Assembly (NCBI RefSeq): GCF_014652875.1 | Contig: NZ_BMZQ01000004.1 | Location: forward strand, 62,001-126,000 | Length of the DNA: 64,000 bases | From: Tianweitania populi | GTDB lineage: Bacteria; Pseudomonadota; Alphaproteobacteria; Rhizobiales; Rhizobiaceae | Direction: 5' to 3' | Shown here: piece by piece, positions 1-64,000 of the stretch | How the letters are laid out: the number at the start of each line of letters is the position of its first letter | How positions within the stretch are numbered: position 1 is the first letter of the stretch | Translations under genes and position numbers: made by a program | Notes under the pieces: model-generated | What the model was told of the DNA's origin: nothing | The model's database searches: none | Seen by the model: only the letters and a program-made list of their open reading frames with translations

Positions 1-2
1 CC

Positions 3-3000
3 GATCTCGTGAACCGTTTCGGCCAAACGCATCCGACATCCAAGGCGATGACGCAGGACGCCCGGGCTCACCTTGCCGATCCGCGCACGGCCGCGGGTTT
101 CCGGGCGACATGGAAAGACGCCGTGTTCCCGATCGTGGCCGCGTCAGCGAAGGGGTCGCGCATCACCGACATGGACGGCAATACTTATGTCGACCTCGTC
201 AACGGCTACGGCCAATGCGCCTTCGGCCACGCGCCGGACTTCGTGTTGCGTGCCTTGGCCGAACAAATGGAGAAAGGTTTTGCCATCGGCCCGCAGTCGC
301 CGCTGGCCGGCAAGGTCGCCGAGCGCATCGGCCGCATGATCGGCCATGAGCGCGTGACGTTCTGCAACACGGGCTCGGAGGCCGTCATGGCCGCCATGCG
401 GGTGGCCCGCAGCGTCACCGGACGCGACCGGGTCGTGGTGTTCTCCAACGACTATCACGGCCAATTCGACGAGGTTCTGGTAAAGCGCGGCGGCCGTGCG
501 GGCGCGGCGATGCCGATCGCGCCGGGCATTCCAGCGGGCTCGGTCGGCAACATGTCCGTCATCCCTTACGGGGCTCCCGAAAGTCTGGACTGGATCGCGC
601 GCCATGCGGGCGAGATCGCCGCCGTGGTGATCGAGCCGATCCAGAGCCGGCATCCGGAACTGCGCCCGGTGGAGTTCGTGCGGGAACTACGCGCGCTTAC
701 GGCGCAAAAGGACATCGCGCTGGTGTTCGACGAGGTCGTCAGCGGCTTCCGCGTGGCGCCGGGCGGCGTTCAAAGCCTGTGGGGTATTCAGGGCGACATG
801 GCGACTTATGGCAAGGTTCTGGGCGGCAGCATGCCGCTCGGCATCCTGGCCGGCAGCGCCCGCTACATGGATGCGCTCGACGGCGGCTTCTGGCGCTATG
901 GCGATGCTTCCGAGCCGGAAGTGAGCCCGACCTTCTTTGCCGGAACCTTCGTGCGCCATCCACTGACATTGGCAGCGGCTGACGCCGTGCTCACCCACAT
1001 CGAAGGCGAAGGGCGCGCGCTTTACGACCGCGTCGCGCCGCGTACGGCCGCGCTGGTCGAGGAGATCAACGCGGATCTCGCCAGCCGTGGCGTGCCGGCC
1101 CGGGCGGAGGTCTTCAGCTCCTGGTTCGTGATCAATTTCAGCCAGACCGACCCGCTCGGCAGCCTTGCCTATACGCAGCTGCGGCAGATGGGGCTGCATA
1201 TTCAGGAAGGCTTTCCCTGCTATCTCACGACCGCCCACAGCGAAGACGACTTCGCCTTCATCATCAGGACCTTCCGCGATGCAACCGACGCGCTTCAAGC
1301 TGGCGGCATTCTCTGCCCCCCTGAAGGCATGCGCCCAATGGCCGTGACGAAGCAGCCCGAGCCACCGGCCATACCGGTTTCCGCGCCGCTGACGGAGTCG
1401 CAGATGGAGATCTGGCTGGCGGCCCAAATGGGTCCCGCCGCGTCAGCCGCCTTCAACGAGTCCTTCAGCATCACCATCGACGGGTCGGTTGACGACGCAG
1501 CCCTTCAGGCCGCGCTCCGTGATGTTGCGATGCGCCACGATGCCCTGCGCACGGTTTTCGCCAAGGACGGCAAGAGCCAGTCCGTTCAGGCCGAAAGCGA
1601 GTTCGACGTCGCGCGCGTTGATCTCTCGCAGGCTCCCGACGTGGACGCGGCGATCAAGGAGATCATCGCAGCCGATGCACGCAAGCCCTTCGACCTGACG
1701 CAAGCGCCGCCCGTGCGGGCTGCCTTGCTGCGGCTGCCCGAAGGCCGAAGCCTGTTCCTGTTTACCGCGCACCACATCGTCTGCGACGGCTGGTCGGGCA
1801 ATATCATCGCCGAAGATCTCGCGACCGCCTATTCGGCACGCATGGCGGAGCGGGAATTGGACATGCCGGAAGCCGCGTCCTTCTTCCGGCACACGGCCGC
1901 AGCCAAGCCGGCCAGCGAAGGCGAAGCGGCATTCTGGCTCGACCGGTTCCAGACCGTTCCCGATCCACTCGATCTGCCTTTTGATCGCGCACGGCCCGAA
2001 CAGCGCAGCTATCAAGGTGCGACCGTCACCCGCGAACTCAGTGCCGACATGCTGAAGCGGGTCCGCAAAGCCGGCGCGGCGTATGGCTGCACGCTGTTCT
2101 CGACCCTGCTCGGCAGCTTGCATATCCTGCTAGCGCGTTTGTCCGGCCAGGAGGATTTCGCCATCGCCGTGCCCTCGGCCGGGCAGAGCCTCGATGGCAA
2201 TGAAGGGCTTGTCGGCCATTGCGTGAACCTTTTGCCGATCCGGCTGGCCTCGACGCCTTCAACCGCCCTGCGCGATCACTTCAAGGCCGTGCAGACGCAT
2301 GTTTCGGATGCTTTCGAACATCGCAGCTACACCTATGGGACACTGGTGCGTCGCCTTGCCATCAAGCCGATGCCCGGTGTGCTGCCGCTGACGCAGGTCC
2401 AGTTCAACCTTGAGCGCGTGCCCGAAGCGCTGAGCTTCGGCGGCAGGCGCGCGATGGTGACGCCCAATCCCAAGGCGTTCTCCAATTTCGACCTGTTCTT
2501 CAACGTCATTGAACAGCCCGACGGGCTGCGGCTTGATGTCGATTACAACACCGACGTCCTCGATGACGGCACAATCGCGCGCTGGATCGATTGTTTCGGA
2601 ACCCTGCTGGACGCGCTGGCTGGCAGTGAGGCGGAGACTGTCGGTGCCCTGCCTGTCGTTCCAGCCGATCAAGCGCGCTGGCTGATCGACGATCTCAACC
2701 GGACGCAAGCGCTGTTCGACGACCAAACAACCGTCGTAGACATGTTTGCCGAGCAGGTTACGCTCCGGCCAAACAGCATCGCGGTGCGCTACCGCGACCA
2801 GGCGCTCACTTATGCCGAACTCGACCAGCGCAGCACGCAGCTGGCACGGCATATCGCGTCCCTGGACCTTGGGACCGGCCAGCGCGTCGCGATAGCGGTC
2901 GAGCGATCAGCTGAAATGCTGGTGAGCCTGCTGGCTGTGATGAAGGCGGGCCACACCTATATCCCGCTTGACCCCGCCCACCCGGCCCCGCGTCTGACAC

Positions 3001-4547
3001 AAACAATGGAAATGGCGGCGGTTGCCGCAGTGATCGCCGACAGCGACGATGTGGGGGCATTACGGCCGCAGGAATCGAAGCTCATCCACGTCCATCGCGA
3101 TATGGCGGCAATATCCGCGCAGGACAAAGAACCGTTACCGCGCTCGGCGCGCGATGGCAGCGCATCGGCCTATATCATCTTCACCTCTGGCTCGACCGGC
3201 ATTCCTAAAGGTGTCGAGGTTCCGCATCGCGCGCTCACCAACTTCCTTCGATCGATGGCGAAGGAGCCCGGCTTCGGGCCGCAGGATTCCATCGTCGCGC
3301 TGACGACCATCTCGTTCGACATCGCGGCGCTGGAGCTTTATCTGCCCCTGATCTGCGGCGGCACCGTGGTCATCGCCGATCGATCCGAGGTCACGGACGG
3401 CTTTGCCCTTGTGGACCGGATCAAGGCGAGCGGTGCGAGGGTGCTGCAGGCAACGCCCACTTTGTGGCGCATGCTGCTGGAAGCCGGCTTCGAACCGGAT
3501 GCATCCATGCGCATGCTGTGCGGCGGCGAAGCGCTGCCGCGCTATCTGGCGGAACGCCTCACCCAGTCCGGCGGCACGCTGTGGAACATGTATGGCCCAA
3601 CCGAGACGACGATCTGGTCTTCCGTCGATCGTGTCGATGCCAGCCGGCCGATCACCATCGGCCACCCCATCGACAACACGTCGCTGCATATCCTTTCGCC
3701 GGAGGGGCAGTTGCAGCCGGTCGGCGCGATCGGGGAGTTGCATATCGGCGGTGTCGGTCTCGCGCATGGCTATCTCAACCAGCCCGATCTGACGGAGAAG
3801 AGCTTCCGCTCCATTGCCCTGCCGGGCCATACCATCCAGCGCCTTTACAGCACGGGCGATGTGGGGAAGCGCCTGCCGGATGGTTCGCTCCAGCTGCTCG
3901 GGCGACGCGACAATCAGGTCAAATTGCGCGGCTTCCGCATCGAGCTTGGCGATATAGAAGCCGTGCTGCGGAAGGTCAAAGGCATCGCCGATGCGGCCGT
4001 GGACGTGAAGGCAAAGGCGACCGGTGATCGTCAGCTGGTCGGCTATTATGTCTGTACGCCGGGCCAGAGCGTGTCCGCTGAAACCCTCGCTACGCAAGCT
4101 GCTGCCAAGCTGCCGGCCTACATGTTGCCGAGTGCGTGGGTGCAGCTTGAGGCCCTGCCGGAAACCGCCAACGGCAAGCTTGATCGCAAGGCGTTGCCCC
4201 TGCCCGGCTTGGCGGTATCAGCGGCGCCGACTGCATTGCAGGGTCCGACAACACAACTGGAACACGAGCTCGCCGAAATCTGGAAGAACGTGTTGGGCAT
4301 CCCCGAGGTGGATGTACGCCACAACATCTTTTCGCTGGGCGCCGATTCCCTTTCGGTGTTCCGCATTGCTGCCCGGATGATGGAGGCAGGCCTCGGTCTT
4401 GACGCGCGCGATCTCCTCAAGTTCCCGACGATCCGCGACCTCGCCCGCCACGCTGCCCAGGCGAAACCCGGCGTAGGTTCCGGTTCGGCCACCAGCCTCA
4501 AAGATTTCCGCAATGGCGCCAGGCGCGCTGCAAGGAGGGTCGCATGA
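3..4547 (+). CDS. Nonribosomal peptide synthetase, aminotransferase-C-A-PCP (5' partial)
   Basis: Builds a peptide or lipopeptide on carrier-protein thioesters in the cytoplasm. Residues are counted from a GTG at 9, but the frame is open to the window edge and the opening resembles the linker before an internal PKS/NRPS aminotransferase domain, so the true start is probably upstream. Order: class III PLP aminotransferase (about 15-440, Schiff-base Lys269 in ATYGKVLGG), condensation domain (about 460-890, HHIVCDG with His588/589), adenylation domain (about 905-1395; FTSGSTGIPKG, YGPTETT, NGKLDRKAL with Lys1390), and PCP (Ser1447 in GADSL). The ten specificity positions read by alignment to GrsA in memory are D,I,L,Q,L,G,M,I,W,K, close to known glycine codes. 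Expected upstream partner: a ketoacyl-making PKS module whose keto group is aminated. The stop overlaps the next start (ATGA). Confidence 0.93.
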   Translation, partial: DLVNRFGQTHPTSKAMTQDARAHLADPRTAAGFRATWKDAVFPIVAASAKGSRITDMDGNTYVDLVNGYGQCAFGHAPDFVLRALAEQMEKGFAIGPQSPLAGKVAERIGRMIGHERVTFCNTGSEAVMAAMRVARSVTGRDRVVVFSNDYHGQFDEVLVKRGGRAGAAMPIAPGIPAGSVGNMSVIPYGAPESLDWIARHAGEIAAVVIEPIQSRHPELRPVEFVRELRALTAQKDIALVFDEVVSGFRVAPGGVQSLWGIQGDMATYGKVLGGSMPLGILAGSARYMDALDGGFWRYGDASEPEVSPTFFAGTFVRHPLTLAAADAVLTHIEGEGRALYDRVAPRTAALVEEINADLASRGVPARAEVFSSWFVINFSQTDPLGSLAYTQLRQMGLHIQEGFPCYLTTAHSEDDFAFIIRTFRDATDALQAGGILCPPEGMRPMAVTKQPEPPAIPVSAPLTESQMEIWLAAQMGPAASAAFNESFSITIDGSVDDAALQAALRDVAMRHDALRTVFAKDGKSQSVQAESEFDVARVDLSQAPDVDAAIKEIIAADARKPFDLTQAPPVRAALLRLPEGRSLFLFTAHHIVCDGWSGNIIAEDLATAYSARMAERELDMPEAASFFRHTAAAKPASEGEAAFWLDRFQTVPDPLDLPFDRARPEQRSYQGATVTRELSADMLKRVRKAGAAYGCTLFSTLLGSLHILLARLSGQEDFAIAVPSAGQSLDGNEGLVGHCVNLLPIRLASTPSTALRDHFKAVQTHVSDAFEHRSYTYGTLVRRLAIKPMPGVLPLTQVQFNLERVPEALSFGGRRAMVTPNPKAFSNFDLFFNVIEQPDGLRLDVDYNTDVLDDGTIARWIDCFGTLLDALAGSEAETVGALPVVPADQARWLIDDLNRTQALFDDQTTVVDMFAEQVTLRPNSIAVRYRDQALTYAELDQRSTQLARHIASLDLGTGQRVAIAVERSAEMLVSLLAVMKAGHTYIPLDPAHPAPRLTQTMEMAAVAAVIADSDDVGALRPQESKLIHVHRDMAAISAQDKEPLPRSARDGSASAYIIFTSGSTGIPKGVEVPHRALTNFLRSMAKEPGFGPQDSIVALTTISFDIAALELYLPLICGGTVVIADRSEVTDGFALVDRIKASGARVLQATPTLWRMLLEAGFEPDASMRMLCGGEALPRYLAERLTQSGGTLWNMYGPTETTIWSSVDRVDASRPITIGHPIDNTSLHILSPEGQLQPVGAIGELHIGGVGLAHGYLNQPDLTEKSFRSIALPGHTIQRLYSTGDVGKRLPDGSLQLLGRRDNQVKLRGFRIELGDIEAVLRKVKGIADAAVDVKAKATGDRQLVGYYVCTPGQSVSAETLATQAAAKLPAYMLPSAWVQLEALPETANGKLDRKALPLPGLAVSAAPTALQGPTTQLEHELAEIWKNVLGIPEVDVRHNIFSLGADSLSVFRIAARMMEAGLGLDARDLLKFPTIRDLARHAAQAKPGVGSGSATSLKDFRNGARRAARRVA

Positions 4548-7306
4548 ACCAACATTCCCTTGGCGCGCGACCCCTGCCGCTTCCGAGTGTCGTTGATCGC
4601 TTTCCTTGCACGCAGTCGCAGCAGCGCTTCTGGCTGCTCGAACAGATGGCGCCCGGCAACACCTCCGCCAATGTCGCCTTGTGCTGGGAATTACGCGGGA
4701 GCTTTCAGGCGGAAACCATCGAAAAAGCGTTCCGCCAAGTGAACGACCGGCATGAGATCCTGCGCACCCGCTTTGTGGAAGAAGACTCCGTGCCACTGCA
4801 GGAAGTCGTCGATCACTGCGACTTCAAGCTCTCCGTCGTCGATCTTCGCACCGTCCCCACGGATCAGTTGGAAAAGCGGGTCGCATCCATCAGCAAAGAG
4901 GAGGCCCGTATCTCCTTCGATCTGTCGCGGGCATGCCTCCTTCGCGCCACCTTGCTCCAGCTTGCCGCAGACCGTGCCTATCTGCTGATTACCGTCCATC
5001 ATCTGTGCTTCGACGGCATGTCGATCCGCGTCCTTGGTCGCGAGATCGGCGAGATCCTCGATGCGGCGGACAACAACCGTGCACCCGAACTGCCGGAGCT
5101 TGCGCTTCAATATGGCGACTTTGCCCTGTGGGAGGAGGCACATCGGCAATCGGCGGATTTCGAGACCGAGCGATCATATTGGCGCGACAGGCTGGCCGAC
5201 GCGCCGTATTTCGAATTGCCGACGGACAAGCCGCGCGATCTGGCGCGGAGCCATGCCGGCGCAGCTGTCTCGATGCTGTTGTCCAAAGACACCTCCAACC
5301 GCATCGACGCTCTTTCCCGCAGCGAAGGGGTCAGCGTCTTCAGCCTGTCGGCGGCGATCCTGGCCGCCGTGCTTCATCGCTGGACGGGCAAGACCGACAT
5401 CGCCATCGGAACGCAGATCGCCGGCCGTGATGAGACCGACCTCGAGACGCTTCTTGGCGTCTTCATCAACAACATCGTCCTTCGCTTCGCAGTTGAGCCC
5501 GACGCCGGCTTTCAATCCCATTTGGCCGCTGCGAACGGGATAGTTAGGGATGCGCTGGTTCATCAGCATATGCCCTTCAACACGCTGGTGGAGATGCTCA
5601 ATCCGCCGCGCGATCCTGCACGCACGCCGCTGTTTTCGGTCAACATGATCGTGCAGAGGGCGTTCATGGAGGATCATCGCTACAAGCACTTCGAAATGCT
5701 TGGCCGCCCCTCTTCCACGCCTGGTGCGCTATTTGATCTCAATTTTATGATGATCGGGCGGCCGGACGGCTGGCGGGCAACCATCGAATACAATCCGGAT
5801 CTTTTCGACGCCACCACGGCAGACCGGCTTCTTGCCGACTGGACGGGGGCGATCGAGACGCTGACAGCCCATCCGGCACGCGCGATCGCGGCGCTTCCCA
5901 TCACCTTCCCGGCTGCCGCAACTGCTGTCGACCAGCCTGGTCCGGCGACGATTGAGGCGCTGCTCCTCGAACACGCGGCGGTTGCCGCCGTGAAGGCCGT
6001 TGATCCGAGCAACGGGGCCTACCGGCTTCTTGTGGTGCCTGACCCCTCCTGCACGCAGCCGCTCGAAACATTGCCGACGACACTCCTCGACCATCTATCG
6101 AAGACCGCGCCGGCTTTATCCCGGCCAATCTCGATCAGCTTGGTCATGCAATTGCCCGGCGACGTCGGCAAAAGCCTTCAAGCTAGGCCAGCCAAGGGCG
6201 ACGCCGAAACTGCCACGAATGCTCATCACGACGCGCTTGAAGCCGTGGTCAGCGAACTGTGGCGCGAGCTTCTTGGGCTTTCGGACGTGGATCGCACTGC
6301 CAACTTCTTCGATCTTGGCGGGCACTCGTTATTGGCTGTCCGCCTGATCGCAAAGCTGCGCGAGCGCTTGAACGTCAAGCTGACCACCACGGCCCTTTAC
6401 CGCGCGCCGACGATCGAGAAGCTCACAGCCGAGCTGGCGGCGTTCGCGCCCATCAACGCTGTCATCCCGGAAGAAGACACCCGCATCCACGACATCAATC
6501 CGGATGCACCGGGCATTCCGATCATCTCGATCAACAACTATTCGACGATCTACGCCATCTCCAAGCATTTCAGCACGCCGCGGCGCTGCATCAGCGTGCG
6601 GTTGGTCGATCCGGACGCGCCTTTCGAGCCCGATAACAAGAGCTTCGAGCAGATCGCCGACGCCTATGTCGAACTGGTCAAGCGCGTGCAGCCTAGAGGC
6701 CCCTATGCCCTCTTCGGCGTTTGCGTTCATGGCAATATCGCGCTGGAAATCGCACGCCGACTGATTGCCGGCGGCGACGAGGTGGCGGGGCTGTTTATCA
6801 AAGATGTCTGGGCGCCGGCCTATTCGGCCCATGTGCGAGACAACCGCAAGATCCGCCTGCTCAACAAGGTCCACGACGGTCTCCTGAGGCTTCGCAGATG
6901 GCGACGTGGGGAGTTGTCGATGTTCGACGTGCTCAGATATTATCCCATTATCCGATCGCGACGCCTGTTCCTGGTGATGGAGCGTTTCTTCGGGAACACG
7001 CTGGAAATGGAAACACGCCTGCTATCCACGACCTCGCAGGGTGCCTTTGTTTCCTACCTGGCTGCGGCCAGGAACCGGTACATGCCTGAAACCTATCCCG
7101 GCGATGTGGTGATGTTCAAGACAAACGAGTCGCCTGCCGGCCGCGACTTCGACAAGAGCCTGGGCTGGAAGGCTGTTGTTTCAGGCAGGTTCGACATTGC
7201 CGAGCTTGAGGAGATCGTGGTGTCGCGGGGCGTTGAGATCGGCACGGCCGAAGCGGCGGCCCGGATCGAAGCGACTTTGCAGCAAGCGGAGGGCGGCGGG
7301 GCTTGA
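4544..7306 (+). CDS. NRPS termination protein: C - adenylation remnant - PCP - atypical thioesterase
   Basis: Second synthetase protein, translationally coupled to the first (ATGA) and with a strong Shine-Dalgarno AAGGAGG at 4532-4538. Condensation domain about 10-440 with HHLCFDG (His152/153, Asp157). Residues about 455-560 look like only the C-terminal subdomain of an adenylation domain (LLLEHAAVAAVKAV, RLLVVPDPS, then LPGDVGKSLQARP, resembling the A10 motif); no A3-A8 core is present. PCP with Ser595 in DLGGHSLL. Thioesterase-like domain about 660-915: the nucleophile motif is GVCVHG (Cys727), and no His occurs in roughly the last 130 residues, where the catalytic His is normally found. 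It may release, transfer or merely bind the product. An amino acid for this module would have to be loaded in trans, or the C domain may condense with a soluble amine. Confidence 0.9.
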   Translation: MNQHSLGARPLPLPSVVDRFPCTQSQQRFWLLEQMAPGNTSANVALCWELRGSFQAETIEKAFRQVNDRHEILRTRFVEEDSVPLQEVVDHCDFKLSVVDLRTVPTDQLEKRVASISKEEARISFDLSRACLLRATLLQLAADRAYLLITVHHLCFDGMSIRVLGREIGEILDAADNNRAPELPELALQYGDFALWEEAHRQSADFETERSYWRDRLADAPYFELPTDKPRDLARSHAGAAVSMLLSKDTSNRIDALSRSEGVSVFSLSAAILAAVLHRWTGKTDIAIGTQIAGRDETDLETLLGVFINNIVLRFAVEPDAGFQSHLAAANGIVRDALVHQHMPFNTLVEMLNPPRDPARTPLFSVNMIVQRAFMEDHRYKHFEMLGRPSSTPGALFDLNFMMIGRPDGWRATIEYNPDLFDATTADRLLADWTGAIETLTAHPARAIAALPITFPAAATAVDQPGPATIEALLLEHAAVAAVKAVDPSNGAYRLLVVPDPSCTQPLETLPTTLLDHLSKTAPALSRPISISLVMQLPGDVGKSLQARPAKGDAETATNAHHDALEAVVSELWRELLGLSDVDRTANFFDLGGHSLLAVRLIAKLRERLNVKLTTTALYRAPTIEKLTAELAAFAPINAVIPEEDTRIHDINPDAPGIPIISINNYSTIYAISKHFSTPRRCISVRLVDPDAPFEPDNKSFEQIADAYVELVKRVQPRGPYALFGVCVHGNIALEIARRLIAGGDEVAGLFIKDVWAPAYSAHVRDNRKIRLLNKVHDGLLRLRRWRRGELSMFDVLRYYPIIRSRRLFLVMERFFGNTLEMETRLLSTTSQGAFVSYLAAARNRYMPETYPGDVVMFKTNESPAGRDFDKSLGWKAVVSGRFDIAELEEIVVSRGVEIGTAEAAARIEATLQQAEGGGA

Positions 7307-7322
7307 GAACAAGCCCGCCGCC
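7292..7322 (+). terminator. GC-rich stem-loop over the NRPS stop codon
   Basis: Arms 7292-7304 and 7311-7322 pair over 12 positions (one bulged G) around a 6-base loop that contains the end of the stop codon. It lies in the convergent gap between the synthetase and the response regulator. No T-run follows, so intrinsic termination is uncertain; it may protect the mRNA end. Confidence 0.4.
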
Positions 7323-7383
7323 ATCGACGCCGACCGAGGCACGATCGCTGCCTTATGCCCGGCCTCAGCACGATAAGGATGGA

Positions 7384-8058
7384 TCAGTCCAGCGCCGAGA
7401 ACCAGCCATTGGCGATCGCATAGCGCACGATGGCCGAACGCGTGCCGAGGCCGAGCTTTTCGGCCGCGCGCAGTTTGTAAGTCTCGACCGACTTTGGACT
7501 GAGGTTGAACTCGGCGGCGATCTCCTTGATCCCGTAGCCGAGTGCCGTCAGCCGCAGCGTATCGAGTTCCCTCGTGCTGACTTTCGGATGTGCAGGATGC
7601 GGCGCAATCCTAATGCCCTGGTTCGCCGAACTGCGTCCGAGTGTCCGGCTCAGCAGCACCGGATCGACGTAAGTGCCGCCGGCCCTGACGGAGCGAATAG
7701 CCGGTACAATCAGGCGCGGATCGGAACTCTTCAAGATAAAGCCGCCCACCTGCATCTGCAGGGCGTTGCGGAGGGTTTCCTGATCCGTGTGCATGCTGTG
7801 AAGCAGCACTTTCACGGTCGGGAAGCGGCTCATTAGCCTGGCGATCCAGCTCAAGCCTTGATCCTGCTCAAGGGTGATGTCGAGGATCGCGACGGAGGCA
7901 CGCGGATCGGCGAAATGCGTTGCCGCGCTGTCCGCCGTTCTTGCCGATCCGATCAGCGTCAGATCGGGCTCGCTGGCCATGAGGGCCGAGAGGCCAGCGA
8001 TGATACTGGGGTGGTCGTCCACAATGAAGACGCCCGTGCTTGCCGCATCTTTTTCCAT
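7384..8058 (-). CDS. LuxR/NarL-family response regulator
   Basis: Two-component transcription regulator. The receiver domain (about 8-125 from the ATG at 8058) has the acidic pair in FIVDDHP, phospho-acceptor Asp60 in AILDIT and the conserved Lys110 in FILKSSD. The C-terminal LuxR helix-turn-helix (about 150-215) contains STRELDTLRL and IKEIAAEFNLSPKSVETY. Two GTG codons lie just upstream (8064, 8061), but the ATG forms a TGATG overlap with the stop of the kinase gene, which I take as the start. It is transcribed with the kinase and sits between the synthetase and exopolysaccharide genes, so either could be its target; the sequence does not decide. Confidence 0.9.
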   Translation of the reverse strand: MEKDAASTGVFIVDDHPSIIAGLSALMASEPDLTLIGSARTADSAATHFADPRASVAILDITLEQDQGLSWIARLMSRFPTVKVLLHSMHTDQETLRNALQMQVGGFILKSSDPRLIVPAIRSVRAGGTYVDPVLLSRTLGRSSANQGIRIAPHPAHPKVSTRELDTLRLTALGYGIKEIAAEFNLSPKSVETYKLRAAEKLGLGTRSAIVRYAIANGWFSALD

Positions 8059-8738
8059 CACCACCTCGCATCGGGGATGTGGATGAGCATGCGCGCTCCC
8101 CGCGGGTGATTGGGCTCGATCTGCAAATTGCCTTTCAACTCCGCGAGGCGCTCGCGCACGCAGTGCAGACCCAGATGTCGGCCGCTGCGGTCGTAAGCCT
8201 TTTCGAGATCGATGCCGTTCCCGTCATCGCTGAACGTGATCTCCAACGTGCCGATCGCGGACTGATGCAGACGAACCAGCACATGGGTCGAGCTCGGCGC
8301 GTGCTTGGCGACGTTGGTCAGCAATTCGCCGATCACGGCCGTGATAAGGTCAGCGCAATGGCTCCCGACATCAACATGCGGTGTGTTCAGCTCAACGAGT
8401 GTTGGAATTTGCGTGACCTGAGACCAGGTCTGCATCTGGTTGCTGATGACTTCAACGAGCCCCCGGTGCTGAATGCACCGCATGTCGCAGGCCAGACCCC
8501 GTAAGGTGCCGTTGAGGGTGTCGAGCCGCTTTCGCAGCGTCGCAATCTTCAGCCGGTCGGTCGGATCGTTCTCGACAGCAAACAATTCGTAGCTGAAGGC
8601 CGTGAGGTCCCAACCGACCCGGTCGTGCAACTCTCGCGACAGGTGCAGGCGCGCGCTGAGGTATGCATCCGCCCACGCGCCATTATCACTTACGCTAACC
8701 TTCTCCTGATCTTCGATAAACATGATATTATTCCCCAC
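8058..8738 (-). CDS. Soluble sensor histidine kinase, NarL/DegS-like
   Basis: Partner kinase of the response regulator encoded directly downstream. From a GTG at 8738 the protein is 226 residues with no signal peptide or membrane segment. The HisKA_3-type dimerization helix has the phospho-acceptor His38 in SRELHDRVGWD; the HATPase domain has an N box ELLTNVAKHA, a G1 box FSDDGNGI and GLHCVRERLAELKG. The GTG is preferred because AAAGGAGA (8748-8755, minus strand) lies 9 bases before it. An in-frame ATG exists at 8723, and the frame stays open to 8858 without a better ribosome site. The signal it senses is unknown; lacking a sensor domain, it may read another protein. Confidence 0.85.
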   Translation of the reverse strand: MGNNIMFIEDQEKVSVSDNGAWADAYLSARLHLSRELHDRVGWDLTAFSYELFAVENDPTDRLKIATLRKRLDTLNGTLRGLACDMRCIQHRGLVEVISNQMQTWSQVTQIPTLVELNTPHVDVGSHCADLITAVIGELLTNVAKHAPSSTHVLVRLHQSAIGTLEITFSDDGNGIDLEKAYDRSGRHLGLHCVRERLAELKGNLQIEPNHPRGARMLIHIPDARW

Positions 8739-9009
8739 ATCGCCAAATCTCCTTTGTCCCCGAAGTAAACCTATTATTAATGACACTAATGCGCCATAGC
8801 TCCTCGGGCCTAAACCATAGGTGGGAATTTGGCGCCTGCTGCGGCCGATGTAGTCCATCCCGCGCGAGAAGAACTAGCCCTTCGTTGCGTTACCACGCGT
8901 GGAGCCACCTGTTCGAAGCGCAAGGCGGCGTTAGATCGGCGTTAACCTTGATTTGGCACCATCAGGTGCGAAACAGGACAACAAGGGCGAGACCTTGGGA
9001 CGTTTGCTG
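8739..9009. other. Upstream region of the two-component operon
   Basis: About 270 bases without a convincing gene. It should carry the promoter of the leftward kinase-regulator pair and possibly one for the small rightward open frame at 9010. I recognise no clear promoter boxes, operators or stable hairpins. Confidence 0.5.
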
Positions 9010-9141
9010 ATGCAACAAACATCCGGGCCTGGATCACGAACCCGGTGGACGGCAAGCGGCGCGTTCTATCGCAGGCTTGCGATCATCCTCGCCCTTCTGT
9101 TCTGGGGTGGCGTTGGGATAGCGATCTACGCGTACGTCTAG
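9010..9141 (+). CDS. Small predicted single-pass membrane protein (43 aa)
   Basis: Open frame from ATG at 9010 encoding a basic N-terminal half (GSRTRWTASGAFYRRL) followed by one strongly hydrophobic helix (AIILALLFWGGVGIAIYAYV) ending at the stop. The charge distribution fits a small inner-membrane protein with the N-terminus in the cytoplasm. A TTG further upstream in frame is possible. No strong ribosome site is seen. It lies tail to tail with the ExoY-like transferase gene and is the only plus-strand candidate in the neighbourhood. It may be a chance frame. Confidence 0.35.
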   Translation: MQQTSGPGSRTRWTASGAFYRRLAIILALLFWGGVGIAIYAYV

Positions 9142-9174
9142 TCCGTTCTTTTTAGACCGTTGGCTGTACCAGCC

Positions 9175-9948
9175 TCAGCATGAACCGCGGCCGGTCCACG
9201 CAACGCCGGCAGTTTTCAACAGGATAAAGATGTCGAGCACGAGGTTGTGTTCGCGAACATACTGCACATCCAGCCGCACGCGCTCCTCATAGGTCGTATC
9301 GCTGCGTCCGCTAATTTGCCAAAGACCTGTCAGGCCGGGCCGCACCTGGGCATAGAAGGTAAAGTCGTCATCGTAGCGGGAGATCTCGTCGGTAACGATC
9401 GGCCGGGGGCCCACCAGACTCATCTCGCCGCGCAAGACGTTCCAAAGCTGCGGCAGTTCATCGAGACTGGACTTCCTGAGCATCGCACCCAACCGGGTGA
9501 CGCGGGGGTCACGATGCAGCTTGTGGAAGGCGGCCCACTCCGACCGAGCCGCCTCGCTTGCTTCCAGATGGCAGCGCAGGAGGTGCTCGGCATTCCTCGC
9601 CATGGTGCGAAACTTGTAGCAGCGGAACATCTTGCCGCCGCGCCCTACCCGCATCTGCGAAAACAGCACAGGTGTCCCTTCCGTTACCGCCAGAGCGATG
9701 AAGATCAGGAGGAAAACCGGTAGGAAGAACAGCAGCAACATGCTTGCGCCCACAACGTCGAGCAGACGTTTTGAGGCTTCTGATGTAAGAACGGTGTGCG
9801 GCCAACCCGCATCGCCTGCGTCGACCAACACCCTCACGCCGTCGTCGATAACACGGCCTGGCAGATCCACGACAATGGCCGGCCCGCTTGCCTGCCGCAT
9901 GGTTGCAGACAGGTCGATCAATCTATCGTCTTTTTCTGCGAGGCTCAT
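9175..9948 (-). CDS. Exopolysaccharide-initiating sugar-phosphate transferase (ExoY-like)
   Basis: Transfers the first sugar-1-phosphate of the repeat unit to undecaprenyl phosphate at the inner membrane. Bacterial sugar transferase family: one hydrophobic segment at about 68-90 (VVGASMLLLFFLPVFLLIF), then the conserved catalytic region with GTPVLFSQMRVGRGGKMF, YKFRTM, LRKSSLDELPQLWNV, GEMSLVGPRP and RPGLTGLWQISGR. It is single-segment like S. meliloti ExoY, with an extra N-terminal stretch of about 60 residues. It is the last gene of the leftward polysaccharide operon, 18 bases after the beta-helix gene. The sugar (galactose or glucose) cannot be read from sequence. Confidence 0.92.
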   Translation of the reverse strand: MSLAEKDDRLIDLSATMRQASGPAIVVDLPGRVIDDGVRVLVDAGDAGWPHTVLTSEASKRLLDVVGASMLLLFFLPVFLLIFIALAVTEGTPVLFSQMRVGRGGKMFRCYKFRTMARNAEHLLRCHLEASEAARSEWAAFHKLHRDPRVTRLGAMLRKSSLDELPQLWNVLRGEMSLVGPRPIVTDEISRYDDDFTFYAQVRPGLTGLWQISGRSDTTYEERVRLDVQYVREHNLVLDIFILLKTAGVAWTGRGSC

Positions 9949-9966
9949 GGTTCTGATCCAGAACTG

Positions 9967-12231
9967 TCACACGGCGGCTGCGAATGGCGAACGCAGCAGG
10001 AGCTGGTCGCCGGGTTGAAGGTTTTTCAGGTTGAGGCGGATGGCGATATGCGTGGCGAAGGCGGGAACTGTTCCGTCGCGCCATTCGTCTTCACGCGTGT
10101 CCAGGGTCGAACCGGCAAGGGTTCGCCATTCCACGAGATCGCTCGCCGCGATCGGAAGCGGCTTTTTCGCCACCACATAGGAAAGCGGCTCGCCGTTTCC
10201 GCTGGTCTGCGATGGGTCGCAAAACAGGATGTCGAGCAGCAGGTCATCGGTCGGCGGCCGTTCACCGATGGTCGTGACGGTCCGTTCCAGCCTGAGATCG
10301 AGCGACCATGAGAGCCGCATTCCCGGGAGTGCCCGCGCGATCAGCCAACAAGCGGCATCGCCTCCGTTCCCTGTTCCTGGCGTAAGCGCGACAACCCCGG
10401 CTTCGCTGTGCCGGGACAGGCAGTCGCGTTGCTCCACTTCATCGCGGCCGACCAGTCGGATCGGCAGGTTTGCAAGGTCTTCGAACGCCGCTGTCGGTCC
10501 AAACAGGTTGCTGGCCGGATCGCGAGTCACGATGGGTGCGATGAACTTGCGCGCATCCCCTGCGATGTCCTGCAGGATGACCTTTCCATCGCCGCTGCCG
10601 AATATGCCGGTAGCGGTTCTCAAGTTGTAGCAGCTGGCGCGCGTTAAACGAAACGTCGCCAGACGTGAGCGGCATAGAACGATGTGATCGGCCTGATTGC
10701 CGTCTTCGAAGTCGCGGCCGCTCACCATCATCGTGCCGCCTTCGATGGTAACCAGCCCCGCACCGATATCGAACAGGAGTTGGTCCTTGCACAGAAGGCG
10801 GCCGGTTTCGAAATGGCAGCCGGAGGCATGCACTTTACCGGCGCCGACATAAAACTGATCGCAGAAATTGACGGATGTTCCGAACAGGTTCAGCTCCGCG
10901 CCGCCGTTCCAGATGCCGATGCGGCCGGCGCCAATCGCGCAACCGAAGAAGCTGATATTCTCGCCGGCATCCTCCGTGCCGCCGAGCACATGTACGCCGA
11001 TCTCGCCGACGAAGCGGCAGCTGTCGAACTGCGCGAGATAGCAGCGGTCCGCCAAAACGAGCGCGGTGCCGAAACCTTCCACCATGACATCACGCATTGC
11101 GAGCCTGCTTGCGCGACTGTCGATGGTGGTCTGGAAGCGGATGCCTTCGAGGCCGTTGTCCACGCCGGCCGTTCCTGGACCGCGCAGTCTCAGACCAGTG
11201 ATCCAGCGGTGGCCGTATTGCGCGCCGTCCTCTCGGCAGCGGATCAGCAGGCATTCGCGCGGGTCTGATTGCGTCAGTCGAAAATCTTCGATCGCTGCGT
11301 CGCTGTTGCAGGACAGCCTCAGCCTGCAAGGCGCATCCGGAGCATCGAACTCGAAGGCATAGATGCCCGCTGCCGAGAGAACCCACTTGAACAAGGGGGC
11401 CTCCTGCCCTTCGGGCGAGATCTGAATGCGCAGGAAGGGGTTGTTGGGGTCGCCCTGCAGCAAGGCCAGATCGACTTCCATGCGACAGCGTTTGCCTGGT
11501 TGGACCTGCAACGGCAGGGTCAGCTCTTCGGTCTCAGCGCCGACATGATGAAGACGCTCATCCCTCTTCATCCAGGATCCGGCGGCTACGGCCACGAGAC
11601 CCGTCAGCGCAACGATGTCGCGTGTTTGAACGTCCTTGCGCTGTGAGAAATCCAGCACCGCGCCGGAAGCCGTCAACGCGCACAGTGTCGGGTCCAGTTC
11701 GATGCGCGATCGGCAGCTGTAGGTTCGGCTGCCGAGATCGACCTGCCCGCCGCGAACATCCGATACGAAGGTGATGGCGCGCTGGATCGTGCGCGCATGG
11801 TCGGCGCCAGCTTCCAGTGGACCAAACCAGCCCGGCCGCACGCTTGCGCCGTCATAATCAGCCCGAACCCAGTATCCACCGCGCCCGGTCGCGTCGGCTA
11901 CATGCACATGGCCGTCATCGGGTACGGCATCTTCTGTTTGCGGGCGCCATACGAAAAGGCCCCCGCCGCTGTCTTCAGGCCTTTCAAGCCCTTCGGCGTA
12001 AGCCAGATGGGTAGCAGTCTGGATATGCGCCAGCTGCCGCACCGTGCGGACGGGAACAATGGGAAGCGAAGGCGCTTCACCCTCTTCGCCGTCTGCAGCC
12101 TTAGCCGCCGAGACCGTCATGAATGCTGCGAGACCAAGGCTGCCGGCGCCACCGCAAAGCAGCTTGCGCCGGGGCAGTGTCCAGGTGTCTGTTGTTTGTG
12201 CCGAGTGGACAGCTGCGTCTTGGTCACTCAT
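9967..12231 (-). CDS. Tat-exported right-handed beta-helix protein, probable polysaccharide lyase/hydrolase or modifier
   Basis: 754 residues. The N-terminus carries a twin-arginine signal (LPRRKLLCGGAGSLGLAAF, about 19-37) ending near AKAADG, so it is exported folded. A pectate-lyase-like start (DHARTIQRAITFVSDVRGGQVDLG) is followed by repeated short beta-rungs (MRDVMVEGFGTALVLADRCYL and similar), typical of single-stranded beta-helix enzymes of exopolysaccharide clusters. I cannot assign catalytic residues. Its start overlaps the polymerase stop (ATGA). Likely roles are trimming or length control of the polymer in the periplasm; a structural role is possible. Confidence 0.72.
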   Translation of the reverse strand: MSDQDAAVHSAQTTDTWTLPRRKLLCGGAGSLGLAAFMTVSAAKAADGEEGEAPSLPIVPVRTVRQLAHIQTATHLAYAEGLERPEDSGGGLFVWRPQTEDAVPDDGHVHVADATGRGGYWVRADYDGASVRPGWFGPLEAGADHARTIQRAITFVSDVRGGQVDLGSRTYSCRSRIELDPTLCALTASGAVLDFSQRKDVQTRDIVALTGLVAVAAGSWMKRDERLHHVGAETEELTLPLQVQPGKRCRMEVDLALLQGDPNNPFLRIQISPEGQEAPLFKWVLSAAGIYAFEFDAPDAPCRLRLSCNSDAAIEDFRLTQSDPRECLLIRCREDGAQYGHRWITGLRLRGPGTAGVDNGLEGIRFQTTIDSRASRLAMRDVMVEGFGTALVLADRCYLAQFDSCRFVGEIGVHVLGGTEDAGENISFFGCAIGAGRIGIWNGGAELNLFGTSVNFCDQFYVGAGKVHASGCHFETGRLLCKDQLLFDIGAGLVTIEGGTMMVSGRDFEDGNQADHIVLCRSRLATFRLTRASCYNLRTATGIFGSGDGKVILQDIAGDARKFIAPIVTRDPASNLFGPTAAFEDLANLPIRLVGRDEVEQRDCLSRHSEAGVVALTPGTGNGGDAACWLIARALPGMRLSWSLDLRLERTVTTIGERPPTDDLLLDILFCDPSQTSGNGEPLSYVVAKKPLPIAASDLVEWRTLAGSTLDTREDEWRDGTVPAFATHIAIRLNLKNLQPGDQLLLRSPFAAAV

Positions 12232-13685
12232 GCGAGCGCCTCCGACCTTGAAGCGTTGGCAAAGGCGGGACGGATGGTGAGAGGGACGTCAAATGACTGC
12301 CTGATGGCTGCGCGATGTGGCGCGAAAGATGCGGCCGCGATCCCACCGGCCATGACATAGACGAACAGTCCGATGTCGAAGACTGCACCAACGATGCTTT
12401 CGGCGATCAGGGCACCAACCAGTCCGCAACGCAGCGCTGTAACGAAGCGCCTATCCTCTGCGGAAAGCGTTCGTTCCAGCCGCATCCACAAAAGCGAGGC
12501 TACGAAACCGGCGAAAAGGATGAAGCCGGGCAATCCGACATTCGATAGGAGAACCAGAAGAAAGCTGGAGGCCCGCGCGCCGCCGATCCCGACTCCTAGA
12601 CCATAAGAATCGAGGAAGTTCTGGAAGGCGACCTCGTTCCACATCATGCGCTCACGGCCCGATGCGTCGGAAATCTTGCCGACAACGGTCTCTTCGAAAA
12701 ACTCCTGAACGCGGTCTGCGATGGAAGGCGCCAGCAGCAGGAGAAGCATCAGAAAGGCCAGCCCGAGCACGGCTATGGAAAACAGCGCGATCGGTCGCCG
12801 GATCGGCCTTCCAACAAAAGGACCACCGAACTCGTAAAGCACGAGAGCCAACAAGAAGACGGCCAGTCCGACATAGGCGGTACCGGATGTCGAAGCGAGG
12901 AGGAGAACCAGCATCGCTACGGCGAAACAGCCGGTCACGCGGGGTCGCTGACGGTCCAGCCAGAGACTGACCGATATGGCGAACAAAACAAGGCTGAAGC
13001 AGGCGAAGGCCGAGGCCTCGGAAAACGACCCGGTGATGCGCTTGAGGCCGCCCTTTTCGGCGTCCGTCAACAGCGCGTAGTTCGCGGTGCGAATGAAGCC
13101 GAGAAGAAAGGCTGTTCCTGTCTGATAGGTCAGCACGTCGACAATCCCGAGCAGGACATGCAGGCCGAGAACGAGGTAGATCGCCCGCCTGAGGTGACGC
13201 ATGCCATCCGGTAGCCTTGTCAGGGCGAAGGTTGCCATGAAAGTCGCCACGCCGCCGAGAAAGTAGATCAGCTGGCTCAGATACATCGAGTTGTTTTCAA
13301 GCGGGCGCAGTTGGAGCGCGGCTTTCCCGTCTGGATCGCGGACGATGGAGATGGTGTCGGTGATGCCCGCCATCATTCGGGGGAAGAACAGCGCTGAAAC
13401 GACGGCATAGATCGCCAGCAACAGCAGCCAGAAACCGGGACTTGGTGGCATCAGTGATTGCAGAACCGGCGCCGGGCCGACGCGGCGAACTGCTCGCGCC
13501 ATGTAGAACAGCAGGAAGAGGTTGGCGCAGATAACAGACAATCCGCCAACCGATGTCAGGTTGAGGGCCGCGGCTGTTCTGAGAATCGAAAGCACCGCAA
13601 TCGAGCCGATCGCGAGACCTACCGGCATGAACAGGCTTGCGAACCCGAGAACAAGCGTGAAGGCGCCAATGGCGGTAAGGCTCAT
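12228..13685 (-). CDS. Wzy-type polysaccharide polymerase (O-antigen ligase/polymerase family)
   Basis: Inner-membrane protein of 485 residues with about ten or more hydrophobic segments and a large periplasmic loop in the middle, expected to join lipid-linked repeat units. The C-terminal part has the family pattern GRERMMWNEVAFQNFLDSYGLG..GGARASSF. The ATG at 13685 is chosen because it overlaps the stop of the upstream glycosyltransferase gene (ATGA); the frame continues upstream inside that gene. Positioned with flippase, Wza-like and Wzc-like genes, which makes a Wzx/Wzy-dependent pathway likely. Confidence 0.85.
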   Translation of the reverse strand: MSLTAIGAFTLVLGFASLFMPVGLAIGSIAVLSILRTAAALNLTSVGGLSVICANLFLLFYMARAVRRVGPAPVLQSLMPPSPGFWLLLLAIYAVVSALFFPRMMAGITDTISIVRDPDGKAALQLRPLENNSMYLSQLIYFLGGVATFMATFALTRLPDGMRHLRRAIYLVLGLHVLLGIVDVLTYQTGTAFLLGFIRTANYALLTDAEKGGLKRITGSFSEASAFACFSLVLFAISVSLWLDRQRPRVTGCFAVAMLVLLLASTSGTAYVGLAVFLLALVLYEFGGPFVGRPIRRPIALFSIAVLGLAFLMLLLLLAPSIADRVQEFFEETVVGKISDASGRERMMWNEVAFQNFLDSYGLGVGIGGARASSFLLVLLSNVGLPGFILFAGFVASLLWMRLERTLSAEDRRFVTALRCGLVGALIAESIVGAVFDIGLFVYVMAGGIAAASFAPHRAAIRQSFDVPLTIRPAFANASRSEALA

Positions 13686-14953
13686 GATGCAAATCCTTCC
13701 TGCATCATCGGCGGACGGGCCGTTCCGCCTGCCTCCACCAGACAGACGCGATAGCGATCCATCAGCTGGTCGCACCAGGCGCTCTCGCTCTGCGTCAGTT
13801 CCTTCGCCTGTGATCGTGCTTGCCCTGACATGCGCTCAATCAAGGCATCGTTATCCGCGAGCCCGCGCATGGTGGCTGCGAGCGCTGCAACGGAACCGGT
13901 GGTAAAGGTGAGGCCGAAGCCACCCTGCACTGCTTCTTCCGCAATGTTGGCCTGATCATTGATAATGATCGGCAAACCGCTTCCAGCTGCTTCCACGGCA
14001 GCCATCCCGAATGGCTCCGGTCCGCGCGATGGAACGACAACCGCTCGCGCATCAACAAGCAGCGCTCCGATCTCGCTTTTGGCACGCCATCCAAGGACTT
14101 CGACCTCGGGATAGTGCGTGCGCAGCAGATCGCGGCCAGGCCCGTCACCGATGATCGCCAGATGGACCCCCGCCAAGCGTGCTGCCGCTGCTGCGTCCTC
14201 GAACCCTTTTTCGGGGTTGAGGCGCGAGATCATGTAGAACTTTGCGAAGCGCTGCGGTGAAAGGTCTTCGCGCGTGAACGGCTCGGCAGGATTGCGGATC
14301 AGATGTACCTGCGAAGCCGGCAAGCCTGCACGCAGGAACGTCGCGCGCATGTTGGGATGGATGGTGATGACCTGGCTCGACCCCGCCGCCACATCAAACA
14401 GCGCCTGCCTCACGCTCTGGCGCGACGAACGCCACAGTTTCTGGCCATAGGACCGCTTGTCGCAATGCGTCAGCAGGCATGCCGGCGACAAGGCGGTTCG
14501 TTGGCAGGCATGGGCGCTCCGGAAGTTGTATTGCAGCCCATTGGGACAGGTAAGGAAATAGTCGTGCGCATGGATCAGCATACGATCGGCCACCGGCTTC
14601 AATGCATGGAAAATCGCCGGCGACAGGATCCGAGACCACGTATGCAGATGATAAACGAGGCCGGGCTGGTCGTTCTCGGCGATCCAGGCGCGCATCATGC
14701 GAAATGCAGAAAGGTTATAAAGGCCGGTCAAGAGCGACCGGGCACGGCCCCGTTCAAGCAGCGGCGCCGATCCCAGGCTCACCACCCTGACGCCAAGTGC
14801 CTCAAGTTCGGCGCGCCCTTCGCCGGCGTCTCCCGTAACAAAGGTGACCGGTACGTCGCGCTCGCGCAGCAGTCGAGCCGACAGCAAGGCAAGGCTGGTC
14901 GCACCGCCTGCGGCGCGGGACAGATCGTTGATGATCACAACGCCGGTCAGCAT
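13682..14953 (-). CDS. Glycosyltransferase family 4
   Basis: 423-residue GT-B glycosyltransferase. The N-terminal half (IINDLSRAAGGATSLALLSARLL) matches the acceptor-binding domain; the C-terminal donor domain has SRLNPEKGFEDA, IIGDGPGRDLL and the EPFGMAAVEAAGSGLPII block containing the E-x7-E pair. The middle holds a Cys-rich stretch (CPNGLQYNFRSAHACQ, then CLLTHC) seen in several GT4 enzymes, with an unknown role. Start ATG 14953 lies 5 bases after the stop of the family 2 enzyme. It adds a sugar to the lipid-linked repeat on the cytoplasmic face; donor and linkage are not readable. Confidence 0.88.
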   Translation of the reverse strand: MLTGVVIINDLSRAAGGATSLALLSARLLRERDVPVTFVTGDAGEGRAELEALGVRVVSLGSAPLLERGRARSLLTGLYNLSAFRMMRAWIAENDQPGLVYHLHTWSRILSPAIFHALKPVADRMLIHAHDYFLTCPNGLQYNFRSAHACQRTALSPACLLTHCDKRSYGQKLWRSSRQSVRQALFDVAAGSSQVITIHPNMRATFLRAGLPASQVHLIRNPAEPFTREDLSPQRFAKFYMISRLNPEKGFEDAAAAARLAGVHLAIIGDGPGRDLLRTHYPEVEVLGWRAKSEIGALLVDARAVVVPSRGPEPFGMAAVEAAGSGLPIIINDQANIAEEAVQGGFGLTFTTGSVAALAATMRGLADNDALIERMSGQARSQAKELTQSESAWCDQLMDRYRVCLVEAGGTARPPMMQEGFAS

Positions 14954-14958
14954 GGCAG

Positions 14959-15903
14959 CTAATCCAGATCCAGAATGCGCATGGGAGACAGGCGCCCGGC
15001 GAGAAGTTCGCTCAGCCCGATCAGATTGCCCTTCAGCCGCCCGCGACGATCCACCCAGGGTTCGGGTCGGAAACTGCGGACGAGGTTCGCAATCAGGTTC
15101 CGCGCGACGCGCGTCACCGTACGGCGGGCCGTCATCCGGTTCTTGCGCCAGAGATAGATGGGGTTGGCGACCTGCGAATAGCCGAACTTGATGCCGGGTG
15201 TTCGTCCGCTCTTGGTGCCGAGATGCACGCCGCGAAGCGCGGAGCTGCGAACGATCCGCCCACAACGCGCAACGGCGCGGCTGAACTCGACGTCTTCCAG
15301 CCAGCTATACAGGGGAAGATTGGCGTCGAACCGAGCGCCCTGCTCCAGGATCGGGCGCAAACGCAACAGCATGTTGCAACCGTAAACGTTGTAAACGTCT
15401 TGCAGGGCGCCGATCCGAGATGCCCTGCCCGACCGTTGATCGTCATCAAGCACGTGGATGGCTTCAGTCAGAGGAACGCCGGAATTCTTGATGCCGTCCT
15501 TCAGCACGGTTCCCGTGGCGAGAACGACCTCGGGATGGTCATTTGCGAGCGAGATCGCCTGCTCCACAAAAGTCGTTGCGGGCACGAAGTCGTCATCGAG
15601 AAAAAGAAGGAGGCTTGCCTCAGGCCAATGCGCTTCCAGAAGATCGAGGATCGCATTGCGCTGCAGCGCCAGGCCTTTCACACCATGCAGGACCACAACA
15701 GGAAATGGCGCACGCGCCAGCGCATACTTGTCGACATCATCCACAGCCGTCCCGCAAACCACCGCGAGATCCGGGTAGGTCGACTGATGATCGAGCCGCG
15801 CAAACACCTCAGACAGCAGGTCGCGCCGACCTGCGGTTGCGATGCCGAGCACAAGAAACGGCTGCTCCGGCTTCCTCATCCAGGCGTTGTGGTATCTATC
15901 CAA
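14959..15903 (-). CDS. Glycosyltransferase family 2
   Basis: About 314 residues; GT-A fold with VLGIATAGRRDLL at the start, nucleotide-sugar region, DxD-type motif in LLLFLDDDFVP and the acceptor-side LEDVEFSRAVARCG block. Start choice: a TTG at 15903 has GGAGGG 8 bases upstream and overlaps the end of the Wzc-like gene, suggesting coupling; ATG at 15879 has no ribosome site but gives the cleaner family N-terminus (MRKPEQPFLVLG); ATG 15927 is also open. Makes one linkage of the repeat unit. Confidence 0.87.
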   Translation of the reverse strand: MDRYHNAWMRKPEQPFLVLGIATAGRRDLLSEVFARLDHQSTYPDLAVVCGTAVDDVDKYALARAPFPVVVLHGVKGLALQRNAILDLLEAHWPEASLLLFLDDDFVPATTFVEQAISLANDHPEVVLATGTVLKDGIKNSGVPLTEAIHVLDDDQRSGRASRIGALQDVYNVYGCNMLLRLRPILEQGARFDANLPLYSWLEDVEFSRAVARCGRIVRSSALRGVHLGTKSGRTPGIKFGYSQVANPIYLWRKNRMTARRTVTRVARNLIANLVRSFRPEPWVDRRGRLKGNLIGLSELLAGRLSPMRILDLD

Positions 15904-18058
15904 CGGACGAACCCTCCAAGGCGCCATCGATCATCACGGCGCGGAAGCGCGTCGGTGAGCCGGCAAGTGACGCAAGCGCGCCGGCAATATCTGCGACCGG
16001 CGTGCGGAGGTAACGGCAGCTGATCAGCAGGCCATCCAGCCCAGCGCATATGGCTCTGGCATCAGGCGCTTCCTTGAGCGGTGGCAGATCGACGATGATG
16101 ACATCGTAAATGCCAGCGGCTTCGCGCAGCGCGAGTTTCAGATATGTCGGCACGCGATGCGCATCCTTACCGGTCAGGTCGGCAAGGCTGACGAACCGGA
16201 TGCCGTCCCCGGTTTCCGTGACGGAGCGGCCGATGACAGAACGTTCCTCGCCCTCTCCGTCCTCAACGCTCTCCATCTCTTGCGTCAAACCAGAATGCAG
16301 TCGGTCCGCGTCGACAAGCAGCGTTGATGCACCGCCCGCGGCATAAAGCAGAGCCAGGTTGCTCGAGATCTGTGCGCGGCCGGCGTCGTGGTTCACAGAT
16401 GTGATGCCAAGAACCATCGGCCGCTTTTCGTTCAGCGCAATATCGAGCGAGGTCTTTGCTTCTGCGAGCGCACGAGAAAATTCGGATTGCGGTGCCGCTA
16501 ACACAGCGCGGAAGGCATCCTCTTCGAGCTCCCTCCCACGCATCCATGCGCGCAACGCGGCCAGTCGGCCGGGTCGGGGAAGCACGGCAAGGCACGGCAC
16601 GCCTGTACGGCTTTCGATCTGCCGACGCGACGTGACCCCCGGTGCGAGCGCACGTCGCATGAGCGCAGCACCGACGCCCAAAACGGCCCCGAGCACGACG
16701 CCCAGGCTGACGATCAGCGTGGTTTTCGGCTGGCTCGGCGTGAAAGGTTGCACTGCGGGCGTGACGATGCGGGCATCCGAGACGGGGAAAGACTCCCGCT
16801 GCACGGTCTGCGTGAAATGTTGCAGCATGAGTTCGTACATGCGCCGGAAGGTAGATGCGCGGCTTTCCAACTCAGCCAGCCTCACATATTGAACACTGGC
16901 TTCGCCCGCCTGATCGAGCATCTGCTCGAGCGTGTCATCGGTGCTCAAACGGTTGCGCTCGGCGGTGTCGAGTTCGAGCTTGTAGGTGGTGCGCAAACGC
17001 GTCAGCTCGCTGCGCATTTCTTCGCGGATCTGCTCGATCTCGGCGGCAACGGCGGACGGTGCTGCGCCATCTGGCCCGTAACGCGCCGACAGATCGGCTT
17101 GCCGGATGCGCGCATCGAGAAGGCGTTGGCGCAGCGTGGTCAGCACCGGCGTTTCGCCGATATCGGCATCCATGGTCTCGCTGATTGCGCCCGATCGCAG
17201 GATCGCATCCACGGCGTCGAGCCGTGCCTTCAGCCGTGAAGACTCGCCGCGTGCAGCCTGCAACTGCGTGCTTGTATCGCGCAGTTCGCGGTCGGCCAGC
17301 GGACCATCCGTGCGGGACGTGAACAAACGCTGCGAGGTTCTGAACTGTTCGACGGCCGCAGCGGCCTGATTGGCTTGCGTGCCCAGCTCGTCGAGGCGGC
17401 CTTCCAGCCATTTGGCGCCGCGTCGCGCGGCTTCGGCCTTGGAGTCGACCTTGGCGGCGATGTAGGCATCGACGATCGCGTTGGTGATCTGCGCAGCCCG
17501 CGCAGCCGAGGACGAGGAATACGAGATCTCGAGCACATAGGACTGACCAAGACGGCGCACGCCGAGACGGGCGGCATAGGCGCCCATGGCGCCGCGCAGC
17601 CGCGCATCCACTTCGTTGCCCTCGATCGAAGGCATATCCTCGAAGGCCGCCTTGATTGACCGACGGATCCTCGTCAAAAGACCGGGTTCGGCATTGTACT
17701 CCGCCTCGTTCACCAGCCCGAGCTTTTCGATCACGGCCAAAGCGATGGAGCGCGATTTGACCAGCTCGACCTCGCTGTCGACACGCGCGGACTCCATGGC
17801 CAGCGACACGGAATCCGCTTCCTGCAAAACGAGACGCGACTGGGACGTGTCGATGATGAGCCGGGCTTCGGCCGTGTAGGTCGGCAGAGCGGTTGCCGCA
17901 TAGGCCACGCTGAGTACGGTGAAGGTCACCACGCAAAGGCCGATGATCAGCCACTCCTTGCGGATGAAGTCGACGACGTCGCGCAACGAGACGTGCTCCG
18001 CCTCAGTTAACGGCTGGGCTGGCATTCCGAGCGTTGGCTGAAGCGTGACGGGGATCAT
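15896..18058 (-). CDS. Wzc/ExoP-like chain-length protein with degenerate kinase domain
   Basis: Polysaccharide co-polymerase of the inner membrane: cytoplasmic N-terminus, first membrane helix about 35-56 (LIIGLCVVTFTVLSVAYAA), large periplasmic coiled-coil region (about 60-450), second helix about 465-490 (TLIVSLGVVLGAVLGVGAALM), then a cytoplasmic BY-kinase-like domain (about 500-720). The domain keeps a Walker A'-like VDAD (583-585) and Walker B-like IIVDLPP, but where the Walker A P-loop GKS/T should be it reads DAGRAQ (Gly560-Arg561-Ala562), and there is no C-terminal Tyr cluster. It is therefore probably not an active tyrosine kinase although it may still regulate chain length. ATGA overlap with the exporter gene. 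Confidence 0.88.
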   Translation of the reverse strand: MIPVTLQPTLGMPAQPLTEAEHVSLRDVVDFIRKEWLIIGLCVVTFTVLSVAYAATALPTYTAEARLIIDTSQSRLVLQEADSVSLAMESARVDSEVELVKSRSIALAVIEKLGLVNEAEYNAEPGLLTRIRRSIKAAFEDMPSIEGNEVDARLRGAMGAYAARLGVRRLGQSYVLEISYSSSSAARAAQITNAIVDAYIAAKVDSKAEAARRGAKWLEGRLDELGTQANQAAAAVEQFRTSQRLFTSRTDGPLADRELRDTSTQLQAARGESSRLKARLDAVDAILRSGAISETMDADIGETPVLTTLRQRLLDARIRQADLSARYGPDGAAPSAVAAEIEQIREEMRSELTRLRTTYKLELDTAERNRLSTDDTLEQMLDQAGEASVQYVRLAELESRASTFRRMYELMLQHFTQTVQRESFPVSDARIVTPAVQPFTPSQPKTTLIVSLGVVLGAVLGVGAALMRRALAPGVTSRRQIESRTGVPCLAVLPRPGRLAALRAWMRGRELEEDAFRAVLAAPQSEFSRALAEAKTSLDIALNEKRPMVLGITSVNHDAGRAQISSNLALLYAAGGASTLLVDADRLHSGLTQEMESVEDGEGEERSVIGRSVTETGDGIRFVSLADLTGKDAHRVPTYLKLALREAAGIYDVIIVDLPPLKEAPDARAICAGLDGLLISCRYLRTPVADIAGALASLAGSPTRFRAVMIDGALEGSSVG

Positions 18059-19437
18059 TCCTGACCTCCCGCAACATCCGTTTGATTATCCAGTGCTGGT
18101 GCAGCGGGCACCGCAAAGGGCTGTGTCGTGATGGCGCCGACGCTTGCCTCGACGGGGGGCATTTCCACGATTTCCACGACGTCGTCGGCCATGACCGGCG
18201 TGTCGGCCGATGCCGTCAGACGGACCGTCTTGCCTTCGACGGTGCGGGCGATGGTCATCTTGAAGTTGGATTGCTGGTTGAGGAAAGCTTCGATGCTGCC
18301 GCGCGCTGCAATCGAGCTGGCCTCGAACACAAGCCGCTCGGCCGTCAGGCGGCGTTCGCCGAGCTGGTCGATGGAAGCCTGCGTATCCTGTATGTCGCGG
18401 GCGACCTGTAGCCGCTGGTCTTCCACAAGTGCGATCTTGTCGCGTTCGGCGTTTGCGATGCCCTGCCGGGCGCGAACGAGGCTTGTCGCAAGATCGAGCT
18501 GCTGCGCCTGGATGTTGCCCAGCACGCGATCCATCTCGAACTGCCGGTTTGCGGGAGCAATACCCTGTTTTACAAGGCCCGTGACACTGGCCAACTCCGA
18601 TTTGCTGGACTCCAGCTGCCGCTCGAGGACGTGCGTCTTGGCTCCTAAAGTGTCGATTTCCGTCTGCAGCAAGCCTTTTAGCGCGTCGATGGCCGCGACC
18701 TGGCGCGCAAGCTTCTCACGACGCGAGCCGAGGATCGCACGCTCTTCTGCCATGATCTGGTTGCCGGTCGCATGGCTGGTGATTGGCTGCGGAAAGGCGA
18801 TGTCGGCTGCGTCCGCCGCCTCTGCCGACAAGCGCGCACGGCGGGCCAACATGCGGACGATTTCCAGATCGATCGACGTGATGACGCCCATCTGCGTGAT
18901 GACATCACGCTCAGGACGCTGCGATGTTTCGAATGGTCGCTGTCGTCCGCCCGCAAGACTGATCGCTTTCGTGACATCCATGCCCGGCCGCCAGGGATAT
19001 TCACCCGGCTTGGAGACGGCACCGCTAACATAGACGGGACGAAACTGCGAAACTTCGACCGAGGCGACCGGAGCCGTCTGCAAACCCGTCGTCTTCTGCA
19101 TGAGAAGACCGACTTCGCTGCCGAGCTCCTCAGCGCTCTTACCGGCTGCAGGAACGGCGCCGAGCAGAGGCATCGAAATCGTACCCGCTTCGGAAACCGT
19201 ATAATCACCGTCAAGCGCTTCCCAGGTCTGGTAGGTGCCTTTCGCGGCAATCCATTCCAGCACACGGATGCGCAGCTTGTCCTGTGGCCCCAGCCGATAC
19301 CCGTCTGCCAGCGCGGGCGCGGACACGATGCCGGAAAAACAAAGAAGCGCCGCAGCGTAGACGGCCGGTCGATGACAAGCCGCGACCAACGCCCCGCCCA
19401 AGACTTGCCGCTTCAACGGCGCTGAAATCGCAACCAT
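18055..19437 (-). CDS. Polysaccharide export protein, Wza/ExoF-like
   Basis: Periplasmic/outer-membrane export component. A signal sequence (AAALLCFSGIVSAPALA) precedes a Poly_export domain (YRLGPQDKLRIRVLEW onward), an SLBB-type segment (PVYVSGAVSKPGEYPWRPGM) and a long helical region (about residues 200-370) as in ExoF, which is longer than E. coli Wza. No lipobox Cys follows the signal, so it may not be a lipoprotein. The ATG at 19437 gives a normal signal peptide; ATG 19518 would add 27 residues. First gene of the leftward operon (seven genes to 9175), whose promoter should lie in 19438-19842. Confidence 0.87.
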   Translation of the reverse strand: MVAISAPLKRQVLGGALVAACHRPAVYAAALLCFSGIVSAPALADGYRLGPQDKLRIRVLEWIAAKGTYQTWEALDGDYTVSEAGTISMPLLGAVPAAGKSAEELGSEVGLLMQKTTGLQTAPVASVEVSQFRPVYVSGAVSKPGEYPWRPGMDVTKAISLAGGRQRPFETSQRPERDVITQMGVITSIDLEIVRMLARRARLSAEAADAADIAFPQPITSHATGNQIMAEERAILGSRREKLARQVAAIDALKGLLQTEIDTLGAKTHVLERQLESSKSELASVTGLVKQGIAPANRQFEMDRVLGNIQAQQLDLATSLVRARQGIANAERDKIALVEDQRLQVARDIQDTQASIDQLGERRLTAERLVFEASSIAARGSIEAFLNQQSNFKMTIARTVEGKTVRLTASADTPVMADDVVEIVEMPPVEASVGAITTQPFAVPAAPALDNQTDVAGGQE

Positions 19438-19842
19438 GCCGGACCATCTCACACTGGGTCCCAGGCAGCGCGCACGTCTCGCATTTCCGTTTGAAGCGGA
19501 ATTACACCTCGCGAACATCAACGCCTGGGAACATCAACCCGGACACAGAATGACAAACAACGATGGTGCGGAAGCGCAGTATAAGCGCTGCAATCTGACA
19601 GGAAAAACCTGACAGCACTGCGCATTTGCCTTCTTTCATTTGGGTCATGGCCGATTGAAGATGCCAACAATTCAGCCACGGCAATGTGTTCTGCCGTGGC
19701 GATGTGTCCGCCCTTTGCGGGCAATTTGGAACCTTAGTCCAACCACGCATGGATACGTCCAGTCACGGCGCGCGCCGCCGCTTGACCTGCGCAACCGTGC
19801 CATGTCGCATCAGGGGCGCACCGAGGAAATCGGCGCGATTGC
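19438..19842. other. Divergent control region between the two polysaccharide operons
   Basis: About 400 bases, AT-richer than its surroundings between 19540 and 19690, separating the leftward exporter operon from the rightward flippase operon. It must hold both promoters. The one clear structural element is a perfect inverted repeat at 19675-19700 (listed separately). Promoter boxes cannot be assigned with confidence. Confidence 0.55.
19675..19700. promoter_or_regulatory. 9-bp inverted repeat, candidate operator
   Basis: GCCACGGCA and TGCCGTGGC are perfect reverse complements separated by 8 bases (ATGTGTTC). It lies 143 bases before the flippase start and 238 bases before the exporter start, in the shared divergent region. 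Candidate binding site for the nearby LuxR-type regulator or a global regulator; a transcript hairpin is the alternative. Confidence 0.45.
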
Positions 19843-21330
19843 ATGTTCATGACAAGCGCTGCTTTCCTGCGGCTTCTGAAACGTCTGGGCACAGGCGATA
19901 GCCTGTATTTCATATCGGCCCGGACCTTCATGCAGGTCAGCCAGTTCGTCATCTTCATCGTGGCGGCCCGCGTGCTGGCTCCCGCGCAGTTCGGCATGTT
20001 CGCGCTCGGATCGGCTGTGGCGATCCTTCTGGCGAAACTCGGCGAAGCCGGCTGGCGGGAATATGTCCTGTCGTCGCGCAGTCCTAGCGCCGTGGCATCT
20101 GCTACCACGGCCGCCCTGATCAGCGGGCTTGTCTCCACGTCCATATGCTTCGGCGCCGCGACCGTGGCCGCTTCCTTTTTCGCGGCAAGCGAGATGGGCT
20201 GGTTGCTGGGTTTCTTTGCATTATGGCTGCTGCCCGCGGGCATCAGCTCCGTGCAGTCGGGCGTGATGATCCGAGGCGGACGGGTCCGGGCGCTTTCGAT
20301 CGTTCAGATGCTCGGCGAGTTGATCGGGCTCGCCTGTTCGCTCGCGAGTTTGAACGCAGGTTTTGGCCTCCTGTCGCTCGTTTACGGACGACTTGCGTGC
20401 CAGATCTTCAGCCTGCTGGCCTTTGTCTCGCTCATTGGCGCGCCGCGCCCGGTCCGGCTGGATAGAGCAACAGCATGGGAACTTGTCGATTTCTCGCGTC
20501 AGATCCTGGCCACCCGGCTGATCGCCTTCTTCCGGTCTTATGGCGCGACCTTCATCATTGGTTTCCTGCTCGGTTCGGCGAGCACCGGCCTTTTTCGCGC
20601 AGCCGAGCGGCTCGTCGTTTCCCTTTCGGAGGTTCTGGCAGAAACCGTTCAGGTCATTGCCTGGAAGAACTGCAGCCGCTCCCTGACGCAAACCGATGAG
20701 CGCGGCGCGCAGCAGCGGTTTCTCGCCCGCGAGGCCGAATACATCCACCCCATCCTGCTCGCGACCTCAGCTCCGATATTTCTTGGACTGGCGCTGGTTT
20801 CAGGCAATGTGATCGAGGTGGTGCTCGGCCCAGCCTGGACGCCGGCCGCAGCCGTGGCCTCTCTTATCGCCATCCGTCAGCTGCTGCTGATGCCAGGCTT
20901 TGTCACCGAGCCGCTTTTGGCGACCATGGGCGAAGTGCGGCGCATGCCTCCGGTCTCCCTGTTCAACGCCATTCTGGCTCTGGTGCTGGTGCTGGTCTGC
21001 GCGCCGTTCGGCATCCTTGCCGTGGCGGTCGGACAATGCCTTGCGGCTGCGGTTTCTTTAGCCTTCCAGGTGCGGCTGCAAAGCCGCTATGCCGGAGTCG
21101 CATTCGACCGCGTCCTTCGCCGCGCCTTTCCCATTGTGCCAGCCTTGGTCGCCATGGCGGTAGCGGTCACTTCCGCGCAAGCGATCGCAACGGAGGAGAA
21201 TTGGGCGCTATGGCCCGTTCTGGCGCTGCAGATCATGTCAGGCGCTATCGCCTATACCGGCACGCTGCTCATTGTTGAGCGCCTGACCAGCCACGAGCGA
21301 AGCCTCCTTTATCGTCCGGTGACAGCATGA
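19843..21330 (+). CDS. Wzx-type polysaccharide flippase
   Basis: 495-residue inner-membrane protein of the MOP/PST exporter superfamily with about 12-14 hydrophobic segments; the opening RTFMQVSQFVIFIVAARVL and ARVLAPAQFGMFALG match the family. Moves the lipid-linked repeat unit to the periplasmic face for the polymerase. ATG 19843 is followed by a second in-frame ATG at 19849; a GAGGA lies about 15 bases upstream. First gene of the rightward operon; its stop overlaps the pyruvyl transferase start (ATGA). Confidence 0.88.
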   Translation: MFMTSAAFLRLLKRLGTGDSLYFISARTFMQVSQFVIFIVAARVLAPAQFGMFALGSAVAILLAKLGEAGWREYVLSSRSPSAVASATTAALISGLVSTSICFGAATVAASFFAASEMGWLLGFFALWLLPAGISSVQSGVMIRGGRVRALSIVQMLGELIGLACSLASLNAGFGLLSLVYGRLACQIFSLLAFVSLIGAPRPVRLDRATAWELVDFSRQILATRLIAFFRSYGATFIIGFLLGSASTGLFRAAERLVVSLSEVLAETVQVIAWKNCSRSLTQTDERGAQQRFLAREAEYIHPILLATSAPIFLGLALVSGNVIEVVLGPAWTPAAAVASLIAIRQLLLMPGFVTEPLLATMGEVRRMPPVSLFNAILALVLVLVCAPFGILAVAVGQCLAAAVSLAFQVRLQSRYAGVAFDRVLRRAFPIVPALVAMAVAVTSAQAIATEENWALWPVLALQIMSGAIAYTGTLLIVERLTSHERSLLYRPVTA

Positions 21331-22601
21331 GCGTCATCGAAGCCAGGACCCCACGCGAGGCTGAGTGGAGGCAGGTTCCGTCGGCTTCTTTTGGACAGGC
21401 GGTGGTGCTGCGCTGCTTCAATGTTAAGTACAGCCCCAATCTCGGCGACGGCATCCTGTCCGAATGCCTGGAAGCCGCGCTGATCGCACTTGGCGCCGAT
21501 CCCGACACACAGTCGATCGATCTTGCAGCACGCACCCGCTTCGGCGACGTCATGACCGGGCGAAGCGGCGCGCTGAAAGTGCTGGACAGTCTGCCGGACG
21601 CCTTGCGACGCAAAGCCGTGCGGCTGCCGCTCGCACTCAGCGCATCGATGAAATGGCGGCCGCACTATGCCGAAGGGCTGGAAGGCGCGAGCGGCGTCGT
21701 GATCGGCGGCGGCAACCTCATCTCGGACATCGACCTCAACTTCCCGACCAAACTCCCACTCGCCATTGCCGAAGCGGAACGCCGCAACCTTCCCGTGGCG
21801 ATCTATGCCTGCGGTGCCGGCTGCGATTTCAGCGAGGCCGGCTTGCGGCGTTTGCGGCGCGCCTTCGCCAGCCCGGCGCTTCGCGCGGTCTTCGTGCGCG
21901 ATCAGGATTCAAAGACGGTTTGGGACAAGCTCCTGGCGCCAGCGACTGGCCACATCGCGCAGGTCGTGCGCGATCCCGGCCTGTTGGCGAGCGAGGTCTA
22001 TGATGCGCGCTCGCCTCGACAAAAGGCGAACAGTCGCCCGATTGCCGGCCTTGGCATCATCAGCCCCATCGCCATCCGCTACCATTCCGATAAGGCACCT
22101 TCACCGCGCGCGCTCGAAGAGTGGTTTGTGGAAGCGGCCTCCGGGCTGGTTAGACTGGGCTTTTCGGTCCGTGTCTTCACCAATGGCAGCCCGGAAGACG
22201 TCGCCTTTGCCGCGCGCCTGCGACCCCGTCTGGCCTCGCTCGGAAGCTCTGCCGACATCAGCTTTTTCGACCAGCGCACGCCACGCGAGTTGTGCCGACA
22301 CATTGCCGGTTTCGACGTGATGCTGGCCCATCGCATGCATGCGGTGATCGCCGCTTACTCCTATGGCGTTCCCGCTATCGCACTGGAATGGGACCGCAAG
22401 CTGCGCTCCTTCATGGCTTCGGTCGGCCGCGAACAATGGCTGGCGGATCCCTTGTCGATTGATGGACCGCGATGCGCCGAGCTCGCGATGCTGGCCCATG
22501 CAGAAGGGATCCCCGACGCCGAACGCTGCGCTGTCATCGCGGAAGCCAGGGCCGACGTCGCCAAGCTCTGGCAAGTCTTTGCACCGGGAGCAGCCGCATG
22601 A
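21327..22601 (+). CDS. Polysaccharide pyruvyl transferase family protein
   Basis: 424 residues with the family landmarks: NVKYSPNLGDGILSECLE near the N-terminus, GVVIGGGNLISDID, RDQDSKTVWDKL, and near the C-terminus FDVMLAHRMHAVIAAYSYGVPAIAL. Such enzymes transfer pyruvate from phosphoenolpyruvate to sugars of a polysaccharide, giving acidic ketals (family knowledge). Sits between flippase and AGE-family genes with ATGA overlaps on both sides, so it is expected to decorate the same polymer. Confidence 0.88.
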   Translation: MSVIEARTPREAEWRQVPSASFGQAVVLRCFNVKYSPNLGDGILSECLEAALIALGADPDTQSIDLAARTRFGDVMTGRSGALKVLDSLPDALRRKAVRLPLALSASMKWRPHYAEGLEGASGVVIGGGNLISDIDLNFPTKLPLAIAEAERRNLPVAIYACGAGCDFSEAGLRRLRRAFASPALRAVFVRDQDSKTVWDKLLAPATGHIAQVVRDPGLLASEVYDARSPRQKANSRPIAGLGIISPIAIRYHSDKAPSPRALEEWFVEAASGLVRLGFSVRVFTNGSPEDVAFAARLRPRLASLGSSADISFFDQRTPRELCRHIAGFDVMLAHRMHAVIAAYSYGVPAIALEWDRKLRSFMASVGREQWLADPLSIDGPRCAELAMLAHAEGIPDAERCAVIAEARADVAKLWQVFAPGAAA

Positions 22602-23812
22602 CGCTCGCTTCATCCCCGATGCCCCCCACCCCTATCGCGCCGAATGCGAATGCCTTGGCCGGGCTCGCATTCCACCGGTTCAAGACCTGGATGCTGGACC
22701 TCGCTTTGCCATTCTGGTCCACCACTGGCCTGTCGCCGGATGGCGGCGTGGTGGAATGCCTTTCGCTCGACGGTCGACCGGCACGGCCTGGCTTCAAGCG
22801 CGTGCGTGTTCATGCGCGCCAGATCTACGTGTTCTCGCATGCGCATGTTCTCGGCGTTCCCGACATGCTTCCGGCTGCGCGACACGGCGTCGACTTCCTT
22901 CTGCGCCACGGCCGCGATCATGCCGGCGGCTGGGTGGTCAAGATGGGCGAGGCGGGCGGCGTGGTAAACAGCGACGTCGACCTCTACGACCAGGCCTTTG
23001 TCATTCTCGCTCTGGTCTGGTGGTACAAGGCCAGCGGCGAACACGAGGCGCTTGCGCTCGCGCGTGACACGCTGGCGATGATTGAGACCCGCTTTGCGCG
23101 CGCCGATGGCCAAGGCTTCCACTGCCGGTTGCCCGACCGCGGCGAGCAGCTTCAGAACCCGCACATGCATCTGCTGGAATCCATCCTTGCGCTGCACGAA
23201 GTCATGCCGAACGAGCGATCCGACAGGGTGATCCGGATGCTGTTGCGGCTGTTCGAAACCCACCTCTTTGATCCCGAAACAGGCACGCTCGGCGAACACT
23301 TCGACCAAAACTGGCAGACGCCGGCGGATGGAACAGGCGACCATCTTGAGCCCGGCCATCACTATGAATGGGTTTGGCTGCTGCATCGGGCTCGGCAGCT
23401 GGGATACGCCGTCGAGCCGAACAAATCGGAACGCCTGTTCGCCTTCGCCGAAACATACGGTCTCGCACCCGGCTCAGCCCTGATCCATGATGAGGTGGCC
23501 CGCGACGGCCGCATCCTTGCATCCGGCCATCGATCCTGGCCGCAAACCGAGCGCATCAAGGCGCTGATTGCCTGCGGCGAAACAACATGCCAGTGGCCGC
23601 ATCCCGACATCTTCCAGGCCCTGGACGCGCTTTGGACGCACTACATCGCCCCAGCCCCGCAGGGCGCGTGGATCGACCACATCACCGCCAAAGGGAAACC
23701 GTGTGTGTCAGCAGTTCCCGCCAGCACACTCTACCATCTGTTCCTGGCCTATGCCGAGCTCGATCGGACGGCCCATGCATTGTTCGGCACTGCGCAGGGG
23801 GATGCAGCATGA
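22598..23812 (+). CDS. AGE-family (N-acylglucosamine 2-epimerase superfamily) sugar isomerase/epimerase
   Basis: 404 residues, alpha/alpha barrel. Typical landmarks are FWSTTGLSPDGGVVECL, RVRVHARQIYVFSHAHVLG, DLYDQAFVILAL, LQNPHMHLLESILAL and LEPGHHYEWVWLLHRA, carrying the His residues used as acid/base in this family. The family includes mannose and mannose-6-phosphate isomerases and sugar 2-epimerases; the substrate here is unknown. It directly precedes hldE (ATGA), and no gmhA-type isomerase is present in the window, so it may act on a sugar phosphate feeding heptose or on another precursor of the polymer. Confidence 0.82.
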   Translation: MTLASSPMPPTPIAPNANALAGLAFHRFKTWMLDLALPFWSTTGLSPDGGVVECLSLDGRPARPGFKRVRVHARQIYVFSHAHVLGVPDMLPAARHGVDFLLRHGRDHAGGWVVKMGEAGGVVNSDVDLYDQAFVILALVWWYKASGEHEALALARDTLAMIETRFARADGQGFHCRLPDRGEQLQNPHMHLLESILALHEVMPNERSDRVIRMLLRLFETHLFDPETGTLGEHFDQNWQTPADGTGDHLEPGHHYEWVWLLHRARQLGYAVEPNKSERLFAFAETYGLAPGSALIHDEVARDGRILASGHRSWPQTERIKALIACGETTCQWPHPDIFQALDALWTHYIAPAPQGAWIDHITAKGKPCVSAVPASTLYHLFLAYAELDRTAHALFGTAQGDAA

Positions 23813-25266
23813 TCGTCGATGACTTTCACGGCAAACGAATCTTGGTCGTTGGCGACATCATGCTCGACCACTTCGTTCGGGGATCGGTAGAGCGTGTGTC
23901 ACCGGAAGCACCGGCGCTCGTGTTGCGCATCCAGTCCGATTACTGGGCCGTCGGCGGCGCAGGCAATGTCGCGACGAATGTGTCGAGCCTTGGCGGGATC
24001 GGCTGCCTCGTCGGCGTGGTGGGAGAGGACGATGCCGCTCGCCGCATCGATATCCTGTTCGACCGGGACGCCAATCTCGAAAACCATCTCGTCACTTATC
24101 CCAGCTGGCCGACCATCGAGAAAACCCGCTTCATTGCCGGCGACAACCACCTTCTGCGTGCCGACCGCGAGGGGGCGCCCGCCATCGCAGGTGCTGTGGA
24201 GGAGGAGTTGGTCCAGCGGATCGAGGCAGCCGCAGCAACCTGCGACGCAATCATCCTGTCCGACTATGCAAAGGGTGTGGTCACCCCGGCAATCATCGCG
24301 GCCTGCGTGCTTGCCGGACGCGCGCATGGCATCCCCGTCGTCGCTGATCCGAAGCGCGCCAATTTTGCGGATTATCGCGGCTGCACCGTTCTCACGCCCA
24401 ATCGCAAGGAGTTTTCGCTCGCAACCAAGATGCCTGCCGACAGCGATGCCGACGTCGAACGAGCAGCACCGGCGGCGATGGATCAGTTCGGCGGCCCGAT
24501 CGTCCTGACCCGCTCGGAACAAGGCATGTCCGTCTTGCATCCCGCTCGCCCGCCGCTCCATGACGGCGCGCGCAACCGCGAGCTCCGCGACGTGTCGGGT
24601 GCCGGCGATACCGTCGCTGCGGTGATCGCCTTGGCATTGGCGGCAGGTGCGGACCTCACGGATGCAGCGCTCACAGCCAACATCGCAGCTGGCATTGTCG
24701 TGGGCAAAAGCGGCACGTCGTCCGTGGTTGCTTCCGAACTTATCGCCGCCATGTTGCAGCATGCCGACAGCACGATGCTGAACCGTAAGCTCGCCTCGCT
24801 CGCGACGGCAAAGGCGATCCGCGCGGAATGGGCGCGGCGGGGTCTTTCGGTCGGCTTCACCAATGGCTGTTTCGATATCATCCACCGCGGCCATGTCACG
24901 CTTCTCAACAAGGCCCGCAAGAAATGCGACCGTCTCATCGTCGCGCTCAACACGGATGCATCGGTCCGGCGCCTCAAAGGACCGGCGCGACCTATTCAGC
25001 CGGACGGCGCCCGTGCCGAAGTCATCGCAGCACTGGAGGCCGTCGACATGGCCTTGCTGTTTGACGAGGACACGCCGATGGGACTGATCGAGGCGCTTCA
25101 GCCCGACGTGATCCTCAAGGGCTCTGATTATACGCTCGAGACCGTCGTCGGCGGTGCTTTCGTCCAATCCTATGGCGGCCGCGTCGAACTGGTTGATCTG
25201 GTGGAAGGCTTCTCTACCAGCCGCATCATCGAGCGGTCGAAGCAACTGGTGGAGGCCAAAGGCTGA
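23809..25266 (+). CDS. hldE: Bifunctional heptose-7-phosphate kinase / heptose-1-phosphate adenylyltransferase
   Basis: 485 residues with the two domains in the classical order. The N-terminal PfkB kinase domain (about 1-320: ILVVGDIMLDHFVRGSVERVSP, GGAGNVATNVSSLGG, and DVSGAGDTVAAV with the catalytic Asp) phosphorylates heptose 7-phosphate at C1. The C-terminal nucleotidyltransferase (about 340-485: GFTNGCFDIIHRGHVTLL, DVILKGSDY) makes ADP-heptose. ATGA overlap before, TGATG overlap after. With gmhB and hldD nearby, three of the four ADP-L-glycero-D-manno-heptose enzymes are present. Confidence 0.95.
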   Translation: MIVDDFHGKRILVVGDIMLDHFVRGSVERVSPEAPALVLRIQSDYWAVGGAGNVATNVSSLGGIGCLVGVVGEDDAARRIDILFDRDANLENHLVTYPSWPTIEKTRFIAGDNHLLRADREGAPAIAGAVEEELVQRIEAAAATCDAIILSDYAKGVVTPAIIAACVLAGRAHGIPVVADPKRANFADYRGCTVLTPNRKEFSLATKMPADSDADVERAAPAAMDQFGGPIVLTRSEQGMSVLHPARPPLHDGARNRELRDVSGAGDTVAAVIALALAAGADLTDAALTANIAAGIVVGKSGTSSVVASELIAAMLQHADSTMLNRKLASLATAKAIRAEWARRGLSVGFTNGCFDIIHRGHVTLLNKARKKCDRLIVALNTDASVRRLKGPARPIQPDGARAEVIAALEAVDMALLFDEDTPMGLIEALQPDVILKGSDYTLETVVGGAFVQSYGGRVELVDLVEGFSTSRIIERSKQLVEAKG

Positions 25267-26366
25267 TGCGCTCGGGCGAGTTGGGACGCAAGCTGGATCA
25301 GTCCGTCGGAACCGTCATCGCTCCGATGATCGGAGCGATGCGCCGGAAGGCGCCGATGCCCAGAAACCCGCGCCGCATCGTCGTGATCGAGCCCACGGCG
25401 ATCGGCGATACGCTGATCGGCTCCGGCTGCATCCTCGCTTTGACCAAACGCTTTCCCCGAGCAACCGTCATCGTCGCGCATGGGCCGAGCAATGCGGCCG
25501 CGGTCGAGATCCTGCTGGCGCCGGTCGAGATGGCGCAAATCTCGTTCACCAACCCGTTGAAAGCTGGGATGAAACTGCGCTCGCTGGCACCAGACATCGT
25601 CGTGGATCTCTGCCCTTGGCCCTATGCTACCGCTTTGGCGGCCCGCATGACGGGCGCCTGGACCGCCGGCTTCGTGCCACAAGGCAGCCGGCGAGGGTCC
25701 CTCTACGATCTAGCCGTGCCTCACCACATCGATCGGCACGAAAGCCGCAACCTGTGGGCTATGGCGGACGCCTTGGGCGCCGGCCCCGTATCGGGCATGG
25801 CAATCAAGCGGCACCGCGCCTTGCTTGAAGCCGACCTCGATCCACGAGGCCTCGTCCTCTGCCACATCGCAGCCGGCGGTTCTCGCGCTGCCGCCAAGGC
25901 CTGGCCGATGCATCATTGGCGAAAGCTGATCCACGCCCTCGTGCAGCGCGGCTATCGCGTCGGCCTGACCGGAACGTCCAAGGACCAGCGTGTGGTGGAT
26001 GACCTAATTCAGCGGGTTGCCCTGCCGAACGAGCGCGTCACCAATCTATGCGGAAAACTGTCGCTCAGTCTGCTTGCCGAACTGTTGGCGGAGGTCGACA
26101 TGCTCATTTCCGTCGACACCGGCGTGCTGCATCTTTCCGCAGCGGTGAACGGACGTTCCATTGGCCTGCACGGCCCGACACGCGCGGCACGCTGGGGGTC
26201 GTCTAGCCCGCATGCGATCGGCCTCGACGCACCGCACCCATATGCCGGCTATATCAATTACGGATTCGAGCAGCATTCATCCGCCATGCAGATCATGGCG
26301 ACCCTCCGGCCGAGCCAGGTGCTCACGGTGATGGACGGACTTGCGCCAAGCCTACAGGCCGGTTGA
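25266..26366 (+). CDS. Glycosyltransferase family 9 (heptosyltransferase-like)
   Basis: 366 residues, GT-B fold. N-terminal IVVIEPTAIGDTLIGSGCILALTKRFP matches the family 9 opening; the donor domain has HIAAGGSRAAAKAWPMHHW and LISVDTGVLHLSAAVNGRSIGLHGPT, the usual ADP-heptose-binding region. Lying between hldE and gmhB, it is the best candidate to use the ADP-heptose they make. Because the flanking genes are Wzx/Wzy exopolysaccharide genes and not lipid A-core genes, transfer to the polymer repeat is more likely than to LPS core, though this is inference. Confidence 0.88.
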   Translation: MRSGELGRKLDQSVGTVIAPMIGAMRRKAPMPRNPRRIVVIEPTAIGDTLIGSGCILALTKRFPRATVIVAHGPSNAAAVEILLAPVEMAQISFTNPLKAGMKLRSLAPDIVVDLCPWPYATALAARMTGAWTAGFVPQGSRRGSLYDLAVPHHIDRHESRNLWAMADALGAGPVSGMAIKRHRALLEADLDPRGLVLCHIAAGGSRAAAKAWPMHHWRKLIHALVQRGYRVGLTGTSKDQRVVDDLIQRVALPNERVTNLCGKLSLSLLAELLAEVDMLISVDTGVLHLSAAVNGRSIGLHGPTRAARWGSSSPHAIGLDAPHPYAGYINYGFEQHSSAMQIMATLRPSQVLTVMDGLAPSLQAG

Positions 26367-26992
26367 TGACAGAGCCCTTTCGCCCGGCGCTATTTCTGGA
26401 TCGCGACGGCGTGGTGAATGTCGACTACGGCTATGTCTCGCGTTGGGAGCGTTTCCACTACATTCCCGGCGTTGAGGCGGTGATCCAGGCCGCCAACGAT
26501 TTGGGATGGGTTGTCGTGATCGTGACAAACCAGTCCGGCATCGCGCGCGGCTATTTCTCAGAAGCAGACATTGCCGCCCTGCACGAAACGCTGACCCAAG
26601 ATCTTGCATCACGAGGAGCGCGGATCGACGCGATCTACGCCTGCCCCTACCTGCCCGGCTGCGGATCCCTGCTCTATGACCGCGACAGCGAAGATCGCAA
26701 GCCCAAGCCCGGCATGCTGCTACGCGCCGCCCGCGACCTCAATCTCGACCTCGCCCGCTCCCACATGATCGGCGATCAGGCTCGGGACATGCAGGCAGCC
26801 GCAGCGGCGGGCGTGACAGGCCATTTCTTTCCCGGCGGCAACCTCTGGGACTTCGCAGTCGCCCATATCGCGGACTTCAGAAGTCGGGATTGTCCCGCAG
26901 CCAGGCGACATATTCCGCCGCGCCGTCTTCCAGAGACCGGTAGTTCGGCGCAAGTTGCCCAGCAACGCCCCGACCTGTCTTCGCTTCGGTGA
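26366..26992 (+). CDS. gmhB: HAD-family heptose-1,7-bisphosphatase-like phosphatase
   Basis: About 208 residues. HAD motifs: FLDRDGVVNVD (nucleophile and acid/base Asp), VTNQSGIARGYFS, KPKPGMLLRAA and MIGDQARDMQAAAAAG. Expected to remove the C7 phosphate after the kinase step of HldE. The zinc-loop region reads CPYLPGCG then DRKPKPG, lacking the usual CPHHP...CxCRKP pattern, so the metal site looks altered. The C-terminal 38 residues are basic, low in family features and overlap the end of hldD on the other strand by 116 bases. The start forms TGATG with the previous stop; a TTG at 26363 is not needed. Confidence 0.83.
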   Translation: MTEPFRPALFLDRDGVVNVDYGYVSRWERFHYIPGVEAVIQAANDLGWVVVIVTNQSGIARGYFSEADIAALHETLTQDLASRGARIDAIYACPYLPGCGSLLYDRDSEDRKPKPGMLLRAARDLNLDLARSHMIGDQARDMQAAAAAGVTGHFFPGGNLWDFAVAHIADFRSRDCPAARRHIPPRRLPETGSSAQVAQQRPDLSSLR

Positions 26993-27884
26993 AATACTGG
27001 TAGCGCGCACGCAGTGCCGGCGGCATGTCCACGTAACTGATCTCGGGTTCGCGTCCCATTGCCGCGAAGGTCGCCACCGCAAGCTCGCGAAAGGTCCTCG
27101 CCTGCCCGGTCCCGACATTGAAGATGCCGGCGGTGCCGGGCTTCGCCAATACGTTCAGGATGAAGCGCACGCAGTCATCGACATGGATGAAATCGCGCAT
27201 CTGCCCGCCTTCGGGATAGTCGGGGTTGTCGGACTTGAACAGGGTGACCGTCTCACCGCGCTCGATCGTCTGATAGATCTGGTGGATTACCGAGCGCATC
27301 GGCCCCTTATGGCTTTCGCGCGGCCCGTACACGTTGAAGAATTTGAGCCCAGCCCAGCTCGGCGGCGTCGGCGCACCGCGATCCCGGTCGGCGAGAATGC
27401 GACGATCCACGAAGTGCTTGCTCCAGCCATAGGCATTAAGCGGCTTCAAGCGCTCGAGCTGGCCGAGATCCTGTGTGTCATCAAAGCCGAGCGCTCCATC
27501 CCCATAGGTCGCGGCCGAGGACGCATAGATGAAGGGGATGCCAATCCGTGCACACAGCGCCCAAAGATCGAGCGAGGCGCGAATGTTCAGCCGCACGATC
27601 CTGTCGACATCCCGCTCGGTGGTGGCGGAAATCGCACCCATGTGGACGATCGCCCCGACCTCATCCTCATGGCCGGAAAGCCAGCGCGGAAGATCATCGA
27701 TCGCGATGATGTCGTGGAAGGTGCCTTCGCGCAGATTCATCCAACGGGCATCGGCACCAAGATCGTCGCAGATCACAACCTGTCTGCCTTGAGCGGCTAG
27801 CGCCAACGCCACATTGGACCCGATGAAGCCAGCTCCGCCGGTGACCAGCACCAGCCCGGTGTGATCGGTTACGGACCCGTCCAT
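26877..27884 (-). CDS. hldD: ADP-L-glycero-D-manno-heptose 6-epimerase
   Basis: 335-residue extended SDR enzyme: GGAGFIGSNVALALAAQG nucleotide-binding loop, YASSAATYGDG and the YGWSKHFVD active-site Tyr/Lys, FFNVYGPRESHKGPMRSV and GGQMRDFIHVDDC, all typical of HldD/RfaD. Converts ADP-D-glycero- to ADP-L-glycero-manno-heptose. ATG 27884 is preceded by GAGGGTGG; the frame is open further up to 27917. It is convergent with, and overlaps, the gmhB 3' end, and divergent from the phosphopantetheinyl transferase gene across 177 bases. Confidence 0.94.
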   Translation of the reverse strand: MDGSVTDHTGLVLVTGGAGFIGSNVALALAAQGRQVVICDDLGADARWMNLREGTFHDIIAIDDLPRWLSGHEDEVGAIVHMGAISATTERDVDRIVRLNIRASLDLWALCARIGIPFIYASSAATYGDGALGFDDTQDLGQLERLKPLNAYGWSKHFVDRRILADRDRGAPTPPSWAGLKFFNVYGPRESHKGPMRSVIHQIYQTIERGETVTLFKSDNPDYPEGGQMRDFIHVDDCVRFILNVLAKPGTAGIFNVGTGQARTFRELAVATFAAMGREPEISYVDMPPALRARYQYFTEAKTGRGVAGQLAPNYRSLEDGAAEYVAWLRDNPDF

Positions 27885-28061
27885 GCCACCCTCACCGCAC
27901 TCAACAGCCAGAGCCAACCACCGGCTTCAAACAATCATCCGTTGTTCTCAGCTATAAAGAAAGAGACTTTGTTCGTCCCTGTGTCGCTCGTCAGCAAATG
28001 GACAGAACTCCGGGCCTCCGATACCTTCAGATGCAACAAACGTTGCTCAAAGTCGTACGCA

Positions 28062-28844
28062 ATGCTTCATGATCTGGGGCCGCTTGACCCAAATGACGTC
28101 CATTGCTGGTTCTTCGACATGGACGGCTTCGACGTCGGGAGGCTGAGGAATCTGCTTGCGCCAGACGAGCAGGAACGCGCCGCGCGCTTTGTGTTCGAAC
28201 AGGATCGTGCCCGATACAGGATCGGTCGCGGTCTGCTGCGCCTGTTGATCGGAGCTTATCTCGGACAGGCACCCGGCTCCCTGCGCTTTGACTATTGCCC
28301 GGCCGGCAAACCCATGCTGGCGCACCCCCTGCACTTCAACCTTGCCCATTCCCACGGTGCCGGCCTGATCGCGGTCACGCGCGCAGGGCAGGTCGGCGTC
28401 GATCTCGAGCGTGTCCGCCCCATCGATGACATCGACGCTGTCGTCGCCAACCATTTCGCGGAAGAAGAGCGCGCGGAATTCGCGGCCTTGCACCCAGATC
28501 TGCAATTACGTGGCTTCTATGCGGGATGGACACGCAAGGAAGCGATCCTGAAGGTGACCGGCGACGGACTGGCAACGCGGTCTTTGCAGAGTTTCGCTCT
28601 ACAACTGGCTCCGGAAGAACGAAACCCGCTTCTTCTGCGCTACGATGACCATCCGTCGCCTAATGCCTTGTGGACGATCGTGGACATATCGTCGAGTTCC
28701 GAACTCACCGCTGCTGTTGCGCTCAGTGGCAATGACCTAAAGATCAGGGTGCGTGATTTCAGCGCAAATCTTGCAGACACTTGGCTTCTTAATCGCGATA
28801 AAATCGATTTGAGCGTCAGGCCAAGCCTGTGCGCGCGGACGTAA
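28062..28844 (+). CDS. Sfp-type 4'-phosphopantetheinyl transferase
   Basis: 260 residues from ATG 28062. Conserved blocks: RYRIGRGLLRLLIGAYL, PAGKPMLAHPLHFNLAHSHG, GVDLERVRPIDD (metal-binding Asp/Glu) and YAGWTRKEAILKVTGDGL (Trp-x-x-Lys-Glu-Ala signature). Moves phosphopantetheine from CoA to carrier-protein serines, so it can prime Ser1447 and Ser595 of the synthetase 20 kb away. The long upstream open extension (from 27861) overlaps hldD antisense and has no family features, so it is excluded. No ribosome site stands out. Confidence 0.92.
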   Translation: MLHDLGPLDPNDVHCWFFDMDGFDVGRLRNLLAPDEQERAARFVFEQDRARYRIGRGLLRLLIGAYLGQAPGSLRFDYCPAGKPMLAHPLHFNLAHSHGAGLIAVTRAGQVGVDLERVRPIDDIDAVVANHFAEEERAEFAALHPDLQLRGFYAGWTRKEAILKVTGDGLATRSLQSFALQLAPEERNPLLLRYDDHPSPNALWTIVDISSSSELTAAVALSGNDLKIRVRDFSANLADTWLLNRDKIDLSVRPSLCART

Positions 28845-28922
28845 GTACGTTACGCCGTCACCCTAACGCCAAGCGGCTGCATGATCGTAGCCCGCTGTGA
28901 ATTATGATCCGGAGTGGTTCGC

Positions 28923-29939
28923 ATGAAGAAGTCTTTGACTCAGTTTCTCGTTGAGCAGCAGCGGCGCGAGAATGCCATGCCGGCCCAACTTCGCCTTTTG
29001 ATCGAGGTTGTGGCGCGCGCCTGCAAGGTGATCGGCCATACCGTGAACAAGGGTGCGATCACCGGCTCGCTCGGTTCGATCGATCAGATCAATGTGCAAG
29101 GCGAAGTACAGAAACGCTTGGACGTCATCTCCAACGACATTCTGCTGGACGCCAACGAATGGGGCGGCAACCTGGCGGCCCTTGCTTCCGAAGAGATGGA
29201 GGCGATCCATCCGATCCCGCATCGTTTCCCCAAAGGCGAGTATCTGCTCGTTTATGATCCGATCGATGGATCGAGCAATATCGACGTGAACGGCGTCGTC
29301 GGCACCATCTTCTCCGTGCTCAAGGCGCCGGAAAGCGTGGCCGGTCGTGAAGCGGTTGAAGCTGATTTCCTTCAGCCCGGAACCCAGCAGGTCGCCGCGG
29401 GCTACGCGATCTACGGTCCGCAGACGCTCCTGGTGCTGACGGTTGGCACCGGCGTTCATGCCTTCTCGCTCGATCGTGAGATGGGCTCATGGGTGCAGAC
29501 CGCCGATCACATGACGATCCCGCGCGCCACGCGTGAGTTCGCGATCAACATGGCGAACCACCGTCACTGGGAAGCGCCGATGCGCCGCTACATCGACGAG
29601 CTGGTGGCCGGCAAGGAAGGCGCACGCGCACAAGACTTCAACATGCGCTGGATGGCCTCGATGGTAGGTGACGTCCACCGCGTGCTGACCCGCGGCGGTG
29701 TCTTCATGTATCCGACCGACACGCGGCCCAATATGCAGAACGGCAAGCTTCGCCTGATGTATGAAGCCAACCCGATGGCTTTCCTCGTGGAACAAGCCGG
29801 CGGCATGGCGACGGACGGCAAGCGGCGCATCCTCGAAATCCAGCCCGACAGTCTGCATCAGCGTGTCGGCGTCGTGCTCGGCTCCACAGACGAAGTCGCG
29901 CGCGTCGCGGAATACCTTTCCGGATCAGCGGCAGCATAG
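28923..29939 (+). CDS. fbp: Class 1 fructose-1,6-bisphosphatase
   Basis: 338 residues; removes the C1 phosphate from fructose 1,6-bisphosphate in gluconeogenesis. Motifs: [30 protein letters not shown] (metal ligands), [14 protein letters not shown] and [22 protein letters not shown] 28923 has CCGGAG (28909-28914) 8 bases upstream; the in-frame GTG at 28914 falls inside that site. Monocistronic in appearance, with no Calvin-cycle genes around it, so a role in general gluconeogenesis or in sugar-phosphate supply is more likely than carbon fixation. Confidence 0.95.
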
Positions 29940-30054
29940 ACGTCGCACATCCTGCATCAGTTATCATGGCTCCTTGCTGAGCGAAGCTGAGTCCTCGGCT
30001 TCGTTCAGGCCCGAGCTGTGAGTCGGTCTGCCAAACGAGAGGCATGGTTCCCAG

Positions 30055-31170
30055 ATGGAAAATACTTCTGCCTCGCACAGTGTTCGATGGACCCTGGCAG
30101 ACTTTCTGAGCACCTACCGCTTCTGGGCGCTGTTTGCCGCAGCCCTGTTCGTGGCGGTTGGCGGACAGAGCCTCACCACCTTCTTCCCGCTGATGCTGTC
30201 GGAAACCGGGAGCAGCTATCAGACAATCGGGCTGTTCTATTTCGGCTTGAATTTCGGCTGGGTAATCGGCGCCTTTCTCGCCTTTGTTGTTGGCGGACGG
30301 CATCCATTGTGGGCTTTGATCAGCCCGCTCACCCTTTGCACCCTCACTGCAATTGCCTTCTCTGCGATCTTTTATCTGGGCGGCACGCTTGCGCTTCTAT
30401 TTCCGTTTGGCTTGCTGCTCGGAACGGTTCAGGCGGTCTTCCCTATCACCATCGCCGTCACGTTGAACGGCGGGCGGCCTAGCCGGCTGGACTTCGCCGG
30501 TGCCCTCGCCGTTTTGTCGACAACACTCCTGGCCTCGAACTTTGCGGCCTTTGGATCATCCTTGCTTTACGGGCGCTTTCAAAACGGCCTGCCCATCCTG
30601 CTGGCGTTTGTCGCTTACCTCGTCCTTGCAGTCATCGTGCTCATGGCCGCACCGAACCTCTCTTTTGTTGACCAACCGCGCCCACGCCACGTACCGCTTG
30701 AACCTCGCCGGCGCTCGCCTTGGAAGGTCGCGCTGCTCCTGCTGACGCCGCCCGTGTTGCTCGGCGCGATGATCCTGGCGAACTATATCCTAGAGGACCG
30801 CGGTTACGAGCTTTTCGCGTCTCCCGCCTTCCTCATCGGCTACTACCTGATCCTGGCTCTGGTCGTCGCCGCCTTCATCTATTTCCTTTACTGGATGTAC
30901 CGCATTCATGGCGAACTCGCCGGTGCAGAGCCGTCGCAGCGTCTGCTGACGCCGCTCGGCGCCTTGCTGATCGCGCTTCTGGCGCCACTCGCCGTGCCGA
31001 TCCTCATCACCACGCTCGGCGATATTCTCAACGATCGCGCGCGCGAAAGAGGACAAGCACGGGCCGTCTCGATCTCCTGGCTGGCCATCTGGACCTTCCT
31101 CCTGCCTCCCGTCGCCTTCGCCCTCATCCAGAATGCGGCGAACAAAAGCTATGCGCTGGATGCAAGCTGA
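30055..31170 (+). CDS. Unassigned multispanning membrane protein
   Basis: 371 residues with roughly ten hydrophobic segments and no signal for export to the periplasm. The first ~190 residues (YRFWALFAAALFVAVGGQS, SYQTIGLFYFGLNFGWVIGA) resemble the opening half of a major facilitator transporter. A basic linker follows (PRPRHVPLEPRRRSPWK), and the second half (PPVLLGAMILANYILEDRGY, then ALVVAAFIYFLYWMYRIHG) does not read as the second MFS half. I do not recognise the family as a whole. It stands alone between fbp and the ABC sugar operon. Confidence 0.75.
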   Translation: MENTSASHSVRWTLADFLSTYRFWALFAAALFVAVGGQSLTTFFPLMLSETGSSYQTIGLFYFGLNFGWVIGAFLAFVVGGRHPLWALISPLTLCTLTAIAFSAIFYLGGTLALLFPFGLLLGTVQAVFPITIAVTLNGGRPSRLDFAGALAVLSTTLLASNFAAFGSSLLYGRFQNGLPILLAFVAYLVLAVIVLMAAPNLSFVDQPRPRHVPLEPRRRSPWKVALLLLTPPVLLGAMILANYILEDRGYELFASPAFLIGYYLILALVVAAFIYFLYWMYRIHGELAGAEPSQRLLTPLGALLIALLAPLAVPILITTLGDILNDRARERGQARAVSISWLAIWTFLLPPVAFALIQNAANKSYALDAS

Positions 31171-31324
31171 TGACCAGATGACTCGAAGTTTTGCTCATGG
31201 TGCATAGCGTCTGGGCTTGGCGAAGAGATCCTCTCTAATGATTTTCTGCTTGCTCTCTGAATAATTGCTCGACATAGATGATCCGAACCGCTGGTGCTCC
31301 AGCCGGCGTGGTGGAGGAAACATC

Positions 31325-32374
31325 ATGATTTCAGGAACGCTGAAGGGCTTGGCCCTATCTGCGGCCATCGGCTTGGCAACGCTGACCAGTGCCGCTTACG
31401 CGCAGGACGTCGCTGGCAAGAAGATCGGCATCGCTGCCCGCGAAATTACCAACGACTACAACCGCGACATCATCGCCGGCGCCGAAAAGGCGCTGAAGGC
31501 GGCTGGCGCGGAAGTTGTGGTGACTGATGGCGGCGCAGATCCGCGCAAGCACAACGAGAATATCGAAAGCCTGATCAATTCCGGCGTTGCTGGCATCGTG
31601 GTTCAGCTCGGTGACGCACAGCAGCTGGCACCGGTCGTGGCAAAGGCAACTGCGGCTGGCATCCCTGTTGTCACCACCTCCATCGGTTCCAAGACGGAAG
31701 GCGTGCTGGCCGATGTCGGCGGTGACGATGCCTTGATGTCGGCCATCGTCAGCCGAGCGCTTTTGTCCAGCATCGACTACAAGGGCGACGTTTACGTGTT
31801 CTGGGTGCCGGGCGCGCCGATTCTTGAGACACGCAAACGCATCCTGCAGGCGATGGTGGCGGATTATCCTCAGGTCAAGCTGCATGAAGTGCCGACCGAA
31901 CATAGCGCCGCGCGTGTTCAGGCGCAGATGGAGGACATCCTGACGGCCAACCCGGAGCCCGGCAGCGTTGCCGCCGTTTGGGGCGCTTACGATCTGCTCG
32001 TCTCCGGCGCCGTCGAAGCCGTGCGCCGCAATGATCGCAACGAGATCAAGATCGCTTCGATCGACGGTGATCGCGTCGGCTTCCAGATGCTGCTCGACGA
32101 GGAAAGCCCCTTTGTCGCCACTGTCGTTCAGGACGTGCCGCGCATCGGTTCGCTTGCGGCCGAAGTCTTGCTGAAGGGCATCGCCGGCGAGAAGGAGTTT
32201 GCAAGCACGCTGTTCACCGATGCTTGGCTTGCAACTCATGCCAATGGCGTTGCTTCCGCCGAAAAGCGTTGGGGCGCCGGTATCTGGGATGAGATGTTCA
32301 TTCCGCGCGCCGATGTCGAAGAGCGTTGGGAGCAGAACGGCGAGCTGATCGTCGTCCATCCCATCCTGCCTTAA
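31325..32374 (+). CDS. Ribose-type ABC importer, periplasmic sugar-binding protein
   Basis: 349 residues. Sec signal peptide (LKGLALSAAIGLATLTSAAYAQ) then a periplasmic-binding-protein fold of the RbsB/LacI type: GKKIGIAAREITNDYNRDIIAGAEKALKAAG, INSGVAGIVVQLGDAQQLAPVV, GIPVVTTSIGS, and the hinge region IKIASIDGDRVGFQML. GAGGAAA (31314-31320) precedes ATG 31325. First gene of a six-gene rightward unit; a stem-loop separates it from the ATPase-permease gene. The ligand is unknown; the downstream amidohydrolase hints at a sugar derivative or lactone. Confidence 0.92.
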   Translation: MISGTLKGLALSAAIGLATLTSAAYAQDVAGKKIGIAAREITNDYNRDIIAGAEKALKAAGAEVVVTDGGADPRKHNENIESLINSGVAGIVVQLGDAQQLAPVVAKATAAGIPVVTTSIGSKTEGVLADVGGDDALMSAIVSRALLSSIDYKGDVYVFWVPGAPILETRKRILQAMVADYPQVKLHEVPTEHSAARVQAQMEDILTANPEPGSVAAVWGAYDLLVSGAVEAVRRNDRNEIKIASIDGDRVGFQMLLDEESPFVATVVQDVPRIGSLAAEVLLKGIAGEKEFASTLFTDAWLATHANGVASAEKRWGAGIWDEMFIPRADVEERWEQNGELIVVHPILP

Positions 32375-32382
32375 TCACCTTC

Positions 32383-32411
32383 GAAGGTGGCGGCGAACAA
32401 ACGCCACCTTC
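32383..32411 (+). terminator. Intercistronic hairpin after the sugar-binding-protein gene
   Basis: GAAGGTGGCG (32383-32392) pairs perfectly with CGCCACCTTC (32402-32411) over a 9-base loop. The first arm also forms a palindrome with the preceding bases (CACCTTCGAAGGTG, 32376-32389), an alternative fold. It begins 8 bases after the stop codon and ends 29 bases before the next start. It probably limits readthrough or stabilizes the upstream mRNA so that binding protein exceeds transporter. Confidence 0.65.
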
Positions 32412-32440
32412 TCCCGCATAACTTCCCGAGGTTCTGTCCT

Positions 32441-35026
32441 ATGACAAGCACCATCGATGTCGCGCGCGCGCCAGAGGCAGCGGCGGCCCCCGTCCTCGAG
32501 TGCCGCGGCATCGGCAAGGAGTTCCCCGGCGTTGTTGCCCTGAGCGATGTTTCGCTCGAGATCCGCGCCGGTGAGATCCATGCGTTCCTGGGCCAGAACG
32601 GCGCGGGCAAGTCGACGCTCGTCAAGGTGCTGACCGGCGTTTATCGCGCCACGCGCGGCGAGATCCTGGTTGATGGCAAGAGCGTGCAGCTACGCGATCC
32701 GCGCGACGCGGAAGCCAACGGTATCGCGATCGTGCATCAGGACCAGCCGCTGGTCGCACAGCTCGACGTCACGCGGAACGTGTTTCTCGGACAGGAACTT
32801 ACGCTCGGTGGAGGCGTGCTGGATCTTGCGACCATGCGCAAGCAGACCACCGTTGCGCTGCAACAGGTCGGTGCCTCCTTCGACGCTGACACACTGGTTG
32901 GAGAGTTGAGCGTAGCGCAGCGTGAACAAGCGGCCATTGCCGCTGCGATCGTGCGCAAGCCGCGCATTCTCATCCTGGATGAGCCCACGGCGTCCTTGAG
33001 CGATAGCGAGGCCGAGCTTTTGTTCGGCATCGTTCGCGCGCTGCGCGATAACGGTGTCACGATCATCTATATCTCGCACTATCTCGACGAAGTGCTTGAT
33101 CTTGTTGACCGCGTCACGGTTCTGCGCGACGGCAAGCTGGTCGCCACGCTGCCTGTCGCCGAAACATCGCGCGCGGGCATCGTCCAGATGATGGTCGGCC
33201 GCGACATCGAACAGCTTTACCCGAAAGAGCAGGTCACGATCGGCGAACCGCTGCTGCAGGTCCGGGGCCTCGCGCAAGGCCATATGCTGCGCGGCGTCGA
33301 TCTCGATGTCAGGCGCGGCGAGATCTTCGGCATTGCGGGCCTCATGGGCGCCGGGCGAAGCGAGCTTGCTTTGTCCCTGATCGGTGCCCTGCCCCGTTCC
33401 ACCGGGACGGTGACGATTGCCGGCAAGCCTTCCAATCCTCGCACGCCCCGCAGCGCCAAGAAGCAGGGCTTCGCGCTCATCCCCGAAGACCGGCGCCATG
33501 AAGGTCTGGTGACCGACATGACGGTGCGTGAAAACCTCACGCTGCCGGAACTCACGCGTTATTCCCGCGCCGGCATCGTGCGCGGCGGGCAAGAGCGGGC
33601 TGCGGCCAAGTCTCTGGTCGAGCGGCTGCGCATCCAGCCCCCGCACCTCAACCAGGCCACCCGCAACCTTTCCGGCGGCAACCAGCAGAAGATTGTCATC
33701 GGCCGCTGGCTCCTGGGTGATGCCGAGGTCTTCCTGTTCGACGAACCGACCACGGGCGTGGACGTCGGCTCCAAGGTCGAGATCTACCGTCAGATGGTGG
33801 AATTGGCGCGGCGCGGTGCTGCCGTCATCTTCATCTCGTCCGACTTCGAAGAAATCGCAGGCATGAGCGACCGCGTGGCCGTCATGCATAAGGGGCGGAT
33901 CAACAAGCTGTTCGAGCCCGGCGAGGCCACGGCGGAATCGCTGCTATACTGGGCCTCCGGGTCCGGGGATGAGGCAAAGCCGGCATCTGCCACCTCCCGC
34001 GAGACTGTCGCCGATGAAGCGACCAGCCAAATGCCTAGCGCAGACGCCGTCGCATCGCCGGCGCAAGTCGCAAAACCGCCGAGTGTTTGGGCGCGTTGGG
34101 GCACGATCGGCGGCATGGTGGTTGTGCTGGCCCTGATCGCGGTGCTCGCGCCGCAGTTTCTGGCCCTCAACAACATCTTCGACGTGTTAAAGCAGGGCAG
34201 CGTGCTCGCCTTCATTGCGCTTGGTCTCACCGTCGTGCTGATCGCCGGTGGGTTCGATATGTCGGCGGGCGCCGTCAGCCAGTTCGCGACCAATCTTGCC
34301 GCCGGCACATTGATTGCGGGAGCAGGATCAGCGGCCGCCCTTGGGCTCGGCGCCTTGACCGGCCTGGTCGCAGGCGCCGTCAACGCTGCCCTCGTGCTGA
34401 TCTTCGGCATGCCCGCCTTCGTCGCCACACTCGGCGTCATGTTCGTCGCGATGGGCGCAACGCTGCTTTACAATGGCGGACAGGCTCTCACCCTCGCCAA
34501 CCAGCCCGGCTTCTTCTTTATCGGCCAGGGTTATGTCGGCCCCGTCCCCTTCGTGCTGCTCCTGCTTCTCGCCACAACTGCAGTCCTGCATTTCGTGCTG
34601 AAGCGCACCCAGCTTGGCCTGCGCATGTATGCCGTCGGTCAAAACCTCGTGGCGGCTGAGCTGCGCGGCATCGGTCGTGCTCGCTATGCCACCGCATCCT
34701 TCATGCTGGGCGGCCTGGTGCTGGGTCTGGCAGGCGTGATCCTCGCCTCCTACTCCTATGGCGCGTCTGCGCTGGCCACCGGCATCGACTTCCTGATCAG
34801 CGCCCTGGCCGCCGCCTTCCTCGGCAGCACGTTGAACAAGGCGGGCGAACTCAACGTCGTCGGAACGCTGATCGCGGCCCTGTTCCTCGCTTCTCTGTCC
34901 AACGGCCTCATCCTCATCGGGATTTCGAGCCAGGCCCTGCCCGGGATCCAGGGTCTCGTTCTCATCCTCTCTATCGCACTTGGCGTGATCCACAAGCGTG
35001 GCATCGGCCAGGTCCTGATCTTCTGA
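32441..35026 (+). CDS. Sugar ABC importer ATPase-permease fusion (RbsA-RbsC in one chain)
   Basis: 861 residues from ATG 32441. Two nucleotide-binding domains as in RbsA: the first (about 20-250) with GQNGAGKSTLVKVLTG, LSVAQREQ and ILILDEPTASLS; the second (about 265-510) with GLMGAGRSELALSLIG, LSGGNQQKIVIGRWL and VFLFDEPTTGVD. A roughly 45-residue Ala/Pro-rich linker then leads into a complete RbsC-type permease (about 560-861; LGLTVVLIAGGFDMSAGAVSQF, and AAFLGSTLNKAGELNVVGT near the coupling region). In most bacteria these are separate proteins. The open frame is continuous, so the fusion is real in this sequence. A second permease gene follows, so the transporter may be a heterodimer. Confidence 0.92.
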   Translation: MTSTIDVARAPEAAAAPVLECRGIGKEFPGVVALSDVSLEIRAGEIHAFLGQNGAGKSTLVKVLTGVYRATRGEILVDGKSVQLRDPRDAEANGIAIVHQDQPLVAQLDVTRNVFLGQELTLGGGVLDLATMRKQTTVALQQVGASFDADTLVGELSVAQREQAAIAAAIVRKPRILILDEPTASLSDSEAELLFGIVRALRDNGVTIIYISHYLDEVLDLVDRVTVLRDGKLVATLPVAETSRAGIVQMMVGRDIEQLYPKEQVTIGEPLLQVRGLAQGHMLRGVDLDVRRGEIFGIAGLMGAGRSELALSLIGALPRSTGTVTIAGKPSNPRTPRSAKKQGFALIPEDRRHEGLVTDMTVRENLTLPELTRYSRAGIVRGGQERAAAKSLVERLRIQPPHLNQATRNLSGGNQQKIVIGRWLLGDAEVFLFDEPTTGVDVGSKVEIYRQMVELARRGAAVIFISSDFEEIAGMSDRVAVMHKGRINKLFEPGEATAESLLYWASGSGDEAKPASATSRETVADEATSQMPSADAVASPAQVAKPPSVWARWGTIGGMVVVLALIAVLAPQFLALNNIFDVLKQGSVLAFIALGLTVVLIAGGFDMSAGAVSQFATNLAAGTLIAGAGSAAALGLGALTGLVAGAVNAALVLIFGMPAFVATLGVMFVAMGATLLYNGGQALTLANQPGFFFIGQGYVGPVPFVLLLLLATTAVLHFVLKRTQLGLRMYAVGQNLVAAELRGIGRARYATASFMLGGLVLGLAGVILASYSYGASALATGIDFLISALAAAFLGSTLNKAGELNVVGTLIAALFLASLSNGLILIGISSQALPGIQGLVLILSIALGVIHKRGIGQVLIF

Positions 35027-35037
35027 GGAGCATCGCG

Positions 35038-36030
35038 ATGTCTGTTTCATCAAACCTCCCGAAGTCCTCGACCGCCTCGATCTCGGTGCTTGGCCTGTTG
35101 CGCGATTACGGCGCGATCCTCGGCATGATCGTCGTGCTCGGCATCTTCTGGTATCTGAAGCCCGCCTTCCTTTCGGCTGCCAATATCGAGAATGTCTTTC
35201 GTCAAAGCGGCATCGTGATGATCATGGCTCTAGGCCTGACGATCGTCATGAAGATGCGCGGCGTCGACTTGTCCATCGCACAAACCGCGGATGCGGCTGG
35301 CCTGATTGCAGCCATGCTGATCATCGCCAAATATCCGATCTGGATGGCCTTTGCGCTTCCGCTTCTGTTCGGCCTGGTGGTCGGCCTCGTGAATGCAGTG
35401 TTGATGGCCTATGTCGGCATCCCCGCCATCATAGGCACGCTGGGCATGATGTTCATCATCCGCTGGGGCGAGTTGATGGCAACCAACGGTGCCGAGCCGC
35501 AGATCCTGTTTACGCTGCCGCGCTCCGTCACTCGCGACTTCCTGTGGTTGGGGCAAAAGGATCTGGGACCGGTCGCCGCGCTGATCGTGCTGGCCCTCGT
35601 TGTCTTCCTCGTCGTCTTCGTGGTCATGCGCTTCACACCGTTTGCCCGATACGCCAAGGCCGTGGGAAGCAATGTCCGCGCCGCGTTCCTCGCGGGCATC
35701 GACATCCGCCTGACCTTCGGTCTGGGCTTCGTGATCGCCGGTGTTCTGGCAGCGCTTGCCGGCGTGGCGCTCGTTTCGCGCACCGGCATCGCCATGCCGC
35801 GCGGTGCCGAGCCCTTCCTGCTCGACGCCTTTGCCGCCGCTTATCTCGGAACACTCGCATCACGCCAAGGCGAGATGAGCATTCCCGGCACGCTGATGGG
35901 CGCGCTGTTCATCGGCTTCCTCAGCAACGGCTTGACGCTGCTGGGCCTCGGCGCCCCTTATCGCTACGCACTCAATGGCGGGTTCATCCTGCTGGCAATG
36001 GCCATCGGCGCCCTGAAGCGCAAGAACTAG
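35038..36030 (+). CDS. Ribose-type ABC importer permease
   Basis: 330-residue RbsC-family inner-membrane protein with about 8-10 helices; ALGLTIVMKMRGVDLSIAQTADAAG and AAYLGTLASRQGEMSIPGTLMGA match the conserved motifs. GAGGAG (35025-35030) lies before ATG 35038. It should pair with the permease half of the fused upstream protein, giving an importer with two unlike membrane subunits. Confidence 0.92.
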   Translation: MSVSSNLPKSSTASISVLGLLRDYGAILGMIVVLGIFWYLKPAFLSAANIENVFRQSGIVMIMALGLTIVMKMRGVDLSIAQTADAAGLIAAMLIIAKYPIWMAFALPLLFGLVVGLVNAVLMAYVGIPAIIGTLGMMFIIRWGELMATNGAEPQILFTLPRSVTRDFLWLGQKDLGPVAALIVLALVVFLVVFVVMRFTPFARYAKAVGSNVRAAFLAGIDIRLTFGLGFVIAGVLAALAGVALVSRTGIAMPRGAEPFLLDAFAAAYLGTLASRQGEMSIPGTLMGALFIGFLSNGLTLLGLGAPYRYALNGGFILLAMAIGALKRKN

Positions 36031-36058
36031 AACGTAAGATCTCAACGGAGGATTTTCC

Positions 36059-36778
36059 ATGACGCTGATCATCGATGCCCATAATCACCTCGGCATCCGC
36101 CACGGCGCACGGCAGACCGGAGCGGACCTCGTCGCCAAGATCGACGCGGTCGGCGTCGACAAGGCCGTCATGTTCCCCTTTGTTGAAGGCAACTTCACCA
36201 ACGATCCGATCAAGGAAGCCTATGACGAGTTTCCCGATCGCTTGATCCCCTACTGCGCCGTCAATCCCTGGCAGCCCGATGCCGCCGAAGAAGTCCGGCG
36301 CTGCATCCGCGACTGGGGCTTCAAGGGTTTGAAGCTGCATCCGACCATCAACGGCTATCATCTTTCGGATTCCGGTCTGGTCGACCCGCTGTTCAAGATC
36401 GCGGATGAGTACGGCATCCCGGTCATCGTGCATGGCGCGAGCGACCTGCTCAACAGCCCGCCCGAATTCCGCATCATGGCCAAGCGCTTCCCAGATGTGA
36501 CGCTGCTGATGGCGCATATGGGCTTCTTCTGGTCGGTCGAGCAGGCCATCGAATATGCCCAGGAATGCCCGAACCTCTACCTCGAAACCTCGCGCGCGCC
36601 GATCTTCGAGATCCAAACGGCAGTCAAGGCATTGGGACCCGAGAAGGTCATCTGGGGCACGGACTCGCCCTTCGTGGACTATGAATTCGAGTTCAAGAAA
36701 ATGGAACGCGCCACCGATGATCCGGAAGGTTACCGCGCGATCGTCGGCGGCAACATCGCCAAGATCCTGAAGCTCTAA
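36059..36778 (+). CDS. Amidohydrolase-family (TIM-barrel) metal-dependent hydrolase
   Basis: 239 residues, short for the amidohydrolase-2 family. A full set of likely metal and catalytic residues is visible: His8 and His10 in DAHNHLG, His125 in VIVHGASD, His153 in LLMAHMG and Asp202 in WGTDSPF. The family contains lactonases, decarboxylases and hydrolases. Its position 28 bases behind the permease suggests it acts on the imported compound, perhaps opening a lactone. No sugar kinase is encoded in this operon. Confidence 0.85.
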   Translation: MTLIIDAHNHLGIRHGARQTGADLVAKIDAVGVDKAVMFPFVEGNFTNDPIKEAYDEFPDRLIPYCAVNPWQPDAAEEVRRCIRDWGFKGLKLHPTINGYHLSDSGLVDPLFKIADEYGIPVIVHGASDLLNSPPEFRIMAKRFPDVTLLMAHMGFFWSVEQAIEYAQECPNLYLETSRAPIFEIQTAVKALGPEKVIWGTDSPFVDYEFEFKKMERATDDPEGYRAIVGGNIAKILKL

Positions 36779-36802
36779 GCAGCCAACAGCGTCAAGACGA
36801 TC

Positions 36803-37765
36803 ATGGCAGTTACCGAGAGAAGCGAAGCCGATCGACGGCTCGACCAGGCTGCACGCGCGGCCTGGCTCTATTACGTCAAAGGCAAGCGTCAGGACGATAT
36901 CGCGGGGGATCTCGGCATTTCCCGCCAGATCGTCCAGCGCCTGATTGCGCTGGCGCTCAGCGAAAACCTGATCAGCTTCCAGGTCCGGCACCCACTTGCC
37001 GAGTGCATCGCCCTGGCAGACCAGCTCAAAGAGCGCTTCGACCTTCAGTTCTGCGAAGTGTCTTTGAGCGAGGCCGGCAGCACGGAAGACATACCGTCTG
37101 CGGCAACGGTAGCCGCGCTCTATCTCGACAACCTCCTGACCCAGAAGTCGCCCTTCACCATCGCCGTCGGCAACGGCACCGCGATGCGGGAAACCGTGCT
37201 GCGCGTTAGTTCCATGGACCGGCCACAGCATCGCTGCGTGTCGCTCATGGGCAACCTCACGCCGACCGGCCGGGCGTCGCGCCATGATGTGGTGACCAAG
37301 CTGGCGGAACGAATCGGCGCGCAAAGCTACCCACTGCCGATGCCCTTGGTGACGGCGACGACATCCGACCGCGAGATCCTGCAGGCTCAGCTCGGCTATA
37401 AGACCCTACGAGGCCTTGTGGATGAGGCCAATTTGCTGGTGATGGGCAGCGGCAATGTTGGCTGGCAGGTTGGCGTTCATCTTGATGGTTTCATCAGCGA
37501 TCGTGAGCTGGCGGAAGCCATGGATGCAGGCGCCGTCGGCGAAATCCTCGGCGGCGTGATCGACAAGGAAGGCCGGTTCATCGAGACCGGCTACTTCGAT
37601 CGGCTGACCTCATTGCTCCGCGCACCAGACAGCAAGCAGACAACGCTTCTCGTCAGCTCGGGCGAAATTCGCGTTCCAGCCATCCGCGCCGCCCTCACCG
37701 GCAAGCTCGCAAACGCTTTCATTACCGACGAAAATACGGCCCGCGCGGTGCTGCAAATCCGGTAA
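36803..37765 (+). CDS. SorC-family sugar-responsive transcriptional regulator
   Basis: 320 residues. N-terminal helix-turn-helix (about 30-55: KRQDDIAGDLGISRQIVQRL) and C-terminal sugar-phosphate-binding domain (about 65-320: SPFTIAVGNGTAMRETVLRV, LVMGSGNVGW, EILGGVIDKEG). Last gene of the sugar ABC operon, so it probably controls the operon it belongs to, from a site near 31171-31324 that I cannot pinpoint. Confidence 0.9.
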   Translation: MAVTERSEADRRLDQAARAAWLYYVKGKRQDDIAGDLGISRQIVQRLIALALSENLISFQVRHPLAECIALADQLKERFDLQFCEVSLSEAGSTEDIPSAATVAALYLDNLLTQKSPFTIAVGNGTAMRETVLRVSSMDRPQHRCVSLMGNLTPTGRASRHDVVTKLAERIGAQSYPLPMPLVTATTSDREILQAQLGYKTLRGLVDEANLLVMGSGNVGWQVGVHLDGFISDRELAEAMDAGAVGEILGGVIDKEGRFIETGYFDRLTSLLRAPDSKQTTLLVSSGEIRVPAIRAALTGKLANAFITDENTARAVLQIR

Positions 37766-37775
37766 GTCGCAGCAC

Positions 37776-37864
37776 AAAACCGGGTTATGGCGACGCAAAA
37801 GCGGGATGTTTCAGGCGAAAAAGTCCGCTTTTCCGGATCATTTCCCCGGTTTTTGCCCGCTTTT
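37776..37864. repeat. Two interleaved inverted-repeat pairs in a convergent gap
   Basis: AAAACCGGG (37776-37784) is the reverse complement of CCCGGTTTT (37845-37853), and AAAAGCGGG (37797-37805) of CCCGCTTTT (37856-37864). The pairs cross, and the arms are near-copies of one another. It lies between the SorC regulator and an oxidoreductase gene that end towards each other, so a bidirectional terminator is the simplest reading. Confidence 0.45.
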
Positions 37865-37892
37865 CCGCAGCCTTACTTCGGCTTTGCTCGGC

Positions 37893-39056
37893 TCAAACCC
37901 GATCAAATTCCCGCGTCAGCTTTTCGCTGGCTTCGATCGCCGAAGCGAAACGGGTGATGGCGTAGGGAGCAAGGTCGACCGGCGGTGTGTCTCCGGAGAT
38001 CAGATGTGCCAGGCATTCTCCGACCGCCGGCGCGATCTGGAACCCACCGCCACTGCCGCCGAAGGCGTGGAAGAGGCCAGGGGTTGTCTGGCCTGCGCCG
38101 ACGATCGGCAGCATGTCCGGCAGGTAACCTTCGACACCCGACCAGACGCGCATCACCTCGGCATGCCGCAGTGCGGGAATGTGGGTGGCGACGGCGCGCA
38201 TGCCGTTGAGGGTCTTGTGCGGGGGAACGAAGGTGTGGCGGCCGTCGGCGTTGGATAGCGTTCGAGGATAGCCGGCGAAGATGAAGTTGCCGCGGGTCGT
38301 TTGGCGCAGGATCATGTCGCCTTCGATGGCATAGACCGAAGGCTGGAGAACATAGGGCAGCGGCTCGGTGACGAACTGGGGTGGCCCGGCGGAGAAGAGC
38401 GGGACCTCTTCGCCGAATTGCTTGGCCAGCTGACCTGCCCAGCCGCCGGCGGCGTTAATGAGGACCGGCGCGGTTATGGGCTCGCAGCCAGTTCCCGCGA
38501 CGGTGAAGAGACCGTCCTTGTGATCGACCTGCGTGACGTCGCAGTTCTGCAGCAAAGCCCCGCCCGCCCCGATCATGGCGCGCGCGACGGCAGGCGTTGC
38601 GGTGCGGGGATTGGCGACGGCGCAGCGTGGCGAGAAGGACGCGATCAGAGCGGAGGGTGCGAGCCAGGGAAGGTTGCGGCGCAGGGCTTCGCCTTCCCAC
38701 AACGCGATCTCCAAACCGCAACGGCGCGAGTTTTCGGCATAGCCCAGCAGGCGCTCGCGACCGGCGTCGGTATGGGCAAAATAGACCATCCCGTTCCGGT
38801 CATATTCGCAGCTTTCGCCGCTCAGCTCTTCAAACGTTTCCCAGTGATGCTGGGCCGCAAGCGAAAGCGGATACTGGCTCAGGGATCGACCTTGCAGTCG
38901 GAGACCACCGAAATTGGCACCGCTCGATTGCGCGCCGACATAGCCACGTTCCAGCACCGCGACGCGCTTGCCAGAGCGAGCAAGAAACAGGCCGGTGAAG
39001 CAGCCAAACAAGCCACCGCCGATGATGATGGCGTCGAAAGACGACGAGCGGGTCAA
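37893..39056 (-). CDS. FAD-dependent amine/amino-acid oxidoreductase (HcnC/OoxB/DadA-like)
   Basis: 387 residues. FAD-binding opening FDAIIIGGGLFGCFTGLFLARSGKRVAVLE, substrate domain with GLRLQGRSLSQYPLSLAAQ, and the family C-terminal VEGYLPDMLPIVGAGQTTPGLFHAFGGSGGGFQIAPAVG. Oxidatively deaminates or demethylates an amine. A TTG at 39056 overlapping the previous stop (TTGA) is the only start consistent with the complete N-terminus; no ATG occurs before the middle of the FAD domain. Third subunit of a three-gene set with the two genes upstream. Confidence 0.87.
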   Translation of the reverse strand: MTRSSSFDAIIIGGGLFGCFTGLFLARSGKRVAVLERGYVGAQSSGANFGGLRLQGRSLSQYPLSLAAQHHWETFEELSGESCEYDRNGMVYFAHTDAGRERLLGYAENSRRCGLEIALWEGEALRRNLPWLAPSALIASFSPRCAVANPRTATPAVARAMIGAGGALLQNCDVTQVDHKDGLFTVAGTGCEPITAPVLINAAGGWAGQLAKQFGEEVPLFSAGPPQFVTEPLPYVLQPSVYAIEGDMILRQTTRGNFIFAGYPRTLSNADGRHTFVPPHKTLNGMRAVATHIPALRHAEVMRVWSGVEGYLPDMLPIVGAGQTTPGLFHAFGGSGGGFQIAPAVGECLAHLISGDTPPVDLAPYAITRFASAIEASEKLTREFDRV

Positions 39057-40438
39057 AGCCCATCCCCTTCCATTGCCGCTTCGATCGGGATCGGGCGCAC
39101 CGGCGCTTGGGCACGCAAGCGCCCGACGGTTTCCACCGGCATGCCGCTGGTCGACGCTGTTAGCTCCTGCAGGGTCTGGCCACAGAAGCGGCCTTGGCAG
39201 CGGCCCATTCCGCAGCGGGTGATCGCCTTGACCCGGTTGACCTCGACCGGTCCGGCTTGCTTGCGAACGGCTTCGCGGATCGTACCGGCGTGCACGCGCT
39301 CGCATCGGCAGACGATTGTTTCGTCCGGCAGTTCGGCGGCAAGATGGCTCGGCCAACGGAAGGCAGAGGCCATTCGCTGCTGAAAAACGCGGAGGCGCTC
39401 AACCCTGCGCCGCAGCTTAGCCGCGTCTGCCGGCACGGTCATGCCCCTAGCGGCAAGCATCGACAAAGCCGCCAAGCGCCCGCTTTCGGCCGCAGCGATC
39501 CGCCCGCCGGTCATCGCGCTATCGCCGGCGAGCCAGAGGCGATCACCGGCGCGTCCGTCTTCGTCTGTTTCGGGAAACCAGTTGCGTAAGATCGGGTCGA
39601 ACTTAAGCTTTGCGCCAGCGAGTTCGGCTAGTTGCGTTTCCGGACGGAGGCCATGGCCTAGCGCTACGGCATCGCAGCTCAACGCCTCGACCCGTCCGTC
39701 AGCATGGCGGATCTCGATGGCTTCGACCCTATTCGTTCCGTTTACACGAAGAAGCTCTGCACCCTCGATGCGCCGTACTCCTCTGCGTCTCAGCTCCGCG
39801 AGAAGGAGCAGGCCTTCGGCGAATGTGCCCGGTGCCGAAAGCACCATGCCGATGGCAGCGCGGCGTTTGTCCGCCGACTTCGACGTGTCGACGACGATGA
39901 GATCTCGAAGCCCCATGCGGGCATATTGGGCTGCGGCGAGGTAAAGCAGCGGTGACGAGCCGGCCATGACCACGCGCTGGCCGATGAAGGCGGAATGCTG
40001 CTTGAGCGCGACTTGCGCTCCACCCAAGGTGAAGACACCCGGCAAAGTCCAGCCAGGCAGGGCCATCAGCCGGTCCGTCGCGCCGACAGCGACCAGCAAC
40101 TGATCGAATCGAATGCTGTCATGCCGACCGTCCTGCACCACCTCCAGGCGATCCTCAAAGATGCCCCAGGCCAATGTGCCGGGCCGCCAGTCGCAGCGGG
40201 TGAGAAGGCGATCTTCGAGGGCTTCGCGTGTCGCGGTCTTGTTTGCGTAGGCTCGTCCCAAGAACTGCTCCGCAAACGGCATCATCGCGGGCGAAAGGCG
40301 GCGGGTGCCCTGCCCGCCCGGTCGCCGCGCTTCGTCAAGCAGGATTGGCCGAAGTCCCGCTTCCACCAGGGTTGCGGCACAGGCAAGTCCTGCTGGACCA
40401 GCGCCGACGATCACCGGCGGAAGCTGCGGCAAGCTCAT
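39053..40438 (-). CDS. NAD(P)/FAD oxidoreductase subunit with BFD-like [2Fe-2S] domain (HcnB/OoxA-like)
   Basis: 461 residues from ATG 40438. N-terminal pyridine-nucleotide-disulfide-type flavoprotein fold (PPVIVGAGPAGLACAATL; LLVAVGATDRLMALPGWTLPGVFTLGGAQ; LWLAGDSAMTGG). The C-terminal ~80 residues carry a BFD-like cluster motif, CRCERV then TRCGMGRCQGRFCG. The same architecture occurs in HcnB of cyanide synthase and in OoxA/NoxA of opine oxidases. ATGA overlap with the small ferredoxin-like gene before it and TTGA overlap with the oxidase gene after it, so the three subunits are co-translated. Confidence 0.87.
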   Translation of the reverse strand: MSLPQLPPVIVGAGPAGLACAATLVEAGLRPILLDEARRPGGQGTRRLSPAMMPFAEQFLGRAYANKTATREALEDRLLTRCDWRPGTLAWGIFEDRLEVVQDGRHDSIRFDQLLVAVGATDRLMALPGWTLPGVFTLGGAQVALKQHSAFIGQRVVMAGSSPLLYLAAAQYARMGLRDLIVVDTSKSADKRRAAIGMVLSAPGTFAEGLLLLAELRRRGVRRIEGAELLRVNGTNRVEAIEIRHADGRVEALSCDAVALGHGLRPETQLAELAGAKLKFDPILRNWFPETDEDGRAGDRLWLAGDSAMTGGRIAAAESGRLAALSMLAARGMTVPADAAKLRRRVERLRVFQQRMASAFRWPSHLAAELPDETIVCRCERVHAGTIREAVRKQAGPVEVNRVKAITRCGMGRCQGRFCGQTLQELTASTSGMPVETVGRLRAQAPVRPIPIEAAMEGDGL

Positions 40439-40743
40439 GACGCAAAGGTCTCGAAAGGCGCACTTGTACGCAAATCGAGACCAGGCCGCGCTTCGGTCAT
40501 GCAGGCGCGAATCCGCTGTCCGGCTGAGGTCCAGACCGTGCATTCCTGGCAGACGCCCATCAAGCAGAAGCCGGCACGCGGCGTGCCATCAAATTCCGAG
40601 CGACCTGTCAGAAGTCCGGCAGTGAGCAGTGCTGTGACGAGGCTTTCGCCTGCACAAGCGGGAATGTCTCGCCCTTCAAAGCGGATCGTGATGTCCGGCC
40701 GCCTTTCTACAGCGGGCCGAAACAAAATCGGGCCATCCAGCAT
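40435..40743 (-). CDS. Small [2Fe-2S] subunit (HcnA-like)
   Basis: 102 residues from ATG 40743. RPDITIRFEGRDIPACAGESLVTALLTAG followed by GFCLMGVCQECTV and RACMTEARPG gives the four-Cys pattern of plant-type ferredoxin subunits in HcnABC-like amine dehydrogenases. In-frame ATGs at 40773 and 40776 would extend it by 10-11 residues through the conserved 29-base element at 40745-40773, which argues for 40743. There is no recognisable ribosome site before 40743. First gene of the three-subunit operon. Confidence 0.83.
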   Translation of the reverse strand: MLDGPILFRPAVERRPDITIRFEGRDIPACAGESLVTALLTAGLLTGRSEFDGTPRAGFCLMGVCQECTVWTSAGQRIRACMTEARPGLDLRTSAPFETFAS

Positions 40744-40744
40744 G

Positions 40745-40773
40745 TTATTGCAATCCGATAACTCGTATTGCAT
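40745..40773 (-). promoter_or_regulatory. 29-base element before the dehydrogenase operon, similar to the element at 41828
   Basis: On the minus strand it starts ATGCAATA, continues CGAGTTATCGGATT and ends GCAATAA, one base before the ATG of the 2Fe-2S gene. Twenty-three of 29 positions match the element at 41828-41856, in the same orientation relative to the gene it precedes. Candidate operator for the IclR regulator encoded between them, or an RNA-level control site. Confidence 0.6.
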
Positions 40774-40834
40774 CATGGGAGCGTCAAAGCGGTTCGCTGT
40801 CAACAAGCAAATGTCCGCCAGGCGGCTTATCCTG

Positions 40835-41617
40835 TCAGCCGAAGGAAATGCTGCGTGCCGCCGCGACCACCAGCTTAGGAAATGTGGCCAGGACTTCATC
40901 CCGGCTGAAGCGGGCCAGTGGCACTGCTATGCTGACCGCGGCAACCACCGCGCCGTTGGAGCCAAGGATCGGCGCGGCGACTGAAGCGTCCCCGTGGTAG
41001 ATTTCTTCAAAGGCCACGGCGTGACCGTCCAGCTTGGCCTTGGCAACGAGGCCAAGAATGTCATCGGCACTCTTGGGCGTCGATGACGTATAGGCTTGAA
41101 GCTCCGAGGCTTGCACGATCGAGCGCACTTCCGCTTCGGGCAGACACGACAGGATCGCGCGACCCGGCGAGGTGCAATAGGCGGGCAGACGAGAACCGGT
41201 GATAACGTCCGTGCTGAGCATCTGGCGGCTGAGATAGCGCGTGACGAAGACGATCTCCGTGCCATCGAGGATCGTCAGGCTGATTGCCTCCTGCGTTTCC
41301 TTGCTGAGATGCTGCAGCACAGGCATCGCTCGGTCCACCAGGCGTGAACCGCGCGTGTAATGATAGGCAAGATCGAGGGTCTTGATGGTCAGTTCGAACT
41401 GACGCGTCACCGGATCGCGCTTAAGATAGCCGAGTTGTGTCAGCGTGTGGGTGAAGCGTTGAGCAGCACTGACGTCCATGTCCGTGAGCTGGGCAATCTG
41501 CGATAGCGTCAGCGAACCATGCCCTTTATCGAAGACGGTCAACACCCGAAAGGCTTTCGCAACGGACTGGACCATCAAAGGATCTTCGCGCCGCGCTGTG
41601 GCCGGTTTGTCCTGCAT
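40835..41617 (-). CDS. IclR-family transcriptional regulator
   Basis: 260 residues. N-terminal winged helix (about 15-75: SVAKAFRVLTVFDKGHGSLTLSQIAQLTDMDVSAAQRFTHTL pattern, seen in pieces) and C-terminal effector domain (ISLTILDGTEIVFVTRYLSR, PAYCTSPGRAILSCLPE, AAPILGSNGAVVAAVSIAVP). Lies between the dehydrogenase operon and the divergent hydratase-transporter-ligase operon, each of which begins with a similar 29-base element, so it probably controls both. Confidence 0.92.
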   Translation of the reverse strand: MQDKPATARREDPLMVQSVAKAFRVLTVFDKGHGSLTLSQIAQLTDMDVSAAQRFTHTLTQLGYLKRDPVTRQFELTIKTLDLAYHYTRGSRLVDRAMPVLQHLSKETQEAISLTILDGTEIVFVTRYLSRQMLSTDVITGSRLPAYCTSPGRAILSCLPEAEVRSIVQASELQAYTSSTPKSADDILGLVAKAKLDGHAVAFEEIYHGDASVAAPILGSNGAVVAAVSIAVPLARFSRDEVLATFPKLVVAAARSISFG

Positions 41618-41827
41618 TCTTGTTCCTGACCTTTCGACTACTCGTCTTTTCCAGCTTAGCCGAGTGGCGCTTGGTTCCGATACTTCCGGTCAACTTACAA
41701 CAAGTGCCAGCACCGGAAAGACATTGATCTTACAGCGCGATAGATCGGCTCGATCGATCCGTCCAGCAGCTTTCAACCCAAGTTTTTTCACAACCCCGCT
41801 TGACCGATCCGTTCTCTCAGTTGCATC

Positions 41828-41856
41828 ATGCAATAACAGCTATTGCATCGCAATAA
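41828..41856 (+). promoter_or_regulatory. 29-base element before the hydratase operon, with perfect internal palindrome
   Basis: Begins ATGCAATA-ACAGC-TATTGCAT (8-base perfect arms, 5-base spacer, 41828-41848) and ends GCAATAA directly at the ribosome site AAGGAGG. A further TTGCAT-C-ATGCAA palindrome overlaps its left end (41821-41833). Shares 23 of 29 positions with the element at 40745-40773. Probable IclR operator; repressor bound here would block transcription or initiation. Confidence 0.65.
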
Positions 41857-41865
41857 GGAGGAAGC

Positions 41866-42639
41866 GTGTCCCAGGAATTCGTGTTGGCTGAAACCATCGG
41901 TCAAGTGCGTCGCCTGACCTTGAACCGGCCAGAAAAGCTCAACGCCTGGAACACGCCGATGCGTGATCAGCTGATTGCAGCGCTGCAGGCTGCTGAAGCA
42001 GACGATCAGGTGCGTGCGATCGTTCTGACCGGCGCAGGCGACCGCGCTTTCGGTGCCGGCCAGGATCTTTCGGAAAGCAAGAGCTTCGATGCCGATCGCG
42101 CCGAAAGCTGGATGGGAGAGTGGAAGACGCTCTACAACCTGTTCCGTTTGGGATCGAAGCCGATCGTTGCCGCTCTGAACGGCGTGGCGGCAGGCTCTGC
42201 CTTCCAGGTGGCGCTGTTGTGTGACCTGCGCGTTGCGCATGCCGGCGTAAAGATGGGGCAGCCCGAGATCAATTCCGGCATCGCCACGGTGACCGGCAGC
42301 TGGATCATGCGCGAAATTCTCGGTCTCGCACGGACGATCGACCTGACGCTGACCGGACGAATGCTCGATGCGCAGGAAGCTTTCGGCTTTGGCTTGATCT
42401 CGCGCCTTGTCGAAGAAGACCAGGTTCAATCGGCCGCGCTGGAACTGGCTGAGTTTCTGGCGGGCAAGCCGCCGGTCGCGATGCGCCTCAACCGTCAGCG
42501 TTTTGCCGAGTTGACACAGGAAGGTTTCGACGACGCCATGACTTCCGGCGTCCGCATCCAGCGCGAGGCTTATGCCTCCGGTGAGCCTTCCGCGATGATG
42601 GAGAAGTTCCTGGCAAGCCGCGCCGCACGCAAGGCTTGA
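41866..42639 (+). CDS. Enoyl-CoA hydratase/isomerase family protein
   Basis: 257 residues of the crotonase fold: RLTLNRPEKLNAWNTPMRDQL, oxyanion-hole segments DRAFGAGQDLSE and GVAAGSAFQVALLCDLRVA, and QPEINSGIATVTGSW. GTG is the start, 4 bases after AAGGAGG (41855-41861). Adds water to, or isomerizes, an unsaturated acyl-CoA. With the CoA ligase at 46726 it suggests that the imported compound, or its carbon skeleton after deamination, is degraded as a CoA thioester. The substrate is unknown. Confidence 0.9.
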   Translation: MSQEFVLAETIGQVRRLTLNRPEKLNAWNTPMRDQLIAALQAAEADDQVRAIVLTGAGDRAFGAGQDLSESKSFDADRAESWMGEWKTLYNLFRLGSKPIVAALNGVAAGSAFQVALLCDLRVAHAGVKMGQPEINSGIATVTGSWIMREILGLARTIDLTLTGRMLDAQEAFGFGLISRLVEEDQVQSAALELAEFLAGKPPVAMRLNRQRFAELTQEGFDDAMTSGVRIQREAYASGEPSAMMEKFLASRAARKA

Positions 42640-42646
42640 CGAGACT

Positions 42647-42677
42647 GCATTCCAGGCATTGGACGCGCCTGGAATGC
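42647..42677 (+). terminator. Hairpin before the polyamine-type binding-protein gene
   Basis: GCATTCCAGG (42647-42656) and CCTGGAATGC (42668-42677) are perfect reverse complements with an 11-base loop. No T-run follows. It separates the hydratase gene from the binding-protein gene. Confidence 0.6.
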
Positions 42678-42728
42678 CACTACCGACGCCGGCAAACGGT
42701 GCGGCTCAACAACCAGAGGAGAACAGAA

Positions 42729-43787
42729 ATGACCAAGTCGCTTCTTCCAGTTCTAACGCGCCGAACCCTCCTGGCTTCAGGAGCAGCAGCGCTTGCTACA
42801 CCCATGCTGATGCGCCGCGCTCATGCCGAGCAATCGCTGGTCGTCGCCGATCCAGGCGGTCCCTTCACCGAAGGCTACCGCAAGGCGTTCTACGAGCCGT
42901 TCACCGCGGCAACAGGCATCGCCATCAACAGCGTGGCGCGCGATGCCGAGCCGACTGCACAGTTCAAGTCGATCGTGGATACCAAATCCTACATCTGGGA
43001 CGTGTGCACGATCACGCTTTCCGCGCGGCTGATCCTCGAAGAACAGGGTTTGCTCGAGCCGCTCAATCTCGATGCGACCAAGGTGTCCGACGTGATGCCG
43101 GAAGCCGTTCACCCGAACATGCTGGGCACGGACGTTTATTCCACAGTGCTGGCCTACAACACCGATACGATAACCGAGGCGCCCGAAGGCTGGGCCGCGT
43201 TCTGGGATTTCGACAAGCTCCCCGGCCGCCGTTCCTTGCGCAAGAACCCGATCGACACGCTGGAAATCGCTTTGATGGCCGACGGCGTCGCGCCGAAGGA
43301 TCTTTATCCGCTCGATGTTGATCGTGCCTTCCGCAAGCTCGACGAAATCAAGGACAAGATCGACGTCTGGTGGACCGGCGGCGCACAATCCACGCAGCTG
43401 CTGGAAAGCGGCGAAGTGGACATGATCGCCGGCTGGAACGCGCGTTTCCAGGCAGCCATCGACGGCGGTGCTCCGGCAAAGATCGTCTGGAACGGCGGCC
43501 TTTATTCCATTGAAGGCTGGGGCGTGCCGAAGGGCAACCCGAAGGCCGATCTGGCCCGCCAATTCGTTGCCTTCTGCGGCCAGGCCGAGATGCAGGCGAA
43601 GTTCACCGACGACCTGGCTTACGGCCCGACCAATCTGCGCGCTTACGATCACATCGAAGCTGACCGCGCGGCCATCCTGCCGACCTCGCCGAAGAACCTG
43701 GAACTGATGTCGCTAGCATCAGAGCCGTTCTGGAAAGCCAATCGCGCGGCGCTGACGGAACGCTTCAACGGCTGGCTGCTCGACTAG
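42729..43787 (+). CDS. Polyamine/iron-type ABC importer, periplasmic binding protein
   Basis: 352 residues of the PotD/FbpA-like extracellular binding-protein class. The signal region contains LTRRTLLASGAAALATPMLM with twin arginines, consistent with Tat export, ending near RRAHAEQS. Mature part: LVVADPGGPFTEGYRKAFYEPF, DVCTITLSARLILEEQGLLEPL, VYSTVLAYNTDTITEAPEGW and GEVDMIAGWNARFQAAIDGG. GAGGAG precedes ATG 42729. Flanked on both sides by stable hairpins. Confidence 0.9.
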   Translation: MTKSLLPVLTRRTLLASGAAALATPMLMRRAHAEQSLVVADPGGPFTEGYRKAFYEPFTAATGIAINSVARDAEPTAQFKSIVDTKSYIWDVCTITLSARLILEEQGLLEPLNLDATKVSDVMPEAVHPNMLGTDVYSTVLAYNTDTITEAPEGWAAFWDFDKLPGRRSLRKNPIDTLEIALMADGVAPKDLYPLDVDRAFRKLDEIKDKIDVWWTGGAQSTQLLESGEVDMIAGWNARFQAAIDGGAPAKIVWNGGLYSIEGWGVPKGNPKADLARQFVAFCGQAEMQAKFTDDLAYGPTNLRAYDHIEADRAAILPTSPKNLELMSLASEPFWKANRAALTERFNGWLLD

Positions 43788-43800
43788 GCAGATCCAGCTT

Positions 43801-43822
43801 GGGGAGCGGCGTGCTGCTCCCC
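43801..43822 (+). terminator. Hairpin after the polyamine-type binding-protein gene
   Basis: GGGGAGC (43801-43807) and GCTCCCC (43816-43822) form a 7-base stem with an 8-base loop, 14 bases after the stop; a G-T pair can extend it inward. It separates the binding-protein gene from the ATPase gene. Confidence 0.6.
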
Positions 43823-43904
43823 TGACCATCTCTTTCGGCCATAGACGCTTGCTCGGCATGACTGCGGAGCAAGCGTTGATCGGCATCACTTTCCAGGAGC
43901 CCCA

Positions 43905-44987
43905 ATGGCAGCGGCATCTCAGCAGGGCGCGCTTGTGCTTGAAGGTTTGTCGAAGCGCTATGGCACGTTCACAGCGCTCGAACCCACCAGCCTGACCATC
44001 GAAGACGGCGAGTTCCTCACGCTGCTGGGGCCATCGGGTTCCGGCAAGACCACCTTGCTGCAGATGATCTCCGGTTTGACCGATCCGAGCGAAGGGCGCC
44101 TGATCTTCAACGGTGAAGACTGGACTCACAGGCCCGTCAACGCGCGCGGCATGGGGTTAGTGTTCCAGCATTATGCGTTGTTCCCGCACATGACGGTTGC
44201 CGAAAACGTCGCCTTCCCGCTGGAAATGCGCAAGCTGCCTTCGGCCGAGATGAAGACGCGCGTGGAAGAAACGCTGCGCAAGGTTCAGCTCGACCAGTTC
44301 GCGCATCGCTTTCCCAAGGAACTGTCGGGCGGCCAGCAGCAGCGTGTCGCCTTGGCCCGCTGTCTTGTGTTCCGCCCGAAGGTGATCCTGATGGACGAGC
44401 CGCTGGGCGCGCTCGACAAGGCGTTGCGCGAGCATATGCAGCTCGAAATCCGCCGACTGCACAAGGAGTACGGCACCACGATCATCTACGTGACCCATGA
44501 CCAGGAAGAAGCGCTGGTGATGTCCGACCGCATCTGCGTCATGAACCATGCGCGGGTGGAACAGATCGGCGCGCCGAGCCAGATCTACGGCAATCCGGAA
44601 ACGCTCTTCGCCGCGACCTTTATCGGCCATTCCAACGTGCTGAGCGGTGAGAAGGTGTCGAGCGACGGTGATGTCGCGACCATCCGCACGCCGTTTGGCA
44701 CGTTCAGCGGCAAACATACGGCGCGTGATCGTTCCGCAACCGATGTGTCGTTGATCATCCGGCCGGAGCAGATGCGTTTGGGTTCGGCGCCTGGTGACGC
44801 GTTTGACGGCGTGACGGGTCGGCTGACGGACCTGATCTATGTCGGCGCCGAAACGCGGCTTTTGTTGACGCTTGGGTCCGACACCAGCCTGACCTTGCGC
44901 CATGATCCTTCGGCTGGCGACCTGCCGTCGATCGGCGACGAGGTGGCGGTTCATTGGCCGAAAACAGCAGCGAGAATCGTGACATGA
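43905..44987 (+). CDS. Polyamine-type ABC importer ATPase (PotA-like)
   Basis: 360 residues. ATPase domain (about 10-240): GPSGSGKTTLLQM Walker [16 protein letters not shown] signature, VILMDEPLGALDK Walker B, YVTHDQEEAL switch. The C-terminal TOBE-type regulatory region (about 265-360) contains LIIRPEQMRL and LIYVGAETRLLL. AGGAG lies before ATG 43905, and the stop overlaps the permease start (ATGA). Confidence 0.93.
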   Translation: MAAASQQGALVLEGLSKRYGTFTALEPTSLTIEDGEFLTLLGPSGSGKTTLLQMISGLTDPSEGRLIFNGEDWTHRPVNARGMGLVFQHYALFPHMTVAENVAFPLEMRKLPSAEMKTRVEETLRKVQLDQFAHRFPKELSGGQQQRVALARCLVFRPKVILMDEPLGALDKALREHMQLEIRRLHKEYGTTIIYVTHDQEEALVMSDRICVMNHARVEQIGAPSQIYGNPETLFAATFIGHSNVLSGEKVSSDGDVATIRTPFGTFSGKHTARDRSATDVSLIIRPEQMRLGSAPGDAFDGVTGRLTDLIYVGAETRLLLTLGSDTSLTLRHDPSAGDLPSIGDEVAVHWPKTAARIVT

Positions 44988-46729
44988 GCGCGAGTGCTGT
45001 TGTTTCCGCGCCGCGGCGCTTTCAGTTCGGCCCGCTTTGGCTGGTGCTTCCGGCGCTGGCTTTGCTTGCCGTTTTCTTCATCTTCCCGCTGGGACGCCTT
45101 TTCGTGCTGGGCGTCCAGGATCCCGGCACAGGCGCGCTGACGACGGAGCATTATGCGCGCTTGGCCGACACGCCGGTTTATTGGCGCATCCTCGGCATCA
45201 CCTTCCGCATCGCATTCCTGACGGCGGCGTTCTGCCTGCTGCTCGGCTACCCCCTGGCATTGTGGCTGTCGAAAATGGACAGCCGGCGCCAGTCTCTGAT
45301 GACGCTGCTGGTTCTCCTGCCGTTCTGGACGTCCTACCTCGTCAAGACCTTCGCCTGGATGATCCTGCTCGGCAATCGCGGCGTGTTGAACTCGCTGCTG
45401 ACGGATACGGGTCTGCTCGAGCGGCCGATGCGGCTGATGTATAACGAGCTCGGCGTCATTATCGGCATGGTGCATGCGATGATGCCACTGGCCGTGTTGA
45501 CCATGTTGCCGGTGATGAACAGCATCGACAACCGGCTGTCGCTTGCCGCCGGCACGATGGGTGCGAGCCGCTCGCAGCGCTTCTGGCTGATCTACTTCCC
45601 GCTTTCCGCGCCCGGTGTGGCTGCGGCCGGTTTGCTGACCTTCATCACCTCGCTCGGCTTCTTTATCGTGCCAGCCTTCCTCGGCGGACGCGGCCAGACT
45701 ATGCTGGCGCAGACCATCATCACGCAGGTTCAGGAGCTGGTGAACTGGTCGTTTGCGGCAGTTCTCGCCAGCCTGATGGTGGCGGCGACGCTGGTTGCGA
45801 TTTGGATCTACAACAAGTTCTTCGGCCTTTCCGCACTGTCCGGTCAGGCACCAAAGGTCGATGGTACTCCGCGCGGAAGTGCGGCTCTGCGCGCCTGCGG
45901 ACAGCGCGTTCTGAAAGACCTTGCCTGGCTTTCGAGCCCATTCGACCGCTTCGCCTCGCAGGACCCTTCAGCCAAAGGCGGCTTCAGCATCTATGCCCTG
46001 GTCGCGGTGATTTTTCTCGTCGCGCCGATCCTGGTCGTGTTTCCGCTGGCTTTCACCTCGGCGAGCTCGCTGCAGTTCCCGCCGCCCGGCTATTCGCTGC
46101 GTTGGTTCGAGCAATATTTCTCCTCGCCGGTGTGGCTTGCCGCAACGCTGCGCTCCTTCGGCGTCGCCTTTGCAACCGCCTTCTGCGCCACGGTGCTCGG
46201 CGGCCTTGCAGCACTGGCGCTGGCTCGCAGCCAGTCTCGCTGGAATGGGCCGATCTTCGCTCTGATGCTGGCGCCGATGGTGGTGCCCAGGATCGTCATT
46301 GCTGTGGGCCTGTTCTACCTCATGGCGCAGATCGGTCTGGTGGCGACGAATACCGGCCTTGTGATTGGCCACACGCTTCTTGCAATCCCCTACTGCTTCA
46401 TCACGATTGGCGCGGTGCTGAAAAGCTATGACTGGCGGCTGAACCAGGCGGCCGAGACGCTGGGTGCCGGGCGCTTGACGATCCTGCGCCGCATCACCCT
46501 GCCGCTTCTGCGCGGCGGTGTGATCTCGGCTGCCTTGTTCGCCTTCGTCACCTCCTTCGATGAGCTGACGGTCGCGATCTTCATTTCGGGCGGGCTCAAG
46601 ACGACGCTGCCGAAGCAGATGTGGGATGACATGTTCCTGCAGCTCAACCCGACCCTCGCGGCGGTGTCCGTAGTGGTTCTGCTGATCGTGACCGTGATCC
46701 TGCTTGCAACCCGCAAACTCCAGAAGTGA
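44984..46729 (+). CDS. Polyamine-type ABC importer, two permease units fused (PotB-PotC)
   Basis: 581 residues. Two binding-protein-dependent permease domains in tandem, each with about six helices. The first (about 10-290) contains VHAMMPLAVLTMLPVMNSID and LAAGTMGASRSQRFWLIYFPLSAPG; the second (about 325-581) contains IGHTLLAIPYCFITIGAVLKSYD and QAAETLGAGRLTILRRITLPLL. Both EAA-type loops for ATPase contact are present. A joining loop of about 45 residues contains a polar stretch. The fusion removes the need for a separate PotC gene, and none is present. Confidence 0.9.
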   Translation: MSASAVVSAPRRFQFGPLWLVLPALALLAVFFIFPLGRLFVLGVQDPGTGALTTEHYARLADTPVYWRILGITFRIAFLTAAFCLLLGYPLALWLSKMDSRRQSLMTLLVLLPFWTSYLVKTFAWMILLGNRGVLNSLLTDTGLLERPMRLMYNELGVIIGMVHAMMPLAVLTMLPVMNSIDNRLSLAAGTMGASRSQRFWLIYFPLSAPGVAAAGLLTFITSLGFFIVPAFLGGRGQTMLAQTIITQVQELVNWSFAAVLASLMVAATLVAIWIYNKFFGLSALSGQAPKVDGTPRGSAALRACGQRVLKDLAWLSSPFDRFASQDPSAKGGFSIYALVAVIFLVAPILVVFPLAFTSASSLQFPPPGYSLRWFEQYFSSPVWLAATLRSFGVAFATAFCATVLGGLAALALARSQSRWNGPIFALMLAPMVVPRIVIAVGLFYLMAQIGLVATNTGLVIGHTLLAIPYCFITIGAVLKSYDWRLNQAAETLGAGRLTILRRITLPLLRGGVISAALFAFVTSFDELTVAIFISGGLKTTLPKQMWDDMFLQLNPTLAAVSVVVLLIVTVILLATRKLQK

Positions 46730-48327
46730 ATGATGCCGGACAGTTCGTTCTGTCCGGCCCGATATCAAGGCATTCCAAACTCATGCAGCAAATCCTAGGA
46801 CTGGCGAACCGCCTTCAGGACCTGGCGCGCGCCACACCTGACCGCATCTATGCGTCAACCGCTTCGGGCCCGGTGACGTTTGGCGCGCTCGCGACAGCAG
46901 CCGATGCGATGGCTCAACGCCTGCACGACCTCGGTATCAAGCGCGGCGACCGGGTGGTGGTCATGATGGCCAACAGCCTGGCATCGCTGTCGTTGATCCA
47001 CGGCCTGATGCGCGGCGGCTTCGTGTGGGTGCCGGTCAATCCGGCCCTAGTCGGCGCGCCGCTCCAGCATGTGTTGCGCACTACGCAGCCAAGCCTCATT
47101 CTCTGCGATGCCGGTGTCGAAAACGCCTTCGAGAACCTAGCAGAGGTGGCCTCGATCCAGATCGAGATCATCTCCGATCGCGGTCTGCCGGCCAAAGCCG
47201 AAGAACCCTGTGCGGATGACTTCGCCGGACCGGATGATCTCGCGACCATCATGTTCACCTCCGGCACGACGGGTCCGGCCAAGGGGGTGATGGTGACCCA
47301 CATGATGCTGGAACTGGCGGCCGAGGCGGTCAGCCTGTGTGCCGATGTCGTTCCCGGCGACAACCTCTTCATGTGGGAACCGTTCTATCATATCGGCGGC
47401 GCGCAGGTTCTGCTGCTGCCGCTCGTGCGCGACGTGTCGCTGACGATCTCGGACCGCTTCAGCGCATCGCGATTCTGGCAGCAGGTTGCCGAAGCGGGCT
47501 GCACGCATATCCACCATCTCGGCGGCATCATCCAGATCCTGCTGAAACAGCCCGACAGTTCCTGGGAGCGCAACCACAAGGTTCGTGTTGCCTGGGGCGG
47601 CGGCTGCGCGCCGGAAGCCTGGCTTCCATTTGAGAAGCGTTTCGGAATCCAGATCCGTGAATGCTACGGCATGACCGAATGCTCCAGCCTGACCTCGTGG
47701 AATGCGGAGGGCGTGGTCGGTTCAGTCGGGCGCGCCATGCCATGGTTCGACATCACGTTGAAGGATGAGACCGGCCGCACGTTAGGACCGGGCGAAGGCC
47801 GCGGCGAGATCGTCGTGCGCACGTCGCTGCCCGGCGCGATCACCCAAGGCTATTACGCCAACCCGCAAGCGACCGCGAAGGCACTGCAGGACGACGGCTT
47901 CCACACCGGCGATCTCGGCTCCTGGGACGAAAACGGCATGCTGTTCTTTCATGGGCGGATGACGGACTCGGTCCGATGCAAGGGCGAGAATGTTTCGGCC
48001 TTTGAAGTTGAAAGCGTTGCCAACCGCCACCCGGACGTTGCCGAAGCCGCGATGGTCGGCGTCCCGGGAGAAATCGGCGAGCACGATATTCAGCTGTTCA
48101 TCCAGCCGCGCGAAGGAACAAGACCCGATCCGGCCGACATCTGGTCATGGATGGCGGACCAGCTCGCGCCCTATCAGCGTCCCCGCTACATCGCGCTGGT
48201 GCCGGAATTTCCGCGCACGCCAAGCCAGCGCATCCAGAAGCATCTTCTACCACAGCGGCCGGACATGCGGTGGGAAGCGAACATCCCCAGCCACAAGCCG
48301 AAGATCCGCGAAGGAGCATCCAAATGA
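46726..48327 (+). CDS. AMP-dependent acyl-CoA ligase (CaiC-like)
   Basis: 533 residues from GTG 46726, which overlaps the permease stop (GTGA); ATG 46783 is an alternative giving a more usual N-terminus. ANL-superfamily motifs: IMFTSGTTGPAKGVMVTH, ECYGMTECSSLTSWN, FHTGDLGSWDENGM and GRMTDSVRCKGENVSAFEVE. Activates a carboxylic acid as its CoA thioester. The pairing with a crotonase-fold enzyme recalls caiC/caiD of carnitine metabolism, but no CaiA/CaiB is present, so the substrate stays open. Confidence 0.88.
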   Translation: MNDAGQFVLSGPISRHSKLMQQILGLANRLQDLARATPDRIYASTASGPVTFGALATAADAMAQRLHDLGIKRGDRVVVMMANSLASLSLIHGLMRGGFVWVPVNPALVGAPLQHVLRTTQPSLILCDAGVENAFENLAEVASIQIEIISDRGLPAKAEEPCADDFAGPDDLATIMFTSGTTGPAKGVMVTHMMLELAAEAVSLCADVVPGDNLFMWEPFYHIGGAQVLLLPLVRDVSLTISDRFSASRFWQQVAEAGCTHIHHLGGIIQILLKQPDSSWERNHKVRVAWGGGCAPEAWLPFEKRFGIQIRECYGMTECSSLTSWNAEGVVGSVGRAMPWFDITLKDETGRTLGPGEGRGEIVVRTSLPGAITQGYYANPQATAKALQDDGFHTGDLGSWDENGMLFFHGRMTDSVRCKGENVSAFEVESVANRHPDVAEAAMVGVPGEIGEHDIQLFIQPREGTRPDPADIWSWMADQLAPYQRPRYIALVPEFPRTPSQRIQKHLLPQRPDMRWEANIPSHKPKIREGASK

Positions 48328-49415
48328 GTTGCGACATCCTCATCACCGGCACGGGCATGTTCGCCGGGCGCATCGCGCTCGATATCGCATCAACGGCCAG
48401 GGAGCCTATCAACGTCGTGATTGCCGGCCGCAACCGGATGCGGCTCGACTGGCTGCGGACGGCCGGCAACGCCCGTGCAGCCATGTTCGACACGCCCGCG
48501 CGGTTTTCGACGCAGGCAATCGACCTGCTGGAGCCGGGCGCCAGCGAGGCTGTCATTCGCGAGCACCAGCCGCGCCTCGTGGTTCAAGCCGCATCGATCC
48601 AGACTTCGACCGTGATTTCCGACGGGGGTTCGCGCTGGACCGATCTGGTTGCGGAAGGCGGGTTGAGCGCGACCGCGGTGTTTCAGGCGCTGATTTCGAG
48701 CCGCATGGCTGCTGCGATCTCGGCACTTGCACCGCAAACCAAGCTAATCAACTGCTCGTTTCCCGATGTCGTCAACGGCATGATCACCGCGATGGGCCAT
48801 GATGTGCTTTGCGGAACTGGCAATGTCGCCATCCTTTCAAACGTGTTTGCCGGCGCGCGTGAAAACCTTCCCGACGGCCCGCTGCGCGTGCTCGCCCATT
48901 ATCAGTGCCTTGCGCCATGGCGTCAGCCGCCGGAAGCGCGCAAAGGTGCAGCGGCACCGCGCGTGTTCATCGGCGACACGGAGATCACCGATCCGTTCGA
49001 CGCCTTCAGCCATTGCCAGCTGACGCCCGAGCCGGCCATTGAGATTTCAGGCGCATCCGGCGTCACCTTGATGCTGGCATTCGCGGCAAACAAGGTGTGG
49101 CACGGGCATGTCCCGGGGCCAAACGGGTTGCCGGGCGGTTATCCCGTCAAGCTCGAAGATGGGGCGTTGAAGCTAGACTTGCCTTCATCTGTCAGCGAGG
49201 CGGATGCGATTGCCTGGAACGAAGCGTTTGAAGCGCGCAAAGGCCTGACCGTCAGCGACGGAACGGCGCACTATCATGGCCGCCTGAAGGAGCTGTTGGC
49301 TGAAGAAGGGTCGGTTCACGCCGAGGGTTTTGCGTTGAAGGACCTTGAAGCGGTTTGCAGTGACTTACTCGTCTTGCGCGATCGTCTTTCTGCGACGCCC
49401 TCCAGAGTGAACTAG
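48324..49415 (+). CDS. Rossmann-fold protein of unknown function
   Basis: 363 residues. N-terminus CDILITGTGMFAGRIALDIASTA looks like a dinucleotide-binding loop (GxGxxA), followed by VVIAGRNRMRLDWLR, resembling saccharopine-dehydrogenase-like or SDR-like proteins. LVVQAASIQTSTVISDGG and KLINCSFPDVVNGMITAMGHDVLCG are further conserved-looking blocks. I do not recognise a family. ATGA overlap with the ligase gene makes it part of the same operon, where an NAD(P)-dependent step on the ligase/hydratase product is the natural guess. Confidence 0.75.
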   Translation: MSCDILITGTGMFAGRIALDIASTAREPINVVIAGRNRMRLDWLRTAGNARAAMFDTPARFSTQAIDLLEPGASEAVIREHQPRLVVQAASIQTSTVISDGGSRWTDLVAEGGLSATAVFQALISSRMAAAISALAPQTKLINCSFPDVVNGMITAMGHDVLCGTGNVAILSNVFAGARENLPDGPLRVLAHYQCLAPWRQPPEARKGAAAPRVFIGDTEITDPFDAFSHCQLTPEPAIEISGASGVTLMLAFAANKVWHGHVPGPNGLPGGYPVKLEDGALKLDLPSSVSEADAIAWNEAFEARKGLTVSDGTAHYHGRLKELLAEEGSVHAEGFALKDLEAVCSDLLVLRDRLSATPSRVN

Positions 49416-49442
49416 CAGCGCTCCATCAGGGCTTCGGCACGC

Positions 49443-50720
49443 CTAGACCTGACGCGGCTCTGCAAACCGATCGAACATCGCTTCCTCACCCATCTGCCCG
49501 CCTTTGAGCAGGAGGCACAGGCCATCGCGGGCGGGATTGTCGCTACGGGTTTTGGACAAGGCAACGCCTGGTGCGAAAGAGCCAGCGCTGGAGAGACCCC
49601 AGACGCCGAGATGCTGAACGACGTGGCTGGATGTGTCGCCGCCGGCGACCAGAAGACGGCGGACGGGGGCCTGGTTGAGGATGCTGTCGGTCAGTCGGCC
49701 CGTCGCGGTGGCGAGATCGGCGTGGGCGGAGGTGGCGTGCGCATCGGCATCCGGTGCCGTGGTGACGAGCACGTTGGCGCCTTGTTTCAGGAAGTTTACG
49801 GCTTCCTTGATGATGGCTTGGCGGTGCGCTTCCTCGCTGAGCAGGCGCTCTGGGTTCACCGCCACTCTGCGATAGCGGGTGGCGGCGGCGATCTGGCGGC
49901 GGGTCAAAGGTGACAGCGAGCCGGCGATCGCGAGGGTCGGACCGCTGTCGGCAGAAGCTTTGTTGGGCGCTGTGGTCTCGGAGGCCGGGAAGAAGGCTTG
50001 AGCGACACTGCTGGCGCCAAGGACGATTTGCGGTGTGCCTTGTGTCGCGCGGGCTCTGAGCAGCTGGCCGATGCAGGCAATGTGACGCTCGTCGAGTGCA
50101 TCGAGCAGGACATAAGGCTTGTCGCCTGGGTTGATGTCCCGTTCGGCTTCGAGGTCGCGCCACGAAATGAGACCCACGTCACGTGCGCCGAGCGCAATCA
50201 GATGCCGGCGCAGATCCGCTTCACTCATCGGCGTTGCCGGATGGCGGCTCATGGTGGGGTGGCGATCGAGGCGGTAGACGTCGCCGCCTTGCCCGGCAGC
50301 GGCGAAGAGGTTGCCGAAGATGCAGTAACGGTCGAGCGAGGGTTGCCCGCCGAGCACAAGCACCTGATCACGAGCGCCGGGGACGCGCAGCGTTTCGACG
50401 GCGGTGACAAGATTGCCAAGTTCGGCAGCGCTGTCGAAGGTCGAGCAGCATTTGTAATGGATCAGGCGTGCGCCCGTTTCGGCGAAGAAGGTCGCGACGG
50501 GCTGCAACTCGCGATCCATCGCATCGGGCGCCATGCTGCGGACGGAACCGGCGACCCCGAGGGCGTCTAGCGGGCCGGCCTGTTCCAGATGCTCGCGCGA
50601 TGGAACGCCGAGGAACAGGAAGGCTTGGACGCCACGGGCGGCGAGTGTCGCCAGCGTATCGGTGGCGCCGGTGAAATCATCGCCATACCAAGCATAGGAT
50701 GGCCGGCTCTGGCCGCTCAT
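49443..50720 (-). CDS. Four-carbon acid sugar kinase family protein (DUF1537/OtnK/OiaK-like)
   Basis: 425 residues from ATG 50720, overlapping the RuBisCO-like stop (ATGA). N-terminal domain starts YAWYGDDFTGATDTLATLAARG, with HYKCCSTFDSA and VLGGQPSLDRYCIFGNLFA. The C-terminal nucleotide-binding domain has AIAGSLSPLTRRQIAAA and LLVAGGDTSSHVVQHLGV. The family phosphorylates acid sugars such as threonate, erythronate or 3-oxo-isoapionate (from memory of published assignments). Placed last after TRAP-binding-protein, VOC and RuBisCO-like genes, it should supply the phosphorylated substrate for the RuBisCO-like enzyme. Confidence 0.88.
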   Translation of the reverse strand: MSGQSRPSYAWYGDDFTGATDTLATLAARGVQAFLFLGVPSREHLEQAGPLDALGVAGSVRSMAPDAMDRELQPVATFFAETGARLIHYKCCSTFDSAAELGNLVTAVETLRVPGARDQVLVLGGQPSLDRYCIFGNLFAAAGQGGDVYRLDRHPTMSRHPATPMSEADLRRHLIALGARDVGLISWRDLEAERDINPGDKPYVLLDALDERHIACIGQLLRARATQGTPQIVLGASSVAQAFFPASETTAPNKASADSGPTLAIAGSLSPLTRRQIAAATRYRRVAVNPERLLSEEAHRQAIIKEAVNFLKQGANVLVTTAPDADAHATSAHADLATATGRLTDSILNQAPVRRLLVAGGDTSSHVVQHLGVWGLSSAGSFAPGVALSKTRSDNPARDGLCLLLKGGQMGEEAMFDRFAEPRQV

Positions 50721-52003
50721 GCCGCCTTGCTGCCGAAGAATTCCAGCGCTTGCCGCAATGGCTGCGAGGACTTGGCGGCATCTTTGAGCGTTTGGCCCGT
50801 GCGCGTTGCCTCGAAGGCTGCGCGGATGCTTTCGACACCGGCCGCAGCGCCACCGGGATGACCCGCAATGCCGCCGCCGGCCATGAACAGAAAATCGTCG
50901 CCGCCGGCCGCCTGGCGGGTGGCGGGCACCGTTCCCGCCCACTGACCGGAGGAAAAGGCAGGCAGCACGCGATCGTCGGATTGATCGTCGAGCGGGGTCA
51001 GGCAGAGTGCGGTGCTGTCGATCACTTCCTGGTTGTCCTGCGCGAATTTGCCGTCGAGACCATGCACATGCATGTGATCGACGCCCGCCAAACGCCAGAG
51101 CACCTGGTAGGCGCCAAAGCCGATGCCGAGCACCTCGCAGCGCGACAGAGCGCCGAAGCCGTTGCGGTGGCCATGCAGTGCCAGGTCGGTGGAACGGCGC
51201 AGCGTTTCCACGGCCGAAAAGCCGCACCAATTCAGATTGGCCATGACGCAAGTGCCGCCTTCGCGTGCAACCAGATCGGCATGGCGGCGCATGGCGTCGG
51301 TATCGTCGGTGATGTTGAAGGCCATCATCACCCGCCGGCCGGAGCGATCCTCGGCGCGCTTGATCTCGGCCATCACGGCCGGAATGCGCTCGCGCAGCGG
51401 TGCATGGTCCGGATTGGCCGAGATTTCGTCGTCCTTGATGAAATCGATGCCGGCTTGGCAGAGGATCACGACCTGCGCGGCGGTTTCAGCCGAAGACATG
51501 CCGACATTGGGCTTGATGATTGAGCCGAGCAGCGGCCCCTCGCCCGCCTTCATCAGCGCGCGCGTTCCGGCGATACCCTGCTTGGGCATACGGTAACGAC
51601 GGCGATAGGATGAAGGCAGGGTGATGGTTTGCAGGCGAAGACCGGTCACCTCGCCGAGATCATAGAGGTTGCCGGCGACGGTTGAGGCAAGGGCTGAAAG
51701 GTTGACGCCGATATTGGCGATGGGAAAGCGGATGCGGATGCGCGCGCGTTTGAAAGGCCCAGCAATGCCCCGCCGTTGGAGCCAAGCGCTCGGCAGCGTC
51801 GGTTCGGGGCGTTCTTCGAGGCTATCGACGGCGATGACCTCCGCGCGGGCGCGGGCGCGCAGGTCGTCCGTTTCACCGGCAACGCGGATGAAGGTGCCGG
51901 ATGACTGCTCGCCAGCCATGATCTCCGCCACTTTGGCAGGATCAAGCGGCGTTTCTATAAGGTATTCGGCCTCGAAATGCTCTTCCGCCATTGGCTGGCT
52001 CAT
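50717..52003 (-). CDS. RuBisCO-like protein (form IV), probable sugar-phosphate decarboxylase/transcarboxylase
   Basis: 428 residues with the RuBisCO large-subunit fold. Active-site equivalents are present: Lys164 in GSIIKPNVGMS, carbamylatable Lys190 with Asp191-Asp192-Glu193 in IKDDEIS, Arg280 in HGHRNG, the HMHVHG histidines (310-314), loop-6 Lys319 in LDGKFAQD and the phosphate-binding Gly run 376-379 (MAGGGIAG). This differs from methionine-salvage and deaminase-type forms, which lose several of these. RuBisCO-like proteins next to DUF1537 kinases act in D-apionate catabolism on 3-oxo-isoapionate 4-phosphate (OiaX/OiaT; recalled). ATGA overlaps on both sides. Confidence 0.9.
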   Translation of the reverse strand: MSQPMAEEHFEAEYLIETPLDPAKVAEIMAGEQSSGTFIRVAGETDDLRARARAEVIAVDSLEERPEPTLPSAWLQRRGIAGPFKRARIRIRFPIANIGVNLSALASTVAGNLYDLGEVTGLRLQTITLPSSYRRRYRMPKQGIAGTRALMKAGEGPLLGSIIKPNVGMSSAETAAQVVILCQAGIDFIKDDEISANPDHAPLRERIPAVMAEIKRAEDRSGRRVMMAFNITDDTDAMRRHADLVAREGGTCVMANLNWCGFSAVETLRRSTDLALHGHRNGFGALSRCEVLGIGFGAYQVLWRLAGVDHMHVHGLDGKFAQDNQEVIDSTALCLTPLDDQSDDRVLPAFSSGQWAGTVPATRQAAGGDDFLFMAGGGIAGHPGGAAAGVESIRAAFEATRTGQTLKDAAKSSQPLRQALEFFGSKAA

Positions 52004-52539
52004 AGCTTCGACAGGTCTGGGAACGGTCGGACCGGATCGCTGCCGTCCCAGGTCTCGGATGCCTGGCGGATGGCGTCGAACATCCGGCCCTTCGGTCCGG
52101 CGACTTCCGACAGTTCGATCACGGTGCCGGGGTGATAATGCGTGTCGAAATAAACGAAGCGGCCGTTCTGGCCGACCTCGCCGCTCATCACGACCTCGAA
52201 GCCCTGCTTGATCAGGCGCTCAAGATCGGCGTCGTATTGATCGGTCCAGTAGGCGACATGCTGCAGACCGCGATGGCCAGCCTCGCGAAAATCACGATAC
52301 ATGGAGGGGACATCGTTGCGCGTCTGGATCAGTTCGACCTGCAACTCGCCGGAGTTGGCGAGCGCGACCGAATTGTGCGGCTGGTAGGCTTCGCCCTTGT
52401 AGCGGTAGTTTTCGATCGGCACGCGCTCATTGTAGAAGAACGGGCCGACGCCGAGCGTACGGCTCCAATAATCCATAGCCGCCTCGATGTCGTCGACGAC
52501 ATAGCCGGCCTGGCGGATCTTTCCGAAGAAGCGACTCAT
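52000..52539 (-). CDS. VOC-superfamily (glyoxalase/dioxygenase-like) protein
   Basis: 179 residues. Starts IRQAGYVVDDIEAAMDYWSRTLGVGPFF, then LQVELIQTRNDVPSMYRDF, GLQHVAYWTDQYDADLERL and YFDTHYHPGTVIELSEV, the paired beta-alpha-beta-beta-beta modules and metal-ligand pattern (His/Glu) of vicinal-oxygen-chelate enzymes. It could isomerize, epimerize or cleave a hydroxy-keto acid. Situated between the TRAP binding-protein gene and the RuBisCO-like gene, with an ATGA overlap onto the latter, so it probably acts early in that pathway. Confidence 0.85.
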   Translation of the reverse strand: MSRFFGKIRQAGYVVDDIEAAMDYWSRTLGVGPFFYNERVPIENYRYKGEAYQPHNSVALANSGELQVELIQTRNDVPSMYRDFREAGHRGLQHVAYWTDQYDADLERLIKQGFEVVMSGEVGQNGRFVYFDTHYHPGTVIELSEVAGPKGRMFDAIRQASETWDGSDPVRPFPDLSKL

Positions 52540-52578
52540 CTGATGTCTTTACGTCTGCAAATCTGATGGAAACTGATG

Positions 52579-52599
52579 GGGAGATGCCTTGCATCTCCC
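52579..52599 (-). terminator. Hairpin after the TRAP binding-protein gene
   Basis: GGGAGATGC and GCATCTCCC are perfect 9-base reverse complements with a 3-base loop, located 16 bases after the binding-protein stop and 40 bases before the VOC start on the minus strand. Likely attenuates readthrough or protects the upstream mRNA. Confidence 0.65.
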
Positions 52600-52615
52600 G
52601 CATGATCATCCGGCG

Positions 52616-53638
52616 TCAGGCCAGTGAGCCGACGACGCTTTCGAGTGCGCCCCAGGCTTCGTCGCCGAACTCCTTGCTCCACTTGGAGTAGAAGCCGCCT
52701 TCCTTGAGCTTGTCGCGGAAGCTGTCGGTTTCGACCGTGTTGAACTTCAGACCGGCCTTTTCAAGATCCGTCTGCACGCTGGAGTTCAGCTTGGCGATAT
52801 CGGCGCGCTGGTCCAAGCCGGCTTCATTGATGGCGCGCGCCACGATCTCTTTCACGTCATCCGGCAGACCGGACCACTGGCGGCCGTTGGCGATGAACCA
52901 GTAGCCGTCCCAGATGTGGTTGGTTAGTGCGCAGTTCTGCTGGACTTCGTAGATCTTGGAGACCTGGATGATCGGCAGCGGGTTTTCCTGCGCGTCGACC
53001 ACCTTGGTCTGCAACGCGGAATAGACTTCCGAGAACTGCAGGCTGGTGGGCGAGGCGCCGAGTGCTGTGAACATGTCGATGCTGAGCGGGCTGACAGGCA
53101 CGCGGATCTTCAAGCCCGCCATATCGTCGGCCTTGGTAATAGCGCCGCTGCTGGTCGTCGTCTGGCGGAAGCCGTTGTCCCACATGGTTTCGAGCGCATG
53201 CAGGCGGGAGTCCGCGATCTTGTTGCGCACGAAGGCGCCGACCGGGCCGTCCATGGCTTTCCAGACCTGATCGTAATCCTTGAAGGCGAAGCCGACGGCG
53301 TTGAGGGCGGCGGCCGGAACAAGCGTCGCGATCACAAGCGAGGACGGCGTGAAGAAGGTCAGACCGCCGCTGCGCACCTGGGACAGCATGTCGGTGTCGC
53401 CGCCAAGCTGGTTGGCCGGGAAGATCAGCATCTCGGCGCGACCGTTGGTTTCCTTGGCGATGCGGTTGGCCGCTTCCTTGGCGCGGATGTTGAGCGGATG
53501 GCTGAGCGGCAGGTTGTTGCCGTAGCGCAGGCGGATTTCGGCGGCATGCGCATAACGCGGGATGCTGAACACGGCGCTAGCGGCCGGTGCGGCAGCCAAA
53601 CCTTTGAGCAACGTGCGACGCGACAGTGTGGTCTTCAT
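52616..53638 (-). CDS. TRAP transporter substrate-binding protein (DctP family)
   Basis: 340 residues. Twin-arginine-type signal (LSRRTLLKGLAAAPAASAVFS) ending near RYAHAAEI. Mature part has the DctP pattern: RYGNNLPLSHPLNIRAKEAANRI, EMLIFPANQLGGDTDMLSQV, KADDMAGLKIRVPVSPL and KVVDAQENPLPIIQVSKIYE, including the Arg that binds a carboxylate. GGGGAGGAT precedes ATG 53638. Its ligand is likely a sugar acid, given the kinase and RuBisCO-like enzyme downstream. The membrane subunits are encoded across the LacI gene. Confidence 0.92.
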   Translation of the reverse strand: MKTTLSRRTLLKGLAAAPAASAVFSIPRYAHAAEIRLRYGNNLPLSHPLNIRAKEAANRIAKETNGRAEMLIFPANQLGGDTDMLSQVRSGGLTFFTPSSLVIATLVPAAALNAVGFAFKDYDQVWKAMDGPVGAFVRNKIADSRLHALETMWDNGFRQTTTSSGAITKADDMAGLKIRVPVSPLSIDMFTALGASPTSLQFSEVYSALQTKVVDAQENPLPIIQVSKIYEVQQNCALTNHIWDGYWFIANGRQWSGLPDDVKEIVARAINEAGLDQRADIAKLNSSVQTDLEKAGLKFNTVETDSFRDKLKEGGFYSKWSKEFGDEAWGALESVVGSLA

Positions 53639-53712
53639 TTCATCCTCCCCAGAATTGTCTCTTCCCTCCGCAACAAATCCATCATACAAACCATCAAGTC
53701 AAATGCCGTTTC

Positions 53713-53730
53713 TGATGTAATATGATGTAA
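53713..53730. repeat. Direct repeat TGATGTAA x2, candidate LacI operator
   Basis: TGATGTAA at 53713-53720 and 53723-53730, ten bases apart (one helical turn), in the 94-base divergent gap between the TRAP binding-protein gene and the LacI-type regulator, ending 2 bases before the regulator ATG. Placed to control both directions. Confidence 0.45.
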
Positions 53731-53732
53731 TC

Positions 53733-54788
53733 ATGTTGGATAAGCCCGCGCTTTCTCCGTTGCAGGACCGACGCTCGACCATCGTCGATGTCGCGCGTCA
53801 GGCCGGAGTCTCGACCGCGACGGTCGATCGCGTCCTGAATGGACGGCAGGGTGTGCGCGCGCCCATGATCCAGCGGGTGATGCGCGCCGCAGCCGAGCTC
53901 GGCTATGTCGAGGAAAGTTCGGCGAGCGCTGCGGGTGAGGTGCCTGCCAATATCTCGATCCTTCTGCCGTCCGGCACCAACCGCTATCTCGGTCATCTCG
54001 GGCGGTTGATCGTCGAGCAGTCCGACGCGCTTCAGGCGCAAGGCATCAAGCCAACGGTCGACTATATCAAGAGCTTCAATCCGGAAGCGCTGGCGCAGGC
54101 CCTGCAGCGCCATGGCCGCAGCGCGGACGGCATCGCCTTCATGGCGCTGGAGCATCCAGCGGTACGCGAAGCGGTCAATCGTCTAGCGGAAAAGGGCATT
54201 CCGACCGTCACGCTGATCTCGGACATCGCCAATGCGCAGCGCGCGGCCTTTCTCGGGCTGGACAATCGGTCGGCCGGCCGTCTGGCCGGTTACCTGATCG
54301 CGCGCTTCGTTGGCGAGCGGCCGGCCAAGGTCGCGATGATTGCCGGCAGTTTGAGCTATCGCGCCCATGAAGAGCGCGAAATGGGCTTCCTGCATGTGCT
54401 TAAGGAAAGCCATCCGCATATCGAAGTGGTCGGCATCCGCGAAGGTCAGGACGACGAGGCGATGAACTATCGCCAGATGCGCATGCTGCTCAGCCAGCAT
54501 CCCGACCTCGCAGGCATCTACAATATCGGCGGCGGCGCCAGTGGCGTGGGCAAGGCGCTGAAGGATGCCAGGCGCGAACATACGCTGGTTTTCGTTGGCC
54601 ACGGCCTGACGCCCGACACACGCTCCTTCCTGATGGACGGAACGATGGATGCCGTGATCACGCAAAACCCAAAGGAAACGATCCGCCGTCTGGCGGGCAC
54701 TTTCCTCAACCTGCGGGGTGGCAAGTCGATCGCCGACGATGCCGAACCCATGCGCAGCGACGTCATCTTTCGCGAAAATCTGCCCTGA
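53733..54788 (+). CDS. LacI/GalR-family transcriptional regulator
   Basis: 351 residues. N-terminal helix-turn-helix with hinge (about 15-65: TIVDVARQAGVSTATVDRVLNGRQGV) and periplasmic-binding-like effector domain (NISILLPSGTNRYLGHLGR, RAAFLGLDNRSAGRLAGYLI, LAGIYNIGGGASGVGKAL, DAVITQNPKETIRRLA), more like the sugar-binding type seen with RbsB-like ligands. Divergent from the TRAP/RuBisCO-like operon and directly upstream of the TRAP permease gene, hence the probable local regulator. Confidence 0.92.
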   Translation: MLDKPALSPLQDRRSTIVDVARQAGVSTATVDRVLNGRQGVRAPMIQRVMRAAAELGYVEESSASAAGEVPANISILLPSGTNRYLGHLGRLIVEQSDALQAQGIKPTVDYIKSFNPEALAQALQRHGRSADGIAFMALEHPAVREAVNRLAEKGIPTVTLISDIANAQRAAFLGLDNRSAGRLAGYLIARFVGERPAKVAMIAGSLSYRAHEEREMGFLHVLKESHPHIEVVGIREGQDDEAMNYRQMRMLLSQHPDLAGIYNIGGGASGVGKALKDARREHTLVFVGHGLTPDTRSFLMDGTMDAVITQNPKETIRRLAGTFLNLRGGKSIADDAEPMRSDVIFRENLP

Positions 54789-54839
54789 CCGGGGCGACAT
54801 CACGACGGCGGAAGGGGAGCGCCGTCAGGGAGGACAATC

Positions 54840-56705
54840 ATGAGCACGAATACCGAGGTGCTGGACGACATCCAGCTTGCCGAACTGCAGCCGACTGTGA
54901 CCGGCTCGCGATGGATGAGGCCAGTGGAAGCGGCGGCGGCGGCGCTGCTTCTGCTGATCATCGGCGTGTTGCTGGCGGGTGTGGCGGCACGCTACGTCTT
55001 TTCCACACCGCTGATCTGGGGCGATGAAGTCGCTTCTTTTGCCTTTCTATGGCTGGCGATGCTGGGTTCCGCTATCGCGATCGACCGCAACGAGCATCTT
55101 CGGTTAACGGTTTTCCTCCGGCGCTTAAGCGAGCCGAAGCAGGCCTTCGTCACGACGGTCGGGCTGTTGCTGACTGCGGTATTCCTCGGCAGCCTGCTTT
55201 ATCCCGCCATCGATTACGCGATCGAGGAAAACTACGTGACATCCGCCGCACTCGTGCTGCCGATGAGCTACCGCGCTTCCGCCCTGCCGGTTGGCCTCGG
55301 TCTGATGCTGATCACCGTGATCATGCATGGCGTTCAGCTCGGCAATGCGCGGATGCTCCTCCTTGCCGCCGCGGTCGTGGGCGCGGTGGGCGGTGCCTTG
55401 TTTGCGCTGGAGCCGGCGCTTGTGCCGCTCGGCAACTGGAACATCGTGGTGTTCTTGGTTGTCGGCGTTGGCATCCTTCTTGTCATGGGCATCCCAATCG
55501 CCTTCTGCTTTGGCCTTGGCGCCCTGTCCTTCCTGACCTTCACCAGTTCGGTGCCGATCTTCGTGATCGTGGGCCGCATGGATGAAGGCATGTCGAGCAT
55601 CATCCTTCTGTCCGTGCCGATCTTCGTTCTGCTCGGCTGCATTCTGGACGCGACGGGAATGGGCCGCGCAATCGTCAATGTGATGGCGTCGCTGCTTGGC
55701 CATGTGAAGGCCGGCATGTCCTATGTGCTGCTGGGCTCGATGTTCCTGGTGTCGGGTATTTCCGGTTCCAAGGTGTCCGACATGGCGACAGTCGCGCCGG
55801 CCCTCTTCCCCGAGATGAAGCGACGCGGCCACAAGCCGCCGGAGATGATCGCGCTTCTGGCGACGGGTGCGGCCATGGCCGAAACCGTACCGCCCTCGAT
55901 CGTGCTGATCGTGCTGGGCTCCACTGCCGGCGTGTCGATCGCGGGACTGTTCACTTCCGGCTTTGCCATTGCCATGGTGCTCTTGGTGACACTGGCCATT
56001 CTGGCGCGCTGGAAGGCGCGGCATGAGTCGATGGAAGGTGTGCGGCGCGCGACGCTTCCGACAATCGGCCGCGCGCTGCTGATCGCGGCACCCGCGCTCG
56101 TTCTGCCCTTCCTGATCCGCAGCGTGGTTGGCGGTGGTGTTGCAACGGCCACGGAAGTGTCGACCATCGCCGTTCTTTATGCCCTGATTACCGGCGCGAC
56201 GCTTTATGGCGGAATCTCCTTACGCAAGTTCTACGGCATGCTCGTGGAAACGGCGGCCTTGTCGGGCGCGATCCTGCTGATCCTTGGCTGCGCATCGGCC
56301 ATGGCCTGGGCGCTGACACAAACAGGATTCGCCTCTCAACTCGCGCAATCGGTCACCGGTCTGCCGGGCGGATGGCTGACCTTCATGGCGGTAACGGTCG
56401 CGATCTTCGCGCTGCTTGGCTGCGTGCTCGAAGGTCTTCCCGCCCTTGTGCTGATGGCACCGATCATGTTCCCGATCGCCCGAAGCCTCGGCATCAACGA
56501 CGTGCATTATTCGATGGTCGTGGTGACGGCGATGAATATCGGCTTGATCGCGCCGCCAATCGGCATCGGCTTCTATATAGCCTGCAAGATCGGCGCGGTA
56601 TCGCCGGACGAAGCCATGCGCGCGATCTGGCCGTATATCGGGGCGCTGCTGATCGGCCTGCTGCTGATTGCCGTGTTCCCGGTGTTCTCGACGTTCTTCC
56701 TTTAA
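54840..56705 (+). CDS. TRAP transporter fused small and large permease (DctQ-DctM)
   Basis: 621 residues. The N-terminal DctQ part (about 25-165; four helices, VEAAAAALLLLIIGVLLAGVA and LIWGDEVASFAFLWLAMLGSA) is joined through an extra helical stretch to a DctM part (about 195-621) with the family motifs MDEGMSSIILLSVPIFVLLGCIL, GISGSKVSDMATVAPALFPEM and AMAETVPPSIVLIVLGS. GGGAGGA lies before ATG 54840. Serves the binding protein encoded at 52616-53638. QM fusions are known in the family. Confidence 0.93.
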   Translation: MSTNTEVLDDIQLAELQPTVTGSRWMRPVEAAAAALLLLIIGVLLAGVAARYVFSTPLIWGDEVASFAFLWLAMLGSAIAIDRNEHLRLTVFLRRLSEPKQAFVTTVGLLLTAVFLGSLLYPAIDYAIEENYVTSAALVLPMSYRASALPVGLGLMLITVIMHGVQLGNARMLLLAAAVVGAVGGALFALEPALVPLGNWNIVVFLVVGVGILLVMGIPIAFCFGLGALSFLTFTSSVPIFVIVGRMDEGMSSIILLSVPIFVLLGCILDATGMGRAIVNVMASLLGHVKAGMSYVLLGSMFLVSGISGSKVSDMATVAPALFPEMKRRGHKPPEMIALLATGAAMAETVPPSIVLIVLGSTAGVSIAGLFTSGFAIAMVLLVTLAILARWKARHESMEGVRRATLPTIGRALLIAAPALVLPFLIRSVVGGGVATATEVSTIAVLYALITGATLYGGISLRKFYGMLVETAALSGAILLILGCASAMAWALTQTGFASQLAQSVTGLPGGWLTFMAVTVAIFALLGCVLEGLPALVLMAPIMFPIARSLGINDVHYSMVVVTAMNIGLIAPPIGIGFYIACKIGAVSPDEAMRAIWPYIGALLIGLLLIAVFPVFSTFFL

Positions 56706-56777
56706 CTTCACCGACAAGGCGCACTTGACAGACATTGTAACATCGCCTGCTAACAAGCGACCGACGCCAACTGAAAT

Positions 56778-56803
56778 CTGATACATCACGTCTTGCATAT
56801 CAG
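56778..56803. promoter_or_regulatory. Inverted repeat before the GntR gene, candidate operator
   Basis: CTGATA and TATCAG are perfect reverse complements with a 14-base spacer that starts CATCACG, so the left half reads CTGATACATCA, resembling half-sites of FCD-type GntR regulators. It lies 45-70 bases before the GntR start and could mediate autoregulation. Confidence 0.4.
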
Positions 56804-56847
56804 TTCGAGCCGTGGAATGGTCCTCCCAACACGGAACGGAGCGGATC

Positions 56848-57519
56848 ATGCTGGTGGAGGAGACCGATAGCGGCTTTCGGCCTATTCGCCTTCGCAGCCT
56901 TCGCGAGCATGTTCACGAGGAACTTCGCCAAGCCATTATCTCCGGCCGGCTGAAAAGCGGTGCGCGGTTGAACGAGCGGCAGTTGGCGGCCGATCTCGGC
57001 ACCAGCACCAGCCCGTTGAAGGAAGCGCTTCGGCAGCTTGAAGCGGAAGGTCTGGTGCGCACGGAACCGCGGCGCGGCAGCTTCGTGACGTTCTCGCAGC
57101 GGCAGGCGGAAGAAATGATGCTGGCTCGCGCAGCGCTCGAAAGCATCATCGCGCGCCAGGCTGCCAGGCACGGTTCGGTTGACGCGTTTGACCTCCTCCG
57201 TTCGGTCATCGGCAAGATGCTGGCGGCCGTGGAGAGCGGTGATGTCGAAGAACTGATCCGGATGAACGAGCAGTTTCATGACGCAATTCACGATGCGTCC
57301 GGCTGCGAATATCTGCGGCGGCTGCAGAACACGCAGCGCACGTACGACCACGCGGCCCGCGTGACGGTTCTGTCGCATGAAGACGTGCGGCGCACATCGT
57401 TTCTCGAGCACGAGGCCATCATGAAGGCGATCGTTACTCGCGATGAGGACGCGGCGGAGCGGTTGATGCGCCAGCACATCATGGATGCAGGGAAGACGCA
57501 TATCGAACTGGTTTTCTAA
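56848..57519 (+). CDS. GntR-family regulator, FCD subfamily
   Basis: 223 residues from ATG 56848, with GGAGCGG just upstream; a GTG at 56812 is also in frame. N-terminal winged helix (REHVHEELRQAIISGRLKSG, RQLAADLGTSTSPLKEALRQLEAEGLV) and helical FCD effector domain (MMLARAALESIIARQAARHG, MNEQFHDAIHDASGCEYL, HEAIMKAIVTRDEDAAERLMRQHI), with the Asp/His positions that hold metal and organic acid effectors. First gene of the sugar-acid operon, probably its repressor. Confidence 0.92.
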   Translation: MLVEETDSGFRPIRLRSLREHVHEELRQAIISGRLKSGARLNERQLAADLGTSTSPLKEALRQLEAEGLVRTEPRRGSFVTFSQRQAEEMMLARAALESIIARQAARHGSVDAFDLLRSVIGKMLAAVESGDVEELIRMNEQFHDAIHDASGCEYLRRLQNTQRTYDHAARVTVLSHEDVRRTSFLEHEAIMKAIVTRDEDAAERLMRQHIMDAGKTHIELVF

Positions 57520-57552
57520 GTCGGCCTTTGGGCTGGCTCCTGGGAGGGAAGC

Positions 57553-58464
57553 ATGGAATTCGAGGATTATCGCCGCGTCCTGCAAGGGATCTCCGGCGTT
57601 CACGTCACGGCCTACGACGATCGCGGCGAGATCGAGCCGACGACAACGGGCCGGATCGTGTCGAAGATCGCGGCCGCCGGCGTGCACAACATCGTGTCGG
57701 GCGGCAATACTGGCGAGTTTTTCAGCCTCACCATGGACGAGGTAATCCGGCTTCAGGCCATCGCGATTGCGGCCAACGACGGCCGCGCCGCGCTGACCGC
57801 CGCAGCCGGCCGCTCGGTGCGCGAAGCGATCACTGTGGCGCGGGCTGCAAAGGCTGAGGGCGCGGACGGCGTGATGATCCACCATCCGCTCGACCCCTTC
57901 GCCGCACCGCATGCCCAGGTGGATTATTTCATCGCGATCGCCGAAGCCGTCGACCTGCCGCTGGTGGCCTATGTCCGCTCCGACCTGATCCCGCTCGACG
58001 AAATGGTGCGTTTGGCGACCCATCCGGCCGTTGCCGGCGTCAAATTTGCGTCGATCAACACGATGCTCTTTGCCGAATGCACCCGCGCCACCAAGGGCAC
58101 GAATGCGACCTGGATCTGCGGCCTCGCCGAAAGCTGGGCCCTGCCCTTCTACGCGCTTGGCGGCAAGGGCTTCACATCCGGCCTCGTGAATGTCGCGCCG
58201 GACCTCTCGATGGCCGTCTGGCGGGCTCTGGAAGCCGGCGATTACGCCACGGCGCGCGGTTACGTCGACAGCATCGCGCCGTTCGAGGCCATGCGCACGA
58301 AGTATCGCAACGGCGCGAATGTCACCGTGGTGAAGGAAGCGCTCGGCCTGCAGGGCATGAGTGTGGGGCCAGTCCGTCTGCCCGGATTGGCGCGGTTGGA
58401 AGACACGGACCGGGCCGCGCTGAAGCGCGTGCTCGAAAGCTGGAGGGAGGCCATCGCGGCCTGA
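57553..58464 (+). CDS. Dihydrodipicolinate-synthase-family lyase/dehydratase
   Basis: 303-residue TIM-barrel aldolase family member. Tyr140 in LVAYVRSD and Schiff-base Lys164 in AGVKFASIN are in place; the front loop is GGNTGEFFSLTMDE. The family includes 5-dehydro-4-deoxyglucarate dehydratase, 2-keto-3-deoxy sugar acid aldolases and sialic acid lyase. With an enolase-superfamily dehydratase and an SMP-30 lactonase in the operon, action on a 2-keto-3-deoxy sugar acid is most likely. GGGAGGGAAG precedes ATG 57553. Confidence 0.88.
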   Translation: MEFEDYRRVLQGISGVHVTAYDDRGEIEPTTTGRIVSKIAAAGVHNIVSGGNTGEFFSLTMDEVIRLQAIAIAANDGRAALTAAAGRSVREAITVARAAKAEGADGVMIHHPLDPFAAPHAQVDYFIAIAEAVDLPLVAYVRSDLIPLDEMVRLATHPAVAGVKFASINTMLFAECTRATKGTNATWICGLAESWALPFYALGGKGFTSGLVNVAPDLSMAVWRALEAGDYATARGYVDSIAPFEAMRTKYRNGANVTVVKEALGLQGMSVGPVRLPGLARLEDTDRAALKRVLESWREAIAA

Positions 58465-58471
58465 GAATGAA

Positions 58472-58509
58472 AAGCGCCGGTTTGCCAATGGAGGAGGCGG
58501 CCGGTGCTT
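58472..58509 (+). terminator. Weak hairpin before the sugar-acid binding-protein gene
   Basis: AAGCGCCGG (58472-58480) pairs with CCGGTGCTT (58501-58509), one G-T pair, with a 20-base loop. Lies between the lyase and binding-protein genes; less convincing than the other hairpins because of the long loop. Confidence 0.35.
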
Positions 58510-58534
58510 CGATCGATAACAAGAGGAGGAAGTC

Positions 58535-59719
58535 ATGACATACGGAATTTCACGCCGTCGCTTTCTGGCGGGCGCTGGTGTCGCCGCCGGCGCAGGCTTC
58601 GTTCTGCCCCAAGGCGCATTTGCACAGACCGCAAAGCTGCCCTCGTCACCGGTGGCGCTCAACGTCATCGATGCCGCCGGCAACCTGGCTTTGACGCAGC
58701 CGATCTTCGACAACTTCGCGAAGGAACACAGCGACCTCGTTTCGCGCTTTACCTTCAACAAGGCACCGTCGCCAGAACTACCCGGCAAGATCAAGGCTCA
58801 GCAGCGCGCCAACCGCATCGACATCGATCTCGTGATTATCGGCCCCGACGCGCTGTCGGCCGGTCTTGCCGATGACATCTGGACCGACATCATCGCGCTG
58901 CCCGAAAATGGTCTGCCGGATCTCCAGTCGATCTATCTCGATCCGGCTTGGCGCATGCAAGGTCTGGCCAAGGGCAAGGGCGTGGTCGTGTCTTATTATC
59001 CCTCAGGCCCGCTTATCGAATACATGCCGGAGCGCGTAAGAACGCCGCCGACCTCGGCCGAGGAACTGCTGGCCTGGGCCAAGGAGAACCCCAACAAGTT
59101 CATCTATGCGCGCCCCGCCAATTCCGGCCCCGGCCGCACCTTCCTGATGGGCCTGCCTTATCTTCTGGGCGATACCGACCCGAAAGATCCCGCCAAGGGT
59201 TGGGACAAAACCTGGGCCTATCTCAAGGAGCTGCACAAGCACATCGAATATTACCCGGCCGGCACCGGCGCCCTGATGAAGGAGTTCGGCGAAGGCACGC
59301 GCGACATGACCGTGACCACCACCGGCTGGGACATCAATCCCCGCGCGCTCGGCGTGGTGCAGAAGGAAGCGGCCGTCGGCCAGCTCAAGGGCTTCCACTG
59401 GGTCTGCGATGCCCACTACTTCTCCATTCCGAAGGGTGTTTCGGACGAGAAGGTCGCGGTGCTTATGGAGTTCATCAAGTTCGCACTCCAACCGCAGCAG
59501 CAGGCATACTCCTATGATGCCGGCTATTTCTATCCTGGTCCGGCCGTGAAGGATGTGACGCTGCAGATGGCGCCGCAGGCAAGCCAGGATACGATCGCGC
59601 AATTCGGTCGTCCTGAATACGAGGACTGGATCGCCAACAATCCGATCGAGCTGCCGCTCGAGCCGGAAGCGCTGGTCACGGCCTTCCGCCGCTGGGACGA
59701 AGAGGTGGCGGCCGGCTGA
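58535..59719 (+). CDS. ABC importer extracellular binding protein (Tat-exported)
   Basis: 394 residues. Twin-arginine signal YGISRRRFLAGAGVAAGAG ending near GAFAQTA, then a group 1/PotD-type binding-protein fold: LTQPIFDNFAKEHSDLV, IDLVIIGPDALSAGLADDIW, GVVVSYYPSGPLIEYMPE, WAKENPNKFIYARPANSG. GAGGAGGAAG precedes ATG 58535. Followed by a strong hairpin and then ATPase and permease genes. Its ligand is unknown, presumably a sugar acid or lactone from context. Confidence 0.9.
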   Translation: MTYGISRRRFLAGAGVAAGAGFVLPQGAFAQTAKLPSSPVALNVIDAAGNLALTQPIFDNFAKEHSDLVSRFTFNKAPSPELPGKIKAQQRANRIDIDLVIIGPDALSAGLADDIWTDIIALPENGLPDLQSIYLDPAWRMQGLAKGKGVVVSYYPSGPLIEYMPERVRTPPTSAEELLAWAKENPNKFIYARPANSGPGRTFLMGLPYLLGDTDPKDPAKGWDKTWAYLKELHKHIEYYPAGTGALMKEFGEGTRDMTVTTTGWDINPRALGVVQKEAAVGQLKGFHWVCDAHYFSIPKGVSDEKVAVLMEFIKFALQPQQQAYSYDAGYFYPGPAVKDVTLQMAPQASQDTIAQFGRPEYEDWIANNPIELPLEPEALVTAFRRWDEEVAAG

Positions 59720-59743
59720 CCGGCGCCAACTCGACGCATCGAA

Positions 59744-59769
59744 GACTGCGGATCTCGTTATCCGCAGTC
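59744..59769 (+). terminator. Strong hairpin after the binding-protein gene
   Basis: GACTGCGGAT (59744-59753) and ATCCGCAGTC (59760-59769) are perfect 10-base reverse complements with a 6-base loop, followed by a pyrimidine-rich stretch. It begins 24 bases after the stop and ends 36 bases before the ATPase start. Confidence 0.7.
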
Positions 59770-59805
59770 CCCTTCCCCATTCATGCTCGGAATGGATCTG
59801 TCGGC

Positions 59806-60879
59806 ATGTCGCTTGCTTCCCTGTCCTTCAACCAGTTGCGCCTTGAGCGGATGAGCCGGGCCTTCGGCACGTTCAACGCGCTGAACGAGATCGATCTGAC
59901 GATCCGCAAGGGCGAGTTCGTCGCGCTGCTCGGGCCCTCCGGCTGCGGCAAGTCGACGGCCCTGAACTGCATCGCCGGCCTGCTTGGCACCACCGGCGGC
60001 GGCATCTATATCGACGACAAACGCATCGATCAGCTGAAGCCGGAAGATCGCGGCTTCGGCATGGTGTTCCAGAACTACGCGCTGTTTCCGCATATGACCG
60101 TGCTGCAGAATGTCGGCTTCGGACTGAAGATGCGCGGCCTAGCCCGTGCCGAAATCGACGAGCGCTCCCATGCAGCACTTGCTCTGGTTCGCTTGCAGGG
60201 TCAGGCTGACAAGCTGCCCGGGCAGCTCTCTGGCGGCCAGCAGCAGCGCGTGGCGATCGCCCGCGCCATCGTGATCGAGCCCCCGCTGGTTCTGATGGAC
60301 GAGCCGCTATCAAACCTCGACGCCAAGCTGCGGCTCGAAATGCGCGCTGAAATTCGCCGCATTCACAACCAGCTCGGCGCCACCACGATCTACGTGACGC
60401 ATGACCAGGATGAGGCGCTGTCGCTCGCCGATCGCATCGTGGTTCTGCGCGATGGTTCGATCCGGCAGGTGGGTACGCCGCGCGAGCTCTATGAAAGCCC
60501 GCTTTATCTCGACGTGGCGGAGTTCATGGGCTTCCGCAACAAGATCAGCGGCAGGGTCGTGCAGGCAGCTAACGGCGAAGCGACGATCGAGGTTGGCGGC
60601 GCGAGGCTCACCGGACGCGCGCTCGATGCGCTTGCGGTCGGGGATACAGCCATTTTGGCCGCGCGCGGCGATGACGTCATCGAGGGCGTCTCCGGCACCA
60701 ATGCCATTGAGGCTGCGGTCGAGACAATCGAATATCGCGGCCGTGAGTTCGTTGGCACTGCCAACACGGACAGCGGCATGCAGCTGGTGTTTCACGGGCC
60801 GCGCAACGCCGAACTCGGCAGCCGGGTCAGGCTCGAGATCGATGCCCGCCGCGCCCTTGTTTTCGCGGCGCAGCCATGA
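59806..60879 (+). CDS. ABC importer ATPase
   Basis: 357 residues of the PotA/UgpC-like class: [16 protein letters not shown] Walker [16 protein letters not shown] signature, [16 protein letters not shown] Walker [13 protein letters not shown], and a C-terminal TOBE-like domain (about 240-357). ATG 59806 lacks a clear ribosome site; the stop overlaps the first permease start (ATGA). Energizes import through the two following permeases. Confidence 0.93.
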
Positions 60880-61808
60880 GCACGGCAGTCGATACTTACG
60901 AACGCCCCTCGCCCGCAGCACGGGTAATAGAACGGCCGGGTCTGCGTCAGCGCCTCGCCAATCGCGGCATCGACGGCGTCACGCTGTTGATCCTGCCGGC
61001 GCTGTTGTTCGTGCTGGCGATCTTCGTTTACCCCTTCCTGTACGGGCTGGTTCTGTCGTTCCGGCCGCTAGAAGGGGAGAGCGCCTTCGCCAATTACATC
61101 AAGTTCTTTTCCGATCCCTATCTCTACAAGACCATCGGCGCGACCTTGTGGCTGGCGGTGCCGGTCACCATCGTCAGCCTGCTTCTAGCTGTTCCCATCG
61201 CAATGCGCGTGCGCCTCATGAAGAAGCAACGGCTGCTGACCACGATCCTGGTTCTGCCGGTCACGCTCGGCACGGTGCTCGTGGCGGAAGGGCTGCTGAA
61301 CTATCTCGGGCCGCAAGGCTGGTTCAACCGGACCCTGCTCACGATCGGGCTGATCGATGCGCCGCTTCGCCTGGTGAACAACTATTGGGGCGTGCTGGCC
61401 TCGCTGATCATCACCGTGTTCCCCTTCACCTTCCTGCTAACGCTGTCCTATGTCACCGGCATTGATCCTGCCTTGGAACGGGCCGCCGCGACGCATGGCG
61501 CCAACAGCTGGCAGCGCTTCCGCCATGTCATGCTGCCTCTACTGGTGCCGGGTTTGGTCGTGGCCGCATGTCTGACCTTCGTGCAAGCCTTCGCAGTGTT
61601 CCCTTCGGCCGTGCTGCTCGGTGCGCCGTCCGGCCCGACGCGCGTCATTTCTATTGCCGCCGCTCAAGCTGCCTTCGAGCAGTATGACGACTCCATGGCT
61701 TCGGCGATCGCGATGATTATGGCCGCCGTGCAGTTGCTGGTGGTTGCGGCTTTGCTCGGCATCCGCTCACTGTTTTATCGCGGCTCGACCGCTGGCGGGA
61801 AAGGCTGA
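60876..61808 (+). CDS. ABC importer permease, first
   Basis: 310 residues with about six helices; LLILPALLFVLAIFVYPFLYG opening, and the coupling loop ERAAATHGANSWQRFRHVMLPLL. PotB-like. ATGA overlap with the ATPase gene. Pairs with the permease encoded 3 bases downstream. Confidence 0.92.
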   Translation: MSTAVDTYERPSPAARVIERPGLRQRLANRGIDGVTLLILPALLFVLAIFVYPFLYGLVLSFRPLEGESAFANYIKFFSDPYLYKTIGATLWLAVPVTIVSLLLAVPIAMRVRLMKKQRLLTTILVLPVTLGTVLVAEGLLNYLGPQGWFNRTLLTIGLIDAPLRLVNNYWGVLASLIITVFPFTFLLTLSYVTGIDPALERAAATHGANSWQRFRHVMLPLLVPGLVVAACLTFVQAFAVFPSAVLLGAPSGPTRVISIAAAQAAFEQYDDSMASAIAMIMAAVQLLVVAALLGIRSLFYRGSTAGGKG

Positions 61809-61811
61809 GCC

Positions 61812-62660
61812 ATGATCCGCGATACATCCGTCCTGTCCCGCCTCTGGATCACCTTCGTCTGGCTGGTCACGGCCTTCTTCATCCTCAACGTGCTGGCCGT
61901 CATTGCCGCAGTGGTCGTATCGTCCTTCGGCACACGCTGGCTGGGCACCTGGATCCCCGACGCTTTCACCACGCGCTGGTATGCGGCGTCCTGGGCTGAG
62001 TTCCAGCTCGACCATGTGCTGGTCGTCACATTCCAGATCGTGTTCACCGTCGTGATCCTGTCCGGACTGCTCGGCGTAACGGCCGCCTACGCCATGGCGC
62101 GGCGGGATTTTCCGGGCAAGAAGATCGTGCTCCTGATCTTCCTTCTGCCGCTGCTCGTGCCGCCGATCACCTTCGGCATCCCGCTGGCGACCGTGCTTTA
62201 TATGGCGGGCGTCGGCGGCACCTTCTGGGGCGTGGTGCTCGCCAACCTCGTGCCGACCGTGCCTTTCGTGATCCTGGTCATGATCCCTTTTATCGAGCAG
62301 ATCGACCCGAAGGTGGAAGCCGCCGCACGCGTCTTCGGCGCGGGCACGTTCAAGCTGTTCCGCTATGTGCTCCTGCCCATGCTTCTGCCCGGCGTGCTTG
62401 CCGCAATGCTGCTGGTGCTGGTGCGCACGGTCGCGATGTTCGAGCTGACCTTCCTGACGGCCGGACCAACCAGCCAGACGCTCGTCGTGGCACTCTACTA
62501 CTCGGTCTTTGCCGCCGGTGTCCGCTCCGTGCAGTCGATCGACGCCATGGCGGTGATCTACATGGTGACCTCGCTGATCTGGCTCTTGATCGCACTGCGC
62601 TTCGTGAACCCGACTCAGATCGTGGCGCGCGGCAAGAACGCCACTGCTGCCGCACACTGA
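61812..62660 (+). CDS. ABC importer permease, second
   Basis: 282 residues with about six helices; FLLPLLVPPITFGIPLATVL and the coupling loop EAAARVFGAGTFKLFRYVLLPMLLPG. PotC-like. The two permeases are separate here, in contrast to the fused pair at 44984-46729. Confidence 0.92.
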   Translation: MIRDTSVLSRLWITFVWLVTAFFILNVLAVIAAVVVSSFGTRWLGTWIPDAFTTRWYAASWAEFQLDHVLVVTFQIVFTVVILSGLLGVTAAYAMARRDFPGKKIVLLIFLLPLLVPPITFGIPLATVLYMAGVGGTFWGVVLANLVPTVPFVILVMIPFIEQIDPKVEAAARVFGAGTFKLFRYVLLPMLLPGVLAAMLLVLVRTVAMFELTFLTAGPTSQTLVVALYYSVFAAGVRSVQSIDAMAVIYMVTSLIWLLIALRFVNPTQIVARGKNATAAAH

Positions 62661-62669
62661 CCCATCCTC

Positions 62670-62693
62670 ACGGGGCGGCACGCGCTGCCCCGT
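62670..62693 (+). terminator. Hairpin between second permease and dehydratase genes
   Basis: ACGGGGCGGC (62670-62679) pairs with GCTGCCCCGT (62684-62693), ten pairs including one G-T, with a 4-base loop and TTCGCTT after it. Resembles an intrinsic terminator with a weak T-run; could reduce expression of the dehydratase or mark an operon boundary. Confidence 0.55.
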
Positions 62694-62717
62694 TTCGCTT
62701 GCCTGCCGGAAACACCC

Positions 62718-63917
62718 ATGAAGATCGAAGCCGTCGAAACCATCCAGCTACCGCATCTCAACAACATCCTATGGGTGCGGGTTCATACGGATGAGGGCAT
62801 CGTCGGGTTGGGCGAGACCTTTCGCGGTGCGAATGCCGTGGCCGCCTATATCCACAGCGATGTGGCGCCCCAGATCGTCGGCAAGGATCCGCTGGAAATC
62901 GACCGCATTTCCAGCCTCTTGCTGTCGCCCTATGTCGGCTTCCGCTCGTCGGGTGTTGAAATTCGCGCGGCATCCGCGATCGATGTCGCGCTTTGGGATA
63001 TCTTCGGAAAGGCCGTGAACCAGCCTGTTCATCAGCTGCTTGGCGGGCTGTCGCGGCCGTCGATCCGCACTTACAACACCTGTGCCGGCTATACCTACAA
63101 CAAGTCGGGCGCGCGCCGGTATATCGGCGATGCCGACGAGGCCAAGGAAGGCCCCTACGAGGACCAGCTCGCCTTCCACCGCGATGCCGGAGCGCTGGCC
63201 GAAAGCCTGCTTTCGGAAGGCATCACGGCAATGAAGATCTGGCCGTTCGACCCTTTCGCCGTCGCCAATGGCGGAAATTTCATCCATGCGCGTGAGCTTG
63301 ACGAGGCGCTCGTTCCGTTCCGCCAGATCCGCGATGCGGTCGGCAGCAAGATGGAGGTCATGGTCGAATTGCATTCGATGTGGGACCTGACCTCCGCGCT
63401 TGCGATCGCGCGCGGCTTGCAGGAGTTCAAGCCGTTCTGGGCGGAAGATCCGATCAAGATGGTGAACCCGCAGACCCTGGCGATCTATGCGCGCCAAGCC
63501 GGCATTCCCGTTTGCGCAAGCGAGACGCTGGCGACGCGTTCGCAATTCCTGGATGTGCTCAAGGCCGACGCGACCGACTATGTCATGCTCGACGTGTCGT
63601 GGTGCGGCGGTCTTTCAGAAGCCAAGAAGATCGCGACCATGGCGGAAACCTTCCAGCGCCCAGTTGCGCCACACGACTGCACCGGACCAGTGATCTTCGC
63701 GGCTTCCATCCACCTGTCGCTGAACCTGCCGAACGCCGTTTATCAAGAGTCGGTGCGGGCTTACTACACCTCCTGGTATCGCGATCTGGTCACGGTCATG
63801 CCGCGCATCAAGAACGGACAGATCTACCCGTTCGAGGGCGCGGGACTGGGGCTTGAACTCTCCGACTTCGTGCTCGACCATCCCGACGTGATCCGCCGTA
63901 CCACGAGGGCCGAATGA
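62718..63917 (+). CDS. Mandelate racemase/muconate lactonizing family sugar-acid dehydratase
   Basis: 399-residue enolase-superfamily enzyme. Readable active-site positions are Lys173 on strand 2 (AMKIWPFDPF), metal ligands Glu217 (VMVELHS), Glu243 (FWAEDPI) and Glu269 (CASETLA), the Asp292-His319 dyad (MLDVSWCG, VAPHDCTG) and Glu344 on strand 8. The strand 2 motif is Lys-x-Trp rather than Lys-x-Lys, so it is not a plain mandelate-racemase subgroup member. Expected to dehydrate an aldonate or aldarate to a 2-keto-3-deoxy acid for the lyase at 57553. The exact substrate is unreadable. Stop overlaps the next start (ATGA). Confidence 0.9.
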   Translation: MKIEAVETIQLPHLNNILWVRVHTDEGIVGLGETFRGANAVAAYIHSDVAPQIVGKDPLEIDRISSLLLSPYVGFRSSGVEIRAASAIDVALWDIFGKAVNQPVHQLLGGLSRPSIRTYNTCAGYTYNKSGARRYIGDADEAKEGPYEDQLAFHRDAGALAESLLSEGITAMKIWPFDPFAVANGGNFIHARELDEALVPFRQIRDAVGSKMEVMVELHSMWDLTSALAIARGLQEFKPFWAEDPIKMVNPQTLAIYARQAGIPVCASETLATRSQFLDVLKADATDYVMLDVSWCGGLSEAKKIATMAETFQRPVAPHDCTGPVIFAASIHLSLNLPNAVYQESVRAYYTSWYRDLVTVMPRIKNGQIYPFEGAGLGLELSDFVLDHPDVIRRTTRAE

Positions 63918-64000
63918 CGCTTACCTTTCGCTGCATCGCCGATCTTCGCGCCGGTTTAACCGAAAGCCCCGTTTGGGATGACAGGCGCGGCACGCTGTTC
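63914..64000 (+). CDS. SMP-30/gluconolactonase-like protein (3' truncated by window)
   Basis: Only the first 29 codons are inside the window: TFRCIADLRAGLTESPVWDDR, with the LTESPVWDDRRGTLF block in which the Glu is the first metal ligand of SMP-30/regucalcin-type lactonases. ATGA overlap with the dehydratase gene. It would open a sugar lactone to the acid used by the dehydratase. Confidence 0.75.
   Translation, partial: MTLTFRCIADLRAGLTESPVWDDRRGTLF

What the first reader, a model, noticed from the sequence alone, without database searches (positions are those of the whole stretch)
5880..6300. NRPS termination module with its adenylation core deleted
Between condensation domain and carrier protein there are only about 110 residues that resemble the C-terminal subdomain of an adenylation domain (an A10-like LPGDVGKSLQARP), with no A3-A8 core. 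The frame is intact and the condensation motif HHLCFDG and carrier Ser595 are kept, so the module looks remodelled rather than dead. It may need a stand-alone adenylating enzyme, or accept a free amine, alcohol or sugar.
Basis: partly seen in the sequence, partly recalled or inferred. Interest (0 to 1): 0.7.

Follow-up and report, generated by a model that had tools for sequence, protein, structure and literature searches.

The report
Peptide-synthesis module missing its activating domain
The last module of a small peptide/polyketide assembly line has lost the part that would activate its amino acid but kept its other parts; dozens of related bacteria share the loss, often with polysaccharide genes next door, so it looks like an inherited design that probably borrows activation from the neighbouring module.

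Summary
Window 4544-7306 (+) encodes 920 aa: condensation domain, ~116-residue linker, carrier domain (Ser595), thioesterase-like domain. The linker is a real relic of the C-terminal subdomain of an adenylation (A) domain; about 420 residues of A core are missing.

It is neither a one-off nor an assembly error. Of 40 aligned members (window included), 23 have a relic-length linker, 15 a shorter one, and 2 (L054, L159) the intact module. A condensation-domain tree needs three changes: most simply one loss of the core, then two of the relic.

Best explanation: the A domain of the preceding module charges both carriers. Its pocket code, DILQLGMIW, is one residue from a published glycine code and equals that of both intact module-2 A domains. 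It is the only domain in this genome above the amino-acid adenylation cut-off. Fungal SidD, with a truncated A domain, works this way. Loading itself is inferred.

Unexpected: 18 of 30 family loci, but 0 of 28 and 0 of 14 control NRPS loci, carry two or more polysaccharide genes like those of the window. The product may belong to an exopolysaccharide; how it is attached or released is unknown.

Novelty: a new variant of a known kind.

The parts
4544..7306 (+). A-less NRPS termination protein, 920 aa (C - A_sub relic - PCP - TE-like)
4598..5899 (+). Condensation domain, residues 19-452; HHLCFDG at 152-158
5942..6190 (+). Relic of the A-domain C-terminal subdomain, residues 467-549
6248..6430 (+). 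Carrier domain PCP2, residues 569-629, Ser595
6485..7294 (+). Thioesterase-like domain, about residues 648-917 (Pfam hit 674-769); Cys727, Asp754; usual His absent
3..4547 (+). End of the preceding 2737-aa protein KS-AT-ACP-aminotransferase-C-A-PCP, which begins upstream of the window (L103:8334)
2745..3776 (+). Module-1 A domain core (A1), pocket code DILQLGMIW; proposed loader of PCP1 and PCP2
3954..4178 (+). A1 C-terminal subdomain (intact comparison for the relic)
4266..4451 (+). Carrier domain PCP1
9175..9948 (-). Bacterial sugar transferase (exopolysaccharide neighbour)
13682..15265 (-). Glycosyltransferase group 1
15896..18058 (-). Wzz/GNVR chain-length protein
18055..19521 (-). Polysaccharide export protein (Poly_export, SLBB)
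19843..21330 (+). Polysaccharide flippase-type protein
21327..22601 (+). Polysaccharide pyruvyl transferase
27861..28844 (+). 4'-phosphopantetheinyl transferase, homologous to the one beside relatives (37.9% to that of L028)

Best explanation
The protein is the termination module of a two-protein PKS-NRPS line. Its own adenylation core was lost in an ancestor of the family; the C-terminal subdomain stays as a folded spacer between C and PCP. The glycine-type domain A1 of the preceding module loads glycine on PCP1 and, across the protein junction, on PCP2; the C domain joins the growing chain to glycyl-PCP2; the thioesterase-like domain takes the chain on its Cys and lets it go, perhaps to the neighbouring polysaccharide. 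Shown: architecture, homology of the relic, shared ancestry of the loss, one amino-acid A domain above cut-off in the genome, equal pocket codes, polysaccharide neighbourhood. Inferred: glycine as substrate, loading of PCP2 by A1, the step at the thioesterase-like domain and the final acceptor.
For: Of 16 matches to TIGR01733 in the genome (99.17% complete) only A1 is over the cut-off; PP-binding has six matches, none in an [A-T] protein other than this line's. A1 code DILQLGMIW in 29 of 32 module-1 A domains of the family; both intact module-2 A domains (L054, L159) have the same nine letters; of 130 A domains from control loci 0 do, 5 are within one change, 9 within three. The Gly-incorporating Bat2 domain has DILQLGLIWK in PMC4831472 Table 1 (section read), at the same residue spacing. 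Carrier Ser in 40 of 40 rows. Precedents: SidD module 2 has an A domain lacking ~290 residues and A1 loads both T domains (PMC10192304, passages); the HMWP2 A domain loads PCP3 of HMWP1 in trans (PMC9547227, passages).
Against: No loading was measured. PCP2 shows no special likeness to PCP1: 35% in the window, 25-38% over 27 A-less members, 29% in both intact ones (29 compared). HQ replaces HH in the condensation motif of 32 of 40 members, so the condensation step may be changed in most of the family, though the window keeps HH. The window's thioesterase-like domain lacks the usual His. The window genome also lacks the starter A-PCP of relatives, so the line may be altered there as a whole.
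Confidence: 0.58

Rival explanations
1. The C domain passes the chain from PCP1 directly to a free amine, such as an amino sugar of the polysaccharide pathway, so no amino acid need be activated for module 2.
For: Polysaccharide genes around the family. HQ motif in 32 of 40 members; streptothricin ORF18, a C-PCP protein with HQxxxDM, joins a PCP-bound beta-lysine chain to the aminoglycoside streptothrisamine (PMC11546977, passage). DegT-type aminotransferase homologues in 20 of 40 loci.
Against: The window has HH and no DegT homologue in the window, L103 or L104. PCP Ser and TE Cys would have no evident task, yet are kept. HQ also occurs in Rhodobacterales loci in which no DegT homologue was found.
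Confidence: 0.17
2. Module 2 no longer elongates: C is a docking or gating part, and the chain goes from PCP1 to the thioesterase-like domain without a second residue.
For: A core lost in 38 of 40 members and the second His of the C motif replaced in 32 of 40.
Against: PCP Ser kept in 40 of 40; C is the best conserved part (about 50% identity to the window in Rhizobiaceae against about 27% for PCP-TE). The review read in passages says that mutation of the second His does not always abolish activity.
Confidence: 0.15
3. A separate adenylating enzyme charges PCP2.
For: Known for SyrE/SyrB1 and albicidin (PMC8949500 section 14); relatives have a separate A-PCP starter. The window itself encodes an acyl-CoA-ligase-like protein at 46726-48327.
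Against: No second domain over the amino-acid adenylation cut-off in this genome and no separate A-PCP. The starter codes of relatives are not glycine-like (DAFLLGAVM and others).
Confidence: 0.06
4. The module is decaying and inactive in this organism.
For: No starter A-PCP in the genome, usual TE His absent, relic close to noise in the window alone (8.0 bits against 6.2 for the best shuffle); no match in the two same-genus genomes searched.
Against: Long open frames, intact C motif, PCP Ser and TE Cys; loss of the core and of the TE His are shared with other genomes, not private.
Confidence: 0.04

Closest known systems
Fungal SidD/Nps6 module 2 with truncated dA domain (PMC10192304, passages seen)
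   Same: Second module keeps only a C-terminal part of its A domain; the first module's A domain serves both carriers.
   Different: Fungal, iterative, other substrate; there the loading is reported as demonstrated, here it is inferred. Here two proteins, a PKS part and a TE-like domain.
Yersiniabactin HMWP1 terminal carrier loaded by HMWP2 (PMC9547227, passages seen)
   Same: Carrier without its own A domain charged from another protein in a hybrid PKS-NRPS line.
   Different: Cy instead of C domain, cysteine instead of a glycine-type code; the passages mention no A relic.
Syringomycin SyrE module 9 with SyrB1 (PMC8949500 section 14 read)
   Same: C-T-TE termination module without A domain.
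   Different: Served by a stand-alone [A-T] protein; none found in this genome.
Streptothricin ORF18 (PMC11546977, passage seen)
   Same: C-PCP without A domain; HQ motif as in 32 of 40 members; sugar-containing acceptor.
   Different: The window has HH and a TE-like domain; no sequence comparison with ORF18 was made.
AlmEFG and Dlt systems (PMC12930378, passages seen)
   Same: Carrier-bound amino acid destined for a surface glycoconjugate or polymer.
   Different: Single-step systems, not an assembly line; no sequence comparison was made.
Obafluorin ObiF1 TE (PMC6668435, passages seen)
   Same: Cys nucleophile in GxCxG.
   Different: ObiF1 has Cys-His-Asp; the usual His is missing here.

Membership tests
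Canonical NRPS termination module C-A-PCP-TE | C domain with HHxxxDG | tested here: met
   PF00668 308 bits; HHLCFDG 152-158
Canonical NRPS termination module C-A-PCP-TE | complete A domain | tested here: not met
   no PF00501 hit, only the relic
Canonical NRPS termination module C-A-PCP-TE | carrier domain with phosphopantetheine Ser | tested here: met
   PF00550 60.5 bits, Ser595
Canonical NRPS termination module C-A-PCP-TE | TE with nucleophile-His-Asp triad | tested here: not met
   Cys727 and Asp754 kept; no His at the aligned place and none in residues 828-920. By alignment; the structure was not inspected.
Module with truncated A domain served by another module (SidD type) | A domain reduced to its C-terminal part | tested here: met
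Module with truncated A domain served by another module (SidD type) | another A domain of fitting specificity in the line | tested here: met
   A1 over the TIGR01733 cut-off; code equal to intact module-2 A domains of relatives; sequence evidence only
Module with truncated A domain served by another module (SidD type) | that A domain loads both carriers | not testable with these tools
   needs biochemistry
SyrE/SyrB1 type | stand-alone [A-T] loader in the genome | tested here: not met
HMWP1 type | Cy domain with DxxxxD in place of HHxxxDG | tested here: not met
   HHLCFDG present
AlmEFG/Dlt type | dedicated transferase (AlmG, DltB/DltD) | not tested
   no search made

The most novel reading that the evidence does not exclude
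An alphaproteobacterial PKS-NRPS line, found scattered over several families, builds an amino-polyketide-glycyl chain that is installed on the repeat unit of an exopolysaccharide. Its last module has shed its adenylation domain in steps (core first, relic later), and its Cys thioesterase-like domain, which in one clade lacks the usual His, has become a transferase that hands the chain to a sugar.
Probability: 0.33. Interest if true: 0.82.

Novelty: new variant of a known kind. Interest (0 to 1): 0.6.

Why it matters
It gives a bacterial series of a domain being dismantled inside an assembly line: intact, core lost, relic lost, with relatives to compare at each stage. If A1 serves both carriers, the family is a natural experiment on how an adenylation domain comes to charge a second carrier, a point of use in engineering NRPS lines. 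If the product is part of an exopolysaccharide, it would join two fields usually kept apart, non-ribosomal synthesis and polysaccharide assembly, in soil, marine and nodule-associated bacteria.

Tried and rejected
Assembly deletion: rejected, the missing core is shared by 38 of 40 members from many separate assemblies. Orphan adenylation protein: searched with PF00501 (16 matches) and TIGR01733 (16 matches, one over cut-off); ten of the others scanned against NCBIfam, best models CoA ligases or related, among them the window's own 46726-48327; the remaining ones were judged by the TIGR01733 scores alone. Likeness of PCP2 to PCP1 as a sign of a shared loader: no difference between A-less and intact members. 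Correlation of HQ with DegT: not clear, HQ also in Rhodobacterales loci without a DegT hit. LgrA module 2, the first PDB match of A1 by sequence, was considered as a glycine reference but its pocket motifs differ; the Bat2 code was used instead. The search for the literal string DILQLGLIWK found no paper; the code stands letter by letter in the table of PMC4831472.

Literature: no paper describing this family or an exopolysaccharide-linked PKS-NRPS came up (no paper met the terms; 8 listed, judged by listing; 96 papers met the terms, 15 listed, judged by listing; one opened, PMC6256449, passages: it names exopolysaccharide and NRPS genes in general terms). The library lacks most subscription journals, so this is weak evidence of novelty.

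Full report
1. What is there. The frame 4544-7306 (+) is open over 920 codons. Pfam finds Condensation 19-452, PP-binding 569-629 and Thioesterase 674-769; AMP-binding is absent and AMP-binding_C appears below its cut-off at 470-538. The start overlaps the stop of the preceding gene, whose 2737-aa product (L103:8334-16547; its last 4.5 kb are in the window) is KS-AT-ACP-aminotransferase-C-A-PCP.

2. The linker is an A_sub relic. In the window alone the evidence is thin (E 0.062; 8.0 bits against 6.2 for the best shuffle). In the family it is firm: 18 of 19 relic-type linkers beat the best listed shuffle (894 of 950 listed; L032 does not), 0 of 13 short linkers do, and hhalign gives probability 98.0, E 1.8e-13. 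The model of the linker alone has mean pLDDT 71.7; the 50 Foldseek rows shown are adenylate-forming enzymes (best E 2.1e-4) and VIA-align Z reaches 10.5. The full model (mean pLDDT 81.0, pTM 0.53) has as its best Foldseek row AB3403, a four-domain NRPS, followed by SrfA-C. None of the other 17 linkers of the alignment keeps a lysine at the A10 place; the window's GK may be the old lysine or chance. Without the core it could not adenylate in either case.

3. The loss is old and shared. A scan of genome contigs kept the best 80 of 142 relatives, 79 loci; 31 of them (L024-L054) belong to the family by length and identity. With G053 (L005/L160), G377 (L159) and plasmid loci, 40 rows were aligned, the window included: C-to-PCP length (window residues 440-575) 136-160 in 23, 51-73 in 15, and 559 and 555 in L054 and L159, which have the whole A domain. 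The linkers of L162-L165 were placed by length only. L159 has the same order of three genes, A-PCP, KS...PCP, C-A-PCP-TE; the L054 contig begins inside the preceding gene. In a tree of 45 C domains the 31 A-less rows form one group (100/100) inside a group of 33 with L054 and L159 (100/99); the three states need 3 changes. With intact forms outside, that reads as one loss of the core and two later losses of the relic (Rhizobiaceae; L053, a long branch of unsure place). L162-L166 were not in that tree. The family is scattered: in an even draw of 385 genomes of the class only the window's genome and G377 stood out as members, and among 101 kin genomes the window's, G053 and G041; the two same-genus genomes had no match.

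4. Who loads PCP2? In the genome (99.17% complete) PF00501 has 16 matches; TIGR01733 also has 16, and only A1 passes its cut-off (407 bits against 317; next 192). PF00668 has two matches, both in these two proteins; PP-binding six, three of them in these two proteins. A1 carries the pocket code DILQLGMIW. Of 32 module-1 A domains of the family 29 have exactly this, the others one or two changes away (L024, L159, L054); both intact module-2 A domains have exactly this; of 130 control A domains 0 do, 5 lie within one change and 9 within three. PMC4831472 Table 1 gives DILQLGLIWK for the Gly-incorporating Bat2 domain, with the same distances between the nine positions (0, 1, 4, 43, 66, 68, 90, 98, 99, my count). 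So before its loss the second A domain probably took the same amino acid as the first and was dispensable once A1 could serve both carriers. Precedents are in print: SidD (PMC10192304, passages) and HMWP2/HMWP1 (PMC9547227, passages). This is inference from sequence; PCP1/PCP2 identities do not help.

5. Polysaccharide neighbourhood. Next to the line the window holds a sugar transferase, glycosyltransferase, Wzz, export protein, flippase and pyruvyl transferase and a phosphopantetheinyl transferase. With eight proteins of the window as seeds, 18 of 30 family loci of 14 kb or more have two or more, against 0 of 28 loci taken from L055-L102 and 0 of 14 NRPS loci from genomes of the class (16 fetched, two too short). 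The 12 without are L159 and 11 Rhizobiaceae loci whose flanks end inside the line; five plasmid loci with longer flanks, three of them Rhizobiaceae, have 5 to 8 seeds. These five were picked from the top of the list, not at random, and many loci are near kin, so the Fisher values (2e-7 and 1e-4) are nominal. Annotated examples show the line among polysaccharide genes in Rhizobium CCGE531, Loktanella and Jannaschia, and in part in Rhodobacter CZR27 and Rhizobium SL42. A smaller relative, L161, pairs an A protein with a PCP-TE protein beside a sugar-transferase homologue.

6. Results that do not fit neatly. HQ replaces HH in the C motif of 32 of 40 members; the window has HH. The review read in passages says the role of this His is debated and cites ORF18 of streptothricin, with HQxxxDM, as joining a chain to an aminoglycoside. 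The thioesterase-like domain has Cys in 39 of 40 rows; in the 40th, L039, the frame breaks before it, and the C counted there is chance. In the window and nine relatives the usual His is missing and CVHG stands where others have CVNG, CVDG, CVAG or the like; these ten form one group (SH-aLRT 94, quick tree of 38 rows). The window genome has no starter A-PCP, unlike relatives, so what primes the KS is unknown.

7. Verdict. Observation confirmed; the module is a remodelled, inherited form. As a mechanism it works like known modules with truncated or missing A domains; as a family it fails the definition of a complete termination module. Novelty: new variant of a known kind. The link with exopolysaccharide genes is the part that deserves follow-up.

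Noticed in passing
4544-7306, residues 152-158, and relatives: Second His of the condensation motif is Gln in 32 of 40 members; the window keeps HH. Recalls ORF18 of streptothricin.
   Followed up: partly
6485-7294: Thioesterase-like domain with Cys nucleophile; usual His missing in a group of ten, which all have CVHG at the nucleophile.
   Followed up: partly
L103:8334-16547, start of the line: No starter A-PCP in the window genome although relatives have one; the KS keeps its Cys (SACSTS), so its primer is unknown.
   Followed up: partly
L104:230-1747: Homologue (30%) of the GINT1_N protein that lies behind the line in Rhizobiales, about 20 kb upstream of the line here.
   Followed up: no
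7384-8064 and 8058-8858 (-): Response regulator and histidine kinase directly behind the termination gene, on the other strand.
   Followed up: no
46726-48327: Acyl-CoA-ligase-like protein in the window; below the amino-acid adenylation cut-off.
   Followed up: partly
L161:9565-12621: A protein and PCP-TE protein with Cys nucleophile (GFCFAG) and a His kept, near a sugar-transferase homologue: a possible minimal version.
   Followed up: partly
L039:4560-6893: Termination gene of this Nitratireductor record has its frame broken behind the PCP.
   Followed up: no
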